From Melioribacter roseus (GTDB lineage: Bacteria > Bacteroidota > Ignavibacteria > Ignavibacteriales > Melioribacteraceae): 64,000 nt of DNA. The notes under the pieces were generated by a model. That model did no database searches. It saw only the letters and a program-made list of their open reading frames with translations, and was not told the DNA's origin. Numbering within the stretch: the stretch's first letter is position 1; each line of letters opens with the position of its first letter. Positions 1 through 64,000 of this stretch are shown here, piece after piece. Location: contig DYLP01000007.1 in the NCBI GenBank assembly GCA_020722005.1, positions 1 through 64,000 of the forward strand, read 5' to 3'. The position numbers were made by a program, and so were the translations under genes.

Positions 1-28
1 AAATTTTGAAATAAATACTTTTTTATAA

Positions 29-102
29 GGGTTCTTAGCTCAGTTGGCTAGAGCGTCTGCTTGACGTGCAGAAGGTCACAGGTTCGAGTCCTGTAGAACC
101 CA
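29..102 (+). tRNA. tRNA-Val (anticodon GAC)
   Basis: A complete cloverleaf can be drawn by eye. The acceptor stem GGGTTCT (29-35) pairs with AGAACCC (95-101), the D stem is GCTC/GAGC, the anticodon stem TCTGC/GCAGA encloses loop TTGACGT, and the T arm is ACAGG-TTCGAGT-CCTGT. The anticodon GAC at 63-65 reads the valine codon GTC (and GTT by wobble). The discriminator is A102 and the CCA end is not encoded. No promoter can be judged because the window starts 28 bases upstream. Confidence 0.96.
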
Positions 103-285
103 CAATGCCTCCCCCCATAATTCATTAAGATGCAGTAAAATACCTTCACAAAAAATCATGGTAATTATGTAAGAACCCGGTTTAACTATAAAAACAAGCT
201 CTTAAATTGTAATAATGGGAAGGCATATACATTAAATGAGTTTCATTCGAAAGGCATATAATTAAAAATTGTTTTTCATGAGAAA

Positions 286-1041
286 TTATTTGCCCAGAAA
301 TTTCAGGATAGCGTTAATAATCACCAAAGGATGAGGCGGACAACCCGGAATAAACAAATCAATTTTTATTCTTTCAGTGAAAGTTCTGTCTATTTCTGTA
401 GAGTCAGCAAAAATTCCGCCGCTGATTGCACAGGCGCCTGTTGCAATAACAATTTTGGGTTCACCAATGCTTTGATAAGCGTCATCGAGTGCTTTTGCCA
501 TATTCTTTGTAATTGGTCCAGTCAATACAATTCCATCTGCATGACGCGGAGAAGCCACGAAATCAATTCCAAATCTTCCCATGTCAAAGTTAACATTCCC
601 ACATGCGTTTAATTCCATTTCGCAACCGTTGCAACCACCTGCAGATACCTGCCGCAATTTCAACGACCTCCCAAAAAGTTTATGGATTTCTTTCCTGGAT
701 TCTATTGCAATTCTCTGAAAATCATCATAACTGATGTCCGAGCTGACGATTAATTTATCCTTTGAATCACAACTAATTTTATAGTTGTTTGAAAACTTAA
801 TTGCGCCGCCTGATTTCTTTTCGCATTCACCACAAAAAATACATTTGCCAAGATCGATAGCAAGCGGATTTTTTGAAATTGCTTTTACAGGACAGGCTTG
901 AATTAAGTTTTCGATGTCTCCACCAAGTTTCGTTTCATCAATTACTGGAAAACCTTTATGTGTAGGTAATATTTTTGCATCGGCAATATTTTCTATTGCC
1001 TGATAGCCATGATTAATTCGAGCTTTTATTAAATCAAACAT
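286..1041 (-). CDS. Hydrogenase-4/complex I small subunit-like protein (HyfI/NuoB family) with ferredoxin domain, Ehr-type complex
   Basis: This is the electron-transfer small subunit of the membrane complex encoded at 286-7517. It has 251 residues. An N-terminal ferredoxin-like part holds C50, C67, C70 and C73, enough for one [4Fe-4S] cluster. The C-terminal NuoB/HycG-like part holds C137-x2-C140, C204 and C234, the ligands expected for the proximal [4Fe-4S] cluster. The CxxC spacing is that of group 4 hydrogenases, not the adjacent cysteine pair of NuoB. It is the last gene of the operon, 9 bases after the large subunit. The fusion of ferredoxin and small subunit is seen in related hydrogenase-like operons. 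The partner large subunit lacks the NiFe ligands, so hydrogenase activity should not be assumed. No clear terminator was seen downstream. Confidence 0.85.
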   Translation of the reverse strand: MFDLIKARINHGYQAIENIADAKILPTHKGFPVIDETKLGGDIENLIQACPVKAISKNPLAIDLGKCIFCGECEKKSGGAIKFSNNYKISCDSKDKLIVSSDISYDDFQRIAIESRKEIHKLFGRSLKLRQVSAGGCNGCEMELNACGNVNFDMGRFGIDFVASPRHADGIVLTGPITKNMAKALDDAYQSIGEPKIVIATGACAISGGIFADSTEIDRTFTERIKIDLFIPGCPPHPLVIINAILKFLGK

Positions 1042-1050
1042 AATTCCTCA

Positions 1051-2550
1051 CTATAAATCAAAACCACAATATGAAAGATTAAAACTCTTGTTGCAAAGCG
1101 GGAAATCGGATATACCCTGCTCTCTGACGGCAAGCGCAAGAGCAAACCAGTTATTAAACGACGGGTCTTTTATTTTTATCTTTTTAATTTTTCCGGTTTC
1201 ATCTGTAATTATGCAATGAACAATTTCGCCACGCCAGCCTTCTGTAATTGAAACGACGAAAGAATTTTTTTGCATTTCACCAATTTTCCCGTCATGATTT
1301 CCATCAGTGTAAATTTCCATCAAGTCATTTATTATTTTTGTCGACTGTTGAATTTCGACAAAACGAATATAAGCGCGTGCAAAAACATCACCGGAATCTA
1401 AAGTGAGTTTATGAATTGGGAAAAACTCATAAGCGCCGAATGGATGATCAACTCTCGCATCAATAGAAACCCCACTTGCACGTGCAGCCATTCCAACCAT
1501 TCCTATTGAATGTGCAATTTCTTTCGATACGATTCCGGTTTTTTCGAGTCGTTCCATAACCGAAGCCGAAGAAAACATAGCTTCTGCCGCTGTAACTGTT
1601 TCTTTCTCAACACGGTTAATTGTTTCGAGTAAAAATTTTGCTCTTTCAGAATCGATGTCAAAATTTACTCCGCCAATTTTCATCATATTTCTTCCGAATC
1701 GATTGCCGCAAATCGACATTGTAGTATTAATGACTGACGTTCGTAATGCTCCAAATATCGAATTGCCTGTTAGATATGCAATGTCATTAGATATTGCGGC
1801 TAAATCTCCCAGATGGACAGCAATTCTTTCCAGTTCAAGCATTATTAAGCGTATGATTTTTATTCTCTTTGAAATATCAATGTTCATCAGGGATTCGATA
1901 GCACGGATAAATGTGCCAGAATGAGCAATAACAGAGTCACCGGCAATGGATTCAGCAAGTTTTGTTTGATAGAATAAATCATTATTCTGCAAAAAAAGTT
2001 TTTCGACTCCACGATGCTGAAATCCAAGTTGGATTTCAAGATTATGAATAATTTCGCCGTGAGCTGAAAATCGAAAATGTCCTGGTTCAATAATTCCGGC
2101 ATGGATGGGACCAACGGCAACTTCATGGACTTCGCTGCCTGACATTTTAAAGAAATCATATTGTCTTTGTGTCTGGTCAACGCCTGCAATTCCTTGTCGT
2201 ACTGGTTTTAACCACGGATGTCCATCGGGAATAATTCCAAACTGCTCCGAAAGTTCTCTTTCAAATAGATGAGCTGAAGGAACTTCATTTGTAATTGAAG
2301 CGAAAGCTTCGCCCGGTCTAAGCGAAGACGATAATACAAAAAGCTTTGATAATTCGTCCTCAGCAAGGATACAGAAAATTCTGACAATGTCCTGCTCTTG
2401 CATTCCAAACAAATTTACAAGTCTTTTCCCTTCATGAATCTTAATAATAATACTCTCACGAAATTCGGAAAAATCAACGTATTTAATTTTATCTAACGAC
2501 AGATTTTGCAGATTTTTAATTTCGACCCAATTCACATTTTCTCCTGTCAT
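1051..2550 (-). CDS. Hydrogenase large subunit-like protein (HyfG/HycE family) lacking NiFe ligands, Ehr-type
   Basis: The 499 residues combine an N-terminal NuoC/30-kDa-like domain (about 1-150) and a NuoD/large-subunit domain, as in HycE and HyfG. The family signature GFQHRGVEKL is at 176-185. Active group 4 hydrogenases have a CGIC-type L1 motif and a DPCxxCxxR L2 motif. Here the L1 region (199-211) reads AESIAGDSVIAHS with no cysteine. The C-terminus is SFNLSYCGFDL, with only one cysteine (C495) near the L2 position. The NiFe centre therefore cannot be coordinated in the usual way. This matches what is known as energy-converting-hydrogenase-related (Ehr) complexes, whose catalytic reaction is not established. 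It overlaps the upstream HyfF-like gene by 4 bases, implying translational coupling. Confidence 0.85.
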   Translation of the reverse strand: MTGENVNWVEIKNLQNLSLDKIKYVDFSEFRESIIIKIHEGKRLVNLFGMQEQDIVRIFCILAEDELSKLFVLSSSLRPGEAFASITNEVPSAHLFERELSEQFGIIPDGHPWLKPVRQGIAGVDQTQRQYDFFKMSGSEVHEVAVGPIHAGIIEPGHFRFSAHGEIIHNLEIQLGFQHRGVEKLFLQNNDLFYQTKLAESIAGDSVIAHSGTFIRAIESLMNIDISKRIKIIRLIMLELERIAVHLGDLAAISNDIAYLTGNSIFGALRTSVINTTMSICGNRFGRNMMKIGGVNFDIDSERAKFLLETINRVEKETVTAAEAMFSSASVMERLEKTGIVSKEIAHSIGMVGMAARASGVSIDARVDHPFGAYEFFPIHKLTLDSGDVFARAYIRFVEIQQSTKIINDLMEIYTDGNHDGKIGEMQKNSFVVSITEGWRGEIVHCIITDETGKIKKIKIKDPSFNNWFALALAVREQGISDFPLCNKSFNLSYCGFDL

Positions 2551-3980
2551 CTTAAAAAGTTCGCCGCATTGTTAATTAACGCATTAATAAAAGCCGGAGA
2601 ATTGATACCGATAAAAAATAGTATTATCAGCAAAACAATCTGTGGAGTATATGCTTGCCATCCGAGATTATAATGTTTATCAGATAAAGCTGAATCATTA
2701 TTCCTGAACGCCATATTGAAGATTGAAGAAAAAATACCGAAGCCGATTATCACAATAAACAGGAAAAATAAAATTGCCAGCCAGCTAACTCCCTTTGCCC
2801 ATAAGGCTTTTATGATAAAAAACTTGCTGATAAAAATTGGGAATGGTGGCAAACCAATAATAGCGAGTGCAGAAATTATCCAGAGCCAACCTGTTTTTGG
2901 GTCAAGTTTAATTAAGTCTTTTATGTCGTCAATTTTTTTACTTTTGAATAAGTAAAGAATATTTCCGGACGTAAGAAACAAAGAAGCTTTAGCGAATGAA
3001 TGTGACAATGTATGCAGCATTGCCGCATAAATTCCATATTTGCCGAGTGAAATGCCAATGAATAAAATTCCCATATTTTCTATTGAAGAATAAGCGAGCA
3101 TACGTTTATAATTTTTCGTTCTGACCATAAAAACAGAGCTGACGAAAAGAGAAAGAAATCCTGTGAGTATAAAAAAGAAATTCGAGAAGTCCTCTAAATT
3201 TGTCTTAATGAAAATTTGTTGAACTCGTATCAATCCCAGAAGAGCTGAATTTAATAATGTTCCAGAAAGCATTGCCGAAACGGGTGACGGAGCTTCCGAA
3301 TGTGCGTCTGGTAGCCAGGCATGTATGGGCGCTATACCGATTTTTGTTCCGAGTCCTACAAACAAAAATGCAAAAGCTATTTTAAGCCAGAAAATGTTTA
3401 TAAGATTTGCATTATTGTACAAATCATTAAAATAAAGAGAATTAATCTGACGGGTGCCAATACTTAAGAAAATAATTCCAACGAAAGCAAGCGCTATTCC
3501 GATTGAGCAGATGTAAATATATTTCCATGCAGCTTCGAGTGAAGATTTTTTCTTTTCAAAATAAATAAGCAGTGCACTTGTCAAAGTTGTTGCCTCGACA
3601 AACACCCATAGCAAAGCTAAATGTGTAGATAAAATTACTCCCGACATCGCTGCAAGAAATAATAAAAGTTCTGCAACAAACACAGATTCTTTAACTGCAC
3701 TTAGATTGTGTTCTTTGAAATAAAAGGTCAGATATATGCTAACTCCCCCAAAAACGATGGTCATTACAAAAAAGAAAAACAATCCAATTTCATCAAATGC
3801 AAAATATTGCAACAGCCATTCAGGTAGGAAATAAAACTCGTAATGAGTAATCTTTTGAATGGAAACATATAGATAAGCAGCCGAAGTTAGTCCGAGATTG
3901 ATCCTATTGACTAACTTATTTTTTACGATTAATCCGATTATTGATAACAAAACCGGGAAAACTAAAACTAATCCAATCAT
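2547..3980 (-). CDS. Proton-pumping subunit, HyfF/NuoN-NuoM-like antiporter family
   Basis: A 477-residue membrane protein of the Mrp-antiporter/complex I family, predicted to form an ion-translocating channel in the inner membrane arm of the complex. It is hydrophobic throughout, with about 14 likely helices. The conserved glutamate of the family is E129 (in WVFVEATT) and the conserved lysine is K213 in GLGTKIGIAPIHAWLP. The neighbouring helix carries the typical PSPVSAMLSG stretch. The length is close to HyfF (about 520) and HycC-like proteins. It lies 2 bases after the HyfE-like gene and overlaps the large-subunit gene. The substrate ion (proton or sodium) cannot be told from the sequence. 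Confidence 0.88.
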   Translation of the reverse strand: MIGLVLVFPVLLSIIGLIVKNKLVNRINLGLTSAAYLYVSIQKITHYEFYFLPEWLLQYFAFDEIGLFFFFVMTIVFGGVSIYLTFYFKEHNLSAVKESVFVAELLLFLAAMSGVILSTHLALLWVFVEATTLTSALLIYFEKKKSSLEAAWKYIYICSIGIALAFVGIIFLSIGTRQINSLYFNDLYNNANLINIFWLKIAFAFLFVGLGTKIGIAPIHAWLPDAHSEAPSPVSAMLSGTLLNSALLGLIRVQQIFIKTNLEDFSNFFFILTGFLSLFVSSVFMVRTKNYKRMLAYSSIENMGILFIGISLGKYGIYAAMLHTLSHSFAKASLFLTSGNILYLFKSKKIDDIKDLIKLDPKTGWLWIISALAIIGLPPFPIFISKFFIIKALWAKGVSWLAILFFLFIVIIGFGIFSSIFNMAFRNNDSALSDKHYNLGWQAYTPQIVLLIILFFIGINSPAFINALINNAANFLR

Positions 3981-3982
3981 AA

Positions 3983-4618
3983 TTAATCCTTTAGCTCCGT
4001 CAAAATGTCAATTTTGTTTCCGTCGTACATCTGTTGAATTTTATTGAAGAAAATTGCAAAGAGAAAAATCCCAACAAATAAATCGAGTAGAACGCCAAGA
4101 TTAACAAGCATCGGCATTTCATTGGCAACAGATAAGGACAATAGAAAAATCCCATTTTCCAGAATCATGTAGCAGAGTATATGAGTGATAATTCTTTTCC
4201 TGTTTATGATTAAGAATAGGCTTGAGATAATCATAACAATTGAAATTCCGAAATAAAGCGGCTTAATTTCAGCATCGAGTCGAGCCGACCAAAAAGCTGC
4301 AAGAAATCCAAAGATAAAAATTATGCTTCCAATCAAGATTGAATAGAATTGAGAAATATAAGGGTCGATTTCACGGTTGATTTCGTTTTTCCTTATTACT
4401 GAAAGTAGAAAATAGGGGATTATAATTCCTTTGAGGATCAATGTTTCAAAACTGAGGAAAAGTATGTTGAGCCAGTTAATTTCTTTTATGTCAATAATTA
4501 CGAGAAAGAAAAGCAAAATGCCCTGCACGGCAAGAGTCTTTACGTAAGCTTCCAATCTACTAGCAGGGAAAATATAAAGAATTGTTGTGCCCAATAAAAT
4601 TATAATAAAGTCGTTCAT
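3983..4618 (-). CDS. Hydrogenase-4 component E-like membrane subunit (HyfE/NuoK-like)
   Basis: A small hydrophobic subunit of 211 residues with about six or seven transmembrane helices. It fits HyfE (about 216 residues), whose C-terminal half is related to NuoK and MrpC. The sequence has few sharp motifs; the call rests on length, helix pattern and its fixed place between the HyfC-like and HyfF-like genes, the order found in hyfBCEFGI operons. It overlaps the HyfC-like gene by 4 bases. Its expected role is part of the ion pathway next to the HyfF-like antiporter subunit. A separate HyfD-like gene is absent, as in several shorter group 4 operons. Confidence 0.78.
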   Translation of the reverse strand: MNDFIIILLGTTILYIFPASRLEAYVKTLAVQGILLFFLVIIDIKEINWLNILFLSFETLILKGIIIPYFLLSVIRKNEINREIDPYISQFYSILIGSIIFIFGFLAAFWSARLDAEIKPLYFGISIVMIISSLFLIINRKRIITHILCYMILENGIFLLSLSVANEMPMLVNLGVLLDLFVGIFLFAIFFNKIQQMYDGNKIDILTELKD

Positions 4619-5535
4619 TTAATTCCTCCGTGAGTGAAAAAAGCAACAATTGCAAACGAGGTAAGAGCTAATGCCGTCATCAGGAATAAAAACTGAGGCA
4701 CATGTGAAATTCTTGTGCGCGCAATCAACGATTCAACCAATCCGACACAAAGATAAATTAGAAATATTGAGACTAAACATAGCAATAGAGCCAGAGTTAT
4801 GGGGAGATTCAATGGTATCAGAAAGTTCGATATTAAAAGAGCAATCACTAACATCTTAATTTGAGATGCAAAAACCATAAATGCAAGATTTACTCCCGAG
4901 TAATCAAGGAGCATTACTTCGTGAATCATAGTTAATTCAAGGTGAGTATTTGGATCGTCAATCGGGACGCGGCTACCTTCTGCAAGCAGCATTATAAAAA
5001 GTGAAACGACGAATAATAATTTAATTAACAATGTGTAATTGGCTGAAGAATTCAGCATTATAAACATTTGCTCGAATGAGGTCTGGTTTGTTATAAATGC
5101 AAGCGTTCCTAACAGAACAAAAAATGCAGTTTCAACGATTGTCGAAAAAGTAACTTCGCGGTTTGCACCCATTCCTTCAAAGCTGCTGCCGGTATCGAGT
5201 GATGCAATTACGAGAAAAAATTTTGCCAGTCCAAGTGAATATGCAAAAATCACAAAGTCACTATCAAACTTTAATACTGCACCGATATAAGGAAACGGAG
5301 TAAAAAGTAATGCAAAAATTACCGCAGCAAGATTAATTGAAGGTGCAATTTCAAAAACGAATGAAGTTGTTGTACTGATTACCTCGCCTTTGCGGAACAA
5401 TTTCAATAAATCATAATACGGTTGAAATATTGAAGCGGCGTGTCTTCCTGCCCAGATTGCTTTAACTTTGTTAATAACGCCGACAAACATTGGCGCTAAG
5501 GAAAGCACCGCAAGAGTTAATATTATTTTAATCAT
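4615..5535 (-). CDS. Hydrogenase-4 component C-like, membrane anchor (HyfC/HycD/NuoH family)
   Basis: A 306-residue membrane subunit with about eight helices, related to NuoH. It would link the hydrophilic large/small subunit pair to the antiporter-like subunits. Family hallmarks are the early loop with AGRHAASIFQPYYDLLKLF and the conserved acidic loop EGSRVPIDDPNTHLELTMIHE, rich in the acidic and polar residues at the start of the E-channel. The length matches HycD and HyfC (307-322). It overlaps both neighbours by 4 bases, so the membrane subunits are almost certainly translated together. Confidence 0.9.
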   Translation of the reverse strand: MIKIILTLAVLSLAPMFVGVINKVKAIWAGRHAASIFQPYYDLLKLFRKGEVISTTTSFVFEIAPSINLAAVIFALLFTPFPYIGAVLKFDSDFVIFAYSLGLAKFFLVIASLDTGSSFEGMGANREVTFSTIVETAFFVLLGTLAFITNQTSFEQMFIMLNSSANYTLLIKLLFVVSLFIMLLAEGSRVPIDDPNTHLELTMIHEVMLLDYSGVNLAFMVFASQIKMLVIALLISNFLIPLNLPITLALLLCLVSIFLIYLCVGLVESLIARTRISHVPQFLFLMTALALTSFAIVAFFTHGGIK

Positions 5536-7517
5536 AATTCAACTCCAAGTATCCAGATCAGCAATACAAGCAAGAAAATCAAACCATAAATGATATATTG
5601 CTGCATTCTTCCGCTTTGTATCCAAGAAAAAAGGTCCATGAATTTTCTCAATGCCGAAATTATTGGTTGAATAATTAGCCCTTCTGAAACATCCAGCGAA
5701 CTGCTTTTTAACGATGCTTCCTTTGGAAAAAGTGCACTTTCTTTTTCTACATTAATTTCTATCGGAACTAATTTCGAAATTAACTGCATAAAAGGATGTG
5801 CATATGAGCCGCTCGTATATTGCATCTTACTCGTAACACCCTGATAACCGCAATCCCATGTCTTAAATTTTTTAATACTTCTTTTTGATATGAGTAGCTT
5901 TCTTAAATTATAAATCACAACTATAAACAGTAAGAAAATTGCAAGCGATATTGTAATTGAATTTATTAATGAGAGTAAATCAATATAACCGCTTAAAGTA
6001 AAATGAGGAGAAAACATCGGCAATACTTTTAGTAGTAAATAAATAATAGTAATCGGCGAAAGTCCGACAAGAAACATAAAGACCACCAAAATGCTCATTG
6101 GGAACAACATAAAATTATTCTTTTCTTCCGGCACTGTATGAAATTCAGAGCGACTCATTCCCAAGAAGGTCAATCCGAATAATTTAGTAAATGTTATCAT
6201 TGCCATTGATCCAATAAATGCCAAGCCTGAAATTCCGAGAATAGCCAGAATACTAACCCCAATATTTTGTATTGAAAAGCTTTTTGCTAGGCCGCTGTAA
6301 ATAAAAAATTCGCCAACGAATCCATTTAGTAATGGAAAACCGCTGATTGCAACTGTGGCAAACAAAAACATGATGCTCGTTTTAGGTAAATGTTTTGCTA
6401 GTCCACCGAGCAGGTCGATATTTCTTGTATGCGTTTGTGAATATACTACACCCGCACCATAAAACAAGGCGCTCTTGAAAGTAAAATGATTAAATGTATG
6501 GAGTAAAACGCCGAGGAAACCAAAACCAGCAACCAGATCATTTCCATAAGCCTTACCGATCATTCCCAGCCCAATTGCAATACCGATGATGCCAATATTT
6601 TCTATGCTTGAATAAGCAAGTAGTTTTTTGAAATCATGCTGAGAAATTGCATTGGCAATTCCAACTATTCCAGTTATTAATCCAATGAGTAGCACAAAAT
6701 AAGCAAGCGAAGCCGGTATAATATCCATCAGAAGGATAATTCTCAGAATTCCATAAATTCCCGTTTTAATCATGACGCCCGACATCAGAGCCGAAATGCT
6801 TGTCGGGGCTGCAGGATGTGCACGCGGAAGCCATGTGTGCATCGGTATAAATCCTGCTTTCGTTCCGAATCCGATGAAAAACAGCAGGAAGAAGAATATT
6901 GAAAGATGATTATACTTTATAAAAACTTCATTGAAAGAATTAAAATCTAACGAACCGGACAACGAAGATATCCATGCGAATCCAGCAATTAAAAATGCAA
7001 CTCCAATCTGCATTGAAGTAAAGTAATATATTCCGGCTTTTCTGACTTCTATCTTTTCGTTTTCGAATGTTACAAGAAAGAAGGAGGCAATCGACATTAA
7101 TTCCCAGCTGATTAAAAACAGAATTGCATCCTGAACAACAACAACAAATATCATTGATGTGCTCATTAATCCAAGGAAAAAATGATATGCGGAAAGTTGT
7201 GCATTTTTCCCAATGTACATTTTCATATATCCGGCTGAATAGCAGGATGCAAGGAAAGAACCGATTAAAATTATCAATGCAAAAAAAGCTGAAAGCGGAT
7301 CTAGGACAAAATTCACTTTGCCAATCGGGAAACTGAAAATATAACTCCAGATATATGATTCTCCGGAAATCAATGTGTTAAAAACAGCGGGAAGTGCGAG
7401 AATATTTGCTACGGCTGAAAAAACAATATAAATTTTTGATTTATAATTTTCGCCAATAAAAATGACAGCAATCCCCCCAAATAGAAAAAAGAGAGAACCA
7501 ATGAGAAATAGATCCAT
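5532..7517 (-). CDS. Proton-pumping subunit, HyfB/NuoL-like antiporter family
   Basis: A 661-residue inner membrane protein with about 16 helices, close to E. coli HyfB (672). The conserved glutamate is E139 in SWELMSIASF and the conserved lysine is K220 in GFGTKAGFIPMHTWLP. A second MSGVMIKTGIYG segment is typical of NuoL and HyfB. The C-terminal extension beyond the antiporter core, which carries a cytoplasmic loop with a WDCG-type motif, is normal for HyfB. It is the first structural gene of the complex. Its start codon overlaps the stop of the upstream regulator (TGATG). Expected role: ion translocation coupled to redox change in the hydrophilic arm. Confidence 0.9.
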   Translation of the reverse strand: MDLFLIGSLFFLFGGIAVIFIGENYKSKIYIVFSAVANILALPAVFNTLISGESYIWSYIFSFPIGKVNFVLDPLSAFFALIILIGSFLASCYSAGYMKMYIGKNAQLSAYHFFLGLMSTSMIFVVVVQDAILFLISWELMSIASFFLVTFENEKIEVRKAGIYYFTSMQIGVAFLIAGFAWISSLSGSLDFNSFNEVFIKYNHLSIFFFLLFFIGFGTKAGFIPMHTWLPRAHPAAPTSISALMSGVMIKTGIYGILRIILLMDIIPASLAYFVLLIGLITGIVGIANAISQHDFKKLLAYSSIENIGIIGIAIGLGMIGKAYGNDLVAGFGFLGVLLHTFNHFTFKSALFYGAGVVYSQTHTRNIDLLGGLAKHLPKTSIMFLFATVAISGFPLLNGFVGEFFIYSGLAKSFSIQNIGVSILAILGISGLAFIGSMAMITFTKLFGLTFLGMSRSEFHTVPEEKNNFMLFPMSILVVFMFLVGLSPITIIYLLLKVLPMFSPHFTLSGYIDLLSLINSITISLAIFLLFIVVIYNLRKLLISKRSIKKFKTWDCGYQGVTSKMQYTSGSYAHPFMQLISKLVPIEINVEKESALFPKEASLKSSSLDVSEGLIIQPIISALRKFMDLFSWIQSGRMQQYIIYGLIFLLVLLIWILGVEL

Positions 7518-8194
7518 CAGTTGTTCTCCTTTTTATTCCATTTGGTTTCTTCTGTGTCGATAAATTTAATTGCCTCTTCTTTGGGCGCATGATTTCTAAG
7601 CATATTCAAAAATTCTTCTTTCTGACAGAGGAATGAAATGCGGGATAAGATTTCAAGATGCATTTTGGGGCTCGCTGAAAGAAGGATAAACAATGTATGG
7701 ACATCTTGATTATCTAAAGCAGAAAAATCCAGTGGCGTTTCAAGATAACAAACTGATACGCTTGCAAATTTGGGATTCGTTATAATCGGATTGCGAGGAT
7801 GGGGAATTGCTATGCCTTTTCCAATTGACGTAGGCATTAATTCTTCACGACTCAATAGCGCCGATGTTATCTCATCCTTTGATAAGTCTTCGGGAGTTTT
7901 AATTTTATCGACTGCATTTTTTAATACTTGCGTTATATTGGTACCGGAAATTGTTTCAACAATTCCATTCGATGCAATTAATTGTGCAATGCTGATTTTG
8001 CTTATATTTTCAAAAAAGTGTGAAGATGATACTTCTATTTTATTGAGTAAAATCCATTCATTTATTTCAGCCCGATTAAACCGGTACTGATGATTGATCT
8101 TGTAGCAGGGAATCTTTTTGTCCTTAATCCATCTGTAAACAGTTTTTTCGTTTACATTTAGTAATTCGACAATATCTCTAATTTTTAAGTCCAT
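7517..8194 (-). CDS. Helix-turn-helix / PTS EIIA (nitrogen type) fusion regulator
   Basis: A 225-residue protein with two recognisable parts. Residues 4-50 form an excisionase/MerR-like helix-turn-helix (sequence around ELLNVNEKTVYRWIKDKK). Residues about 70-215 form a PtsN-type EIIA domain with the phosphorylatable histidine H132 in GIAIPHPRNP. EIIA-Ntr domains receive phosphate from a HPr-like carrier; fusion to a DNA-binding domain suggests a phosphorylation-controlled transcription regulator. It is the first gene of the minus-strand operon and its TGA overlaps the ATG of the HyfB-like gene, so it probably controls the Ehr complex and itself. No EI or HPr gene is in the window. The start at 8194 precedes the helix-turn-helix with nothing missing. 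Confidence 0.85.
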   Translation of the reverse strand: MDLKIRDIVELLNVNEKTVYRWIKDKKIPCYKINHQYRFNRAEINEWILLNKIEVSSSHFFENISKISIAQLIASNGIVETISGTNITQVLKNAVDKIKTPEDLSKDEITSALLSREELMPTSIGKGIAIPHPRNPIITNPKFASVSVCYLETPLDFSALDNQDVHTLFILLSASPKMHLEILSRISFLCQKEEFLNMLRNHAPKEEAIKFIDTEETKWNKKENN

Positions 8195-8214
8195 AATTTT
8201 CTAAAATTGTTGCT

Positions 8215-8246
8215 AAAATATATAGAAACTATCTTAATAAAACAAT
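8215..8246 (-). promoter_or_regulatory. Candidate promoter of the EIIA-regulator/Ehr operon
   Basis: Read on the minus strand, ATTG (8243-8246) is followed after 20 bases by TATATTTT (8215-8222). This is close to the Bacteroidota pattern of TTTG, 19-20 bases, TAnnTTTG. Transcription would begin about 13 bases before the ATG at 8194. It is a by-eye match with one mismatch in each element. Confidence 0.35.
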
Positions 8247-8268
8247 AACAACCTGAATGTCTATAATT

Positions 8269-8297
8269 GTCCAATCATAAAATTTCATAATTGGACT
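8269..8297. repeat. Inverted repeat GTCCAAT-N15-ATTGGAC upstream of the regulator
   Basis: Perfect 7-base arms GTCCAAT (8269-8275) and ATTGGAC (8291-8297) are separated by 15 AT-rich bases. The repeat lies about 75-100 bases upstream of the HTH-EIIA gene and just upstream of its candidate promoter. It could be an operator for that regulator. A weak hairpin with no function is equally possible. Confidence 0.3.
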
Positions 8298-8726
8298 AAT
8301 TAGACACTGTCTTGTAACTTTTTTAATAAAACTGAAGCAGTTGGCAGGAATAAATTCTTTCAGGCGTGATTTGTGGTTTCTTTTTACTAATTTAGGTATC
8401 AATTCAACCATCAGAATAATACCATTGTGTGGATAAAAGATTTTTTAATCTATGATTTCTCTGTTATAAGCATAAATTCTGTCTCTTTGCATTTTCTTTC
8501 CTTTTATTTCACTTTCTTGTAGAATTAGTCCTCTCTTTTAGCATTCTCCCTGTAAAGTCAAGATGAAAATTTGTAATTATTATCATGACTATAATGTTAA
8601 CAGAATAATGTGAATTTAACAGCAGATTTACTCGAAGTTAATGCAGTAACAAAGGGAATTGAATATACAAACAGCAAATTGCAATTTATAGCTAAGATGA
8701 TATTACGACGGAATGGATTAAAAAAC

Positions 8727-8757
8727 TTGACAAAAATTGGCAGGGGACATATATTTG
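8727..8757 (+). promoter_or_regulatory. Strong promoter upstream of the thrS leader
   Basis: TTGACA (8727-8732) and TATATTTG (8750-8757) are separated by 17 bases. The downstream box is an exact match to the Bacteroidota -7 element TAnnTTTG, and the TTG sits at the -33 position. The expected start is near 8763. It is followed within about 15 bases by an intrinsic terminator, so initiation here would give either a very short RNA or an attenuated leader for thrS. Confidence 0.55.
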
Positions 8758-8775
8758 CAAATGTGATGGAGAAAT

Positions 8776-8797
8776 CCCCGCAGAAGCGGGGTTTTTT
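8776..8797 (+). terminator. Intrinsic terminator in the thrS leader (first)
   Basis: CCCCGC (8776-8781), loop AGAA, GCGGGG (8786-8791), then six T residues. The stem is six GC pairs closed by a tetraloop. It lies about 200 bases upstream of thrS and just downstream of the promoter at 8727-8757. No protein gene ends here, so it probably acts as an attenuator or ends a short RNA. Confidence 0.8.
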
Positions 8798-8962
8798 ATG
8801 AAATTGAAATATTATTTGCTATTTTTGTGCACATCAATAAATACGAAGAACGTTTGTCGTAAAAATTATTGTAAATTAAGATAGCAGAATATAAGAAACT
8901 TTTTATAACGATTATTGGCGTGCTAAAGGTTATCGGCTTAAGTCTTATGTGATCTATAAAGT

Positions 8963-8986
8963 ATCGGAGTTGACTCCGATTTTTTT
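8963..8986 (+). terminator. Attenuator-like terminator immediately before thrS
   Basis: ATCGGAG (8963-8969), loop TTGA, CTCCGAT (8974-8980), then a run of T residues to 8986. The hairpin ends 13 bases before the thrS start at 9000 and just before its ribosome-binding site. An extra ATCGG upstream, in the stretch reading GGTTATCGGCTTAAG (about 8927-8941), could pair with CCGAT instead and so act as an antiterminator arm; that pairing is inference. Confidence 0.7.
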
Positions 8987-8999
8987 ATTAAGGAAAATT

Positions 9000-10937
9000 A
9001 TGAACAGTGAAATAATAAAAATTAAACTCCCCGACGGTTCGGTCAAAGAATTCGCTAAGGGGATTACGCCCATAGAAATTGCAGAGAGTATCTCGAAACG
9101 TCTTGCCGAAGACGCTCTCGTTGCAAAAATTAACGGCGTCGTAAAAGATTTATCGACACAAATATACGATGATGCCGAAGTTGAGATATTAACTTTCAAC
9201 GATCCTGAGGGAAGGGAAACTTACTGGCATTCTACATCACATTTAATGGCGCATGCCATTCAATCGCTTTATCCGGAAGCCAAATTTGGTGTCGGTCCTG
9301 CTGTCGAAGCAGGCTTCTATTACGATATCGATATTAATTCGAAATTGAGCGATTCTGACCTCGAAAAAATTGAAAACAAAATGCTCGAAATCGCCAAACA
9401 GGATAACCCATTTAAAAGAGTCGAACTGAGTAAAAGTGAAGCTTTAGAGTTTTTTAAGAATAAAGGCGACAATTACAAACTCGAAATATTGAGCGAGCTC
9501 GACGACTCGAAGGATGTAATCAGTATTTATAAAGAAGGTGATTTCGTCGACCTCTGTACAGGTCCCCACTTACCAAGCACTGGAAAAATAAAATACATCA
9601 AACTCTTGAATGTATCGGGTTCTTACTGGCGCGGTGACGAAAATAACAAGCAGCTACAGAGAATTTATGGCATTTCGTTTCCGAAAAAGAAAATGCTCGA
9701 AGAACATCTTACGTTGCTCGAAGAAGCAAAAAAAAGAGACCACAGAAAATTAGGCAAACAACTTGACCTCTTTAGCATACATGAGGAAGCAGGAGCAGGA
9801 TTAATCTACTGGCATCCCAAAGGTGCTCGCATAAGAAATACAATCGAAACTTTTTGGCGTGACGAGCATATTAAAAACGGTTACGATTTATTGTATACTC
9901 CGCACATGGGTAAAGGATGGCTCTGGGAAACAAGCGGTCATCTTTCTTTCTACAAAGAGAATATGTATGCACCAATGAGTATAGATGAGCAGGATTATTA
10001 TGTCAAGCCGATGAACTGCCCATTTCATATTATGATTTATAAATCGAAGCTCCGTTCTTATAGAGACCTGCCTCTCAGATGGGCAGAACTCGGTACAGTT
10101 TACAGATATGAAAAAAGCGGCGTATTGCACGGTCTTTTGCGTGTAAGAGGATTTACTCAAGACGACGCCCATATTTTTTGCACTCAAGAACAAATCGAAG
10201 ACGAAATTATTGAGGTTATTCGTTTCTCGAAATATATGTTGCGTTCATTTGGATTTGATGACCTGAACTTTTATATTTCTACAAAACCTGAAGACGCAAT
10301 CGGAGACGATGCTATCTGGGAAAAAGCAACTAATTCTCTTAAACATGCTCTAGAAAAAGAAAATCTTTCTTACGAAATTGACGAAGGCGGTGGTGCATTT
10401 TACGGACCTAAAATCGATATTAAAATTAAAGATGCACTCAATCGTCAGTGGCAATTGAGCACCATCCAGTTCGATTTTAACCTTCCTGAACGCTTCGATA
10501 TGAACTATATTGGCGAAGACGGAAAAGAACATCGACCTTTCATGGTTCACAGAGCATTGCTCGGCTCAATCGAAAGATTTATGGGAATTTTGATTGAGCA
10601 TTATGCGGGTGCATTCCCAACATGGTTAGCGCCGATTCAGGTTGCGGTTATTCCTGTCTCTCAAAATTATCTCGATTATGCCGCCAACGTGCATAAAAAA
10701 TTACTCGATGCGGGAATCATTTCCCATCTGGACGAAAGGAACGAAAAAATCGGTTATAAAATTCGAGACTGGGAAACAAATAAAGTACCTTACATGGCAA
10801 TAGTAGGTGAAAAAGAAAAAGAGAGCAATTCAATTTCTGTAAGACGTCATAAAATAGGCGACGAGGGTACTCTATCATTGGACGAGTTTATTGAAAAATT
10901 ACAAAACGAAATAAAAAACAGAATTAATCACAATTAA
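9000..10937 (+). CDS. thrS: Threonine-tRNA ligase
   Basis: Charges tRNA-Thr with threonine in the cytoplasm. The 645 residues run through a TGS domain (about 1-62), the editing domain, the class II catalytic core and the C-terminal anticodon-binding domain. The zinc ligands are all present: C340 in MNCPFH, H391 in DDAHIF and H517 in MVHRALL, matching C334, H385 and H511 of the E. coli enzyme. The start at 9000 was chosen because AAGGA (8990-8994) lies just upstream and because the in-frame ATG at 8949 would translate through the attenuator hairpin. It heads the thrS-infC-rpmI-rplT-pheS-pheT operon and is likely controlled by the leader terminators. Confidence 0.97.
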   Translation: MNSEIIKIKLPDGSVKEFAKGITPIEIAESISKRLAEDALVAKINGVVKDLSTQIYDDAEVEILTFNDPEGRETYWHSTSHLMAHAIQSLYPEAKFGVGPAVEAGFYYDIDINSKLSDSDLEKIENKMLEIAKQDNPFKRVELSKSEALEFFKNKGDNYKLEILSELDDSKDVISIYKEGDFVDLCTGPHLPSTGKIKYIKLLNVSGSYWRGDENNKQLQRIYGISFPKKKMLEEHLTLLEEAKKRDHRKLGKQLDLFSIHEEAGAGLIYWHPKGARIRNTIETFWRDEHIKNGYDLLYTPHMGKGWLWETSGHLSFYKENMYAPMSIDEQDYYVKPMNCPFHIMIYKSKLRSYRDLPLRWAELGTVYRYEKSGVLHGLLRVRGFTQDDAHIFCTQEQIEDEIIEVIRFSKYMLRSFGFDDLNFYISTKPEDAIGDDAIWEKATNSLKHALEKENLSYEIDEGGGAFYGPKIDIKIKDALNRQWQLSTIQFDFNLPERFDMNYIGEDGKEHRPFMVHRALLGSIERFMGILIEHYAGAFPTWLAPIQVAVIPVSQNYLDYAANVHKKLLDAGIISHLDERNEKIGYKIRDWETNKVPYMAIVGEKEKESNSISVRRHKIGDEGTLSLDEFIEKLQNEIKNRINHN

Positions 10938-10947
10938 AGAGGTAATT

Positions 10948-11475
10948 ATCGCACAAGTACAACACCGTGTAAACGAAGAAATCAGAGCAACTGAAATTCG
11001 TTTAATTGACGAAAAAGGTGAACAAGTAGGAATCGTTTCTGTCAGAGAAGCATTAATCAGAGCTCGTGAAGCAGGGATGGATCTGGTGGAGATTGCGCCG
11101 CAGGCTAAACCGCCAGTCTGCAAAATAATTGATTACGGCAAGTTTGTCTACGAACTGCAGAAACGGGAAAAAATACAAAAGAAGAAGCAACAGGTTACCG
11201 TATTAAAAGAAATCCGATTACATCCGAATACGGACACTCACGATTTTGAATTTAAGGCACGACATGCCGCTAAATTTATTGAAGATGGCAACAAAGTTAA
11301 GGTATCGGTTATTTTCAAAGGTCGCGAATTGGCTTATACCGAAATAGGCGAAGAACTCCTTAGAAAATTTATCGATAAATTGTCCGATGTGGCAAAAGTT
11401 GAACAGGAACCCAAGTTTGAAGGCAGAGCGATGCATGCCATATTAGCACCGCAAAAAGGGAAAAGAAAAAAATAG
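10948..11475 (+). CDS. infC: Translation initiation factor IF-3, non-standard start codon
   Basis: IF-3 binds the 30S subunit, checks start-codon pairing and prevents early joining of the 50S subunit. The N-domain (HRVNEEIRATEIRLIDEKG) and C-domain (DLVEIAPQAKPPVCKIIDYGKF onward, ending KGKRKK) are both complete only if translation starts near 10948. No ATG, GTG or TTG stands in frame there: the codons after AAAGAGGT (10936-10943) are ATT (10945) and ATC (10948), and I prefer ATC from the spacing. The first in-frame ATG, at 11077, would delete the N-domain. In E. coli infC starts with AUU, which lets IF-3 repress its own translation. The product would be 175 residues, a normal length. Confidence 0.9.
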   Translation: MAQVQHRVNEEIRATEIRLIDEKGEQVGIVSVREALIRAREAGMDLVEIAPQAKPPVCKIIDYGKFVYELQKREKIQKKKQQVTVLKEIRLHPNTDTHDFEFKARHAAKFIEDGNKVKVSVIFKGRELAYTEIGEELLRKFIDKLSDVAKVEQEPKFEGRAMHAILAPQKGKRKK

Positions 11476-11487
11476 ATAGGTGATAAG

Positions 11488-11682
11488 ATGCCAAAAATGA
11501 AAAGTAATCGAGGAGCCGCTAAAACTTTTAGAGTTACTGGCAGCGGTAAAATCAAACGTAACAAAGCTTACAAGTCCCATATACTAACTACAAAGTCGAG
11601 AAAGAGAAAAAGAAATTTGCGTAAATCGACTTTGGTTTCGAAAGCCGATTCAAAACGTATTAAAGTTTTGATACAACAATAG
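11488..11682 (+). CDS. rpmI: 50S ribosomal protein L35
   Basis: A 64-residue, very basic protein of the large ribosomal subunit. It begins [21 protein letters not shown], the standard L35 N-terminus, and continues with the lysine/arginine-rich [11 protein letters not shown] stretch. It lies 12 bases after infC and 13 bases before rplT, the usual infC-rpmI-rplT order. The AGGTGA ribosome-binding site lies 6-11 bases upstream of its ATG. In enterobacteria this trio is autogenously regulated by L20; no L20 leader structure was recognised here. Confidence 0.98.
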
Positions 11683-11695
11683 GAGAGGAAAAGAA

Positions 11696-12043
11696 ATGCC
11701 ACGCTCAGTAAATCACGTTGCGTCGAAACAAAGACGTAAGAAGATTCTTAAGTTAGCCAAAGGTTATTGGGGTGCTCGCAGTAAAGTTTATACCGTTGCA
11801 AAGCACCATGTCGAAAAAGGTCTGCAATACGCTTATAGAGATCGTAAAGCCAAAAAAAGAGAATTCCGTTCGCTCTGGATAATTCGTATTAATGCAGCAG
11901 CCCGTCAAAACGGCACTACTTATTCACGACTGATAGATGCATTGAACAAAAAGGGAATTCTTATCAATCGTAAAATATTAGCTAATCTGGCTGTGGAAAA
12001 TCCGCAGGCTTTTTCAGAAATAGTTAAATTCGCGATTAACTAA
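11696..12043 (+). CDS. rplT: 50S ribosomal protein L20
   Basis: A 115-residue large-subunit protein needed early in 50S assembly. The N-terminus [29 protein letters not shown] and the core [18 protein letters not shown] are diagnostic of L20. The gene is preceded by GGAGAGG. It is followed by a terminator-like hairpin before pheS, which may set a lower level for the downstream synthetase genes. Confidence 0.98.
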
Positions 12044-12053
12044 TTTTACTCTC

Positions 12054-12097
12054 CCTTCCGTATCGGAATATTGAAGATACGGAAGGAAATTTTTTTA
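12054..12097 (+). terminator. Intrinsic terminator between rplT and pheS
   Basis: An 11-base stem, CCTTCCGTATC (12054-12064) with GATACGGAAGG (12076-12086), encloses an 11-base loop. It is followed by AAA and seven T residues. The position between ribosomal protein and synthetase genes suggests partial termination, letting ribosomal proteins be made in excess of PheST. Confidence 0.8.
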
Positions 12098-12114
12098 AAT
12101 TCTCAGGTAAGGCT

Positions 12115-13104
12115 ATGATCGATAAAATTACAGAAGCCAGAAAAGAATTCGACACGTTCGTATCAAATATTCGGGACCTTAAAGCTCTCGAAGAATTGCG
12201 CCTTAAATTTCTAAGTCGGAAAGGTATTATCCAGAATTTCTTCGAGGAATTCAAAAATCTTCCACCCGCTGAAAAAAGAAATGTAGGAAAAATTCTCAAC
12301 GAACTGAAAAATTATACTCAGACTGTCTACGACGAACTCAAAGAAAAACTCGAATCTCAAAAAAAGAAGACCGGTCATTTCGTCGACATTACTTTGCCCG
12401 GCAGGAAAAGGCAAATCGGTAGCAAGCATTTGATAACTCAAACACTCGACGAAATAAAATCAATTTTCAAAGGTTTGGGTTTCTCTGTGTACGAAGGACC
12501 TGAGCTCGAATCGGACTACAATAACTTCGAAGCTCTGAATTTTCCGGATGACCATCCTGCCCGCGATATGCAGGATACGTTTTTTATCAACGACAAATTT
12601 CTTCTTAGAACTCATACATCGCCCGTTCAAATCAGATTAATGAGTCAAAAGAAACCGCCAATCAGAGCTATTATGCCCGGGAAAGTATTCCGAAACGAAG
12701 CGATAAGCGCCAAAAGTTATTGCCTGTTTCATCAGGTAGAAGGACTCTATGTCGATAAAGACGTTACATTTGCCGAATTGAAGGGGACTCTGGTTTCTTT
12801 CATTAAACAGTATTTCGGACACGACGTTAAGTACAGGTTTAGAACCAGCTTCTTCCCGTTTACTGAACCGAGTGCCGAAATGGACGTATGGTGGCAGCCG
12901 AAAGGGAAAGAAGGCAGATGGCTCGAAGTCCTCGGCTGCGGTATGGTCGACCCGAACGTTTTGAAAAATGTAGGTATCGATCCCGAAGAATATGTTGGTT
13001 ATGCTTTCGGAATGGGTATTGAAAGAACCGCAATGAGAAAATACGGCATCGACGATATTAGAATTTTATTCGACAGCGATTTACGCTTTTTAAATCAATT
13101 CTAA
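12115..13104 (+). CDS. pheS: Phenylalanine-tRNA ligase alpha subunit
   Basis: The catalytic subunit of the alpha2-beta2 synthetase that charges tRNA-Phe. The 329 residues begin with the coiled-coil tRNA-binding arm (about 1-90). The class II core follows, with the motif 2 region (PGKVFRNEAISAKSYCLFHQ) and the motif 3 region GMGIERTAM near the C-terminus. The WLEVLGCGMVDPNVL segment is typical of bacterial PheS. AGGTAAGG lies just before the ATG. The gene is 13 bases upstream of pheT, its obligate partner. Confidence 0.97.
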   Translation: MIDKITEARKEFDTFVSNIRDLKALEELRLKFLSRKGIIQNFFEEFKNLPPAEKRNVGKILNELKNYTQTVYDELKEKLESQKKKTGHFVDITLPGRKRQIGSKHLITQTLDEIKSIFKGLGFSVYEGPELESDYNNFEALNFPDDHPARDMQDTFFINDKFLLRTHTSPVQIRLMSQKKPPIRAIMPGKVFRNEAISAKSYCLFHQVEGLYVDKDVTFAELKGTLVSFIKQYFGHDVKYRFRTSFFPFTEPSAEMDVWWQPKGKEGRWLEVLGCGMVDPNVLKNVGIDPEEYVGYAFGMGIERTAMRKYGIDDIRILFDSDLRFLNQF

Positions 13105-13117
13105 TCAAGGTGATTAA

Positions 13118-15511
13118 ATGAAAGTTTCTCTTAACTGGCTCAAAGATTATATCGACCTCGAAGACATTACGATTGAACAGATTGTCGACAAGCTTACATA
13201 CGCTGGATTGGAAATTGAAGAAGTAGTCGATCAGGCTAAACTGTATGAAAATATTGTGGTTGGTTATGTCAAAGAAAGAAAAAAACATCCCAATGCCGAC
13301 AAATTATCGCTTTGTATTGTAAATGACGGTAGCAGAGATTACAGTGTCATATGCGGCGCACCAAATGTTGCGCAAGGTCAAAAAGTACCTTTCGCTAAAA
13401 TAGGAGCAGTTATTCCTTCAAACGGATTAAAAATTGAAAAAGTTAAATTACGCGGTGAAGTATCAGAAGGAATGATTTGTTCCGAAAAAGAACTCTCAAT
13501 AAGCGACAACCACGAGGGCATAATGGTCCTCGATTCTTCCTTTGAAGTGGGTAACCCTTTCTCGAAAGTTATGAGTCTGGACGATGTAATATTAGATATT
13601 GCAATTACACCAAACAGGGCAGATGCATTGAGTCACATCGGCATTGCCAGAGATTTAGCTGCACTGTTCAAAAAAAAATTAAAAATACCCCAAATTGAAC
13701 TTGAAGAAATCGAAGAAGATTCTGCTAAATATGCATCTGTTGAAATTATTGACACAGAAAATTGTCCGCGTTATGTTGCCAAAGTTGTCTTAAATGTTGA
13801 AATTAAAGAGTCACCAGACTGGCTGAAAAAGAGAATCGAAAGTATCGGTTTACGTCCAATCAATAACGTAGTTGATGTAACGAATTTTGTTCTGTACGAA
13901 GTCGGTCAACCTCTGCACGCATTCGATCTCGATAAATTAGCCGGGAACAAAATTATAGTTAAAAAGGCAGATAAAGGCGATAAATTTGTAACGCTCGATT
14001 CGAAGGAAAGAATACTTTCAGAATCCGACTTAATGATTTGCGATGCCGAAAAACCCGTTGCAATTGCAGGCGTTATGGGTGGTGAAAATTCAGAAGTTAC
14101 AAATGAAACTAAAAACATTTTGCTCGAAAGCGCTTTCTTTAATCCTTCTTCAATAAGAAAAACAGCTAAAAGATTGGGACTGCAGGCAGACGCTTCGTAT
14201 CGCTTCGAACGCGGGGTCGACTACAACATTACCGTCTGGGCAGCAAAACGTGCGGCTCAGTTAATTGCAATGACCGCAGGCGGGAAAGTTTGCAAATCTG
14301 AAATCGATGTTTATCCCAGACCATTTGAAAAAAAATCAGTCGAATTGAGATACGAAAGAATAAAAAAAATTCTCGGTTACGACATCGAAAAAGAGACCGT
14401 GAAAAAAATATTTACAAATCTCGGCTTTGGATTAAACGAGCAGGGCAAATCTCTTAAACTTGATATACCCTCGTTTAGACATGATATCGAAAGGGAAATC
14501 GATCTAATCGAAGAAGTTGCCAGAATTTACGGTTACGATAAAATACCAGAAGTAGAAAAAATCTCTGTTACTCTGGAAGAAAAAATTGACCAGTCCGAAA
14601 ATAACGACTGTATCAGAAATATATTAAACTCGCTCGGATTCTACGAGATTTTAACGAATTCGCTTCTCAAAGAAGAAATTGCCAGAGAGTATGGAAATCC
14701 AATCGGCGTGATTAATCCACAAAGCGCTGAAATGTCGCATTTGAGACCATCGTTAATTCCGGGTATGCTTCAGGCAATTTCGAATAACATCAAGGTAAAC
14801 GAAAAAAATTTACAGCTCTTTGAAATTGGCAAGGTATTCCAAAAAATCAACGATCGTATTGAAACTTTTGAAGATTTTAAAGAGAGCGAGCACCTGATCA
14901 TCGCCCTGACGGGAAATGCAGTCGAGGACGAATGGTATGAGAAGGAGAGGAGGTTCGATTTTTATGACCTCAAAGGTTTTACAACCACGTTCCTGAATAA
15001 ATATTTACCGGGAGCAGAATTTGAAATAATGCGACTCGATTCAGATAAATTTGAGTATGGCATGCAAATACTCCTCTCCGGCGAATTGATTGTCTGGGGT
15101 GGTAAATTAGATGGTCGATTACTTAAACCTTTTGAAATACAACAGGATGTTTTTGCAACGGTTTTCGACCTCGACAGAATTAATTCGGTCGAGCAAAAAA
15201 TTCCTGAATTCAGGGAATTGTTGAAATTCCCAAAAGTATTCAGGGATTTTGCATTTATACTCGACAGCGAAATTGAAGCTGGTGAAGTAATTAAAGTTAT
15301 AAGGAATGTAAGCAGTAACTTGTTGCATCATGTTAAGTTATTTGATATTTTTCAAAGTGAAAGTTTAGGAATGGACAAAAAGAGTCTTGCTTTCAGGCTC
15401 GAATATTACGACGGAAGCAGGACATTAACAGAAGAAGAAGTAGACAAAGAGTTCAGGCGAGCAATAAAAGCCGTCGAAGAAAAATTTAATGCCAAATTAA
15501 GAGGCATTTGA
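13118..15511 (+). CDS. pheT: Phenylalanine-tRNA ligase beta subunit
   Basis: The structural, editing and tRNA-binding subunit of PheRS. The 797 residues include an N-terminal EMAP/tRNA-binding domain (about 40-150, with HPNADKLSLC), B3/B4 and B5 domains, a core with class II-like fold and the C-terminal anticodon-binding (FDX-ACB) domain ending in KFNAKLRGI. The length is typical (about 795-800). Its TGA stop shares one base with the ATG of the next gene (TGATG), so the coiled-coil gene is translationally coupled to it. Confidence 0.97.
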   Translation: MKVSLNWLKDYIDLEDITIEQIVDKLTYAGLEIEEVVDQAKLYENIVVGYVKERKKHPNADKLSLCIVNDGSRDYSVICGAPNVAQGQKVPFAKIGAVIPSNGLKIEKVKLRGEVSEGMICSEKELSISDNHEGIMVLDSSFEVGNPFSKVMSLDDVILDIAITPNRADALSHIGIARDLAALFKKKLKIPQIELEEIEEDSAKYASVEIIDTENCPRYVAKVVLNVEIKESPDWLKKRIESIGLRPINNVVDVTNFVLYEVGQPLHAFDLDKLAGNKIIVKKADKGDKFVTLDSKERILSESDLMICDAEKPVAIAGVMGGENSEVTNETKNILLESAFFNPSSIRKTAKRLGLQADASYRFERGVDYNITVWAAKRAAQLIAMTAGGKVCKSEIDVYPRPFEKKSVELRYERIKKILGYDIEKETVKKIFTNLGFGLNEQGKSLKLDIPSFRHDIEREIDLIEEVARIYGYDKIPEVEKISVTLEEKIDQSENNDCIRNILNSLGFYEILTNSLLKEEIAREYGNPIGVINPQSAEMSHLRPSLIPGMLQAISNNIKVNEKNLQLFEIGKVFQKINDRIETFEDFKESEHLIIALTGNAVEDEWYEKERRFDFYDLKGFTTTFLNKYLPGAEFEIMRLDSDKFEYGMQILLSGELIVWGGKLDGRLLKPFEIQQDVFATVFDLDRINSVEQKIPEFRELLKFPKVFRDFAFILDSEIEAGEVIKVIRNVSSNLLHHVKLFDIFQSESLGMDKKSLAFRLEYYDGSRTLTEEEVDKEFRRAIKAVEEKFNAKLRGI

Positions 15512-15819
15512 TGCCCGACTTAAACAAATACGATATGTTTCTCCATGAGCTCGGTTCGCTAGAAAAAGAAATCTACTATTTTTTGCAAAAAGGTCAGGAG
15601 CTCGTAGAGGCAAATCGATCGTTAAACGAAAGAATAAATCTTCTTGAAAGAGAAAATAGTGAATTAAAGAAAAAAATTTCCGATATTGAAAGCAGGTTGA
15701 GTAGATTTTCAGAAAGGGGGACTCAATTAATCCATAGTGGAAACAAGGAGGAAAGGGAAGTCTTAAAAAGTAAAATTAGCGAATTGATAGAAATGATTGA
15801 CTATCATTTGCGTTCTTAA
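15511..15819 (+). CDS. Small coiled-coil protein upstream of zapA (possible ZapB-like role)
   Basis: A 102-residue soluble protein predicted to be mostly one coiled coil. Residues about 15-70 show heptad-like leucines in stretches such as LNERINLLERENSELKKK. No enzymatic motif is present. The ATG at 15511 overlaps the pheT stop; a TTG three bases earlier is in frame but less likely. It sits directly upstream of zapA. By analogy, the coiled-coil ZapB of E. coli interacts with ZapA at the division ring, so a similar role is possible. Sequence similarity to ZapB cannot be judged by eye because coiled coils look alike. Confidence 0.8.
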   Translation: MPDLNKYDMFLHELGSLEKEIYYFLQKGQELVEANRSLNERINLLERENSELKKKISDIESRLSRFSERGTQLIHSGNKEEREVLKSKISELIEMIDYHLRS

Positions 15820-15850
15820 AAATAATGTATGATGATGGAAATGATATAAA

Positions 15851-16150
15851 ATGGCCGAAAAAAAGAAGCTTAAAGTAAAAATATTTGATAAAGAATATTC
15901 TCTTTTAGTAGAAAATCAGGAAGTAGCAGCTGAGCTGGCAGAATATGTCAACAGAATGATGGAAGAAACACAGGAAGAGCTGCCCGATCAACCGAAGGAT
16001 ACGATAGCAATAATTGCAGCATTAAATATTGCATATGATTTATTCGTTGAGAGGAATAAATTTCGCGAATTTAGTATCCAGGCGACAGATAAAATAAAGA
16101 AAATAAAGCTTCTTTTAGACGAGTCCAATTTTATATCCTCACCATCATAA
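15851..16150 (+). CDS. zapA: Cell division protein ZapA
   Basis: A 99-residue ZapA-family protein that binds FtsZ and promotes bundling of its filaments. The N-terminal domain (KLKVKIFDKEYSLLVENQEV) and the pattern AAELAEYVNRMMEE followed by DTIAIIAALNIAYDLF match the family. The C-terminal helix for dimerisation is short. It lies between the small coiled-coil gene and the candidate 6S RNA, an order known from Bacteroidota. The gene starts at the ATG at 15851, with GGAA about 10 bases upstream. Confidence 0.9.
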   Translation: MAEKKKLKVKIFDKEYSLLVENQEVAAELAEYVNRMMEETQEELPDQPKDTIAIIAALNIAYDLFVERNKFREFSIQATDKIKKIKLLLDESNFISSPS

Positions 16151-16154
16151 TCCA

Positions 16155-16374
16155 AGGTTTTTCCGCAGAGCCGGTGGATTTATAAAAAAGAACTAACAAA
16201 TAATAACTAAAAGGGTTATTGACTCACGACGTGTATTACAGGCCTCGCTCGGTTTCGACCGGGATCTCGTCATATGACGGGACAGTGGAAGTAAAAAGCG
16301 TCGGGCAATTTCCCGCATTGCTTAGGAAAAGGTTCTTTTCCTATAAAGCAACTCCGGCTCCTGCGGACTATTAT
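16155..16374 (+). ncRNA. ssrS: Candidate 6S RNA
   Basis: The region between zapA and rny can fold into a long closed rod, the shape of 6S RNA, which binds the housekeeping RNA polymerase holoenzyme. The closing stem pairs TCCGCAGAGCCGG (16162-16174) with CCGGCTCCTGCGGA (16354-16367) with one bulged C. A second stem pairs the stretch 16181-16193 (TATAAAAAAGAAC) with 16332-16345 (GTTCTTTTCCTATA), with a small internal loop. Inside lie local hairpins such as CGGT-TTCG-ACCG near 16250-16265. Placement next to zapA is shared with enterobacteria, and zapA-6S-rny is an order I recall in Bacteroidota. The exact ends are estimates. Confidence 0.72.
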
Positions 16375-16395
16375 ATTCTTATTTATGGAGGAATT

Positions 16396-17961
16396 ATGCA
16401 ATTGGAGTTGTATCTGGTGTTAATCGGTGCAATAGTCTTTGCGCTGGCTTTCTTGCTCGGTTGGTTTATTAATTCTAAAATCGGCAAGAATAATATTGCA
16501 CTTGCTAAAGAAAAAGCTCAAAAAATCGTCGAAGAAGCTGAAAAAGAAGCCAAGCATATAAAAAGAGAAAAACTTCTCGAGGTTAAAGACGAGTGGTTGA
16601 AAAAGAAACAAGAGTTCGACAACGAAGTAAATACAAAAAGACAAAAACTTCAGAATTACGAAAAACAACTCGAATCCCGAGAGGAAAATCTCGAAAAAAA
16701 ATATGACGTCGTTAATCAAAAAGAAAAAGCATTAAAGGATTTAGAAAAACAACTTCAGCTTCAAAAGGAAGAAATAGAGAAGAAACACGAAGAGCTTTCG
16801 CGGTTACTCGCAGAACAGAATGCAAAACTAGAAAAAATTGCCGGTCTAACTTCGGAAGAGGCTAAAAAAATGCTTATGGATAATATGATAAGTAAAGCCA
16901 AAGCAGACGCCTCTCAGATGATTAAGGAAATCAGAGACCAGGCAAAGGTGGAAGCTAAAAAAGAAGCTCAAAAAATTATTATACAAGCTATCCAGAGAAC
17001 TGCAGTCGACCACTCGGTCGAATCGACAGTTTCGGTCGTTCAAATTCAGAACGACGAAATGAAAGGGCGTATTATAGGTCGTGAAGGGCGAAACATTCGC
17101 TCATTCGAAGCTGCTACCGGCGTCGATGTAATTGTCGATGATACTCCAGAGGCGGTTATATTATCTGCATTCGACCAGTTCAGACGGGAAGTGGCTCGTA
17201 TTGCACTTGAACGTTTAATTGCCGACGGGCGAATTCATCCTGCTCGCATCGAAGAAGTGGTGGCAAAAGTAGAGCAGGAACTCGAAGAGGAGATCCAAAA
17301 AGAAGGTGAAAATACTATTATCCAGCTTGGTTTGCACGGCTTGCACCCCGAACTTGTCAAACACATCGGTAAAATGAAATATCGTTCGAGCTATGGTCAG
17401 AATTTATTGCAACACAGCATCGAAGTGGCTTATCTGACTGGCATAATGGCTGCCGAACTCGGATTCGACGTAAACCTAGCTAAACGCGCCGGATTGCTTC
17501 ACGATATCGGAAAAACAATCGATCGCGACGTCGAGGGTCCTCATGCTCTGCTTGGTTACGAACTTACAAAAAAATATCGTGAACATCCGATTGTTGTTAA
17601 TGCTGTTGGCAGTCATCATGAAGATATTGAAATGGAACATCCAATCGCAGCTCTAGTGCAGGCTGCCGATGCAATTAGCGGCGCACGTCCGGGCGCACGT
17701 CGTGAACCTCTCGAAAGTTATGTCAAACGCCTCGAAAATCTCGAAGCGCTTGCTAAATCATTCGAAGGCGTTGCCAAAACTTATGCAATTCAAGCCGGCA
17801 GAGAAGTAAGAGTTGTTGTAGAACCCGACCATGTGGACGATACTCTTGCCGACCGTCTCTCTTACGAAATTGCCCAAAAAATTCAAGAAGAAATGGAATA
17901 CCCTGGTCAAATTAAAGTTACAGTTATAAGAGAAGTAAGAAAAATTGCATATGCTAAATAA
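16396..17961 (+). CDS. rny: Ribonuclease Y
   Basis: A membrane-anchored endoribonuclease that starts decay of many mRNAs. The 521 residues comprise an N-terminal transmembrane helix (about 4-24), a long charged coiled coil (to about 190), a KH RNA-binding domain ([21 protein letters not shown]) and an HD domain with the metal-binding [10 protein letters not shown]. The start at 16396 was chosen because GGAGGAATT lies immediately upstream and the membrane helix follows directly. The same frame stays open to 16219, but that part is low-complexity for a protein and coincides with the structured RNA candidate. The length then matches the usual about 520 residues. Confidence 0.95.
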
Positions 17962-17968
17962 ATTTTAC

Positions 17969-18008
17969 GGCTGCTTTATAATCTTAAGATGAGGATTATA
18001 ATGCAGCC
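17969..18008 (+). terminator. Hairpin after rny, terminator-like
   Basis: GGCTGC (17969-17974) pairs with GCAGCC (18003-18008) and TTATAATC (17976-17983) pairs with GATTATAA (17994-18001), leaving one mismatch and a 10-base loop. Only TTT follows, so termination may be incomplete. It separates rny from coaE. Confidence 0.55.
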
Positions 18009-18038
18009 TTTATTGTTACAGTTATTACCGGAACTCTT

Positions 18039-18641
18039 GTGAAAGAAAAATTATTGATTGGCATTACCGGGGGAATTGGAGCTGGTAAGTCGGTTGCCTG
18101 TAAATTTCTTGAATCGAAAGGCTTTCCAGTGATTATCTCCGATTTGCTTGCCAAAGACTTGATGAAAAATGACCACTCTGTTAAAGAAAAACTAATACAT
18201 CTATTAGGGAATGATATCTTCATAAACGGGGAACTAAATACAAAATTTTTTGCTGAAAAAATTTTCAATTCAGATGAGTTGTTGTCTAAAGTCAATTCAA
18301 TAGTTCATCCGCCTACCATCGAAGCAACCCTAAATCTATCGGAAAAATATTTTAATAAACATGATATCGTATTTGTGGAATCAGCTCTTTTGTACGAAGC
18401 CAATATGGAGGATTTGTTCGACTATATTATCCTGATCTATTCAACGGAAAAATTGAGGATAAAAAGGTCAATGCAAAAGGGAATGACTAAAGAAGATATC
18501 ATCAGAAGAATGGAGCATCAAATGAAAGACGAAGTTAAAAAAGCTAAAGCCGATTTTGTGATTGAAAACAATTCAACGATTGAAGATTTACACGAGAAAT
18601 TAAATTTTATTCTAAAGCTGATTTCGATGACACAATCATAA
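18039..18641 (+). CDS. coaE: Dephospho-CoA kinase
   Basis: Catalyses the last step of coenzyme A synthesis, phosphorylation of dephospho-CoA at the 3'-hydroxyl of the ribose. The 200-residue protein starts with the P-loop ITGGIGAGKS (about 8-17). It has the CoaE features SDLLAKDLM, the VHPP segment, VFVESALLYE and the C-terminal RM-hQMKDEVKKAKADFVIEN pattern. The start is a GTG at 18039, since the ATG at 18001 is out of frame and lies in the hairpin. It is 10 bases upstream of the proline dehydrogenase gene and likely co-transcribed. Confidence 0.93.
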   Translation: MKEKLLIGITGGIGAGKSVACKFLESKGFPVIISDLLAKDLMKNDHSVKEKLIHLLGNDIFINGELNTKFFAEKIFNSDELLSKVNSIVHPPTIEATLNLSEKYFNKHDIVFVESALLYEANMEDLFDYIILIYSTEKLRIKRSMQKGMTKEDIIRRMEHQMKDEVKKAKADFVIENNSTIEDLHEKLNFILKLISMTQS

Positions 18642-18651
18642 AGGTGGAAAA

Positions 18652-19563
18652 GTGAATCCCATTAATCGTACAATTGTCGAATTTGTTAAACTGCTGCCAA
18701 AAGCAGTAGTGCGCAAATTTGCAAATCGCTATATCGCCGGCGAATCACTAGTCGATGGTGTAAAAGTCGTTAAAGAACTTAACTCCAGAGGGATTGTTGC
18801 AACTATGGATGTTCTCGGTGAGTCGGTCACAAATAAGGAAGAATCCGTTCAGGCAAAGAAAGAATATCTTGAAGTCCTTGACGCTATCGAAAAGCACAAA
18901 TTGAAATCGAATATTTCAGTTAAACCAACCCAGATGGGACTCAATATTGACAGGGAATTTTGTTATGAACAAATTGCCGAGTTAGCCGAGAGAGCAAGAC
19001 TTTATAATAATTTTTTAAGAATCGACATGGAAGATTCTTCCACGACCGACGACACTTTTTATATCTATCGAAAGTTAAAAGAAAATTATTCAAACGTCGG
19101 TATTGTTATCCAGGCTTATCTCAAAAGAACAATGGAGGATATCAAGCGTCCTGAAATGAAAGATGCTAATTATCGACTTTGTAAAGGTATTTATGTCGAG
19201 CCTGAAGAAATTGCTTATAAAGGCAAAGAAGAAATTCGGCATAATTATTTGAGAATACTCGAATATTTACTGGATAACGGAAACTACGTGGGCATTGCTA
19301 CTCACGACGATTATCTCGTCAATAAAGCATATGAGATGATTAATAATAAAAACATTGGAAAAGAAAAATACGAATTCCAGATGCTTTATGGAGTTAAAGA
19401 AAAATTAAGAGACCGCATTAATTCCAATGGAGACACAATTAGAATATATGTTCCTTTCGGAAAACACTGGTATAACTATTCGATCAGACGTCTGCAGGAA
19501 AATCCGATGGTTGCCTGGTACATTACAAAAAGTATTTTTATGCCAAATACGGTATCAAAATGA
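18652..19563 (+). CDS. Proline dehydrogenase (monofunctional PRODH)
   Basis: An FAD-dependent enzyme that oxidises proline to pyrroline-5-carboxylate and passes electrons to the quinone pool. The 303 residues form a single barrel domain as in monofunctional enzymes. Motifs include the SVKPTQMGL strand, LRIDMEDSS, IQAYLKRT, the CKGIYVEP segment and the C-terminal FQMLYGV followed by IRIYVPFGKHWYNYSIRRLQENP, which binds flavin and substrate. No pyrroline-5-carboxylate dehydrogenase gene is in the window, so the second step must be encoded elsewhere. The stop overlaps the start of tsaD by 4 bases (ATGA). Confidence 0.92.
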   Translation: MNPINRTIVEFVKLLPKAVVRKFANRYIAGESLVDGVKVVKELNSRGIVATMDVLGESVTNKEESVQAKKEYLEVLDAIEKHKLKSNISVKPTQMGLNIDREFCYEQIAELAERARLYNNFLRIDMEDSSTTDDTFYIYRKLKENYSNVGIVIQAYLKRTMEDIKRPEMKDANYRLCKGIYVEPEEIAYKGKEEIRHNYLRILEYLLDNGNYVGIATHDDYLVNKAYEMINNKNIGKEKYEFQMLYGVKEKLRDRINSNGDTIRIYVPFGKHWYNYSIRRLQENPMVAWYITKSIFMPNTVSK

Positions 19564-20594
19564 ATATTTTAGGTATCGAAACTTCATGTGACGAAACTTC
19601 GGTTGCCGTTATTTCTAACGGAGAACTAATGGCAAATTTAATTTCGTCGCAAGATTTTCATACTAACTACGGCGGAGTTGTTCCAGAACTGTCGAGCCGC
19701 GCGCATTTACAAATAGTAATGCCTTTAATTAATAAAGCACTCGATAAAACAGGTTTGAATCTCGAAGAGATGGATGTTATCTCCGCAACTGCTGGACCCG
19801 GATTGATAGGAGCTCTATTGGTGGGACTTACCTTTGGAAAAGGACTGGCATATTCACTGGGTAAAACGTTCATTCCAGTCAATCATATCGAAGGTCATAT
19901 TTTTTCGGGATTCCTGATGGAGGGAAAACCCGACTTTCCATATCTCTGTCTGGTTGTATCGGGAGGGCATACTTTATTGTTGCTGGTAAAAAATGATTTT
20001 GAGATAATTAAACTCGGCACTACAGTTGACGATGCCGCAGGCGAAGCGTTCGACAAAGTATCGAAAATGCTGGGATTGGGTTATCCAGGAGGACCAATGA
20101 TTCAAAAGTATGCAGAAATGTATGAAGGCGAGTTAATTGATTTTCCTGTGTCACGCTGCAAAAATAGATACGATTTTTCCTTCAGCGGATTGAAAACCGC
20201 AGTATTGAGGCTCATCGAAAAAGAATATGGCGGAGTTGGGAAAGTACCGCAGAAAGATATTCCTTTACTTGCGGCTTCGTTTCAGGATGCAGTTGTAAGA
20301 GCACTTGTGGAAAAGACAGAGCTTGCATCGGGTGAATTTAATGCTAAGTCGGTTTCTCTGGTCGGAGGTGTTGCGGCAAACCAATATTTGAGGAATGCAT
20401 TGATAGAAATAGCAAAAAGATACGATAAAAAATTTGTTGTTCCGTCTTTGGAATTTTGCGGCGATAACGCCGCCATGATTGCTTACAGAGGTATGAAACT
20501 TTATGAGGGTGGCTACCGTTTCAATTTTGACTTTAATGCTTATCCCGGCTTAAAAGAAAATCCTTTCATTAAAGAATACAAGAGTGCAGATTAA
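19560..20594 (+). CDS. tsaD: tRNA N6-adenosine threonylcarbamoyltransferase TsaD
   Basis: Transfers the threonylcarbamoyl group to A37 of tRNAs that read ANN codons, working with TsaB and TsaE. The 344 residues begin MNILGIETSCDETSVA, the family signature. The metal-binding histidines H109 and H113 are in NHIEGH. VVSGGHTLL and the later GGVAANQYLR segment are also standard. The length is typical (about 335-345). It is coupled by overlap to the gene before it and shares one base with mltG after it. tsaB and tsaE are not in the window. Confidence 0.96.
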   Translation: MNILGIETSCDETSVAVISNGELMANLISSQDFHTNYGGVVPELSSRAHLQIVMPLINKALDKTGLNLEEMDVISATAGPGLIGALLVGLTFGKGLAYSLGKTFIPVNHIEGHIFSGFLMEGKPDFPYLCLVVSGGHTLLLLVKNDFEIIKLGTTVDDAAGEAFDKVSKMLGLGYPGGPMIQKYAEMYEGELIDFPVSRCKNRYDFSFSGLKTAVLRLIEKEYGGVGKVPQKDIPLLAASFQDAVVRALVEKTELASGEFNAKSVSLVGGVAANQYLRNALIEIAKRYDKKFVVPSLEFCGDNAAMIAYRGMKLYEGGYRFNFDFNAYPGLKENPFIKEYKSAD

Positions 20595-21640
20595 TGCAAA
20601 AAATAAACCTGAATAAATACTTTTCGAACAATGAAATTTATCTTCTCGCAGGCGTTTTTGCTTTTGTGCTTTCTGTGCTTACTTTCACATTCTTTTCGCC
20701 TAATTATTACGATTCAGATGAACCCGTTGAATTAATAATTCCCAGAGGTGCTACTCTCAATCAAGTTATCGACTCGCTCTATTCAAAAAAAATTATTAAG
20801 GGTAAATTCAACATAAAAGTAGCGGCATTTATTTATGGAGCAGATAAAAAAATTAAAGCCGGTAAATATAAAATTCCTAACGGATTAAGTTACCTCGACC
20901 TGATCGAACTTTTTATCGATAGCAGTCAGGCTGCACAGATAAGGGTTACTATTCCAGAAGGTATATGGATGAATGACCTGGCATCACTTCTGCAGAGAGA
21001 ATTGAATATTGATTCGGCAAAAGTAATGGAACTAAGCAGGAGCAGGTCATTTTTAAGGTCACTTGCGCTTGATGAAAATATAAAATCTCTAGAGGGTTAT
21101 CTTTTACCTGAAACATACTATTTTTATCCCAATAGCGAAGCAGAAGAAATATTGAGGAAATTAAAATCGGAAATGGACACTTTGTTCAATAAACCTGAAG
21201 TTCAAAAACGGATGAAAGAATTAGGAATGAACAAACATGAAATTCTTACACTCGCTTCGATAATTGATGCAGAGTCGAATAATTTCTCAGAGTTCAAAAC
21301 AATTTCGGGAGTTTATCATAACCGTTTGAAAAGAGGAATGCTGTTGCAAGCCGACCCGACAGTTCAATTTTTAATACGTCAAAGAAATAATAAAAAAGTT
21401 TATTATAAAGATCTGGAAATCGATTCTAAATATAACACATATAAATATCCTGGGTTACCGCCAGGACCCATTAATAATCCAGGCAAGGATGCAATAATGG
21501 CTGCACTTTATCCCGAGCGGCATAATTATTATTATTTTGTAGCAGATGGCAATGGTGGTCATAAATTTGCTTCCACTCCAAATCAACACGAACAGAACGT
21601 ACTGGAATACAGACAATGGCGAAGAAGTCAGAACAATTAA
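20594..21640 (+). CDS. mltG: Endolytic murein transglycosylase MltG (YceG family)
   Basis: Cleaves nascent peptidoglycan strands in the periplasm and limits glycan length. The 348 residues have one N-terminal transmembrane helix (about 17-35), a LysM-like domain and the catalytic YceG domain. Recognisable motifs are LEGYLLPETYYFYP, SGVYHNRLKRGMLLQADPTVQF and LPPGPINNPGKDAI. The helix that usually reads ASIVEKE reads ASIIDAES here, so one of the two acidic residues is Asp rather than Glu while the second Glu is kept. The end overlaps the next gene by 25 bases. Confidence 0.93.
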   Translation: MQKINLNKYFSNNEIYLLAGVFAFVLSVLTFTFFSPNYYDSDEPVELIIPRGATLNQVIDSLYSKKIIKGKFNIKVAAFIYGADKKIKAGKYKIPNGLSYLDLIELFIDSSQAAQIRVTIPEGIWMNDLASLLQRELNIDSAKVMELSRSRSFLRSLALDENIKSLEGYLLPETYYFYPNSEAEEILRKLKSEMDTLFNKPEVQKRMKELGMNKHEILTLASIIDAESNNFSEFKTISGVYHNRLKRGMLLQADPTVQFLIRQRNNKKVYYKDLEIDSKYNTYKYPGLPPGPINNPGKDAIMAALYPERHNYYYFVADGNGGHKFASTPNQHEQNVLEYRQWRRSQNN

Positions 21641-23280
21641 TAATATTAATGATCTTGGTACTCTTGCAAAGCTGTGCCAATCAGTTACCTCCAGGAGGTG
21701 GACCCGAAGATACAATGCCACCGTCTGTGGTCGAAGTTATTCCTCCGTCGGGTACCACAAATTTTAACGGTCATACAATCGAGATCACTTTTAGCGAATA
21801 CATTAATAAAAGTTCTGTACGTAATGCCATTTTTGTTTCCCCACCTCTGAAATATCCCATAAAATACAATTGGAGCGGCACAACATTACGACTTGAATTG
21901 AGGGATACATTAAAAAGGAATACAACCTATACGATTACAATTGGGGCTGAAGTTGAGGACTATAATAGCAGAAATAAAATGCTCGAACCATATACATTTG
22001 CTTTTTCAACCGGCAATACAATTGACGTTGGAAAAGTTACCGGGAAAGTTTACGACGACGACCCCTCCGGTGTTATGATTTTAGCATTTAAGCACAACTC
22101 AGGTACAGAAGATATATCTATGAAAGAACCCGATTATATTTCTCAGGTTGGTAAGAATGGGCGTTACATGTTACTCGGATTGAGTTATGGCGAATATAAT
22201 GTAATAGCGATGAAGGATAAACTAAACGACCTGAAATATCAAATTAATGATGATTATTACGGCGTACAATTTAAAAGAGTAATTATCAGCGAGGGCAATA
22301 AGGAAATTAGCGATCTCGATTTTATGCTAACTTTGGGTGACACAATTCCACCAAAATTATCTGATGCCAGAGCCTTAGATAGTTATCGGTATTTAATAGA
22401 ATTTAACGAAGCAGTCGACAGTACCAAGATAAACTCCACTAATTTTTATTTAATCGATTCGCTGACAGACAAGAAATTTTTTTCGCATTTCTTTTATAAA
22501 GGGAAAGGCGGGAAAAATCAATTTTATATTTCATTGCAGGACACCCTGCCTAAAGGCGGGAAAACTTTTCTTGTAGCAGAAAATATTCCTGATCTAAATG
22601 GCAATTTGAATACACGTGATATTATCTCGATAACGCCTATTTCTAAGGAGGATACATCAGCTCCAGCATTTATTGGCATCGAGGGCATTTATCCTGAAAA
22701 TAAAATCGATTATGAAAATCCTGTAATTAAATGCGGTTTCGACGAAGGTTTTGCTTTACCTGATAGTTTTATTGTTGTCTCCGATAAAAAAGGCAATCGA
22801 TTTTCTTATCAACTCGAAAGGATAGACGATGCGGCTTTCAATATAATCCTCAAATCGAGACTTCGACAGGCGTCTGAATATGAGTTGAAAATCGATCTGA
22901 GTAAAATAGCCGACCTGCGGGGTAATAAAGTTGATTCAGTGCTCTCGGTAAATTTCACAACGGCAAACGAACTCGAATTTTCTGCTGTATCAGGGAATGT
23001 TATATCTAAAACAGATAGTTCTAATATTTATGTCGTTTTAAAAAGTATCGATACAGGGAAAAATTATTTCAAAAAAGCTGCGTCAAATAAATTCGAAATA
23101 AATAAAGTAACACCTGGTAAATACATAATGTGGAACTTTATCGATTCAGACGGTAACGGTAGCTATTCTTATGGAAGTATTAAACCGTATAAATACGCTG
23201 AAAAATTCAGTTATTATCCGGATACATTAAATCTGAGAGCGCGCTGGCCTGTGGGAGGCATTAATTTATACAGTAAATAA
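21616..23280 (+). CDS. Lipoprotein with bacterial Ig-like (SbsA/Big_5 type) domain
   Basis: A 554-residue exported lipoprotein. The signal peptide ends in a lipobox with LLQSC (C20). Residues about 33-130 (PPSVVEVIPPSGTTNF to AFSTGN) form a Big_5-type Ig-like domain, and similar PPKLSDARA and SAPAFIGIEGIYPENK starts suggest further Ig-like repeats. The C-terminal part has a carboxypeptidase-regulatory-like fold (SGNVISKTDSSNIYVVLKS). Proteins of this kind are common in Bacteroidota and related phyla; their function is unknown. It overlaps mltG, and its stop abuts the convergent muramidase gene with no spacer, so a shared terminator must lie inside one coding region or be absent. Confidence 0.85.
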   Translation: MAKKSEQLIILMILVLLQSCANQLPPGGGPEDTMPPSVVEVIPPSGTTNFNGHTIEITFSEYINKSSVRNAIFVSPPLKYPIKYNWSGTTLRLELRDTLKRNTTYTITIGAEVEDYNSRNKMLEPYTFAFSTGNTIDVGKVTGKVYDDDPSGVMILAFKHNSGTEDISMKEPDYISQVGKNGRYMLLGLSYGEYNVIAMKDKLNDLKYQINDDYYGVQFKRVIISEGNKEISDLDFMLTLGDTIPPKLSDARALDSYRYLIEFNEAVDSTKINSTNFYLIDSLTDKKFFSHFFYKGKGGKNQFYISLQDTLPKGGKTFLVAENIPDLNGNLNTRDIISITPISKEDTSAPAFIGIEGIYPENKIDYENPVIKCGFDEGFALPDSFIVVSDKKGNRFSYQLERIDDAAFNIILKSRLRQASEYELKIDLSKIADLRGNKVDSVLSVNFTTANELEFSAVSGNVISKTDSSNIYVVLKSIDTGKNYFKKAASNKFEINKVTPGKYIMWNFIDSDGNGSYSYGSIKPYKYAEKFSYYPDTLNLRARWPVGGINLYSK

Positions 23281-24507
23281 TTATTTATAAATCCAGTATT
23301 TCTTAATTACACGCTTATATTTATCCAATCCTTCAGTTAATAATTCTTTAATGTCTTCAACCTTATAATTTTTTATAAATGCTTTTCTTATTTTGTCGGT
23401 GTCCATCACCAGGTCGAACATTTTTATCCGTGAAGAATCGGCAATAGCGAAAAGGTTTTTATCGGGATACAGTTCGTTATGAACTTGCATAAAATAGAAC
23501 TGGATTAACAATAAATTCGCTGCGTCTTTATCAGTAATATAAATTTGTACGCCGTTGAGTACCGTATCTTTCCATTTACCATAATACGGTTTGTAAGAGA
23601 TAGGCCGGAACTTAACTCCCTTTAAATTGAGGGCATTCATCTTTTCGGCGAGGAGGTCTGGAGCAATCCATGCAGTCGCAAATGTCCTGAAAGGTAATGT
23701 ATAACCAATTCCGATCGAAACTACGTTGAGCTCACCCAGTATGCCCGAGGCAGCCATATAAAATGGAGTATCTGAATCGGGAACGTGATTTGAAGTGAGA
23801 GTCCATAATAATCCCGTATCGTTATAATTCATAGTTCGTTTCCAGCCTTCCATTGGAATTATTTTCAGATTGCATTTTTTGCCTTTTGGTTTGAGGATTT
23901 CTTCGTTTATAAAACGTCCCAGTTCACCAGGTGTCAGTCCGTATACATAAGGGATTGGGAAATATCCAACGAATGATTTGAAGAGTGTATCGAGCGGTGG
24001 ACCTTCGACTTTAAGGCCATTAATCGGATTCGGTCGGTCGAGAATGACAAATTCGATATTATTTTCTGCTGCCGCTTCCATCGCCATTCCTAGTGTAGAA
24101 ATATAAGTGTAAGAACGCAGACCTGCATCCTGAATGTCATAAACAAGCACATCGATTCCTTTCAACATTTCTTTGGTCGGTTTCTTTGTATTGCCGTAGA
24201 GTGAAAATACTTTTATATTTTTGTACTCTTCTGAGCTTACAAATTCCCCTGCGCTTTTATTACCCCGTATGCCGTGTTCTGGTGTAAAAATTGCAATTAG
24301 ATTAATCTTTTCTGTGTTGAGTAAGATATCGACAGTAGAGATTAAGTCTTTATTGACCCCCGTGGAATTAGTAATCAAGCCGATATGTTTCTCCGATAGC
24401 TCGCGAAAATTATGTTTGATCAATACATCTATACCAGGTAAAACCGTTTGAGCTGTATACTTATAGTTTAGTAAAAGAATTATAAGCAAAAAAGAAATTC
24501 TTCTCAT
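23281..24507 (-). CDS. Exo-beta-N-acetylmuramidase NamZ family protein (DUF1343)
   Basis: A 408-residue secreted protein with an N-terminal signal sequence (about 1-20). It carries the DUF1343 pattern: PGIDVLI, GLITNSTGV, IFTPEHGIRG, DVLVYDIQDAGLRSYTYI and VSIGIGYTLPF. Members studied in Tannerella and Bacillus remove terminal N-acetylmuramic acid from peptidoglycan fragments, a step in cell-wall recycling or scavenging. It overlaps the cyclodeaminase gene upstream by 4 bases (ATGA), so it is co-transcribed with histidine catabolism genes, an unexpected pairing. Enzyme specificity here is inference from the family. Confidence 0.88.
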   Translation of the reverse strand: MRRISFLLIILLLNYKYTAQTVLPGIDVLIKHNFRELSEKHIGLITNSTGVNKDLISTVDILLNTEKINLIAIFTPEHGIRGNKSAGEFVSSEEYKNIKVFSLYGNTKKPTKEMLKGIDVLVYDIQDAGLRSYTYISTLGMAMEAAAENNIEFVILDRPNPINGLKVEGPPLDTLFKSFVGYFPIPYVYGLTPGELGRFINEEILKPKGKKCNLKIIPMEGWKRTMNYNDTGLLWTLTSNHVPDSDTPFYMAASGILGELNVVSIGIGYTLPFRTFATAWIAPDLLAEKMNALNLKGVKFRPISYKPYYGKWKDTVLNGVQIYITDKDAANLLLIQFYFMQVHNELYPDKNLFAIADSSRIKMFDLVMDTDKIRKAFIKNYKVEDIKELLTEGLDKYKRVIKKYWIYK

Positions 24508-25133
24508 AGAGTAAGTGAATCTTTAATAATGTTCGTTATTAATCTTACGTTATGATTAACATCGTCGAGTAGAGCATTGGCACTTTTAAGGATTTCGTGC
24601 GCAATTGTCTTATTATCGAGCGAGCCTAAATTGATTAAAATATTTAAATAAGCCCCATTGGCTGCGGCACCTATTAATGTAGCTGCAACGCCCGCATCCG
24701 ATATTGAATTCCGATTTCCTTTTTCGGCTACCGTCTTAATATGAATAAAAACAGCAGAGCAGTTTTTTAAAACTTCCATCGGAATTGCCGCTGCTTCGAG
24801 TGTTGCATTCTGAATTTCTTTTTTCCTTTTCTCAGCCTGTTCTTCATTTTCTTTGGGAAGTTTATAAGATTCCATAACTTTGTTGAACGCTTCGTTGTCC
24901 TTTTCAGCAAGAATTAAAAAATTTTTCTGGTAGGTATTGAGTTTTTCTTTTGCCTCTTCGATATCTTTTTCTACGTCTGCATATTTTTTCTTGCCGATTG
25001 TTAAATTGCAAACCATAATGCCGAGGCTCGAAGCAAGGGCTCCACAAAATGCCGCAACATTTCCTCCGCCAGGTGTTGGAGCTGATGATGCTATTTCATC
25101 AAGGTATTGTTCAATTGTTTTTTTAATATCCAT
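24504..25133 (-). CDS. Formimidoyltetrahydrofolate cyclodeaminase / methenyltetrahydrofolate cyclohydrolase family protein
   Basis: A 209-residue cytoplasmic protein of the FTCD_C family. The N-terminal signature ASSAPTPGGGNVAAFCGALASSLG is the folate-binding region. Later, GVAATLIGAAANGAYLNILINL matches the family. In this operon its likely role is to convert 5-formimino-tetrahydrofolate to methenyl-tetrahydrofolate with release of ammonia, following glutamate formiminotransferase directly upstream. In mammals the two activities are fused in one protein (FTCD); here they are separate genes 16 bases apart. A cyclohydrolase role (FchA) is the alternative, as the family does not separate by motif. 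Confidence 0.85.
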   Translation of the reverse strand: MDIKKTIEQYLDEIASSAPTPGGGNVAAFCGALASSLGIMVCNLTIGKKKYADVEKDIEEAKEKLNTYQKNFLILAEKDNEAFNKVMESYKLPKENEEQAEKRKKEIQNATLEAAAIPMEVLKNCSAVFIHIKTVAEKGNRNSISDAGVAATLIGAAANGAYLNILINLGSLDNKTIAHEILKSANALLDDVNHNVRLITNIIKDSLTL

Positions 25134-25149
25134 TTTAGAATTTCCTTTT

Positions 25150-26166
25150 TTATATCATGTATTCGATGATTTTTTCTTCGGGCTTGAAGGGAGCTAAATA
25201 ATCCAGACCGAGATTTTCGATTGCCGCATTAATTAAATCTTTTTCGTTATCGGTTTTGTCCTTTGTATAAAATTTCCCTGCCATTAAGAGAGCTTCTTTA
25301 GGAACAAGACCGACAATTTCACTCCCTTTTACTTTGACGCCCAAGCGGTTTGCTTCCTTTTTAACTTCTTCAAAAGCTACATGGAGAGGGGTAACATTGT
25401 AATTAGTAAGATTTATAGAAACCTGTGTCAAATTAAATTTTTCGAGTGCAACGCCCATCCCTTTAACTGATTTTAGTCTTCCAGGAACTTTGATGGTTTT
25501 ACCGTCTTTTTTTATTATGTTGCCATTTTCGTCGCGTTTTGGGTAACCGCTTTCTCTCAACACTTCCGCAATTTCTTTTGCATAAGATAAATTCGTGGAA
25601 TCGATGTTGACATTATAAGCAATTAGGAAAAATCTAGCGCCAGTAACTATTGCTCCCAATTTTGGATTAAAAACTGCTGGTCCATAGTCAGGCTGCCATT
25701 CGGGGTCTTTTAATTTCTCTTCGAGTCCTTCATATTCACCTTTTCGGATGTTGGCAAGATTTTGTCTTTCAGGTTTGCGTGCTGAATATTCGTAGAGATA
25801 AACCGGTACGTTTAATTTTTCCGAAATAATTTCGGCATACTTTTCAGATATTTTTACGCATTCTTTCATAGTACTGCCGGAAATGGGAATAAACGGCACG
25901 ACGTCGATAGCTCCGATTCTTGGATGTTCGCCTTTGTGATATCTCATATCAATATGTTCGGCAGCAGCTATACTCGCATTAACTGCTCCTTCGAGAATTC
26001 CCTCGTCCGTACCTACCATAGTTACGACTACCCGATTATAATCTTCATCCGGTTCGAGATTCAATAATTTTACTCCTTTTGTCGAATCGAGTGCTAATTT
26101 AATAGCTTCGAATGTCTCTTTGTTTTTGCCCTCGCTGAAATTGGGAACGCATTCGATTATTTTCAT
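25150..26166 (-). CDS. Glutamate formiminotransferase
   Basis: Transfers the formimino group of N-formiminoglutamate to tetrahydrofolate, releasing glutamate. The 338 residues start with KIIECVPNFSEGKNKETFE, the diagnostic N-terminus, and continue with RYHKGEHPRIGAIDVVPFIPISG in the active-site region and IGLVPKEALL-like text near the C-terminus. It matches the N-terminal half of FTCD in length (about 300-340). It lies between hutI and the cyclodeaminase gene, with only 2 bases to hutI, so the three are one transcription unit for the late steps of histidine degradation. Confidence 0.93.
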   Translation of the reverse strand: MKIIECVPNFSEGKNKETFEAIKLALDSTKGVKLLNLEPDEDYNRVVVTMVGTDEGILEGAVNASIAAAEHIDMRYHKGEHPRIGAIDVVPFIPISGSTMKECVKISEKYAEIISEKLNVPVYLYEYSARKPERQNLANIRKGEYEGLEEKLKDPEWQPDYGPAVFNPKLGAIVTGARFFLIAYNVNIDSTNLSYAKEIAEVLRESGYPKRDENGNIIKKDGKTIKVPGRLKSVKGMGVALEKFNLTQVSINLTNYNVTPLHVAFEEVKKEANRLGVKVKGSEIVGLVPKEALLMAGKFYTKDKTDNEKDLINAAIENLGLDYLAPFKPEEKIIEYMI

Positions 26167-26168
26167 GA

Positions 26169-27419
26169 TTACTCCGTTTCGCCTTTGTAAATTATTTCCC
26201 CCTTCTTAATAGTCATTACGTTTAGATTATTGCCGATACTATAAATTATTTCCGAAATTTCTTTTGCTTTCAACAACGCAAAATCAGCCTGTTTTCCAAT
26301 TTCAATACTACCGATAAGGTTGTTCATACCAATGGCTTTTGCTGCATTAATCGTAGTTGCAGAAATTATCTCTTCGGCTGACATTTTCATTTTTAATGCA
26401 GCCAGACTCATAATAAAATGAAAATTGGCAATATGTGAACTGCCTGGATTAAAATCCGTTGACAGTGCAACCGTAGCATTTTGATCGATTAATTTCCTGG
26501 CGGGAGCGTAATTATAGTCGAGAAAGAAAGATACCCCTGGCAGCAAAACAGCCGTCAATTCTGAATTTGCAATTTTATCGATCTCATTATCCTCGACTAT
26601 TTCGAGATGATCAACCGAATAAGCAGAATGTTTAAGAGCCACTTCAATTCCACCTATGCTGTGAAACTGATTGGTATGAAGTCTCAGTTTAAATCCGAGC
26701 TCTTTTGCTTTTTTAAAAATTAAATCAGTTTCTTCTGGACTGAACGCTGTACTTTCGCAAAATACATCCGTAAAATCCGCCAGGCCATTTTTGCTGATAT
26801 AAGGTAGGAGTTCATCTATAATTAATTTCAGGTAAGCCGAATGGTCGTTTTTGTATTCGGGTGGGTAAGTATGTGCTCCAAGAAATGTGGGAATTATGTC
26901 AATCTGTGAATATTTTTTGAAGTAATTAATTACCTGCAAAAGTTTGATCTCGTCGTAATAGCTCAAGCCGTATCCGCTTTTTATTTCGAGGGTCGTAATT
27001 CCCTGCGAAATAAATTTTTTTATTCGGGAAGAAAGAAGTCGAATTAATTCATCGTGGGAAGCCCGTCTTACTGAATTTACAGTTGAAATAATACCTCCAC
27101 CTTCTTCGGCAATTGCTTCGTAGGATTTGCCCGATAATCGCATCAAGAATTCGTTTGAACGATTTCCAGTAAAAGCGCTGTGCGTATGGCATTCAACCAA
27201 ACCGGGCAAAATCAATAAACCTCTGGCGTCGACTATTTCGTCTGCTTTAATTTTATTGCTCGAGGAATTTGGCAAAATGTCTTTAATCGTTCCGTCTTCT
27301 ATATAAATCGAATGTTCTCTCAAAATATCCAGCTCATTCATTCGTTTGCCCGATTTTGAGTTTTTTCCGGATGTATTAACAGTAACTATTTGCTCCGGAT
27401 TTTTGATTAAGAGATTCAC
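26169..27419 (-). CDS. hutI: Imidazolonepropionase
   Basis: Hydrolyses imidazolone-5-propionate to N-formimino-L-glutamate, third step of histidine degradation. The 416-residue amidohydrolase has the metal-binding PGLVECHTHSAFTG near residue 75-85, EIKSGYGLSYYDEIKLL, HTNQFHSIGG, SVDHLE and the aspartate in STDFNPGS. The start codon is GTG at 27419. It is the first gene of the minus-strand hutI-formiminotransferase-cyclodeaminase-namZ operon; hutH and hutU are not in the window. A possible promoter on the minus strand lies in the 123-base gap shared with glgA, but no element there is a clear match. Confidence 0.95.
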   Translation of the reverse strand: MNLLIKNPEQIVTVNTSGKNSKSGKRMNELDILREHSIYIEDGTIKDILPNSSSNKIKADEIVDARGLLILPGLVECHTHSAFTGNRSNEFLMRLSGKSYEAIAEEGGGIISTVNSVRRASHDELIRLLSSRIKKFISQGITTLEIKSGYGLSYYDEIKLLQVINYFKKYSQIDIIPTFLGAHTYPPEYKNDHSAYLKLIIDELLPYISKNGLADFTDVFCESTAFSPEETDLIFKKAKELGFKLRLHTNQFHSIGGIEVALKHSAYSVDHLEIVEDNEIDKIANSELTAVLLPGVSFFLDYNYAPARKLIDQNATVALSTDFNPGSSHIANFHFIMSLAALKMKMSAEEIISATTINAAKAIGMNNLIGSIEIGKQADFALLKAKEISEIIYSIGNNLNVMTIKKGEIIYKGETE

Positions 27420-27481
27420 CGAAAAATACCTGAATTTTTATTTGAATTAATATATAGAATAAAGTCGTCTATTTCTAATTT

Positions 27482-27513
27482 TTTGTTTAGGGGTATAATA
27501 TTTCGTATTTTTC
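27482..27513 (+). promoter_or_regulatory. Candidate glgA promoter
   Basis: TTTG (27482-27485), a 20-base spacer, then TATTTTTC (27506-27513), close to the Bacteroidota TTTG/TAnnTTTG pattern with C in place of the last G. The second box is part of an imperfect palindrome (27506-27520), a possible operator. Transcription would start about 20 bases before the glgA ATG at 27543. Confidence 0.35.
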
Positions 27514-27542
27514 GAAAATAAAAAACAAAGGATCTTACCAAT

Positions 27543-29030
27543 ATGCCTTCAACGTTTAAAATCCTTTTCGTAACACCCGAGGCAGTCCCATTTGTAAAAA
27601 CTGGCGGCGTGGCAGATGTTTCTTCTGCGCTCCCACAGCGTTTGCAAGAAATGGGTCACGATGTTCGTATCATATTGCCCAAATACGGTGCGATTGACGA
27701 ACGTAAATTCAAGATTCACGAAGTGGTTAGATTGAAGGATATTTCGGTAAATATTGCCGGTCAAGATGTTGTTTTTTCGCTGCGTTCTTCATTTTTAGTC
27801 GGACCAAAGGCACGCGTTCAAATTTATTTTCTTGATAGTCCCGAATATTTTGGGAATCGTCACAGTCTTTATGCCGATCCGATTACAGGCGAAGAGTTTC
27901 CAGACAATGACGAGCGGTTTATATTATTTACAAAAGCTGTATTCGAATTGATGCTCAAGCTCGGTTGGACACCCGACGTTATCCATTGTAATGACTGGCA
28001 GAGTGGCTTGGTGCCTGTTTATATGAAAACAATTTACAAAGACGAGCCGCAATTTTCATCTACTAAAACTTTGCTTACAATTCACAATATATTTCAACAG
28101 GGGGAATTTCCCCTTTCCTCATTCGAAAAAACAGGATTACCTGAAGAATTGGCAACCGAAGATGGATTGCTCCACAATAACAAAATTAATTTTCTAAAAG
28201 GCGGTATTTTATTTGCGGACAAAATAAATACAGTAAGTGAAACTTATGCCAGGGAATTGACAACCTCAAAAATCAACAGCGCAGGTTTGAATCAGTATCT
28301 TAAAAAAAGAAATAAAGATTTATTGGGAATCGTAAATGGGATCGACAGATTAATCTGGGACCCGGAAAAGGATTCAAAAATACCGCAGAAATACTCTATT
28401 AAAAAACTTGACAATAAGAAAGTAAATAAAAAAACGTTGTCGGAAAATTTTGGCTTTGAATATGAAGAAGACGTTCCAATTATTGGAGTAATCTCACGTC
28501 TGACAGATGAAAAAGGAATGGATCTGCTTCAGAAATCGCTTAGTCAATTGATGAAACTAAATATTAAAATGGTATTATTGGGAACAGGCGACAAGAAATA
28601 CACAAAATTTTTCAGTGAGATGGCGGTAAAAAATCCAGGTAAATTTTCGTGCTTCATCGGATTCGACGAAGACCTTGCCCATTTAATTGAAGCTGGCGCC
28701 GATATGTTCCTTATGCCATCGAAAATCGAACCGTGTGGACTCAATCAACTTTATAGCCTTAAATATGGAACTGTACCAATTGTGCACAAGACCGGCGGTC
28801 TGGCAGATACAATTATTCCATTTGATGAAAAGACGAGAACAGGTAACGGGTTTGTCTTTGAAAAATTTACTGTAACCGACCTAATCGGAGCCGTTAAGAA
28901 AGCTCTTAAGCTTTATAATGAAAATAAAGAATTATGGACTGAATTGATGAAAACAGGGATGAAAGGGGATTACAGCTGGCTGAGTTCGGCTAAGAAATAT
29001 GTTGAACTTTACAAAAAGTTAATTGATTGA
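27543..29030 (+). CDS. glgA: Glycogen synthase (ADP-glucose type, GT5)
   Basis: Extends alpha-1,4-glucan chains from ADP-glucose. The 495-residue protein shows the GT5 nucleotide-sugar motif KTGGVADVSSALP (about 20-32), the DVIHCNDWQSGLVP region, LTIHNIFQQGEF, and the C-terminal EPCGLNQLYSLKYGTVPIVHKTGGL with the catalytic glutamates. The length fits bacterial GlgA (about 480-500). It is divergent from hutI. The downstream phosphatase gene begins after 3 bases. No other glycogen genes (glgC, glgB, glgP) are in the window. Confidence 0.95.
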   Translation: MPSTFKILFVTPEAVPFVKTGGVADVSSALPQRLQEMGHDVRIILPKYGAIDERKFKIHEVVRLKDISVNIAGQDVVFSLRSSFLVGPKARVQIYFLDSPEYFGNRHSLYADPITGEEFPDNDERFILFTKAVFELMLKLGWTPDVIHCNDWQSGLVPVYMKTIYKDEPQFSSTKTLLTIHNIFQQGEFPLSSFEKTGLPEELATEDGLLHNNKINFLKGGILFADKINTVSETYARELTTSKINSAGLNQYLKKRNKDLLGIVNGIDRLIWDPEKDSKIPQKYSIKKLDNKKVNKKTLSENFGFEYEEDVPIIGVISRLTDEKGMDLLQKSLSQLMKLNIKMVLLGTGDKKYTKFFSEMAVKNPGKFSCFIGFDEDLAHLIEAGADMFLMPSKIEPCGLNQLYSLKYGTVPIVHKTGGLADTIIPFDEKTRTGNGFVFEKFTVTDLIGAVKKALKLYNENKELWTELMKTGMKGDYSWLSSAKKYVELYKKLID

Positions 29031-29033
29031 TTA

Positions 29034-29612
29034 ATGCGACCTGCATTATTTCTGGATCGAGATGGAACGATAAATTACGACCCGGGTTATATAAGCAACC
29101 CGGATGTAGTTCGTTTGATAGAAGGCGTTGCCGAGAATCTGAAAAATCTCAAAGATAAATTTGGTTTCAAGCTAATTATAATTTCAAATCAAGCTGGAGT
29201 GGCAAAGGGTCTGATGACCGTCGAAGAGGTCGAAGAGGTTAATAAAAGAGTTAAAGATTTACTTAAACAATGTGGCGTAGTGATTGACGCCATCTACTAT
29301 TGTCCTTATCATCCCGATTTTGACCCGCCAGAAAAATCAAATTGTCGGAAACCTTCGCCGTTTATGATTTTACAAGCAGCTAAAGAGCATAATATTGATC
29401 TTTCTAAATCTTTTATGATTGGCGACAGAGCAAGCGATATCGAAGCCGGTATTAACGCCAAAATTAAAACAATATTGATTGCAAATGAAAACTATAAAAC
29501 GGAGATTGAAAACTTGATTACTGACGGTAAAAAGCCCAATTTTGTAGCTACTGATTTTTATGAAATCAACAAATTTATTACTCAAACTTTTGAGGAGGAT
29601 AATAATTGTTAA
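29034..29612 (+). CDS. HAD-IIIA phosphatase, GmhB-like (heptose-bisphosphate phosphatase)
   Basis: A 192-residue cytoplasmic HAD phosphatase. Motif I is FLDRDGTIN (about 6-14), motif II is IISNQAG, motif III includes the RKPSP lysine and motif IV is MIGDRASDIEAG. The insert with C/H residues (YYCPYHP and NCRKP) resembles the zinc loop of GmhB, which dephosphorylates D-glycero-D-manno-heptose 1,7-bisphosphate for LPS core synthesis. The histidinol-phosphatase branch of the same family is an alternative. It overlaps the start of the next lipoprotein gene by 7 bases. Confidence 0.85.
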   Translation: MRPALFLDRDGTINYDPGYISNPDVVRLIEGVAENLKNLKDKFGFKLIIISNQAGVAKGLMTVEEVEEVNKRVKDLLKQCGVVIDAIYYCPYHPDFDPPEKSNCRKPSPFMILQAAKEHNIDLSKSFMIGDRASDIEAGINAKIKTILIANENYKTEIENLITDGKKPNFVATDFYEINKFITQTFEEDNNC

Positions 29613-30796
29613 GAAAAATTAAACTGATGATTCCAGTTCTCTTCGGTTTTTTGTTGGTTTCATGTAATCAGGATCCGACCTCAGTAGGATACGATTTAAT
29701 AAAAGATGATGCCACTCTCTCATTTCACCAATTTGATACTGATTCTGTAAATGTGAAATTGAATTCATATACTTTTCAACGCAATCAATTGCTGGGTGTA
29801 GCCAGCAAATTGCTATTGGGACGGAACGAAAAATATGAAGCGCAGGCATTGCTGAGATACGAATTTTCATTGCCCGACTCAGTTATTACTCTTGTGCAGG
29901 AGAACAAGTTGAACATATCCGAAGCTTCAATTTATGTAAAACTGAAATATTATCTTGGGGACAAATCATTACCATTCGACTTTACTGTTCACCGAATAAC
30001 AAGCAACTGGAGTACAGCAGGTTTTAATACCGACAGTCTCAACTTGCTACAATATGAAAATCGAGATATTGCATTCGAAAAAGCAGTCGACGATACATCG
30101 ATTGCATTTAAGCTTGACCCTTCCGTAGTTCTCGAATGGATTAAGTTCAGTGTGGATTCCAACTCTGCCGAACCTAATTACGGAATTCTGATAAAGCCCA
30201 CGCCCGGCACAAAAAGGATCGTGGGTTTTAATGCATATCAACTTTTTACGGATACCGACCTACCATCTTTGACAATTATGTATGGCAGAAATGAAGTAAC
30301 CGATACACTTTCGACGCTTCCTTATATGGATCTACATGCCATTATAGGTGCACCGGAGACTTCAGACAACGACATCGTTTTACAGGGTGGTTTGTTCAAC
30401 AGAGGCTTTCTCTATTTCGACCTTGCCGGATTGCCTAAGAATATAATCATTAACAAAGCGGAACTTGAGCTATATGTAAACGAATTAAAAACTTTCGATG
30501 GCGAGCCTGCTTCCGATTCGATTATTGTTAAAGTGCTGGCAGACAGTACAAATAAAACTTATACATCCGACAGCACAATTACAACAGTATTATCGAGGAG
30601 TGGCGATAAATTCACGGGAGATATTGCCTGGATTGTTCAAAAATGGGTTTCCGATACTTCTTACACGAATCAGGGACTCGAATTGTATCTCGAAGACGAA
30701 AAAGAATCGCTTGCAACAATCTGGATTTATGGCACCCATTCAGTGAATAATTACAATCGCCCAAAACTAAAAATTACTTATTTAAAGAGTAGATAG
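29606..30796 (+). CDS. Lipoprotein with DNRLRE-type repeats, function unknown
   Basis: A 396-residue lipoprotein. The signal sequence ends in a lipobox VSC (C20) followed by NQDPTSVGYDL. The rest is rich in beta strands with two related segments (about 55-210 and 230-390). Each has a pattern of strands ending near YGILIKPT or YNRPKLKITYL, which fits the DNRLRE domain found in secreted and surface proteins. The start is a TTG at 29606, preceded by GAGGAGGA with 6-base spacing. It is followed after 3 bases by an outer-membrane protein gene, suggesting a surface role. The function is not known. Confidence 0.78.
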   Translation: MLRKIKLMIPVLFGFLLVSCNQDPTSVGYDLIKDDATLSFHQFDTDSVNVKLNSYTFQRNQLLGVASKLLLGRNEKYEAQALLRYEFSLPDSVITLVQENKLNISEASIYVKLKYYLGDKSLPFDFTVHRITSNWSTAGFNTDSLNLLQYENRDIAFEKAVDDTSIAFKLDPSVVLEWIKFSVDSNSAEPNYGILIKPTPGTKRIVGFNAYQLFTDTDLPSLTIMYGRNEVTDTLSTLPYMDLHAIIGAPETSDNDIVLQGGLFNRGFLYFDLAGLPKNIIINKAELELYVNELKTFDGEPASDSIIVKVLADSTNKTYTSDSTITTVLSRSGDKFTGDIAWIVQKWVSDTSYTNQGLELYLEDEKESLATIWIYGTHSVNNYNRPKLKITYLKSR

Positions 30797-30799
30797 TTT

Positions 30800-32044
30800 A
30801 TGAAAAGAATATTCATTGGCTTTTTTATAATATTTATTTTGCCGATTGTTTCGCATGCTTCTGGTGGTTCGGTTTATTCACGGTTTGGGATAGGCGATTT
30901 ATTCTTCAGCTATGATGCACGTAGAATGTCAATTGGTGAACTCGGAATAGCTCTGAAAGATATTGATTATCTCAGCTCAATAAATCCTGCAGGATGGTCG
31001 GCACTTAAATTTACGCGCTTCGAAACTGGTATGGTTTATCAAGGCAATAACATTGCTTCGAATAGTTCATCAGTTTATCACTCTGACCTAATTATTCCGG
31101 GATTCATGCTCGGATTCCCGGTCTATCAAAAATATGGAGTGAGCCTCGTTGCGGGAATTGTACCGTACTCAAACGCTGATTATGAGCTTAGAGTGGTAAC
31201 CGATACTTCGATTGTGGGCGCATATACGACCGATTATGAAGGCAAGGGCGGGATTTCGAAAGTAATATTGGGTGGAACGTATCAATTCCCGTTTGGAGCT
31301 TCTTTCGGTTTTTCGCTCGACTATTATAACGGAAAGATTTCGAGAACAACTTCAATTAATTTTACATCTAACGAAGGCTTAATTAATGGTTCTTTTTCGG
31401 ACGAGTATAGTTATATCGCGGCGGGATTAACAGTAGGTACGATTTCACAAGATTTATCCAAAGTTCTGGGAATGAATTTTATCAGCGATATGCGATTGGG
31501 AGCTTTTTACTCAAATCCAGTTAATGTTAAAGTTGATAGTGTGAGTAGTGCCACTACGGTAATCGGCACAGTAACTTCATCTAAAGGGACAATATCGGAA
31601 AAAATTCCAATCCGTTACGGTGCAGGTATTTCTTTTATATTGAATAACGATTACCGTATACTTTTCGATTATTTTCATAAGTCATTTGGCGATTTTACGC
31701 ATAACAATCTCAAATCCGATGTGATGCAGGACATAAACAAGTATAGTCTCGGATTTGAATACCGAAAATCTGACGTCCGGTCGAATCGCTTCTGGGAACT
31801 GGTTATGCTCCGTTTCGGTTTAAGCTATGAAAAATCTCAATATAAAATTAACGGAGAAGGTATCAACCAGATTTCTGTCTATACTGGATTTTCGATTCCT
31901 CTGGATATAGCAAACAGACTTGACTTTGCGTTCCAGTACGGTCGGCGTGGTACAAAAAATAATAATTTATTACTCGAAAATATTTATAAATTTTCTGTAA
32001 GTTTGAGTATCGGAGATATTTGGTTTATTAGACAAGATAGATAA
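30800..32044 (+). CDS. Predicted outer-membrane beta-barrel protein (PorV/FadL-like)
   Basis: A 414-residue exported protein with a signal peptide ending near SHA (about 21). The mature start GGSVYSRFGIGDLFFSYDARRMSIGELGIAL and the later INPAG segment resemble the FadL/PorV-like barrels common in Bacteroidota. Alternating hydrophobic residues in GASFGFSLDYYNGKISRT-like strands and a C-terminal barrel strand support an outer-membrane location. It may be a channel or a secretion-linked surface scaffold; the sequence does not decide. It sits between a surface lipoprotein gene and a TPR protein gene. Confidence 0.75.
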   Translation: MKRIFIGFFIIFILPIVSHASGGSVYSRFGIGDLFFSYDARRMSIGELGIALKDIDYLSSINPAGWSALKFTRFETGMVYQGNNIASNSSSVYHSDLIIPGFMLGFPVYQKYGVSLVAGIVPYSNADYELRVVTDTSIVGAYTTDYEGKGGISKVILGGTYQFPFGASFGFSLDYYNGKISRTTSINFTSNEGLINGSFSDEYSYIAAGLTVGTISQDLSKVLGMNFISDMRLGAFYSNPVNVKVDSVSSATTVIGTVTSSKGTISEKIPIRYGAGISFILNNDYRILFDYFHKSFGDFTHNNLKSDVMQDINKYSLGFEYRKSDVRSNRFWELVMLRFGLSYEKSQYKINGEGINQISVYTGFSIPLDIANRLDFAFQYGRRGTKNNNLLLENIYKFSVSLSIGDIWFIRQDR

Positions 32045-32071
32045 AAGAAAACAAATTAGGGGATTTACAAA

Positions 32072-33307
32072 TTGAAACACTTAAAATATTTACTGATAAT
32101 GACCTATCTTTTAGGCGTTTCTTCATTATATGCCCAGAATCAATTGATGGCTAATTTTTCCTTATTCTACGAATACCACAAGAATAAAGATTATGTAAGC
32201 GCTGCTCCTTTTGGGTGGGAAGTGATCAATGAAGACCCAACGCAATTTCTTAAATATAAAATATTCCCAAAAATGGAAGAAACACTCTGGTACTTGCACG
32301 ATAGTACAAATGCTAGCGATGAAGAAAAGAAAGCGCTTACAGACACAATTTATTATTTCTACGACAAAGCTATTCAATATGAAACGGAGCTGGCGGGTTA
32401 TTATTTAGCCCGTAAAGCTTACGTTATGGAAGTATGGGCAAATGAATCAAGCGACAAGATTATTCCAGTCTACGAAGAAGCAATTGCCAAAGACCCTGAA
32501 TTACCTGCGTTTTATAAAGATCGACTCGGAATGCTCTATATTAAAAATGCAACTGAGGGAAATGGATATAAGCTAAAAGCATTGGACCTTTACTCCAAAC
32601 TTTCTGAAACTGAGCCTGATAATCCTATCTGGATACAGAAATTAGAATCGATTGCAGAAAATATAGATGAGCTGGTTGAAATTACTAAAAAGTCGTGGGA
32701 ACTCGACAAGGAAAATCTCGAAAAAGCCTGGAAATATGCTTCAACCTGCATAAAAGCACAGAATTACGAAAAAGCTGTTGAGCCGCTTAAATTTTTAACT
32801 CAAAAATCTCCCGATGTAATTAATTACTGGAAACAACTTGCCAGCGTTTACGATAAACTCGATAAGACTGACCAAGCAATTAACGCTTACAAAAAGGTAA
32901 TTGAACTTCAACCCGACGGAAAAGAAAATTATGTTAATCTCGCCCTGATTTATAAAAGATTGGACCAGCTTTCTGTAGCCAGAACTTATCTGCAGAGAGC
33001 GTTGAAAATCGATCCTCAATGGGATTATCCTATTCTTATCGAAGCTCAATTGTACGAACAAGCAGCTCGTTCCTGCGACTACGATTTTATGGCTAAGTGT
33101 GTTTATCAATTAGCAGTCGATACTTATAGAAAAGCTGCTTTGTTAGGCGGGCAATACGCTACCATATCAGTTGACCGTATTAAAGCTCTGCAAAATTCTG
33201 TCCCAACAAAAGAGGACTATTTCTTCAGAAAACTTAAATCTGGCGATACTATCAAAATTGAAGGTCCATGCTATGCCTGGATCGATAGGTCAATTCAGGT
33301 TCCATAA
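32072..33307 (+). CDS. Exported tetratricopeptide-repeat protein
   Basis: A 411-residue protein with an N-terminal signal sequence (about 1-21, ending in LYAQ). It has TPR-type helical repeats: an early pair (about 25-60), a central EEAIAKDPELPAFYKDRLGMLY segment and a clear run around residues 215-310 with YEKAVEPLKFL and AINAYKKVIELQPDG. The C-terminal part (about 310-411) is unassigned. TPR proteins act in protein-protein contacts, here probably in the periplasm. The start is a TTG at 32072 with AGGGGA upstream, because no ATG stands before the signal sequence. A strong terminator follows, closing this transcription unit. Confidence 0.8.
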   Translation: MKHLKYLLIMTYLLGVSSLYAQNQLMANFSLFYEYHKNKDYVSAAPFGWEVINEDPTQFLKYKIFPKMEETLWYLHDSTNASDEEKKALTDTIYYFYDKAIQYETELAGYYLARKAYVMEVWANESSDKIIPVYEEAIAKDPELPAFYKDRLGMLYIKNATEGNGYKLKALDLYSKLSETEPDNPIWIQKLESIAENIDELVEITKKSWELDKENLEKAWKYASTCIKAQNYEKAVEPLKFLTQKSPDVINYWKQLASVYDKLDKTDQAINAYKKVIELQPDGKENYVNLALIYKRLDQLSVARTYLQRALKIDPQWDYPILIEAQLYEQAARSCDYDFMAKCVYQLAVDTYRKAALLGGQYATISVDRIKALQNSVPTKEDYFFRKLKSGDTIKIEGPCYAWIDRSIQVP

Positions 33308-33325
33308 AATAACTAAAGAATAGAT

Positions 33326-33357
33326 TGCCGCCTCGTAAAATGGGGCGGCATTTTTTT
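33326..33357 (+). terminator. Intrinsic terminator after the TPR gene
   Basis: TGCCGCC (33326-33332) pairs with GGCGGCA (33344-33350), an 11-base loop lies between, and seven T residues follow. It is a textbook terminator between the TPR gene and glyA. Confidence 0.9.
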
Positions 33358-33401
33358 ATTCTCAGCCAATTCTTTTCTTCCTATCGCAATTCATATTAAT
33401 G

Positions 33402-33433
33402 TTAGATTAACCGAAAGGAAAAGTTTATATTTG
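33402..33433 (+). promoter_or_regulatory. Promoter of glyA
   Basis: TATATTTG (33426-33433) is an exact TAnnTTTG element. TTAG (33402-33405) lies 20 bases upstream in the -33 position. The leader to the glyA ATG at 33463 is about 25 bases. Confidence 0.5.
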
Positions 33434-33462
33434 TGTACTAAAAATAATTACAGGAAAATATC

Positions 33463-34764
33463 ATGTTAAATTATCTGGCCAATGACCCTGAAATTTCCAA
33501 GATATTGAAACTTGAAATTGGAAGACAGGTAAATAATCTTGAATTAATTGCCTCTGAAAATTTTGTCAGTCTGGCAGTTTTAGCAGCTACGGGATCTGTT
33601 TTGACCAATAAATATGCAGAAGGTTATCCTGGTAAAAGATATTACGGCGGCTGTGAATATGTCGATATGGCAGAGGATTTAGCGCGTGAAAGGTTGAAAA
33701 AATTGTTTGGTGCAGAATATGTTAACGTTCAACCTCATAGCGGTTCTCAAGCAAACATGGCTGTGTTTATGGCTCTTCTTAAGCCTGGTGATAAAATTCT
33801 CGGTTTAAGTCTTGACCAGGGTGGACATCTTACACACGGATCGCCTGTCAATTTTTCCGGACAAATTTACAATGCTGTTTCATATACTTTAAGTAAGGAA
33901 ACTAAACTTCTCGATTATAACATTATTGAAGATATTGCAAAAAAAGAGAAACCGAAATTGATTGTTGCAGGTGCAAGTGCTTACTCGAGGGATTGGGACT
34001 ACAAAAAATTCCGGGAAATTGCAGATAAAGTAGGTGCATTTTTAATGTGCGACATGGCTCATCCGGCGGGCTTAATTGCAAAGGGTTTACTCAACAATCC
34101 ACTTCCTTACTGCGACGTTGTTACGTCAACAACTCATAAGACTTTGAGAGGACCTCGCGGCGGCGTTATATTGATCGGAAAGGACAGAGAAAATCCAATG
34201 GGCATTAAAACTATCAAAGGTGACCGGCTTAAATTGATGTCTGAAATTTTCGACGGTATGGTGATGCCCGGTATCCAGGGTGGACCTCTCATGCACATTA
34301 TTATGGCAAAAGCAGTTGCATTTGGCGAGGCTCTTCAGGATTCTTTTGGAATTTATGCCCGGCAGGTGATCTCGAATGCAAAAACTCTTGCTGCAGAATT
34401 AATGAGATTAGGATACGACGTTGTATCGGGCGGAACGGACAATCATCTGATGCTTATTGACCTTTCCAGTAAAAATATTAGCGGTAAAAAAGCCGAAAAC
34501 GCCCTCGGTATAGCAGGTATGACGGTCAATAAAAATATGATTCCTTTCGATACAAAAAGTCCGTTTGTTACCAGCGGAATTAGAATTGGAACACCAGCTG
34601 TTACTACAAGAGGTATGAAAGAAAATGAAATGAAGATGATTGCTTCGTTTATCGACAGGGCAATAAAAAATGCGGATAACGTAGATGAATTAAATCGCAT
34701 TAACTCAGAGGTTAAAGAACTCTGCTCGAAATTTCCGCTATATCCGGAATTAATAAACGGTTAG
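33463..34764 (+). CDS. glyA: Serine hydroxymethyltransferase
   Basis: A PLP enzyme that interconverts serine and glycine and charges tetrahydrofolate with a one-carbon unit. The 433 residues carry the N-terminal [15 protein letters not shown], the [11 protein letters not shown] and [11 protein letters not shown] motifs, and the PLP lysine in [13 protein letters not shown]. The C-terminal part includes [13 protein letters not shown] and [14 protein letters not shown]. The length matches the family (about 415-435). It is preceded by its own promoter and followed by tatC after 4 bases. Confidence 0.98.
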
Positions 34765-34768
34765 CTAA

Positions 34769-35524
34769 GTGGCAGAAGATACAAAACTCCTGAATGAAGA
34801 ATACGAATCAGGCGAAGTCGAAATGACTTTTCTGGAACACCTCGAAGAATTGAGGTGGAGAATAATTTACTCTTTAATTGGAATATTGATAGGAACTATA
34901 ATCGCGTGGATATTCATTGATTTGATTATTGACGGTGTCCTTTTATTGCCGGCGCGTCAGTCAAATATAAAACTTCAGAATCTCAAACCGTTCGGACAAT
35001 TATTTCTGTATTTTCAGGTAGCAATAATCGTTGGCTTGATAATCAGTTTTCCAAATGTTGTCTATCAATTCTGGAAATTCATTGCTCCGGCATTAAAGGA
35101 GAATGAAAAAAAATATATTACATCGATAGTTCTCTTTACCACATTTTGTTTTCTTGCGGGTGTCGTTTTTGCATATTTTGTAATGCTGCCATTGACGCTG
35201 AAATTTGCAGCGGAATTCGGCTCTGCAGCAATTGAAAATAATTTTGCAATTGACGAGTATTTCTCGATTATCCTGAGCGTAATTATAGGAGCGGGATTGG
35301 TTTTCGAACTTCCAATGCTTTCATTTTTCCTGACCAAAATTGGTATACTGAATCCAGGCATAATGAGACGCTATCGCCGACATTCAATAGTAGCAATTTT
35401 AATACTCGCAGCAATTTTAACTCCTGGAACCGATCCCGTATCTCAGATTATTCTGGCTGTTCCATTGGTTTTCTTATATGAAATAAGTATTTTAGTCTCA
35501 AAAATATTCCATAAGAAAAATTGA
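34769..35524 (+). CDS. tatC: Sec-independent protein translocase TatC
   Basis: The receptor subunit of the twin-arginine translocase in the inner membrane. The 251 residues have six transmembrane helices. The N-terminal MTFLEHLEELRWRIIYSL is the conserved first cytoplasmic stretch that helps bind the RR signal, and FWKFIAPALKENEKKY is a conserved loop. The start is GTG at 34769. TatA/B is not in the window. The nearby alternative complex III operon encodes proteins with twin-arginine signals, likely cargo of this system. The stop overlaps the start of the next gene. Confidence 0.95.
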   Translation: MAEDTKLLNEEYESGEVEMTFLEHLEELRWRIIYSLIGILIGTIIAWIFIDLIIDGVLLLPARQSNIKLQNLKPFGQLFLYFQVAIIVGLIISFPNVVYQFWKFIAPALKENEKKYITSIVLFTTFCFLAGVVFAYFVMLPLTLKFAAEFGSAAIENNFAIDEYFSIILSVIIGAGLVFELPMLSFFLTKIGILNPGIMRRYRRHSIVAILILAAILTPGTDPVSQIILAVPLVFLYEISILVSKIFHKKN

Positions 35525-36501
35525 GCATAAATACGCTTTCCGATATAATACACAGCGTCGATAAAGAATTAAAAGAATTCAATGCCGTATTTAAAAAATC
35601 ATTAAAATCAAATGTTGGCATTGTAGACCTTGTAACAAAATATATCCTTAAACAGAAGGGCAAAAAAATTCGACCTCTGCTGGTATTACTCTCCAGTAAA
35701 ATATCTGGAGGTATTACAGAAAGAAGTTACAGAGGTGCCGGACTTGTTGAATTGCTGCATACTGCTACATTGGTACACGATGATGTTGTGGACAATGCCG
35801 ATACGAGACGAAATTTCCCGTCGATTAACGCTATATGGAAAAATAAAATTGCAGTTTTAATGGGCGATTATCTCCTGGCAAAGGGACTGATGCTGGCAGT
35901 TGAATATGAAGACCACGATTTTCTCAAAGTGATTACCAATACCGTAAAAAGAATGTCGGAAGGTGAATTGCTCCAGATCAGGAAAACAAGAAAACTGAAT
36001 AATGATGAGGCTACTTATTTCAGAATTATTTCTGATAAAACAGCTTCGCTATTGTCGACGTGTTGTGAAATAGGTGCTATGGCTGCCACGAATGACGAAA
36101 ATAAAATAAAAGCCATGCATGAATTTGGTGAATATCTCGGTATTGCTTTTCAGATACGCGACGACATTCTCGACTTTATTGGCAAGTCGAGTATACTGGG
36201 TAAACCACTCGCAGGCGACATTCGAGAAAGGAAGCTAACTTTACCTTTGATATATGCATTAAGCAAAGCCGAAAAAGATGAATCTAAATCCATTTTGAAT
36301 CTAATTAAAAACGGAGGCAAAAATTTAGACGTCGATGCTGTAATAGAATTTGTAAAAAAATACGACGGCATAAGTTACGCCGAAGAAAAAGCTAATGAAT
36401 ACGCACGTAAGGCATTGAATTGTCTCAATATTTTCGAGGACTCTACCGCCAAGCATTCTCTCTCAGGGCTCGTTCATTTTGTAGTTGAACGAAAAAAATA
36501 A
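35521..36501 (+). CDS. Polyprenyl diphosphate synthase family protein (trans type)
   Basis: Condenses isopentenyl diphosphate onto an allylic diphosphate to give a long-chain prenyl diphosphate, likely the side chain of the menaquinone used by the respiratory chain here. The 326 residues show both aspartate-rich motifs, DDVVDNAD (FARM, near 82-89) and RDDILD (SARM, near 213-218), plus GKKIRPLL early on. The start is TTG at 35521, overlapping the tatC stop by 4 bases. The chain length of the product cannot be told by eye. Confidence 0.92.
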   Translation: MSINTLSDIIHSVDKELKEFNAVFKKSLKSNVGIVDLVTKYILKQKGKKIRPLLVLLSSKISGGITERSYRGAGLVELLHTATLVHDDVVDNADTRRNFPSINAIWKNKIAVLMGDYLLAKGLMLAVEYEDHDFLKVITNTVKRMSEGELLQIRKTRKLNNDEATYFRIISDKTASLLSTCCEIGAMAATNDENKIKAMHEFGEYLGIAFQIRDDILDFIGKSSILGKPLAGDIRERKLTLPLIYALSKAEKDESKSILNLIKNGGKNLDVDAVIEFVKKYDGISYAEEKANEYARKALNCLNIFEDSTAKHSLSGLVHFVVERKK

Positions 36502-36514
36502 TTTTAATTGAATT

Positions 36515-36545
36515 TTTGTTAAAATCTTGTTGTTATGTATATTTG
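36515..36545 (+). promoter_or_regulatory. Promoter of the alternative complex III/oxidase operon
   Basis: TTTG (36515-36518), a 19-base spacer and TATATTTG (36538-36545) match the Bacteroidota promoter consensus exactly in both boxes and in spacing. The expected start is near 36552, leaving a leader of about 55 bases to the actA ATG at 36607. This is the best promoter match in the window. Confidence 0.65.
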
Positions 36546-36606
36546 AATCTTAAAATCAGATAATTATACTCAATATCTTATTACTAATCTTATTTCAGAG
36601 ACATTG

Positions 36607-37176
36607 ATGGAAAAAAAATATTTGGATTATCTTTTTAAAATTCGGTTGCCTCTGACATTATTTGTTATTATTTCAACATTTATCGTTACATATTACATTT
36701 CTCGTCCCGAGCGGGACGGTCTAGGCTACGAACCCAGTCAACCGATTAATTTTTCACATAAGCTTCACGCCGGCGATATGGCAATCGATTGTCAATATTG
36801 TCATCTTAGCGTCGAGAAGTCAAGATATGCGTCAATTCCTTCGGTCAATATTTGTATGAATTGCCACACTTATGCACGTAAGGATCGTCCCGAAATAATT
36901 AAACTCACCAAATATTACGAAGAGAACAAACCGATAACCTGGAAGAGAATTCATAAAGTACCCGATTACGCTTATTTTAATCACAGCGTCCATGTAAACA
37001 AAGGGATAAAATGCGAAACCTGTCACGGAGATGTTGCACAGATGGAAAAAATTTCCCAGGTAAGGCAGTTTACTATGGCTGCCTGTCTTGATTGTCATCG
37101 AAATCCACATAAAAATTTACCTTATCTTAAAGTAGTAAATAATGGTCCTGAAAATTGCTATGCATGTCATAGATAG
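36607..37176 (+). CDS. actA: Alternative complex III subunit ActA, pentahaem cytochrome c
   Basis: The periplasmic electron-exit subunit of alternative complex III, a quinol:cytochrome c oxidoreductase unrelated to bc1. The 189 residues have one N-terminal transmembrane helix (about 12-28) and five CxxCH haem c motifs (CQYCH, CMNCH, CETCH, CLDCH, CYACH), the number typical of ActA. It is translated from ATG 36607 rather than the adjacent TTG 36604. It begins the act/oxidase operon behind the promoter at 36515-36545. Haem c maturation genes are not in the window. Confidence 0.93.
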   Translation: MEKKYLDYLFKIRLPLTLFVIISTFIVTYYISRPERDGLGYEPSQPINFSHKLHAGDMAIDCQYCHLSVEKSRYASIPSVNICMNCHTYARKDRPEIIKLTKYYEENKPITWKRIHKVPDYAYFNHSVHVNKGIKCETCHGDVAQMEKISQVRQFTMAACLDCHRNPHKNLPYLKVVNNGPENCYACHR

Positions 37177-37187
37177 GTGGAGAACAA

Positions 37188-37349
37188 ATGGAAAAAATTT
37201 ATAAAAGAAGAAAATTTTTTGAAACGCTCGGCGTTCTGTCGTTAGCGGGATTGATTAGCGGTTTGTTACCTAAAAAGTTTTTTAAGCTTATGCATAACAA
37301 TAAAATAAAAGTAAACATTCATAAAGATGCCGTTAAAAGAGTAAAATAA
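37188..37349 (+). CDS. 53-residue small protein with twin-arginine-like N-terminus between actA and actB
   Basis: An unrecognised short gene translated from ATG 37188, with AGGTGG 11-16 bases upstream. The N-terminus MEKIYKRRKFFETLGVLS carries two arginines followed by a hydrophobic stretch (about 10-27), like a Tat signal or membrane anchor. The tail reads HNNKIKVNIHKDAVKRVK and is basic. The stop is at 37347-37349, 11 bases before actB. No haem or cysteine is present. Location between actA and actB suggests a small accessory or structural part of the complex, or an assembly factor. The call rests on codon integrity, ribosome-binding site and position only. Confidence 0.6.
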   Translation: MEKIYKRRKFFETLGVLSLAGLISGLLPKKFFKLMHNNKIKVNIHKDAVKRVK

Positions 37350-37360
37350 GGTTTTCAATC

Positions 37361-40300
37361 ATGGATAAAAAAGATTTCTGGAAAAGTCTCAAAGATTATA
37401 ACGGTAGTGATGACCTACGTAAGATTAAAGAGAACGAATTTATGGAAGGGGTTACGGACGATTTTGAACTTGGTAAATTAACGAAACTTTCACGAAGAAA
37501 ATTTCTTGCACTGGCTTCTGTAACGGCTGCCATAGGCGCTACTGCGTGTACAGATTATCGCGATAAAGGGGAAATTGTACCTTATAACAAAAAACCAGAA
37601 CATCTTCTAATCGGAAAGGCAAATTACTATGCATCTTCCTGTACAGGCTGCTCGAACGCATGCGGCTTATTGATTAAAACAAGAGAGGGAAGACCAATAA
37701 AAGTGGACGGCAATCCCGAACATCCGATTACTCGCGGTAAAATTTGTGCTAAAGGTCAGGCTTCAATTTACAATTTATATGACCCGGAAAGACTCCAGTA
37801 CCCGATAATTAAAGGCAGAAGGTCGGACTGGAATCGAGTCGATTCTGAAATAATCGAGTCCTTGAAAAAGGCAACCGAAGAGAACAAAGAAATCGCTCTC
37901 TTTGCTGGAAGCGTTAAATCTCCTTCGGCTTTGAGAGTAATAGAGAATTTCAAGAATAAATATCCTACAGCAAAAATTTATTCTTATCAACTTTTCAATG
38001 AAAGTGCGCGTCAAAAAGCATGGGAAATTACTTACGGGACGAATGACTATCCTGCAATACTCTGGGAAAAAGCAGATGTGATTTTAAGTATCGAAGGCGA
38101 CTTTTTGGGCAATGAGGGTAATTACATCGAGAATACAAGAAAATTTTCGCAGGGAAGAAATATCGTTAATAGCGGTAATCTTAACAGATTGTATGTAGCT
38201 GAAAGCAGAATGAGTGTAACGGGTATGATGGCTGATTACAGACTTAGGTTGAGCCCGACTAAACAATTCAAATTTTTAATGGGATTGGTAAACAATCTCT
38301 ATAAAAAAGGAAGTAAAATTAAATTACCTTCATACTTCGAATCGTATCTCAATAAATTTGACCTCGCAGAATTTAAGAATAATGAGAAAGTAAAACTTCT
38401 GATAGATGACCTGCACTACAATAGAGGTAAATCTATTATCTATGCAGGAAGTAATTTACCCATCGAAATTCATCTGGCGGTGAATTTACTGAACGAAATT
38501 CTTGATAATACGGGTTTATACGATTCCAAATATTCATTTGTAAATTTACTGCCTCTATCGGAAATGAATGACATCAGGGATTTATGTGACAAAATGAAGG
38601 CAGGAAATGTTGGGGTGGTCATTCATTTAGATACAAATCCCGTTTTCCATCTGCCTTCAGATTACGACTACGTCGAGGCATTGAAAGCGGTTCCGACGGT
38701 AATTACAATTTCGAGTACCAAAAGTGAAACAGCAGACCTGAGCGACTATCTGCTTCCTGAAAGCACACAGTTCGAAAGCTGGGGCGATTATTATGCGCGC
38801 AAGGGTGTTTATGGATTGCAGCAGCCAGTTATTGCGCCAATATTTGATACACGCCAGAAAGAAGCTATCCTTTTAAGATGGTCGGAAGGAATAAATGATA
38901 AATTTGACGAAGGCAGGTATCGAGATTTTATTGCTGAAACGTGCAGAGAACAAATTTATAACAAAATTAAACCTGCATCAGATTTTAAAGCCTTCTGGTA
39001 TGCAGCCCTCCACGATGGGTTCATCGAATTTAATGAAAATGTTGATAAGCCTGTGTTTAATACTCGCGCTCTGGATGAACTCACGAAGGTTAAAATTCTG
39101 GAAGGTGATTACACATTAATCATTACCGAAAGTTATTTCTTAGGAGATGGAAGATATGCCAATAACGGTTGGCTGCAAGAATTGCCACATCCGGTTACGA
39201 AAGTTACTTGGGACAATTATTTATCGATATCTCCTGCAACAGCTAAGAAAATGAATCTTGATATGAACGATATGGCAGAGGTTTCGTATAATGGTATTAG
39301 TCTAAAACTACCCATATTTGTTCAACCCGGTATGAGTGATGATACTCTTCACATCGAAGCTGGATATGGCAGAAAAAGTGTAGGGGTGGTAGGTGAAGGA
39401 GTCGGGTTTAATCCCTTGGTATTTCTAACGAAAAATTCAAATAATTCACCTTTCGTACTGATAGGAGTGGATATTAAAAAAGCTGAAGGTAAATATACTC
39501 TATCTTCAACTCAGGAACATCATTCACTAGACGATACATTCGTAAAAGATTTTCATCGCATCAGAAAAATAATTCAGGAAGGTACACTGCCGCAGTACAG
39601 GAAAAATCATCATTTCTTGCATGAGGATAAAGACGAACTCTTCAGCATTACCGACGAGCATAAATACGATGGTGTAAAATGGGCTATGGCTATCGACCTT
39701 AATAAGTGTACGGGGTGTAATGTATGTGTTGTATCGTGCAGTGTCGAGAATAATGTACCTGTTGTTGGAAAAGATCAGGTAGCAAAAGGAAGGGAAATGC
39801 AGTGGATTCGAATAGACAGATACTATTCCGGAACACCAGATGAACCAATTGTAAGCAATCAACCCATGTTATGTCAGCATTGCGACAATGCCCCGTGTGA
39901 AAATGTATGTCCTGTTAATGCAACAAATCATAGCCCCGACGGTCTGAATCAAATGGTATATAATCGTTGCGTGGGGACGAGGTATTGTTCGAATAACTGT
40001 CCTTATAAAGTAAGAAGATTTAATTTTTATAACTACAGAGATCATTTCGCAGATGCATATTACGAAAACGAATTAACTTTTCTGGTAAATAATCCTGAAG
40101 TGACAGTACGTTCCAGAGGTGTAATGGAAAAATGCACTTTCTGTATTCAGAGAATAATGGAAGCGCGTTCAGAAGCAATAGCCAGAGGAGAAGAATTTAA
40201 GGGAGCTGGAATTCAAACTGCCTGTCAGCAAGCTTGTCCTTCACAAGCCATTGTATTCGGAAACGTCAACGACACGGATTCTGAAATTGCAAAATTGAGA

Positions 40301-40402
40301 AAGCACGATCTTGCATACCACGTACTGGAGGTTTTGAATGTTAAACCTAATATCTCATATTTAGCAAAAATCAGGAATATCCATACGGAGGAAATTCAGT
40401 GA
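37361..40402 (+). CDS. actB: Alternative complex III subunit ActB, molybdopterin-oxidoreductase-like plus iron-sulfur domain
   Basis: The large periplasmic iron-sulfur subunit, 1013 residues. A twin-arginine signal ([10 protein letters not shown], about 44-53) precedes the molybdopterin-oxidoreductase-like B1 domain. The C-terminal B2 ferredoxin domain starts about residue 775 with [11 protein letters not shown] and contains [15 protein letters not shown] and CTFCIQR. One cluster motif reads [12 protein letters not shown], with Thr where a second Cys would be, as expected for the [3Fe-4S] cluster of this family. The B1 domain also keeps C94, C97, C101 and C129 in the CxxCxxxC arrangement of a [4Fe-4S] site. 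Known ActB proteins are reported not to hold molybdenum. It overlaps actC by 4 bases (GTGA). Confidence 0.92.
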
Positions 40403-41766
40403 GCTCAGTCGAATATACACACGAAGTTTCGGTTATAGAAGGCAGACCAACGTTAAGATCTCTCGACGATTTAATTTCAAAACCGCTGGAGACCAGACCG
40501 GATAAAAAATTTTATATTGCGCTCTCCATTACACTGTCGATGCTTGGATTGTTTGTAATTGGTCTTATTGTAACATTTTACTACGGTATTGGAACCTGGG
40601 GTAATCAAATTCCTGTTGCATGGGGTTTCGGTATTGTGAATTTTGTGTTTTGGGTAGGAATTGGTCATGCAGGCACGTTGATTTCAGCAATACTTTTTTT
40701 GCTCAGGCAGAAGTGGCGTACGGGAATAGCCCGATTTGCAGAAGGTATGACCATATTTGCCGTGATGACAGCCGGTATTTTCCCGTTGATTCATACTGGC
40801 AGACCGTGGCTGGCAGGATATCTTTTTCCGTATCCAAATCAACACTCAATCTGGGTTAATTTTACTTCACCGCTCCTCTGGGATGTCTTTGCAGTCTCAA
40901 CTTATTTTACTGTTTCTTTAATTTTCTGGTACGTAGGTTTAATTCCAGATTTTGCCACTTTAAGAGAAAAGACTTCTAATAAAATTAAAAAATTAGTTTA
41001 TTCCATATTCAGTCTTGGCTGGAGATTTTCGAACCGACACTGGCAGCATTATGAAATGGTTTATTTAATCTTGGCTGGTTTTGCAACACCACTTGTCCTT
41101 TCTGTTCACACGATAGTAAGTTTCGATTTTGCAGTATCGATTTTACCGGGGTGGCATACTACAATATTCCCTCCGTATTTCGTTGCCGGTGCGGTTTTCT
41201 CTGGTTTTGCTATGGTGCAGAATGTTCTGATTTTCGTCAGAAAAATTTTCAATTACGAGCATATTATTACTATTGATACACTCGAAAGAATGAATAAAAT
41301 AATTTTGCTTACAGGATCGATGGTTGGGTATGCATATTCAATGGAATTTTTCATTGCATGGTATAGCGGAGTTCAACCTGAACAGTTTACATTTATTAAT
41401 CGAGCTTTTGGACCTTATGCCTGGGCTTACTGGATAATGGTATCATGTAATGTGCTGGCACCTCAGTTATTCTGGTTTAAAAAGATAAGAAGGACTATCC
41501 CGGTAATGTTTGTTATTGCTGTTTTTGTAAATATCGGCATGTGGTTCGAGCGATTTGTAATTGTTGTTACATCTTTGTCGAGAGATTATTTGCCTTCGAG
41601 CTGGCAGTATTTTACACCGAGTCTGGTTGACTTTATGATCTTAATCGGTAGCTTTGGCTTCTTTTTTACCTGGATTTTACTCTTTACGAAAGCACTGCCA
41701 GTCGTTTCAATTGCTGAAGTTAAAGCGGTTGTTGATGGTTCTCAACCTTCTCATAAGGAGCATTGA
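40399..41766 (+). CDS. actC: Alternative complex III subunit ActC, NrfD-like quinol-binding membrane protein
   Basis: An integral membrane subunit of the NrfD/PsrC family, 455 residues with about ten helices. It is thought to hold the quinol-oxidising site near the periplasmic side. Conserved features include [23 protein letters not shown] and the HW-containing [29 protein letters not shown] segment with histidines in helices. The start is GTG at 40399, overlapping the actB stop. It lies 3 bases before the actD-actE fusion gene, and ActF is its paralogue in the same operon. Confidence 0.93.
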
Positions 41767-41769
41767 CAA

Positions 41770-42909
41770 ATGAAAGATAAAATTTTATACGGATATGCAG
41801 CACTGTTTGATAGTCCTGATGATATAATTAATGCAACAGAAAAGACAGTAGAAGCAGGTTATAAAAAGTACGACGTTCATTCACCGTATCCAATTGACGG
41901 AATGCCAGAAGCAATGAAATTACCGCCCTCGAGGCTTGGATATGTAGCTCTTGTGGTTGGACTTTCAGGAGCATTGACAGCATTACTATTGATGTACTGG
42001 ATTTCCGCAGTCGACTATCCGATTGTGATTGGTGGAAAACCGCTCTTTTCTTTCCCCGCGTATGTGCCCGTTATATTTGAAGTTACGGTTTTATCGGCGT
42101 CGATAGCTACAGTGCTTGCCATGCTCTTTATCTTTTTCAAACTTCCGAATAACGCTCATCCATTGCACGGGACAGATTACATGAAACAAGTCGCGTCCGA
42201 TAAGTACGGTTTGTTTATTCATGCCGAAGATGAAAAGTTCAATGAACAGGAAGTTAGGAGATTTTTGGAATCATTACACGAAAAGGAGATAATTCCTGTC
42301 TATTACGACGAAAATGAGATTGCTTTTAAACCGAGGTTGCTCGAACCGAAATTTGTTATGTATCTTTTGGCTGTTGCAGTTATAACATCGGGGGCGACTT
42401 ATTTTACACTAAATAAATTATTGTATATGGTACCGTTTAATTGGATGATGGAGCAGGAAAAATTAACGCCACAATCGACAAGCGCCATTTTTGCAGACGG
42501 GTTTGGAATGAGACCGCCGGTCGAAGGAACGGTTGCCAGAGGCGAGGCGTTTTATCCATATAAAAATATGCCCGAAGAAGCGGGGAACTATTTGATAAAT
42601 CCTCTCCCGATGTCAAAAAAAGCATTAATGCTTGGCGAGAAAAAATATGATATTTATTGCAGCCCCTGTCATGGATATCACGGCGAAGGTGACAGTAGAT
42701 TAAGAGGTCAATTCCCGAATCCACCTTCGCTTCATTCAGAAAAAGTAAGGAACTGGAGTGACGGTAGAATTTTCCATGTTATTACAGAAGGACAAAACGC
42801 AATGCCGTCCTATTCAACGCAATTGAACGAAGAAGAAAGATGGGCGGTTATCAATTATATCAGAGCATTGCAAAGAGCTTTAAATGCCAGGGAAGCTGAT
42901 CTAAATTAA
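41770..42909 (+). CDS. Alternative complex III ActD-ActE fusion (DUF3341 plus monohaem cytochrome c)
   Basis: A single 379-residue reading frame joins two subunits that are separate in, for example, Rhodothermus. Residues about 1-180 are ActD (DUF3341), with two transmembrane helices (about 55-80 and 95-120) and the FKLPNNAHPLHG segment. After a third hydrophobic stretch (about 195-215), residues about 240-379 are an ActE-like cytochrome c with haem motif CSPCH at 297-301 and the methionine ligand in NAMPSY. No stop or frameshift lies between. The fusion fixes ActD and ActE in one copy each. It is 20 bases upstream of actF. Confidence 0.88.
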   Translation: MKDKILYGYAALFDSPDDIINATEKTVEAGYKKYDVHSPYPIDGMPEAMKLPPSRLGYVALVVGLSGALTALLLMYWISAVDYPIVIGGKPLFSFPAYVPVIFEVTVLSASIATVLAMLFIFFKLPNNAHPLHGTDYMKQVASDKYGLFIHAEDEKFNEQEVRRFLESLHEKEIIPVYYDENEIAFKPRLLEPKFVMYLLAVAVITSGATYFTLNKLLYMVPFNWMMEQEKLTPQSTSAIFADGFGMRPPVEGTVARGEAFYPYKNMPEEAGNYLINPLPMSKKALMLGEKKYDIYCSPCHGYHGEGDSRLRGQFPNPPSLHSEKVRNWSDGRIFHVITEGQNAMPSYSTQLNEEERWAVINYIRALQRALNAREADLN

Positions 42910-42929
42910 GTAAAAAATTCGGAATAATT

Positions 42930-44105
42930 ATGGATTTAGCTTATCAGAAAAAATATTTACCAACTAAGATTACAGTAGCGGGATATATTCTGCTTGTGTC
43001 GGGTTTTCTACTATCTGTAGTCGGATATTTTACCAACCTTGAAAGAAGCGCGTTTAATAATATTATTTTGCTGACATTCATTATAAGTGTAGGTATGGGA
43101 GCTCTGTTCTTTATTGGAACAGAATACCTTTCAGGCACAGTTTGGAGCGTGCCCTTTAGAAGAGTTGTAGAGTTTGTGGCTGCTTCAATTCTGCTCGTTC
43201 CATTTATCGCTTTGCCTATTCTTGCAAATATGGGATATTTATTTCACTGGATGCATCCGGAAGTTGTAGAAATGGACGAGCTTCTGAAAAGTAAAGCTCC
43301 GTATCTCAATGCTAAATTTTTCATCATTAGAGTGACTGTTTTTATTGCAATCTGGTGGTTGATCTATTTTCTTTTTACTCGAAATTCCTTAAAACAGGAC
43401 GAGACAAAGGACCAGAAATTAACAAAAACAAATACAAGGTTATCCGCTGTATTTATGCCATTCTTTGCAATCACAATTACGTTTACTGCAATTGACTGGT
43501 TGATGAGTCTGGAGCCGCACTGGTTTTCGACTATCTTCGGTGTTTATTATTTCTCAGGTTCGGTCCTTGCAGGATTAGCAACCTCTACAATCGCAATAAT
43601 ATTTTTATCTGAAAAAGGCTATCTGGTAAAAGGCATTTCGCAGGATAATTATTACAGTCTTGGAGCTTTACTTTTTGCCTTCACAAATTTCTGGGCATAT
43701 ATTGCTTTTTCACAGTACTTGTTGATCTGGTATGCAAATTTGCCTGAAGAAACTTTTTGGTTCCTCGAAAGATGGGAAGGAAGCTGGATGTACGTAAGTA
43801 TAGGATTAATATTTATAAGATTCGTTATACCGTATTTCGGACTCCTATCGCAACCGTCCAAAAAAGATCCAAAACGATTGGTTGTTATGTCGTTTATAGT
43901 TTTATTCGCTCATTACTACGACCTTTACTGGATGGTTATGCCAACTTATGCTAAAGACGGTTTTGTTTTTGGTTGGATAGAGATTGGATTTATAATACTT
44001 GCAGCTGGTCTGCTAATTTCTGTTTTCAGTTACATTGCAAATAAGTACAACATGGTCGCAATAGGCGACCCGAAATTAAAACGTGGAATAGATTTCAAAT
44101 TATAA
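42930..44105 (+). CDS. actF: Alternative complex III subunit ActF, second NrfD-like membrane subunit
   Basis: A 391-residue integral membrane protein with about ten helices, paralogous to ActC. In structures of alternative complex III it lies opposite ActC and may form a proton path, while its quinol-site role is doubtful. Features include EYLSGTVWSVPFRRVVEFVA, the short FHWMHPEVVEMDELLKSKAPYLN loop, and FAIDWLMS-like text at TAIDWLMSLEPHWFSTIFG. It follows the actD-actE gene and precedes the membrane cytochrome c by 2 bases. Confidence 0.92.
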   Translation: MDLAYQKKYLPTKITVAGYILLVSGFLLSVVGYFTNLERSAFNNIILLTFIISVGMGALFFIGTEYLSGTVWSVPFRRVVEFVAASILLVPFIALPILANMGYLFHWMHPEVVEMDELLKSKAPYLNAKFFIIRVTVFIAIWWLIYFLFTRNSLKQDETKDQKLTKTNTRLSAVFMPFFAITITFTAIDWLMSLEPHWFSTIFGVYYFSGSVLAGLATSTIAIIFLSEKGYLVKGISQDNYYSLGALLFAFTNFWAYIAFSQYLLIWYANLPEETFWFLERWEGSWMYVSIGLIFIRFVIPYFGLLSQPSKKDPKRLVVMSFIVLFAHYYDLYWMVMPTYAKDGFVFGWIEIGFIILAAGLLISVFSYIANKYNMVAIGDPKLKRGIDFKL

Positions 44106-44107
44106 TT

Positions 44108-45034
44108 ATGGAAAAAAAGACAAAATTTGAAGACGAAATTAAATTCAGAGAACTTCTGAAAAATCCTGTGCGTTTGTTCGGATGGTTCTTCCCTTATTTC
44201 TTATTGATTCTTTTGATCGGTGGTATTTATTTCGGTCAGAATCTAATAAATATATCGTTTAACGAAATGCCAGTAGGACTAAAAGATAGTTCTATTGTAA
44301 AAAAAGAAATTGTTGAGACTAAGGGAGGTATAATGCCGGCAGTCGATCTGAAAAAAGTCAAATCGCCTTCGAATGAATTAATAACGCGTGGCAAAGAACT
44401 TTATGACGCAAATTGTCAGTCGTGTCACGGGTCCGAAGGACTTGGTGATGGTCCTGCAGGTATAGCACTTAATCCAAAACCCCGCAATTTTCATCAGACC
44501 GATGGATGGACAAACGGCAGAACAATTGATATGATGTATAAAACATTGCAGGAGGGTATAATTAAAAACGGAATGGCAGCCTACGAGTACCTGCCACCTG
44601 AAGATAGATTTGCTATTATCCATTATATCCGAACTTTTGCAGATTTTCCACCTATAACAGACGAAGAATTAAATAATATCGATAACTCTTATAAGATAAC
44701 AGCCGGTATGGAAATTCCGAATAAAATTCCTGTTAACAAAGCAATTGATATTCTCTCTAAAGAATACCAAACGTTCGTGGATAGAACAACTGAATTAGCT
44801 AAAAAAATAAAAGAGTCGAAATCGAATAATTATATTGCTGAAATGATTGTTGAACAGTCCACTGACCTGAATAAACTGGCTTATGTATTTTTATCGGACA
44901 GGAATATTACATATGAAAAATTCAAGACGATTATTAATAACTACCCGCTGTCGATTGGATTGAAGCCGGGAATCGAAAAAGTTGATGAAGACGACTTGAA
45001 CAAGATCTATGAATACTTAAAATCGATGAGTTGA
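44108..45034 (+). CDS. Membrane-anchored monohaem cytochrome c
   Basis: A 308-residue cytochrome anchored by one N-terminal helix (about 25-45). The cytochrome domain (about 90-180) has the haem motif CQSCH at 103-107 and a candidate Met ligand at M156 (KNGMAAYEY). The C-terminal part (about 195-308) is helical, with no motif I recognise. The likely role is to carry electrons from alternative complex III to the oxidase, which lacks a fused haem c in subunit II. It resembles ActE-type proteins but is longer. It lies between actF and the sco gene. Confidence 0.85.
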   Translation: MEKKTKFEDEIKFRELLKNPVRLFGWFFPYFLLILLIGGIYFGQNLINISFNEMPVGLKDSSIVKKEIVETKGGIMPAVDLKKVKSPSNELITRGKELYDANCQSCHGSEGLGDGPAGIALNPKPRNFHQTDGWTNGRTIDMMYKTLQEGIIKNGMAAYEYLPPEDRFAIIHYIRTFADFPPITDEELNNIDNSYKITAGMEIPNKIPVNKAIDILSKEYQTFVDRTTELAKKIKESKSNNYIAEMIVEQSTDLNKLAYVFLSDRNITYEKFKTIINNYPLSIGLKPGIEKVDEDDLNKIYEYLKSMS

Positions 45035-45038
45035 TAAA

Positions 45039-45809
45039 ATGATAAGATTGATATTTGATATATTTTTTACAATCGTATTAATTGCAGGTTCTGCTTCGGC
45101 TCAAAAACATGTGGAAATAGGAGTTGACGAACAGCTTGGTAAATATATACCAGAGGATACCTGGTTTGTAACATCGGAAGGAGATAGTGTCGATCTAAAA
45201 AGCCTTATTGACAAACCAGTGCTACTGGCATTAGTCTATTATGAATGTCCCGGTATATGTAGTCCAATGCTAAACGAATTAGCATGGACAATCGATAAAA
45301 TGGACTTAATTCCCGGCAGAGATTACAAAATTATATCGCTAAGTTTCGACCACAGGGAAAATTCAGCGATTGCTGCAAAATGGAAAAAAAATTATCTGAA
45401 ATCGATCAAAAAGAAAATTGCACCCGAAAATTGGATTTTTTTAACGGGTGATAGCATTAACATCAAAAAGGTAACAGACGCTGCAGGATTTTACTATAAG
45501 CCGACAAAAGACAACCAATATGTTCATCCCGCAACAGTAATAGCCCTTTCGCCAGATGGGAAGATTACGCGTTATTTATTCGGTGTTACGTTTAATCCCT
45601 TCGACGTTAAGATGGCAATGTTAGAAGCAAAAGCCGGAAAAGCCAACCCCACTATAACTAAAGTACTTCAGTTTTGTTATAGCTATAATCCTGAAGGACG
45701 CTCGTATACGTTAAACATAACGAGAATTATCGGTGTTGTTATGCTGCTGGGAATTGGATTATTCGCGGCTGTACTATTATTCAAAAAAAGAAGTAAGACA
45801 ACGGAGTAA
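45039..45809 (+). CDS. SCO1/SenC family copper chaperone
   Basis: A 256-residue periplasmic protein with an N-terminal signal sequence and a C-terminal transmembrane helix (about 225-247). The thioredoxin-like domain binds copper through C70 and C74 (in ECPGICSP) and H162 (QYVHPAT). SCO proteins build the CuA centre of oxidase subunit II, which fits the genes downstream. The C-terminal anchor is unusual for classical SCO1, whose anchor is at the N-terminus, but is seen in Bacteroidota-type members. The next gene (subunit I) starts after 6 bases. Confidence 0.93.
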   Translation: MIRLIFDIFFTIVLIAGSASAQKHVEIGVDEQLGKYIPEDTWFVTSEGDSVDLKSLIDKPVLLALVYYECPGICSPMLNELAWTIDKMDLIPGRDYKIISLSFDHRENSAIAAKWKKNYLKSIKKKIAPENWIFLTGDSINIKKVTDAAGFYYKPTKDNQYVHPATVIALSPDGKITRYLFGVTFNPFDVKMAMLEAKAGKANPTITKVLQFCYSYNPEGRSYTLNITRIIGVVMLLGIGLFAAVLLFKKRSKTTE

Positions 45810-45815
45810 AATAAC

Positions 45816-47456
45816 ATGGCAAACGGAGTAATTGCAATAGAAGAGAAGAATTTTTATCAACAGAGCACAAATAAATATTCGGGTATACTATCCTGGTTGT
45901 TGACAACCGACCATAAAAGAATCGGTTTGATGTATTTATACACAATATCGTTTTTCTTTATCGTAGGAGTGATAATTGGAATATTGATGAGGCTGGAGCT
46001 GCTTACACCTGGCAAGACTATAGTGGATGCACAAACATATAATACATTGTTTACACTTCACGGCGTAATAATGATTTTTCTTTTTATAATTCCGGGCTTG
46101 CCGGCGATATTCGGAAATTTCTTTTTGCCTATTCAGATAGGAGCGCGCGATGTGGCGTTTCCACGATTGAATTTGCTCTCCTATTATGTCTATGTTGTCG
46201 GGGCAATTCTTGTTTTTATTTCTTTGTTCCTACCTGGCGGACCAATTGATACTGGCTGGACATTTTACATTCCATACAGTGTCAGAAGTTCAACTAATGT
46301 TTCGATGGCAATATTAGCAGCATTTATATTGGGGTTTTCCTCAATATTAACAGGAATTAATTTTATTACTACAGTTCATCGTCTTAGAGCCCCTGAGATG
46401 ACTTTTTTCAAAATGCCGCTTTTCGTCTGGGCTACTTATGCCACAGCATGGATTCAAATTATTGCAACTCCAGTCATCGGAATTACAATATTATTAGTAA
46501 TTATAGAGCGTACATTTGGAGTGGGAATATTTGACCCTGCACTGGGTGGTGATCCGATTTTATTTCAGCATTTATTCTGGATTTACTCGCATCCGGCTGT
46601 TTATATTATGATACTACCTGCAATGGGAGTGGTTTCTGAAATCATTCCAACTTTTGCACGGCGTACAATTTTTGGGTACAAGGCAATAGCGATGTCGTCG
46701 CTTGCGATAGCATTTGTTGGTTACTTAGTGTGGGCACATCATATGTTTACAAGTGGAATGAGCGACACAGCCCGGTGGGTTTTCTCTCTTCTTACTTTTA
46801 TTGTAGCCCTTCCAAGCGGTGTAAAAGTTTTCAACTGGGTTGCAACAATGTATAAAGGTTCGATTGATCCTCAGACTCCATTCCTGTGGGTTATGGCATT
46901 CATCTTTCTTTTCTCGATAGGAGGATTGACTGGACTGGTGCTTGGTTCGCTGGCGACGGATGTTCATTTACACGATACTTATTTTGTAGTAGCTCACTTT
47001 CACTATGTTATGTTCGGAGGAACCGGGACAATCTTTTTTGCCGCCCTTCATTACTGGTTCCCAAAAATGTTTGGTAGAATGTATTTCAAAAAAGTTGCGA
47101 ATATAGCTGTGCTGCTTTTCTTTATTGGATTCAATATGCTCTATTTTACAAAATTTATTATGGGATATATGGGCATGCCGAGAAGATATTATGATTATCT
47201 ACCGCAATTTGCTACTTTACAGGAAATCTCAACTGTTGGTTCATGGATTCTGGCGCTTGCAATTTTTTTAATGGCTGGAAATTTGATATACTCTTTACGA
47301 AAAGGTCCAAAAGCGGGTCCAAACCCATGGGGAGGAGTGACGCTTGAATGGCATATACCTTCTCCGCCCCCTATGGAAAATTTCAAGGAAATACCAACAA
47401 TTACACATGAACCTTACGATTTCAGCCAGCTCAAGGAGATGAAGAATGAATCATAA
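45816..47456 (+). CDS. ctaD: Cytochrome c oxidase subunit I, A2-type
   Basis: The catalytic haem-copper subunit, 546 residues with 12 or more helices, which reduces oxygen and pumps protons. Histidine ligands are visible: LHGVIMI (low-spin haem), YSHPAVY (CuB and the cross-linked Tyr), WAHHMFTSG (CuB) and the VAHFHYVMFGG pair. The helix that in A1 enzymes reads HPEVY reads YSHPAVY here. Replacement of the Glu, with Tyr-Ser before the His, is the mark of A2-type oxidases such as those of Rhodothermus and Thermus. It starts the I-III-IV-II order and overlaps subunit III by 11 bases. Confidence 0.96.
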   Translation: MANGVIAIEEKNFYQQSTNKYSGILSWLLTTDHKRIGLMYLYTISFFFIVGVIIGILMRLELLTPGKTIVDAQTYNTLFTLHGVIMIFLFIIPGLPAIFGNFFLPIQIGARDVAFPRLNLLSYYVYVVGAILVFISLFLPGGPIDTGWTFYIPYSVRSSTNVSMAILAAFILGFSSILTGINFITTVHRLRAPEMTFFKMPLFVWATYATAWIQIIATPVIGITILLVIIERTFGVGIFDPALGGDPILFQHLFWIYSHPAVYIMILPAMGVVSEIIPTFARRTIFGYKAIAMSSLAIAFVGYLVWAHHMFTSGMSDTARWVFSLLTFIVALPSGVKVFNWVATMYKGSIDPQTPFLWVMAFIFLFSIGGLTGLVLGSLATDVHLHDTYFVVAHFHYVMFGGTGTIFFAALHYWFPKMFGRMYFKKVANIAVLLFFIGFNMLYFTKFIMGYMGMPRRYYDYLPQFATLQEISTVGSWILALAIFLMAGNLIYSLRKGPKAGPNPWGGVTLEWHIPSPPPMENFKEIPTITHEPYDFSQLKEMKNES

Positions 47457-48087
47457 CACAATTGTAGGTAACGAATATAACCATACAATAGAGCACGTCC
47501 ATCGTGACGATGTGGGTGCTAAAATGGGTATGTGGCTCTTTCTCTTTACAGAAGTACTTTTATTTGGAGGTATGTTCCTTACTTATGCAGTCTATCGATA
47601 TCAATATTCTGAACAATTTCGTTTGGCGGCTATGGAACTCAATACTGGCATAGGTACTCTCAATACTGTAATTCTACTTACCAGTAGTCTTACTGTTGCG
47701 CTTTCAATAGCTGCAATTCAGAAGAAAAATAAATTTCTGTCGATTTTAATGCTTTCTGTTACGGTTGTGTTTGCTCTTATGTTTTTGGTAAATAAATATT
47801 TCGAATGGATGGCAAAAATAAATCATGGTATTTTCCCTGCTTCCGAAGAATTATTGGGAAGACCAAACGGCCAAATTCTCTTTTTCGGACTTTATTATGT
47901 AATGACAGGACTACACGGTCTCCATGTTCTTATTGGTGTTATTGTGCTCTTGTTTATGCTCTATTTCCTTATAAAGAATGATATTACGCTCGATAATTAT
48001 ACAAAACTGGAAAATGCCGGACTTTACTGGCACCTCGTGGATTTAATCTGGATATTTCTTTTCCCTCTTTTTTATCTTATACAGTGA
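47446..48087 (+). CDS. ctaE: Cytochrome c oxidase subunit III
   Basis: A 213-residue membrane subunit of the oxidase with five helices, the shorter bacterial form. Motifs include KMGMWLFLFTEVLLFGGMF in the first helix with the conserved Glu, and the MTGLHGLHVLIG and AGLYWHLVDLIWIFLFPLFYL segments typical of subunit III. It overlaps ctaD and is 9 bases upstream of subunit IV. Its role is to stabilise the proton-uptake path of subunit I. Confidence 0.95.
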   Translation: MNHNTIVGNEYNHTIEHVHRDDVGAKMGMWLFLFTEVLLFGGMFLTYAVYRYQYSEQFRLAAMELNTGIGTLNTVILLTSSLTVALSIAAIQKKNKFLSILMLSVTVVFALMFLVNKYFEWMAKINHGIFPASEELLGRPNGQILFFGLYYVMTGLHGLHVLIGVIVLLFMLYFLIKNDITLDNYTKLENAGLYWHLVDLIWIFLFPLFYLIQ

Positions 48088-48096
48088 GGCATCGAA

Positions 48097-48378
48097 ATGG
48101 GAAACAAAAAACATATAATCGGCTACAACACATATATTTTAGTATGGCTATCCCTGTTGGCACTGACTGCAATTACGGTATCGATTGCCGGTATCCATTT
48201 AGGTGATTATACGTTACTGATTGCAATGTTCATTGCTGCAATTAAATCAGCATTGGTAATTAATATTTTTATGCACATTAAATTCGACGAACCAATATTC
48301 AAGGTATTTCTCGCTCTTAGCGGATTTACATTATTAATTATTTTTGTATTAACATTTTTCGATTTCATTTATCGTTGA
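48097..48378 (+). CDS. Cytochrome c oxidase subunit IV (small bacterial type)
   Basis: A 93-residue membrane protein with three helices, of the caa3/aa3 small-subunit family. The LGDYTLLIAMFIAAIKSALVINIFMHIKFDE stretch with the HxxF/D pattern is the family signature. It lies between subunits III and II, with gaps of 9 bases on each side. Function: structural subunit of the terminal oxidase; no cofactor. Confidence 0.9.
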   Translation: MGNKKHIIGYNTYILVWLSLLALTAITVSIAGIHLGDYTLLIAMFIAAIKSALVINIFMHIKFDEPIFKVFLALSGFTLLIIFVLTFFDFIYR

Positions 48379-48387
48379 GGTCTTAAC

Positions 48388-49008
48388 ATGTCGTCTGCAC
48401 CGTCAGTACATACGGAAACTGTTGATTTTGTAATGTTATATATAGTGGGTATTTCGGTTATTCTTCTCCTTGGCATTACAATTACAATGATTTATTTTGT
48501 TATTAAGTACAACAGAAAAAAAGGGAATAAACCGGTTGATATTCATGGAAACATCTGGCTGGAGATTATCTGGATTGCAATTCCTACTATTATTGTTCTC
48601 TCGATGTTCTATTATGGGTATACGGGATTCAGCGAAATTAGAAAAATACCTGAGAATGCTTTTGAGGTCGATATCACGGCAAGAATGTGGGCATGGGAAT
48701 TTAATTATAAAAACGGATTGCGAACAGATACTCTATATATTCCGGTGAACAAGCCGGTAGTTCTGAAGTTAAAATCGATGGATGTAAATCATTCGTTTTA
48801 TATACCCTCTTTCAGAATCAAAGAAGATGCAATCCCAAATAAGATTAACTTCCTCTCATTTACAGCGGCTAGACCTGGAAGCTACGATGTTGCATGTGCT
48901 GAGTATTGTGGATTGAACCATTCGATGATGTATACTAAAGTTGTTGCAATGGAAAAAACAAATTTTGAAAAATGGTATAATAATCAAGCATCAGAAGAAA
49001 GTAGGTAG
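48388..49008 (+). CDS. ctaC: Cytochrome c oxidase subunit II (CuA)
   Basis: The electron-entry subunit, 206 residues with two N-terminal helices (about 12-35 and 52-75) and a periplasmic cupredoxin domain. CuA ligands are all present: H in VNHSFYIP and the C-x3-C of CAEYCGLNHSMM with its His and Met. There is no fused cytochrome c domain, so electrons must come from a separate cytochrome. The gene is placed last of the four oxidase subunits rather than first, which is unusual. The next gene is haem O synthase, 3 bases on. Confidence 0.93.
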   Translation: MSSAPSVHTETVDFVMLYIVGISVILLLGITITMIYFVIKYNRKKGNKPVDIHGNIWLEIIWIAIPTIIVLSMFYYGYTGFSEIRKIPENAFEVDITARMWAWEFNYKNGLRTDTLYIPVNKPVVLKLKSMDVNHSFYIPSFRIKEDAIPNKINFLSFTAARPGSYDVACAEYCGLNHSMMYTKVVAMEKTNFEKWYNNQASEESR

Positions 49009-49011
49009 TAT

Positions 49012-49959
49012 ATGGCAGGATTATCTTATGGATTGACTAATATGAAAATCTCTGTTATTACCAGTTTGAAAAATACATGGGAAGTATTTTCTGAACTGGC
49101 AAAAGTAAGGATAACTGCTTTTGTCGCAATGTCCACTTCAGTCGGGTATATTCTTCATGCTGAAACAATAAGCTGGCAAATGTTAATTGTTACATTTGGT
49201 GTTTTTTTAATGGCTTGTGTCTCCTCGATTATTAACGAAATTCAAGAGAGAGAAAAAGATAAATTGATGGACAGAACAAAGGGGAGACCGATACCGTCGG
49301 GCAGAATTTCGGTGCAAACGGCGAGCATGATTGCTCTGCTTTTGATGACTGCAGCGGGATTAATAATTAATTTCAGCGCAAATTATACAGCTTTAGCTCT
49401 TTCTTTTCTTGCTTTAATATGGTATAATGTTGTATATACGCCGTTAAAAAGAATTAATGCACTTGCAATAATTCCTGGTTCGCTGATTGGTTCGATACCA
49501 CCAGCAATTGGTTATACTGCTGCTGGGGGCAATCTTTTCGACTTGCAAATTTTATCGCTTGCTCTCTTTTTCTTTATCTGGCAAATCCCACATTTCTGGC
49601 TTCTATTATTGCTTTATAGTAAAGATTACGAAAAAGCAGGGTTCCCGGTACTTACGACAAATTTCTCAGAGTCTCAGTTAGGCAGAATAACGTTTGTCTG
49701 GATTGTAGCGCTTGCTGTAAGCAGTTTGTTTATCCCGTTTTACTCGGTCAATTTCAGCTTTTACACTTTTATGGCTTTTCTGTTGCTTGGTGGTTGGCTT
49801 ATTTTTGATACAAAATGTATGCTTAAATCCTACTTTTACAATCAAGGCGCTGGTATAAAAAAAGTATTGTTCAAAGAGGCGTTTATAAAAATTAACTTGT
49901 TCGTCCTGGTAGTATCTGTAATAATTTCTATAAGTAAATTATTCCTAACAGAAATTTAA
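49012..49959 (+). CDS. ctaB: Protohaem IX farnesyltransferase (haem O synthase)
   Basis: Adds a farnesyl group to protohaem to make haem O, a precursor of the haem A of the oxidase. The 315-residue membrane protein has about nine helices. The prenyltransferase motifs are NEIQEREKDKLMDRTKGRPIPSG (acidic binding site) and the LIWYNVVYTPLKR region. The start at 49012 lies a few bases after the ctaC stop, with AGGTAG upstream. Haem A synthase (ctaA) is not in the window. Confidence 0.95.
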   Translation: MAGLSYGLTNMKISVITSLKNTWEVFSELAKVRITAFVAMSTSVGYILHAETISWQMLIVTFGVFLMACVSSIINEIQEREKDKLMDRTKGRPIPSGRISVQTASMIALLLMTAAGLIINFSANYTALALSFLALIWYNVVYTPLKRINALAIIPGSLIGSIPPAIGYTAAGGNLFDLQILSLALFFFIWQIPHFWLLLLLYSKDYEKAGFPVLTTNFSESQLGRITFVWIVALAVSSLFIPFYSVNFSFYTFMAFLLLGGWLIFDTKCMLKSYFYNQGAGIKKVLFKEAFIKINLFVLVVSVIISISKLFLTEI

Positions 49960-49969
49960 TGGTTCGTAT

Positions 49970-51310
49970 ATGGAATTCTTAGACAAATACGTTTTACCCC
50001 AGTCTGCACACCATATTGTTCTACTGAAATATCTTCTTGTTCTATCGCTACTAATTTTTATTCCATACATCAGTTTGATGATTGGGTCGATGATTTTTTC
50101 ACTTTTCTTTAAGAATAAAAGTGTTAAGAATAATAGGAAAACTTATTATAAATTTTCGAAGTTCCTGATTGATATGATAACCTTCAACAAGGTTTCTGCG
50201 TTCGGTTTAGGACTGTTACCTCTTTTGAGTATAACATTCAGCTTAGCTCAGCTTTTGCATCTATCAAATATTCCAGCGCCCGGTTATCTGCTAATTGCTT
50301 CGTTAATTTATGTTTTAGCTCTTGTATTTATCTTTACATACAAATATAGTTTCCATATTAAAGATATACTTGGAGCAGTTTCACAAGGAAACAATATTGA
50401 CGAAGAAATTAAAGATGAATCTTCGCTTTATTTAGCTCGTGCGAATAAACTTTTGAAAAAGTCGGGTGTGATTGGATTAGTATTGTTGCTTTTTTCAGTT
50501 TATCTGTTTGTTACCTCCTTGCACCTGGCATCCAGCCAGGAATACTGGAACACTGAAACTCATTTTATTAGCATTATTTTTTCATTGCAGACCATAATCG
50601 GATTTATTGAAATTATCTTATTCTCGTTCGGATTAACTGCTGCTTTTATCATATATAAATTGTATTCTTCTGACGACTTCAAGAAAGATGAAAGTTATTA
50701 CAATTTTATAAAGAATTTCGGATTGAAAACTGGTTTGGTTATCTCTGTCATTCTGCCATTATTCATTGTCCTTACGATTCTGGCTAAATCAAGCTATGCA
50801 TTGTCATATAATCTATTTGCTTATACATTGTTAGCACTCTTTGTTGTAATGTTTATCAGCCTGATATTTTATTTAATGATTCGTGACGCACAAATTAAAT
50901 ATGCATCGTCATTGATCTATTTATTTATTCTTGCCGTATTCTTCATCGTAATGCAGGAATATTCTTCGTTGAATACAGCAACAAAAAAACAATTTGCTAT
51001 TTTGGCTGCTAATTATGAAGAATATAAATCCTCATTAGAAAAAGAATATGGATTGAATAAAGTTGTAATTAACGGAGCGGATATCTACAATGGAAAATGT
51101 ATAGCCTGTCATCAGTTCGACAAAAGATTGGTCGGACCGCCTTACAATGAAACCCTTCCTAAATACGAAGGCAAGAAAGATGAGCTGGTAAAATTTATTT
51201 TGAATCCGGTAAAAATCAATCCTGATTATCCCGCTATGCCAAATCAGGGACTTAAGCCTGCAGAAGCCGAAGCTGTAGCCGACTATTTGTTGAGCACGTA
51301 TAAAAAATAA
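49970..51310 (+). CDS. Unrecognised eight-helix membrane protein with C-terminal cytochrome c domain
   Basis: A 446-residue protein that I cannot assign to a named family. About eight transmembrane helices lie at roughly 16-47, 76-96, 104-126, 166-186, 199-229, 253-273, 279-304 and 311-329. A C-terminal class I cytochrome c domain follows (360-446) with haem motif CIACH at 377-381 and the Met ligand at M423 in YPAMPNQGL. Histidines near helix ends (H14, H15, H97, H129, H185, H198) could bind b-type haem, but this is speculative. It closes the act/oxidase operon and is followed by a terminator hairpin. It could accept electrons from quinol or pass them to the oxidase. Confidence 0.8.
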   Translation: MEFLDKYVLPQSAHHIVLLKYLLVLSLLIFIPYISLMIGSMIFSLFFKNKSVKNNRKTYYKFSKFLIDMITFNKVSAFGLGLLPLLSITFSLAQLLHLSNIPAPGYLLIASLIYVLALVFIFTYKYSFHIKDILGAVSQGNNIDEEIKDESSLYLARANKLLKKSGVIGLVLLLFSVYLFVTSLHLASSQEYWNTETHFISIIFSLQTIIGFIEIILFSFGLTAAFIIYKLYSSDDFKKDESYYNFIKNFGLKTGLVISVILPLFIVLTILAKSSYALSYNLFAYTLLALFVVMFISLIFYLMIRDAQIKYASSLIYLFILAVFFIVMQEYSSLNTATKKQFAILAANYEEYKSSLEKEYGLNKVVINGADIYNGKCIACHQFDKRLVGPPYNETLPKYEGKKDELVKFILNPVKINPDYPAMPNQGLKPAEAEAVADYLLSTYKK

Positions 51311-51321
51311 ATTTGATATTT

Positions 51322-51348
51322 AGGTACTCTTATAATTCAAGAGTACCT
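51322..51348 (+). terminator. Hairpin terminator after the respiratory operon
   Basis: A perfect 10-base stem, AGGTACTCTT (51322-51331) with AAGAGTACCT (51339-51348), encloses a 7-base loop. Only two further T residues follow directly, so it is a hairpin without a strong T run. It closes the 14-gene operon and lies about 140 bases before the arabinose operon. Confidence 0.5.
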
Positions 51349-51419
51349 TACTATTCCCTCATTTCATTTCTGGCTTCCAAAAAAATTTTGAAAAAAGTAA
51401 TTATAATTTTATTATTCAT

Positions 51420-51434
51420 ATCAAAATTTTTGAT
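51420..51434. promoter_or_regulatory. Palindrome upstream of the arabinose operon, possible operator
   Basis: ATCAAA-ATT-TTTGAT is a perfect 6-base dyad with a 3-base centre, about 58 bases upstream of the mutarotase start. It could be an operator. No arabinose regulator gene (AraC, AraR or similar) is in the window. No clear -33/-7 promoter pair was identified in this 181-base gap. Confidence 0.2.
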
Positions 51435-51491
51435 TTATTTTAACTCTTTAAGTAATCTTCAAATGTTTTATTAAATTAATGAGGAATTATT

Positions 51492-52616
51492 ATGGGGGAA
51501 ATAATGATTATTCTGCTCGCCGCAATGGTGGTTTCCTGTACTTCTGCAAAAGAAAATGAAATAACCAAAGAAAATTTTGGTGCTGCACCTGATGGTTCTC
51601 CAGTCTATATCTACACAATGAAAAATTCGAATGGAATGACGGTTAAACTAACAAATTACGGTGCCTCATTGGTATCGATTGTAGTGCCCGATAAAAATGG
51701 AAAATTTGCTGACGTCATTGCAGGTTTTGATTCATTGAGTGGCTATATTAATGACAATTCTTTTATCGGGGTTACTGTAGGACGCTATGCAAATCGTATC
51801 GGCAAGGGAAAATTTAAAATCGATGGTCATGAATATCAACTGACAATTAACGACGGCAATAATCATTTACACGGGGGCAGGAAAGGGTTCCATAAATTGG
51901 TATGGAATTCAGAAATTGTCTCCGACGATACTGGTTCTTGTGTGGTCATGAAATTACACAGTCCAGACGGTTACGAAGGTTTCCCTGGCAACGTAGATGT
52001 AGAAGTAAAATTTTCTTTGACCGATAATAACGATTTGATTATTGAATATACAGGGACAACAGATAAACCTACCATTTTAAACCTTACCAATCATGCATAT
52101 TATAATCTATCGGGTAATTTCGAAAACACAATATTAAATCATGTTTTAAGCATTAATGCTGATAATTTTACGCCGATCGATTCGGAGTTGATTCCAACTG
52201 GCGAAATAGCGACGGTTGAAAATACACCGATGGATTTCAGAAAACCGACGGTGATTGGTTCGAAAATAAACGTAGATTATATCCAATTGAAATATGGAAA
52301 AGGATATGACCACAACTGGGCGTTGAATGAGTATAATTGGAAAGTAAGAAAAGCAGTTACCGTGACCGATCCACAAAGCGGAAGACTACTCGAAATTTAT
52401 ACCGACCAGCCTGGTATACAGTTTTACTCAGGTAATTTTTTGAACGGTACAGTTGCTGGTAAAGGTGGCATAAAATATAATTACCGTACAGCTCTATGTT
52501 TAGAGCCACAATTCTTCCCCGATTCTCCGAATAAAGAAAACTTTGCGTCACCTTTTTTTAAACCTGGTGATATTTACCGTCAAAAAACTGTATATCATTT
52601 CGGGATTAAGAAATAA
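51492..52616 (+). CDS. galM: Aldose 1-epimerase (mutarotase), predicted lipoprotein
   Basis: Interconverts the alpha and beta anomers of aldoses before uptake or metabolism. The 374-residue protein has an N-terminal lipobox VVSC (C16), so this copy is anchored outside the cytoplasm. The GalM core shows LTNYGASLVSI, GVTVGRYANRI, NDGNNHLHGG, LNLTNHAYYNLSG and the GYDHNWAL segment. The C-terminal YRTALCLEPQFFPDSPN carries the active-site Glu. The start at 51492 has GAGGA upstream. As the first gene of the arabinose cluster, it likely supplies the anomer the symporter or AraA prefers. Confidence 0.92.
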   Translation: MGEIMIILLAAMVVSCTSAKENEITKENFGAAPDGSPVYIYTMKNSNGMTVKLTNYGASLVSIVVPDKNGKFADVIAGFDSLSGYINDNSFIGVTVGRYANRIGKGKFKIDGHEYQLTINDGNNHLHGGRKGFHKLVWNSEIVSDDTGSCVVMKLHSPDGYEGFPGNVDVEVKFSLTDNNDLIIEYTGTTDKPTILNLTNHAYYNLSGNFENTILNHVLSINADNFTPIDSELIPTGEIATVENTPMDFRKPTVIGSKINVDYIQLKYGKGYDHNWALNEYNWKVRKAVTVTDPQSGRLLEIYTDQPGIQFYSGNFLNGTVAGKGGIKYNYRTALCLEPQFFPDSPNKENFASPFFKPGDIYRQKTVYHFGIKK

Positions 52617-52633
52617 CCAATATTTCACAACAA

Positions 52634-54403
52634 ATGGATGGTACCGCTATGAGCGCACTATACACAATCGACTGGATAATAATATTTGTCTATTTTACCA
52701 TCATACTGGGTCTTTCTTGGTGGGTAATCAAGAAACAGAAAAAGACTACCGACGATTACTTTTTGGCAGGAAGGCATCTGGGATGGTTTATTGTAGGAGC
52801 TTCTATTTTTGCATCTAATATCGGTTCGGAGCATATTGTCGGTTTGGCTGGTTCTGGAGCAACCGACGGAGTTGCAATGGCTCACTATGAACTTCACGCA
52901 TGGTGTTTACTCGTTTTGGGTTGGGTAATGGTACCTTTCTACCTTCGCTCCAGAGTTTATACTATGCCTGAGTTTCTTGAACGTCGTTTTTCTCCGACTG
53001 CACGTACAGTGCTTTCCGGAATTTCATTGGTAGCCTATGTTTTAACTAAAATTGCTGTCGGTGTTTTTGCGGGTGGTATTGTTTTTTCTGTACTTCTTCC
53101 TGATATAAATTTTCTTGGGCTCGATAGTTTCTGGATCGGTTCGATACTTGTTATAGTCATCACCGGTATTTATACGGTTTTAGGAGGGATGGCTGCGGTT
53201 GCTTACACAGAAGCTTTACAAACGATTATTCTTATTATAGGATCGTTGCTTGTTACGGCTTTCGGATTGCATTATCTGGGCGGTTGGGGTGAACTTAAAG
53301 CAATTGCTGGCTCGGAAATGTTTAACTTGTGGAAACCACTCGTTCCCGTCGGGGTTGAAGCCACTTGGGCACCTGTAAAAGAAGCCGGCAAAATGGCCTG
53401 GTATTTTAACGATAATTATCCCTGGATTGGAATGCTCTTTTGCGCTCCAATTATCGGATTATGGTATTGGACTACAGACCAGTACATTGTTCAACGTGTA
53501 TTGTCTGCACCCAACGAACGAGAAGCCAGAAGAGGTTCGATCGCTGCAGCTTTCTTTAAGTTATTGCCTGTTTTCATTTTCATCATACCGGGTATAATTT
53601 TTTACGCTCTGGCTGTAAGTGGAAAAGTACCTGCTTTTCAAGAACAATTAATCGGTCCCAATGGAAAGATTATTCGCGACAATGCCCAACAGGCATTTCC
53701 GATGATGGTTGCCAATGTTTTACCTATCGGTGTCAGGGGAATTGTAGTAGCTGGGCTCCTGGCAGCGCTGATGAGTTCTCTGGCCGGCGTTTTTAATGCT
53801 TGTTCAACTCTCTTTACTATCGACTTTTACTCGAGATTAAAACCTCACGTCACACAGGAAAAACTTGTCTGGGTAGGTAGAGTTGCTACTACTGTAATGG
53901 TAATTATTGGATTGTTATGGTTACCTGTAATTCGCGGAGGCAAAGGCTTGTACGACTATCTACAGGGGGTTCAGGCTTATCTTGCACCTCCTATATTTGT
54001 TGTATTCTTCGCAGGCATATTCAATAAACGCCTTAATGCTAAAGGTGCATTAGCTGCTTTATTCAGCGGCTTTGCACTCGGTATATTCAGACTTGCAATT
54101 GATACCCCCGTTAAACTTGTCTCCGGTTTCCATTACGAGCAAGGTTCATTCTTGTGGATAGTTAATAATATTTTCTTCCAATATTACAGCCTTTTGATCT
54201 TTCTGGTTAGTCTCATTGTAATGTATGCAGTAAGTTATGCCACTGAAGAACCGGAATATGAAAGAATAAAAGGTTTGACATTTGGTACTATTACCGACGA
54301 ACACAGACGGGAATCGCGTGCAAGCTGGAATGCAACGGATGTTATTGCTTCCCTTATTGTTATACTCATGATCCTGGGAGCTTATATCTATTTCAGCGGA
54401 TAA
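52634..54403 (+). CDS. Sodium:solute symporter (SSS family), arabinose-type sugar transporter
   Basis: A 589-residue inner-membrane transporter with about 14 helices. Motifs include DDYFLAGRHLGWFIVGASIFASNIGSEH (helix 1 region with sodium-site residues), GGMAAVAYTEALQT and GLLAALMSSLAGVFNACSTLF. The close match to sugar-type symporters (SglT-like), together with araBDA directly downstream, suggests L-arabinose uptake. Two starts are possible, ATG 52634 and ATG 52649; neither has a strong ribosome-binding site. It lies 17 bases after the mutarotase gene and 3 bases before araB. Confidence 0.9.
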   Translation: MDGTAMSALYTIDWIIIFVYFTIILGLSWWVIKKQKKTTDDYFLAGRHLGWFIVGASIFASNIGSEHIVGLAGSGATDGVAMAHYELHAWCLLVLGWVMVPFYLRSRVYTMPEFLERRFSPTARTVLSGISLVAYVLTKIAVGVFAGGIVFSVLLPDINFLGLDSFWIGSILVIVITGIYTVLGGMAAVAYTEALQTIILIIGSLLVTAFGLHYLGGWGELKAIAGSEMFNLWKPLVPVGVEATWAPVKEAGKMAWYFNDNYPWIGMLFCAPIIGLWYWTTDQYIVQRVLSAPNEREARRGSIAAAFFKLLPVFIFIIPGIIFYALAVSGKVPAFQEQLIGPNGKIIRDNAQQAFPMMVANVLPIGVRGIVVAGLLAALMSSLAGVFNACSTLFTIDFYSRLKPHVTQEKLVWVGRVATTVMVIIGLLWLPVIRGGKGLYDYLQGVQAYLAPPIFVVFFAGIFNKRLNAKGALAALFSGFALGIFRLAIDTPVKLVSGFHYEQGSFLWIVNNIFFQYYSLLIFLVSLIVMYAVSYATEEPEYERIKGLTFGTITDEHRRESRASWNATDVIASLIVILMILGAYIYFSG

Positions 54404-54406
54404 ATT

Positions 54407-56107
54407 ATGGCTAAATATACAATAGGGTTAGACTTTGGTACTAATTCCTGCCGTTCCCTGATTGTTGAATTAGGGAACGGTACGGAATTAGCAAGTTATG
54501 TATTCCCGTATCCCACAGGGGAAAACGGAGTGATTGTCGACCACAAAAATCCTGAGCTTGCTCGACAAAACGCAGCCGATTATTTAACGGGTATTGAAAT
54601 TACTATCAAAGAAGCTCTGCGCATTGCTAAAGAAAAAAATCCTGAATTTAGAAATGAAGACGTAATTGGAATTGGAGTTGATACTACAGGTAGCAGTCCG
54701 ATGCCTGTCGATGAAAATGGACTACCATTGAGCAGTTACGAAAAATTCAGGGATAATCCCAATGCTTACGTCTGGCTCTGGAAAGACCACACAAGTTATG
54801 AAGAAGCAGCTTACATCACAAAAGTAGCTTCGGAAATTCGTCCTCAATATTTGGCTAAAATTGGAGGCGTTTATTCCTCGGAGTGGTTCTGGAGTAAAAT
54901 ACTCCATTGTAAAAATATTGATCCCGAAGTCTTTGAAGCTGCTTACAGCTGGGTGGAAATATGCGACTGGATTCCGGCTGCCCTTGCAGGGAATACAAAT
55001 CCATTACAAATTAAAAGAAGCGTTTGCGCAGCAGGTCATAAAGCTCTGTTTAGCAAACAATGGGGAGGTCTGCCCGACAAAGAATTTCTGAAAAAGGTCT
55101 CACCCGGTCTGGAAGATTTAAGAGACAGACTTTACAATACGGCTTATCCTTCAAATGTTAAAATTGGTAACCTATCCTCCGAATGGGCAAAAAAATTGGG
55201 GCTTAGCAAGGAGACTGCAATTGCTGTAGGTGCATTCGACGCTCATATGGGAGCTGTCGGAGCAGGAATTAAAAAAGGTACGTTAGTGAAAATAATTGGC
55301 ACAAGTACCTGTGACATCATGATACATCCTTGTAAAGAAGAATTGAACGATATTGAAGGTGTGTGCGGTATTGTTGATGGCTCGGTTATGGAAGACTATC
55401 TTGGAATCGAAGCCGGTCAATCGGGCGTAGGTGATATTTTCCTCTGGTTTGTTAATAACCTCGTGCCGGATGAATTTGGCAAAACACTCGACGAAAAATT
55501 TAAAATATTAGGTGAAAAAGCCGAAAAATTAAAACCAGGCGAAAGCGGATTGCTGGCTCTCGATTGGAATAATGGTAATAGAACAATACTTGTGGATGTT
55601 CGGTTGACCGGACTTTTAATCGGTCAAACGCTTCATACAACAGCGCCGGAAATATACAGAGCATTGATAGAGGCTACCGGCTTTGGAGCTTTGAAAATTA
55701 TCGACAGATTAGAAGAATATGGCGTTCACGTTGAAGAGGTTGTTAATTGCGGAGGGCTCGCTGTCAAAAACAAATTATTAATGCAGATATATGCCGACAT
55801 AACCAATCGTACAATGAAAGTTTCGAGAAGCGAACAAACTCCAGCACTCGGAGCTGCTATCTTTGCTGCCGTGGCAGCAGGAAAGTCATACGGCGGTTAC
55901 GATTACATTATCGAAGCTCAGAATGCAATGACCGGTATTAGTAAGGTTTACTATCCGAATCCTAAAAATCACGAAATATATAAAGAACTCTATCGACTTT
56001 ATTCGCAGCTCCATGATATCTTCGGAACAAAAGATTATAGAGAAAATCTTTATAACGTAATGAAAGATTTATTAAGAATTAGAGATAAAGTTAGGAGTGG
56101 TGAATAA
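54407..56107 (+). CDS. araB: Ribulokinase
   Basis: Phosphorylates L-ribulose to L-ribulose 5-phosphate, the second step of the L-arabinose isomerase pathway. The 566-residue FGGY kinase has the N-terminal ATP-binding GLDFGTNSCRSLIVE, the VDTTGSSPMPVDENG and CDWIPAALAGNT regions, and the C-terminal GGLAVKNKLLMQIYADI and ALGAAIFAAVAAG segment. Its length matches AraB (about 560) and exceeds other FGGY kinases (about 500). The stop shares one base with the araD start (TAATG). Confidence 0.95.
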   Translation: MAKYTIGLDFGTNSCRSLIVELGNGTELASYVFPYPTGENGVIVDHKNPELARQNAADYLTGIEITIKEALRIAKEKNPEFRNEDVIGIGVDTTGSSPMPVDENGLPLSSYEKFRDNPNAYVWLWKDHTSYEEAAYITKVASEIRPQYLAKIGGVYSSEWFWSKILHCKNIDPEVFEAAYSWVEICDWIPAALAGNTNPLQIKRSVCAAGHKALFSKQWGGLPDKEFLKKVSPGLEDLRDRLYNTAYPSNVKIGNLSSEWAKKLGLSKETAIAVGAFDAHMGAVGAGIKKGTLVKIIGTSTCDIMIHPCKEELNDIEGVCGIVDGSVMEDYLGIEAGQSGVGDIFLWFVNNLVPDEFGKTLDEKFKILGEKAEKLKPGESGLLALDWNNGNRTILVDVRLTGLLIGQTLHTTAPEIYRALIEATGFGALKIIDRLEEYGVHVEEVVNCGGLAVKNKLLMQIYADITNRTMKVSRSEQTPALGAAIFAAVAAGKSYGGYDYIIEAQNAMTGISKVYYPNPKNHEIYKELYRLYSQLHDIFGTKDYRENLYNVMKDLLRIRDKVRSGE

Positions 56108-56799
56108 TGCTCGAAAATCTAAAAAGGGAAGTATTCGATGCCAATATTCGTCTGGTCGATTATAATCTGGTTATTTCAACCTGGGGAAATGTAAGCGGTA
56201 TCGACAGAAATAATAATCTGATTGTAATAAAACCAAGCGGTGTCGACTACGATGAATTATCTGCAGACGATATGGTGGTAGTCGACCTGAACGGAAATGT
56301 TGTTGAAGGCGAACTGAAACCTTCTTCCGATACTCCCACTCATATTGAACTCTATAAAGCTTTCCCGAAAATTAAAGGCGTAACTCATTCTCACAGTACT
56401 TATGCAACTGTATTTGCTCAAGCGTTGATGGAAATACCGTGCCTGGGAACTACTCACGCAGATAATTTTTATGGACCTGTTCCACTTACGAGATTTTTAA
56501 CAAAAGATGAGGTTAAAGAAAATTATGAAAAGAATACAGGACTGGTTATAATCGAAAGACTGGCCGATATGGAAATTGAATCGGTACCGGGTATTCTGGT
56601 TGCCGGGCATGGACCTTTCTGCTGGGGAAAATCTGCTGCCGATTCTGTAGAAAAAAATTTGATTCTCGAAAAAATTGCCGAAATTGCGTTTAAAACTCTG
56701 TCGTTGAACAAAGAAGTAAAAAATTTGCCCGATTATATATTAGATAAACATTTTTTAAGAAAACATGGTCCAAAGGCTTACTACGGACAAAAGAAATAA
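56107..56799 (+). CDS. araD: L-ribulose-5-phosphate 4-epimerase
   Basis: Converts L-ribulose 5-phosphate to D-xylulose 5-phosphate, third step of the pathway. The 230-residue zinc enzyme belongs to the class II aldolase fold. The [15 protein letters not shown] segment binds phosphate, and zinc ligands are in [12 protein letters not shown] and the later [11 protein letters not shown] histidine. The length matches AraD (231). It overlaps araB by one base and is followed by araA after 11 bases, giving the order araB-D-A. Confidence 0.96.
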
Positions 56800-56810
56800 A
56801 GGGGGGAATT

Positions 56811-58307
56811 ATGGTTGATATTAATAAATATGAAATATGGTTTGCTACCGGCAGTCAACATTTGTATGGTAAAGAAACACTTGCAAAGGTAAAAGAGAAT
56901 TCGACAAAAATTGTAAATGAATTTAATGCTGATAAAAAAATTCCGATTAAAATTGTTTTTAAAGATGTTCTAACTACACCCGATGCAATTGCTAACATAG
57001 CAATTGAAGCAAACAACAACACCAGGTGTGCAGGACTTATTTTCTGGATGCATACGTTCTCGCCTGCGAAGATGTGGATTAGAGGTTTGAATTTACTGAA
57101 CAAACCATTTTTACATCTTCATACACAATTTAATCGTGATATTCCGTGGGACAGCATCGACATGGATTTTATGAATCTAAATCAGGCTGCTCACGGCGAC
57201 CGTGAGTTCGGCTTCATTTGTACGAGAATGGGATTGAATAGAAAAGTTGTGACTGGACACTGGCTGGATCCGAATGTCATTAATAAAATTTCCATTTGGA
57301 TAAGAGCCGCAATTGCATGGGCAGATTCTCAAGGTGCACGAATTGCACGCTTTGGAGATAATATGAGGGATGTGGCTGTTACCGAAGGCGATAAAGTCGA
57401 AGCTCAAATAAAACTCGGCTATTCTGTCTATGGCTTTGGCATCGGCGATCTGGTTGAATATGTCAATAAAGCTAACGAAAAAACGGTTAAAGAATTAATC
57501 GAAGTTTATAAAAAGTCATACAATATAAATGTACCTGTAAGCGAAGGTGATAATAATTATCGAAGACTCTTCGAAGCAGCAAAAATAGAAATTGGCTTGA
57601 GAAGATTTTTAGAAGAAGGAAACTTTGTTGGATTTACTACAACTTTTGAAGACTTGCATGGATTGAGCCAGCTTCCGGGAATTGCTGTCCAGCGTTTAAT
57701 GGCTGAAGGATACGGCTTCGGCGCAGAAGGCGATTGGAAAACTGCAGCTCTTGTTAGAGCAGTCAAAGTTATGGCTACCGGTTTGAAAGGTGGAACGTCG
57801 TTTATGGAAGATTATACTTATCACTTCGAGCCTGAAAATCCGATGGTGCTCGGTGCTCATATGCTCGAAGTTTGTGAATCGATAGCTGCCGAAAAACCGA
57901 CACTCGAAATACATCCTTTATCTATCGGTGGTAAAGACGACCCGCCACGTCTGGTTTTTGATGTAGCGCCGGGCAATGCTCTAAATGCTTCGCTGATCGA
58001 TATGGGCAACCGTTTTAGATTAATTGTCAATAACGTCACCGTCGTAAAACCTGAACATTCGCTACCAAAACTTCCCGTTGCAAGAGCACTATGGAAACCC
58101 GAACCCAATCTCCATACAGCAGCTACAGCCTGGATCTATGCAGGTGGCGCTCATCACACCTGCTTCAGTCAGTCAATTACATCCGAGTATTTGTACGACT
58201 TCGCTGAAATAGCAGGTATTGAATTTCTACTCATTGACAACAAAACCGATATCAATCAATTCAAAAATGAATTGAAGTGGAATGAAATCTATTATTCGGG
58301 GAAATAA
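56811..58307 (+). CDS. araA: L-arabinose isomerase
   Basis: Converts L-arabinose to L-ribulose, first step of the pathway. The 498 residues begin [15 protein letters not shown], typical of AraA. Manganese-binding glutamate and histidine regions are seen in [30 protein letters not shown] and [11 protein letters not shown]. The GGGGAATT ribosome-binding site is clear. The length matches the family (about 495-500). It is the last gene of the arabinose operon proper. A TATATTTG element (58309-58316) follows the stop and might start a separate transcript for the next gene. Confidence 0.97.
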
Positions 58308-58354
58308 GTATATTTGTACTTCCAAATTTTAAAATTTCTCAAAGGAATACAAAT

Positions 58355-58939
58355 ATGCAGCCCGACCCTAAAGCTAAAGCACTGTTGTTCGATTGCGATG
58401 GCACTTTAGTAGATACTATGCCTTTACATTTGAAAGCGTGGGAATACGCAATAAATTTTCACGGATATAAATTTGACTATGATTTTTTCTTCTCGAAAAA
58501 AGGGATGCCGTCCGAAGAAATTATCAAGTTATATAACAACCAGTTTGGAACAAACGCAGACCCAGGGAAAATAGTCGGAACGAAAAATGAATATTTCAGG
58601 CGTAATGCCGATTCTATAAGGCCCATCGATGCGGTTGCCTCAATAGTCTATGAATATTACAATAAACTTCCGATGGCAGTCGTTTCAGGCGGATCAAAAG
58701 AAAATGTAATGCAATCTTTGGCTGTGACCGGACTCGATAAGTATTTCGATTTGATTGTAACGGCAGACGACAATATCAAACACAAACCGGCTCCCGATAT
58801 ATTCCTATATGCAGCCGAGAAGTTGGGGGTTGAACCAGAATATTGCGTGGTATATGAAGACGGTGATTTCGGAGTGGAAGCTGCGAAAAAAGCCGGCATG
58901 ATGGTTGTCGACATACGCGACTTTATAGAAATTGAATAA
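58355..58939 (+). CDS. HAD-superfamily phosphatase (beta-phosphoglucomutase / YqaB-like)
   Basis: A 194-residue cytoplasmic phosphatase. Motif I is LLFDCDGTLVDTMPLH (nucleophile Asp about 14), motif II is VVSGGSKENV, the conserved lysine is in KHKPAPDIF and the acidic motif IV is VYEDGDFGVEAA. The cap after motif I is of the subfamily I helical type, as in beta-phosphoglucomutase and YqaB (188 residues). The sugar-phosphate substrate is not predictable; it may clear a phosphosugar related to arabinose catabolism. AAAGGA lies 11 bases upstream of the ATG. The end is close to, or overlaps, the start of prmC. Confidence 0.87.
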   Translation: MQPDPKAKALLFDCDGTLVDTMPLHLKAWEYAINFHGYKFDYDFFFSKKGMPSEEIIKLYNNQFGTNADPGKIVGTKNEYFRRNADSIRPIDAVASIVYEYYNKLPMAVVSGGSKENVMQSLAVTGLDKYFDLIVTADDNIKHKPAPDIFLYAAEKLGVEPEYCVVYEDGDFGVEAAKKAGMMVVDIRDFIEIE

Positions 58940-58943
58940 TGTC

Positions 58944-59798
58944 ATGTTGAACATTCTCAAGGCTATTACATTATCCGCAGAATACCTCGAAAAAAAAGGC
59001 GTCGAATCGCCTCGCTTGAATGCGGAATTACTTCTGGCTGACGTTCTTAACTACAAAAGAATGGACCTTTATTTGCATTTTGATCAGCCTCTTAAAGAAG
59101 TTGAAATCGAGCGCTATAGAGAATTGATCCGACGTAGAGGTACAAGAGAACCGTTACAGTACATATTAGGATATACAGAATTTTATGGTCTGAAATTCGA
59201 CGTAAATGAACACGTACTTATTCCCAGACCGGAAACCGAGTTGCTTGTGGAAAAAATCATCGATTTATATCAAGACACAAGTTCACTAAAAATTTTAGAT
59301 GTCGGAACTGGTAGCGGGAACATTGCAGTTACTCTCGCCTTGAATCTAAAAGATGTTAGAATTGTAGCAATCGATAAATCAAACGAGGCTCTTGAACTTG
59401 CACGGCATAATGCCAGTTTACACGGCATTACCGATTCCATCGAATTTATAAGAAAAGATATTTTTGATGAATATCTTTTTCAGGAAATCCGATTTGACAT
59501 TATTGTTTCCAATCCTCCGTATGTAAGTTATAATGAATATAATAAACTTCAGGAAGAAGTAGCACGCTATGAACCCGATATTGCAGTTACAGATTACAAA
59601 GACGGATTTAGTTTTTATAGAAGAATTTCACAATTAGCAACCCAATTTTTGTCGACGGGCGGTCGATTATTTTTTGAATTAGGACAGGGGCAGGCAGCGG
59701 AGGTAGCTTCAATTATGAAGAATCTCGAATTCATCAATATCGAGATAATCCAGGATTACCAAAAAATTGATAGAATTATATTCGGGCAAAAGTCATGA
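58944..59798 (+). CDS. prmC: Peptide chain release factor N5-glutamine methyltransferase PrmC
   Basis: Methylates the glutamine of the GGQ motif in release factors. The protein has 284 residues with an N-terminal helical domain (about 1-70) and a class I methyltransferase domain. SAM binding is shown by ILDVGTGSGNIAVTLA and the active site by VSNPPY. The N-terminal REPLQYILGYTEFYGLKF segment is typical. The ATG at 58944 is preferred; a TTG at 58932 is in frame but overlaps the previous stop. prfA is not next to it. The last bases overlap dtd by 4. Confidence 0.95.
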   Translation: MLNILKAITLSAEYLEKKGVESPRLNAELLLADVLNYKRMDLYLHFDQPLKEVEIERYRELIRRRGTREPLQYILGYTEFYGLKFDVNEHVLIPRPETELLVEKIIDLYQDTSSLKILDVGTGSGNIAVTLALNLKDVRIVAIDKSNEALELARHNASLHGITDSIEFIRKDIFDEYLFQEIRFDIIVSNPPYVSYNEYNKLQEEVARYEPDIAVTDYKDGFSFYRRISQLATQFLSTGGRLFFELGQGQAAEVASIMKNLEFINIEIIQDYQKIDRIIFGQKS

Positions 59799-60259
59799 GA
59801 GCTTTGGTACAAAGAGTTTCGGAAGGTTCAGTGACAATTAAAGAACCGAAACATTATGCTTCAATTGGCAAAGGGATGGTCATTCTGCTCGGAGTTAAAG
59901 AAGGCGACACGATCGAAGATGTAAATTTTGTTGCCGACAAATGTTCGAATTTGCGTATATTCGAAGACGAACAAGGCAAAATGAATTTGTCCCTCAAAGA
60001 TATTGACGGGGAAGTACTTGTAATTTCACAATTTACATTATACGGCGATACCAGGCGGGGCAATCGTCCAAGTTTTACGGATGCTGCTAAACCAGAAGCG
60101 GCAAATGATCTATACAAAAAGTTTATCGACAGAATGAAATTCAATCTGGGCGAATCAAAAGTAAAAAGCGGTATTTTTGCCGCCATGATGCTTGTTAAAA
60201 TTTATAACGACGGTCCTGTTACTCTGATTGTAGAGTCAAAAGAAAAAGGAACTATGTGA
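59795..60259 (+). CDS. dtd: D-aminoacyl-tRNA deacylase
   Basis: Removes D-amino acids from mischarged tRNA. The 154 residues begin MRALVQRVSEGSVTI and carry the catalytic SQFTLYGDTRRGNRPSFTDAA and the cross-dimer motif with GPVT (NDGPVTLIVES). The length matches the family (about 145-155). It overlaps prmC by 4 bases and its stop (ATGTGA) overlaps the GTG start of the next gene, so all three are translationally coupled. Confidence 0.96.
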   Translation: MRALVQRVSEGSVTIKEPKHYASIGKGMVILLGVKEGDTIEDVNFVADKCSNLRIFEDEQGKMNLSLKDIDGEVLVISQFTLYGDTRRGNRPSFTDAAKPEAANDLYKKFIDRMKFNLGESKVKSGIFAAMMLVKIYNDGPVTLIVESKEKGTM

Positions 60260-61158
60260 AATCTCTACTGATGATATTTATTGACGGGGTGGGAATAGGC
60301 AAAGAAGACTATGTAAACAATCCTTTCTTCAAATACGAGTTTAAAATTTTCAAAGAGCTCTTCGGCAAAATTCCTCATCTCGATAATCCATTTCTGGAAG
60401 GGAAAAATTCGTTTGTCTTTCCAATTGATGCAACTATGGGAGTGCCAGATATTCCACTCAGTGGCACCGGTCAAACGTCAATTTTTTGTGGTGTCAATGC
60501 ACCGGAAATTATTGGAAAACATTTCGGGCCATATCCGCATTCTACACTGGTACCGATTATAAAAGAAAAGAACATTTTTATTGAACTAAAACGAAAAAGG
60601 AAAAAAGTTACTTTTGTTAATGCATATCCGAAACAGTTTTTTGATTACGTAAAGAAAGGTAGACGAATGCTGAGCGTCACCACTCTATCCTGCCTGCTGA
60701 GCGATGTAAAATTGAATAAAATAAAAGATCTGCACGAAGGTAGAGCACTGAGTGCCGATATCGATAATTACAGATTTGTACATAAAATGAATTACAAATT
60801 AAAAGTTATATCGCCTGAATTAGCTGCTCGCAGGCTGGTCAGGATAGCTTCCCGTAACCATTTTACATTATTTGAATATTTTCATACCGACCACTTCGGA
60901 CATGGAAGAAACCTTGAATTGTTCGACCATACTGTCAAAACGCTTGATAGATTCCTGCACTTTCTTGTTAAAATACTTCCGGATGAAATTACACTTTTAA
61001 TCTGTTCAGACCACGGAAATTTCGAAGACCTTACAACGCGTAGTCACACTCTTAATCCTGCTCTTGGATTAACATTCGGTAAATATGCAGAAAGGATTGC
61101 TTCGCATGTAAAATCATTATATGATATAAAAAATTCAATAATGGAGTTGTATGAGTGA
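60256..61158 (+). CDS. Alkaline phosphatase superfamily metalloenzyme, substrate unknown
   Basis: A 300-residue protein of the phosphopentomutase / phosphoglycerate mutase branch. The N-terminal IFIDGVGIGKED holds a metal-binding Asp. SGTGQTSIF is the likely nucleophile loop with Ser or Thr. Metal-binding residues are seen in YFHTDHFGHGR and CSDHGNFED, plus RSHTLNPALG. It is shorter than the cofactor-independent mutase (about 510) and phosphopentomutase (about 390). The start is GTG at 60256. It shares overlap with dtd and comEC. I cannot assign a substrate. Confidence 0.78.
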   Translation: MKSLLMIFIDGVGIGKEDYVNNPFFKYEFKIFKELFGKIPHLDNPFLEGKNSFVFPIDATMGVPDIPLSGTGQTSIFCGVNAPEIIGKHFGPYPHSTLVPIIKEKNIFIELKRKRKKVTFVNAYPKQFFDYVKKGRRMLSVTTLSCLLSDVKLNKIKDLHEGRALSADIDNYRFVHKMNYKLKVISPELAARRLVRIASRNHFTLFEYFHTDHFGHGRNLELFDHTVKTLDRFLHFLVKILPDEITLLICSDHGNFEDLTTRSHTLNPALGLTFGKYAERIASHVKSLYDIKNSIMELYE

Positions 61159-63560
61159 ATGAATATCCGCTAATAAAATTTACCATATTTTTTATTTGCG
61201 GAATTATACTCGAATCTATCTTAAATTTGCCAATCAATATAATCATTCTTTCCATCTTACTGCTTTTTGTCGTTGCGTTAGTTCAGATTATTAGACGGAG
61301 ATTAATTTACGGCAATTTTTTTGTTGTGCTGTTAATCATCTCTGTCGGCGCCCTCAATTATGCATTCTCTTCAATAGAAAAAGTAGATTATCCTTTTGCT
61401 CTGCCTAAATACAGGGACGCAACATTATACGGTAAAATCTGTAGCATTGATTTGATTAAGAAAGATAGATTGAATTTTACAGTGGAAGTCGATAGCATTA
61501 AATGGAACGAAACCGTTTCGAAAAAGAATCTAAAAGTAAATTGTGCAATACTTTTGACAGGGAGTGACTTACGAAATATTTATGATAAGATCTCTGTAGG
61601 CAATGGAGTATGTTTGAAGGGTACACTTATGAAAGCCAGGGACAAAAGGAATCCCGGTGAATTTGATTATCAAGAGTACCTTTTTAGAAGAGGAATCAGC
61701 GCTCTATTTTACGTACACAAATCAGATAATTTTATTTTGACCACGGAAGGAAAAATCTTCTTCCCCGATATGGTTTTTAAGATTCGCCGTTCGATTGACG
61801 ACATAATTTTTAATCGGCATGATTTAATGACAGCATCTCTACTGCGAGGGTTATTACTTGCCGACAGGAATATGATAGATTATGAAATCAAGGAAAAATT
61901 TATAAATGCGGGAGTTATTCACATATTGGCTGTATCAGGTTTACATGTTGGATATATTGCTTTCATATTTTTTGTATTGTTTCAGAGATTTAATATTACG
62001 ATAAAGTATACTCTGACAATTTTAGGGCTGTTCGCTTACCTCGTTATTACATATTCTCCACCGTCGGTTACCAGGGCGGTTGCTATGGCATCGGTATACA
62101 TAGTAGCCAGATATATCGGAAGAAATACATCAACGCTTAATACACTTGCAATAGCCGCGTTCATTATTTTGATATTCAAGCCCTCTGAATTATTTGAACC
62201 TGGTTTCCAATTATCTTTTGCTGCTGTACTTTCAATAGTGGTGTTAACCCCACCAATTAATGATGCAATAACCAAGCATGAATTATTCAAAAAAAGAAAA
62301 TGGCTTGGGAATCTATTGTTGTTTATGGTTGTATCTCTAGCTGCACAAATTGGTACTCTACCGTTTACGATTATTTATTTTCATAAAATATCGCTTATTG
62401 CATTATTTGCAAATCTAATTGTCATCCCGCTTTTGGGTATTGTGGTTTCTTTAGGAATTGTTGCATTAATTTTTTCTGTTATCCTTCCTTCAGTTGGCTC
62501 GTTGTACGCTTCGGCTACAATTTTATTTTCCCATCTAATGTTTATCGTGACGAACTTTTTCGGGTCAATAGAAATTGCTTATTTGAGAATTAACCAGTTC
62601 TCCTGGTATGATCTCTTTTTGTTTTATGTCACTATGATATTTGTCGGTATTTTATTTCACTACTATAAAAATGTTTACTTCCGTATGGTGGTTGTAATTC
62701 TTTCTATGACGATAATGATATTATTCATTAAATTAGATAACTACGAATATTTCCCGGATGGTAAGTTGAGTATCATGGCAATCGACGTTGGACAGGGCGA
62801 CGCTTTCCTTATTAGATTACCCGACGGTGAATATATGCTGATTGACGCCGGTAGCTCAACAAATTATTTTGATAATGGGGAAAGAATAATCATACCGCTA
62901 ATGGATTTTCTGGGTGTTGACTCAATAAAATATGGTATGATCTCACATATTGACAACGACCACTACGGCGGGTTTATTTCTCTCATAAAAGAGGATAGGG
63001 TGAATCATATTTTCAAACCTGCAATCGATTCAAGCGACAGGTCAGATGTCAAATTAGAAAATCTTTTGTGGGAAAAGGGTGTCCCCTTTGAGTATTACGA
63101 AAAGAAAATTATCAAGCTATTAAATCTACGTCTCTATATTTTGAATGGAAATAACGATGATATAATATTTGATTCAAATGACAGAAGTGGAATAATAAAG
63201 ATTGTTTATGGGAATACTTCGTTTATTTTTACCGGCGATGCTTCGAAAAAAATTGAACCCACTCTTGTTAATCGTTACGGTGAATTTTTGCATTCAAATG
63301 TATTAAAAGTTGCCCATCACGGCAGTAATACAAGTACATCAGAAAAATTTCTAGAATATGTCAATCCTTCATATGCCATTATTTCTGCAGGCGAGGGAAA
63401 TCATTTTAATCATCCGTCTCAGGAAGTTATAGATTTATTAACTAAGAAGAATGTGCAAATACTGAGGACGGATAAACAGGGAGCCATATTATTGAGAAGC
63501 GACGGAGAAAATATTGAAGTTATTAATTGGAAAAAACTCGAAAGTGGACTTATATTTTGA
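61155..63560 (+). CDS. comEC: ComEC/Rec2 family DNA internalisation protein
   Basis: Forms the channel that takes up single-stranded DNA across the inner membrane during transformation. The 801 residues have an N-terminal DUF4131/OB-like domain (about 1-210), a competence domain with about ten helices (HILAVSGLHVGYIAF, PPSVTRAVAMA, PGFQLSFAAVLS) and a C-terminal metallo-beta-lactamase-like domain with SHIDNDHYGGF and VAHHGSNTS. The full three-domain form is present. The start is GTG at 61155, overlapping the previous gene. Other competence genes are not in the window. Confidence 0.93.
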   Translation: MNEYPLIKFTIFFICGIILESILNLPINIIILSILLLFVVALVQIIRRRLIYGNFFVVLLIISVGALNYAFSSIEKVDYPFALPKYRDATLYGKICSIDLIKKDRLNFTVEVDSIKWNETVSKKNLKVNCAILLTGSDLRNIYDKISVGNGVCLKGTLMKARDKRNPGEFDYQEYLFRRGISALFYVHKSDNFILTTEGKIFFPDMVFKIRRSIDDIIFNRHDLMTASLLRGLLLADRNMIDYEIKEKFINAGVIHILAVSGLHVGYIAFIFFVLFQRFNITIKYTLTILGLFAYLVITYSPPSVTRAVAMASVYIVARYIGRNTSTLNTLAIAAFIILIFKPSELFEPGFQLSFAAVLSIVVLTPPINDAITKHELFKKRKWLGNLLLFMVVSLAAQIGTLPFTIIYFHKISLIALFANLIVIPLLGIVVSLGIVALIFSVILPSVGSLYASATILFSHLMFIVTNFFGSIEIAYLRINQFSWYDLFLFYVTMIFVGILFHYYKNVYFRMVVVILSMTIMILFIKLDNYEYFPDGKLSIMAIDVGQGDAFLIRLPDGEYMLIDAGSSTNYFDNGERIIIPLMDFLGVDSIKYGMISHIDNDHYGGFISLIKEDRVNHIFKPAIDSSDRSDVKLENLLWEKGVPFEYYEKKIIKLLNLRLYILNGNNDDIIFDSNDRSGIIKIVYGNTSFIFTGDASKKIEPTLVNRYGEFLHSNVLKVAHHGSNTSTSEKFLEYVNPSYAIISAGEGNHFNHPSQEVIDLLTKKNVQILRTDKQGAILLRSDGENIEVINWKKLESGLIF

Positions 63561-63609
63561 TTATGAATTATAGGTATTTGTCAACCTCTAAATACGGAAA
63601 CATTATTGG

Positions 63610-64000
63610 ATGAAACACCATTTTAATTTCTCGCTCAAAAATTACAATACCTTCGGCGTAGAATCAGTAGCCAGAGAATTAATTGAGTTCGATGAAGAAG
63701 AGGAACTGCTAAAATTTTTCCGAGATAACATTCCTGAAAACAAATTAATATTAGGTGGGGGCAGTAATATCCTTTTTACAAAAGACTTCGAGGGAACTGT
63801 AATACATTACAAGAAAAAGGGAATTGAAATACTTTCGGAAGACGATAACGAGATAATTCTCCGTTCTCATGCAGGTGAAGATTGGGACGCACTGGTTGAA
63901 TTTTCGGTGCAAAATAATTGGTACGGAATTGAAAATTTATCTCTTATCCCAGGTACCGTCGGCGCCGCTCCAGTTCAAAATATCGGTGCTTATGGAGTAG
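63610..64000 (+). CDS. murB: UDP-N-acetylmuramate dehydrogenase MurB, 5' part (cut by window end)
   Basis: Reduces UDP-N-acetylglucosamine enolpyruvate to UDP-N-acetylmuramate for peptidoglycan, with FAD and NADPH. Only the first 130 codons are in the window. They start MKHHFNFSLKNYNTFGVE, then ILGGGSNILFT and LSLIPGTVGAAPVQNIGAYGV, the FAD-binding motifs of MurB. The sequence resembles the short E. coli-type start (SLKPWNTFG). It is preceded by a 49-base gap after comEC. Confidence 0.92.
   Translation, partial: MKHHFNFSLKNYNTFGVESVARELIEFDEEEELLKFFRDNIPENKLILGGGSNILFTKDFEGTVIHYKKKGIEILSEDDNEIILRSHAGEDWDALVEFSVQNNWYGIENLSLIPGTVGAAPVQNIGAYGV

Follow-up and report, generated by a model that had tools for sequence, protein, structure and literature searches.

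What does a membrane complex built like a group 4 hydrogenase do once its NiFe site has been lost? This question is raised by an operon on the minus strand of the window (the whole stretch of 64,000 nucleotides analyzed here). Complexes of the same kind have been published as Ehr, with their partner and reaction unsolved (PMC6349859, PMC10284858, PMC7304191). Ehr is already a known, widespread, and functionally unsolved family, distributed over Geobacter relatives, Geothrix, Planctomycetes, Bacteroidota, and Gastranaerophilales. Its members were retrieved in the current study with an alignment as query (the single large-subunit sequence gave no relatives), and their genes were assigned by six-frame HMM searches.

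Gene organization of the operon

The operon consists of seven closely packed genes (286-8194; Table 1), encoding a protein with HTH and PTS-EIIA domains followed by HyfB, HyfC, HyfE, HyfF, HyfG, and HyfI. An earlier, sequence-only reading of this locus had recognized six structural genes in a hyfBCEFGI-like order between 286 and 7517. We found all six ORFs intact in that order, overlapping or abutting, each with a significant family match in Pfam or NCBIfam. The proposed extent of the module has to be enlarged, as the HTH-EIIA gene also belongs to it; its stop overlaps the start of hyfB by one base (7517). The antiporter-like, NuoH-like, and NuoK-like membrane subunits by which Ehr is recognized are thus all encoded in one operon. 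Genes for an electron donor or acceptor do not accompany it in the window.

Table 1. Positions of the operon genes and of the former and retained cofactor sites in the window
Feature	Position	Strand	Evidence or residues
HTH_17 (excisionase/MerR-like) + PTS_EIIA_2, 225 aa	7517..8194	(-)	Pfam HTH_17 3e-14, PTS_EIIA_2 5.6e-26
HyfB-like (NuoL/MrpA-type) antiporter subunit, 661 aa	5532..7517	(-)	NCBIfam hydrogenase 4 subunit B 6.5e-150
HyfC-like (NuoH-type) subunit, 306 aa	4615..5535	(-)	Pfam NADHdh 9.1e-31
HyfE-like (NuoK-containing) subunit, 211 aa	3983..4618	(-)	NCBIfam hydrogenase 4 membrane subunit 1.5e-16; under Pfam cut-off
HyfF-like (NuoM/N-type) antiporter subunit, 477 aa	2547..3980	(-)	NCBIfam hydrogenase 4 subunit F 2.4e-93
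HyfG/EhrL-like large subunit, 30 kDa + 49 kDa fusion, 499 aa	1051..2550	(-)	Pfam Complex1_49kDa 1.8e-38, Complex1_30kDa 8.7e-7
Former L1 NiFe motif, AESIAGDSVIAHS, residues 199-211	1918..1956	(-)	Ligand columns Ala203, Ser206
Former L2 motif and C-terminus, CNKSFNLSYCGFDL, residues 486-499	1054..1095	(-)	Ligand columns Ser493, Gly496
HyfI/EhrS-like small subunit, N-terminal ferredoxin domain + NuoB-type, 251 aa	286..1041	(-)	Pfam Oxidored_q6 4.7e-29; NuoI/HycF-type match at 58-105
N6b-type [4Fe-4S] site, retained	823..894	(-)	Ligand columns Cys50, Cys67, Cys70, Cys73
N2-type (proximal) [4Fe-4S] site, retained	340..633	(-)	Ligand columns Cys137, Cys140, Cys204, Cys234

The large subunit and its vacated pocket

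In an alignment to genuine group 4 enzymes from the same taxonomic order (L036 and L037), which keep CGIC...DPCYCC, the large subunit has none of the four NiFe ligands (C to A and C to S at L1; C to S and C to G at L2). The alignment, proposed in the sequence-only reading as a check for four ligand cysteines, agrees with its statement that the L1 region of the 499-residue protein is free of cysteine. The single cysteine which that reading counted as left at L2 is not a residual ligand: Cys495 falls between two L2 ligand columns, at a position where many relatives have Ser. The AF2 model of the large subunit (pLDDT 88, pTM 0.89) has HycE as its nearest fold (PDB 7z0s_E; Foldseek, TMq 0.84, E 2.8e-29), and HypD was undetected in the 99%-complete window genome by a search that finds it in E. 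coli and other controls. In a quick tree, of which the deep branches are unsure, the window protein, Geomonas limicola (Geobacteraceae; L128), and many non-NiFe relatives form one clade of 91 rows, apart from the L036 and L037 hydrogenases (97% SH-aLRT). The tree that had been suggested as a further check thus places the protein among Ehr and not in a hydrogenase clade, and together with the empty ligand columns, the HycE-like fold, and the undetected HypD, it supports the earlier assignment to an Ehr type with the NiFe site lost. On sequence grounds, the window complex is best read as Ehr, an FHL-type, complex I-like membrane machine that would no longer handle H2.

The residues that complex I uses for quinone binding have also changed. 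The columns of His38 and Tyr87 of the 49-kDa subunit are occupied by Ile154 and Gly204 in the window protein, and both head-group residues are replaced throughout the Ehr family, while the genome's own NuoD proteins retain them. Because this His/Tyr pair is replaced as well, the vacated pocket, as judged from its residues, is neither of the NiFe type nor of the quinone type. By homology, its conserved residues would be Glu155, Glu200, Asp205 (invariant in the L1 region), His210, Lys488, Ser493, and the C-terminal Asp-Leu.

The state of the pocket bears directly on whether the complex could be a ferredoxin:menaquinone oxidoreductase, i.e., a complex I-like enzyme minus the NADH module. Menaquinol would be useful to this organism, since its genome encodes MenA and the window holds a cytochrome c oxidase cluster as well as an alternative complex III, and photosynthetic NDH-1 is a precedent for ferredoxin as donor. 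However, the family-wide replacement of the quinone residues and the two NuoD-bearing clusters already in the genome speak against such a role, as do Riflemargulisbacteria that carry Ehr with no identified quinone pathways (PMC6349859). UbiA was found in 29 of 30 Ehr-bearing genomes, but the UbiA model covers unrelated enzymes; MenA scored above cut-off in 3/27, with a model that misses other pathways (Geomonas has no MenA score). We consider a menaquinone reductase quite unlikely.

Ion pump and iron-sulfur wire

By comparison with relatives, the charged residues of the two antiporter-like and the NuoH/NuoK-type subunits are all retained in the window complex. HyfB E139, K220, K251, K297, K348, and E403 are kept in at least 99% of relatives, 20 charged columns of HyfC are kept at 95% or more, and HyfF E129, K213, K292, E301, and K331 are conserved. 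The claim that all proton-channel and iron-sulfur features persist therefore holds for the pump residues, but not for the whole wire. In the small subunit (AF2 model: pLDDT 87, pTM 0.85), the outer ferredoxin cluster of the N6a type has lost all four ligands around the kept N6b, so that of the complex I-type N6a-N6b-N2 wire only N6b and N2 are present. Across the family, N6b is intact in 140 of 144 small subunits and N2 in 135 of 143, and this retention in more than 90% of the family points to selection on the short wire in most members, including that of the window. N6a fares differently: just 92/144 have it intact, and its state changes some 20 times along the tree.

Considering these results, our preferred reading, with a probability of roughly 0.45, is an Ehr ion pump under HTH-EIIA control that would receive its electrons at N6b from a small soluble carrier. 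As the outer relay N6a is missing, a low-potential carrier (ferredoxin or flavodoxin) would dock directly at N6b. The electron would then pass from N6b to N2, the only evident route to the pocket, and on to a putative acceptor in this vacated, strongly conserved site, and the transfer would drive conformational ion pumping. The HTH-EIIA protein may set synthesis or activity and would be phosphorylated from PEP via the genome's EI and HPr.

The missing N6a also weighs against the view that the complex serves a formate dehydrogenase as its membrane half, with this relay receiving the dehydrogenase electrons. An FDH-Ehr complex has been proposed for Riflemargulisbacteria (PMC6349859), and Geobacter Ehr proteins were more abundant on formate (PMC7894505). 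On the other hand, no fdh gene occurs in the window operon or its immediate flanks, none recurs as a neighbour across the roughly 90 loci of the first survey, and we judge this association highly improbable for the window complex.

The preferred carrier-fed pump is weakened by the absence of linked donor or acceptor genes in the window, and it is further challenged by relatives that have lost N2, in 8 of 143 sampled complexes from at least two lineages. Their N2 columns read Asp-Cys/Ala-Asp-Asn (L054, L099, L111, L124, L233, and L234b), Asn-Glu-Glu-Trp (L093), or Asp-Ala-Ser (L227), the latter two loci having all eight ferredoxin-domain Cys. Pump and pocket residues are nearly unchanged: in the five first-survey cases, HyfB, HyfC, HyfE, HyfF, and HyfG have lost hardly any of their charged columns. 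In most of the genomes with N2 loss, the N2-less protein is the sole Ehr-type small subunit found. Natural N2 loss without decay of pump or pocket counts against redox-driven pumping, which does not predict it. It favors the main alternative, a non-redox, regulated ion translocator whose Fe-S clusters would act as sensors of redox state or iron, with EIIA signalling PEP or carbon status and a pocket ligand gating the antiporter-like arm. The EIIA and SulP genes described below also lend support to this alternative. Yet N2 and N6b are retained in most of the family and in the window, and the N2-less groups may be specialized exceptions; such a translocator seems to us rather unlikely. Ehr complexes lacking a small subunit altogether were considered for Planctomycetota (L229-L232, no hyfI after hyfG) and rejected, each genome having an unlinked one.

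The N2-less relatives show that the internal electron wire can go while the pump stays intact. If N2-less complexes pump, complex I-type coupling could be studied apart from redox chemistry. The comparison constrains the family further: the pocket is neither of the NiFe nor of the quinone type, electrons, if any, would enter at N6b, and N2 appears dispensable in some lineages.

Regulatory and transporter genes associated with Ehr

The first gene of the operon encodes a predicted PtsN-like PTS EIIA regulator, as indicated by its domain, by the putative phosphorylatable His132 in GKGIAIPHPRNP (codon 7799-7801), and by the EI and HPr genes in the window genome (G000:C56). An EIIA gene leads 69 of the 112 testable Ehr operons (62%) across phyla, and 80/81 homologues have the active-site PH motif, making this regulator the first partner gene to consider for Ehr.

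In about six lineages, independent of one another, a gene for a SulP anion transporter lies next to the Ehr operon, a modest enrichment over the 1.6 expected (p ~0.005). In one case (L157), a SulP-STAS-EIIA fusion lies inside the operon, and DabA adjoins Ehr at L127 and L237. Ehr could hence be part of anion or inorganic-carbon uptake, with ion motive force spent either at the pocket or in a SulP or DAB transporter acting as partner; DAB2 is an example of non-redox CO2 hydration powered by a NuoL-like subunit (PMC13144422). Neither gene is adjacent to the operon in the window, however, and a SulP-EIIA query gave no close match in the window genome, which makes an uptake function a distinctly poor prospect here. 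The SulP-EIIA fusion was also tried as an Ehr-specific 'Rosetta stone' and rejected as only suggestive, as three of four Bacteroidota fusions are not beside Ehr. In our literature survey, of partial coverage, a connection of Ehr to PTS EIIA or to SulP was not found in any paper.

New in the current study are the replaced quinone pair, the N6a loss pattern, the N2-less complexes, the leading EIIA gene, and the SulP/DabA adjacency. A broader view, which we regard as doubtful, is that Ehr complexes are complex I relatives with the pump uncoupled from electron transfer, in which the wire has been pruned, the pocket may now be a non-redox ligand site, and PTS phosphorylation, together with anion or inorganic-carbon transporters, would provide the context.

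Comparison with known systems

Pyrococcus Mbx/Mbs, a sulfane-sulfur reductase derived from group 4 with a low-potential donor, resembles the window complex in its altered NiFe site; the window complex has no Mrp-type module. DAB (DabA/DabB), an inorganic-carbon complex, has a NuoL-like subunit in a non-redox role, but its catalytic subunit is unrelated and the window operon has no DabA. Complex I, encoded in the same genome (L039 and L040), is homologous in its core to the window complex and shares its pump residues and both the N6b and the N2 cluster; the window complex differs in lacking the NADH module and the quinone His/Tyr pair and in its hydrogenase-like N2 ligands (CxxC instead of CC). 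E. coli Hyc (PDB 7z0s) and Hyf correspond in subunit set, gene order, large-subunit fold, and the EPGHF loop of hydrogenase type, whereas the window complex has no NiFe ligands, linked formate dehydrogenase, or separate HycF/HyfH, the ferredoxin domain being fused to the small subunit. The closest system is EhrABCDLS of the Geobacteraceae (GSU0739-0745; Geomonas limicola L128). It has two HyfB instead of one, and N6a is present in Geomonas limicola, but the subunit set and order, the empty NiFe Cys columns, the EIIA gene in first position, and the L1 ExxAGD[ST] and C-terminal NKSFNLSYxGxDL signatures are all common to both.

Loss of the NiFe site and of an outer cluster

The operon comprises seven genes in the same orientation, each overlapping the next or separated from it by a few bases, on contig C26 of a 2.66-Mb genome (completeness 99.35%) whose closest named relatives are Ignavibacteriales MAGs. 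Read against two true group 4 enzymes from the same taxonomic order (L036 and L037, ERICGICSTSH ... DPCYCC), the NiFe ligand columns of HyfG hold Ala203 and Ser206 in L1, and Ser493 and Gly496 in L2, in agreement with the loss of this site proposed by the sequence-only reading. The single cysteine it placed at L2 exists (Cys495), but sits between the ligand columns, and many relatives have Ser in its place, so that no NiFe ligand is left in HyfG. HypD, which is required for NiFe assembly, was undetected in the window's genome by a search that was positive in the controls, E. coli among them. For the large subunit, the AF2 model (pLDDT 88, pTM 0.89) best matched HycE (7z0s_E; TMq 0.84, E 2.8e-29), followed by E. 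coli NuoCD.

Features of the Ehr operon, its surroundings and the comparison loci
Feature	Position	Strand	Basis
Ehr operon	286-8194	-	
HTH_17 + PTS_EIIA_2 protein, 225 aa	gene 1 of operon	-	family search
HyfB, 661 aa	gene 2 of operon	-	family search
HyfC, 306 aa	gene 3 of operon	-	family search
HyfE, 211 aa	gene 4 of operon	-	family search
HyfF, 477 aa	gene 5 of operon	-	family search
HyfG, 499 aa, 30-kDa and 49-kDa parts fused	gene 6 of operon	-	family search
HyfI, 251 aa, ferredoxin domain fused to NuoB-type domain	gene 7 of operon	-	family search
tRNA-Val	29-103, past 3' end of operon		
thrS	upstream of operon, divergent		
Protein, 396 aa	29606-30796		no Pfam match at 1e-5
Alternative complex III, then COX1 and COX2	37361-49008	+	
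Protein, 391 aa	42930-44105		no Pfam match at 1e-5
Divergent HyfC-E-F-G-I-B-like operon (genome G056)	L038:4000-11319		
Ehr large and small subunit genes with neighbours (Planctomycetaceae MAG)	L127:926-12368		
SulP-STAS-EIIA fusion	L157:6921-9137		

In NuoI, the ligands of N6a are Cys 1-3 of motif 1 and the last Cys of motif 2, and those of N6b are Cys 1-3 of motif 2 and the last Cys of motif 1. Under this rule HyfI retains N6b (Cys50, 67, 70, 73), while all four N6a ligands are gone together; N2 is present (Cys137, 140, 204, 234), and the earlier view that every iron-sulfur feature was kept must be abandoned. Among Ehr small subunits, N6b is complete in 140 of 144, N6a in 92 of 144, and N2 is kept in 135/143, five rows having been assigned by hand; among four of these, one shows one more change in N6b and a different one shows one change in N2. 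A large-subunit tree of 148 rows, built by a quick method, requires at least 20 state changes for N6a and at least 3 each for N2 and N6b. Since N6a adjoins the entry side in complex I and N6b adjoins N2, the outer relay is the part shed in Ehr. The window's complex is an Ehr, an already known kind, in an N6a-less form. Ehr complexes without NiFe ligands have been described, their function given as unknown (PMC6349859, PMC10284858, PMC7304191, PMC3569383), and our literature search, of partial coverage, found no report of recurrent N6a loss, N2-less complexes, or an EIIA or SulP link.

A conserved pocket and a possible mechanism

The NuoD proteins of the same genome carry the beta-loop GPQHPSTHG or GPQHPATHG and the helix DRMDY or DRLDY, in which the second His of the loop and the helix Tyr are the established quinone head-group residues (T. 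thermophilus His38, Tyr87). In the alignment with these, the Ehr beta-loop is hydrogenase-type (GPIHAGIIEPGHF), the helix is ESIAGD, and the quinone His and Tyr columns of HyfG are Ile154 and Gly204. Both are invariant across 74 diverse Ehr sequences, together with Asp205, Glu155, Asn487, Lys488, Ser493, Tyr494, Gly496, Asp498 and Leu499. As judged from these alignments, the Ehr pocket is therefore conserved, yet neither of the NiFe nor of the quinone type. Menaquinone reduction by Ehr would fit the presence of MenA and of the alternative complex III/oxidase cluster, but with the quinone ligands missing we consider it unlikely.

An intact pump, a vacated conserved pocket, an N6b-N2 wire and an EIIA gene can be read from the sequence. 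We tentatively propose, with a probability of roughly 45%, that Ehr is a redox-driven ion pump, in which a small soluble carrier would reduce N6b, the electron would pass through N2 to an acceptor in the pocket, and the resulting conformational change would drive ion pumping. Coupling to FDH, which is based on the literature, appears highly improbable.

The complex III cluster, with a molybdopterin-like Fe-S subunit, an NrfD-type subunit, ActD and cytochrome c subunits, forms with COX1 and COX2 an aerobic respiratory chain near the Ehr genes; the 391-aa Pfam-less protein lies inside it.

Complexes without N2

N2 is lost in eight Ehr complexes. Six carry Asp-Cys/Ala-Asp-Asn (L054, L099, L111, L124, L233, L234b), and two from Planctomycetota have unrelated replacements (Asn-Glu-Glu-Trp in L093; Asp-Ala-Ser in L227, at a contig end). 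Of the charged columns with at least 95% conservation among N2-bearing complexes, the five N2-less complexes of the first survey have 14/15 unchanged in every sequence for HyfB, 20/20 for HyfC, 3/3 for HyfE, 10/11 for HyfF and 41/42 for HyfG. The N2-less HyfI is the sole Ehr-type small subunit in G029, G442, G443, G444, G445, G828 and G761; genome G751 has a second, tandem Ehr operon with intact N2. With charged columns nearly unchanged and no second Ehr-type small subunit in seven genomes, pump and pocket outlive the wire. These N2-less lineages keep alive a non-redox, sensor-gated complex, which we regard as doubtful.

Tandem Ehr operons occur in L234 (G751) and L126. In L234, one operon lacks the ferredoxin clusters and has N2, the other has N6b and lacks N2, as if the two were complementary. 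The divergent L038 operon has a small subunit without any N2 Cys or ferredoxin domain and a large subunit retaining one L1-type Cys, and is possibly a complex I relative lacking a redox centre.

Distribution and neighbouring genes

A species-genome scan confirmed at least 576 Ehr relatives, of which 80 were kept, in Ignavibacteria, Spirochaetes, Planctomycetes, Verrucomicrobia, Acidobacteria (Geothrix), Geobacteraceae, Myxococcota, Gastranaerophilales and others; Ehr is present in 17 of 395 genomes from the phylum to which the window belongs and in 51/392 Planctomycetota genomes. The EIIA gene immediately precedes hyfB in 69 of the 112 operons whose upstream sequence is long enough to tell, 80/81 EIIA homologues have the PH active-site motif, and HPr and EI are adjacent in the window's genome.

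In 11/148 rows the Ehr operon contains a SulP gene or has one no more than 400 bases away. This corresponds to 6 changes on the tree, where the density of SulP genes at greater distance would predict 1.6. L157, of a second Ehr subfamily, has its SulP-STAS-EIIA fusion between hyfG and hyfI (similar fusions occur elsewhere, not beside Ehr), and in L127 and L237 Ehr has DabA as a neighbour. These neighbours suggest involvement in the uptake of anions or inorganic carbon, which seems quite unlikely; neither the SulP nor the DabA link occurs in the window, and a search of its genome gave no close match to the L157-type SulP query. The L127 locus, where the Ehr subunit genes lie next to DabA, a SulP-PII fusion and two NuoL-like proteins, resembles a cluster for inorganic-carbon uptake. 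In the L229-L232 genomes (G745, G681, G798, G648), the small subunit gene is not linked to the other Ehr genes.
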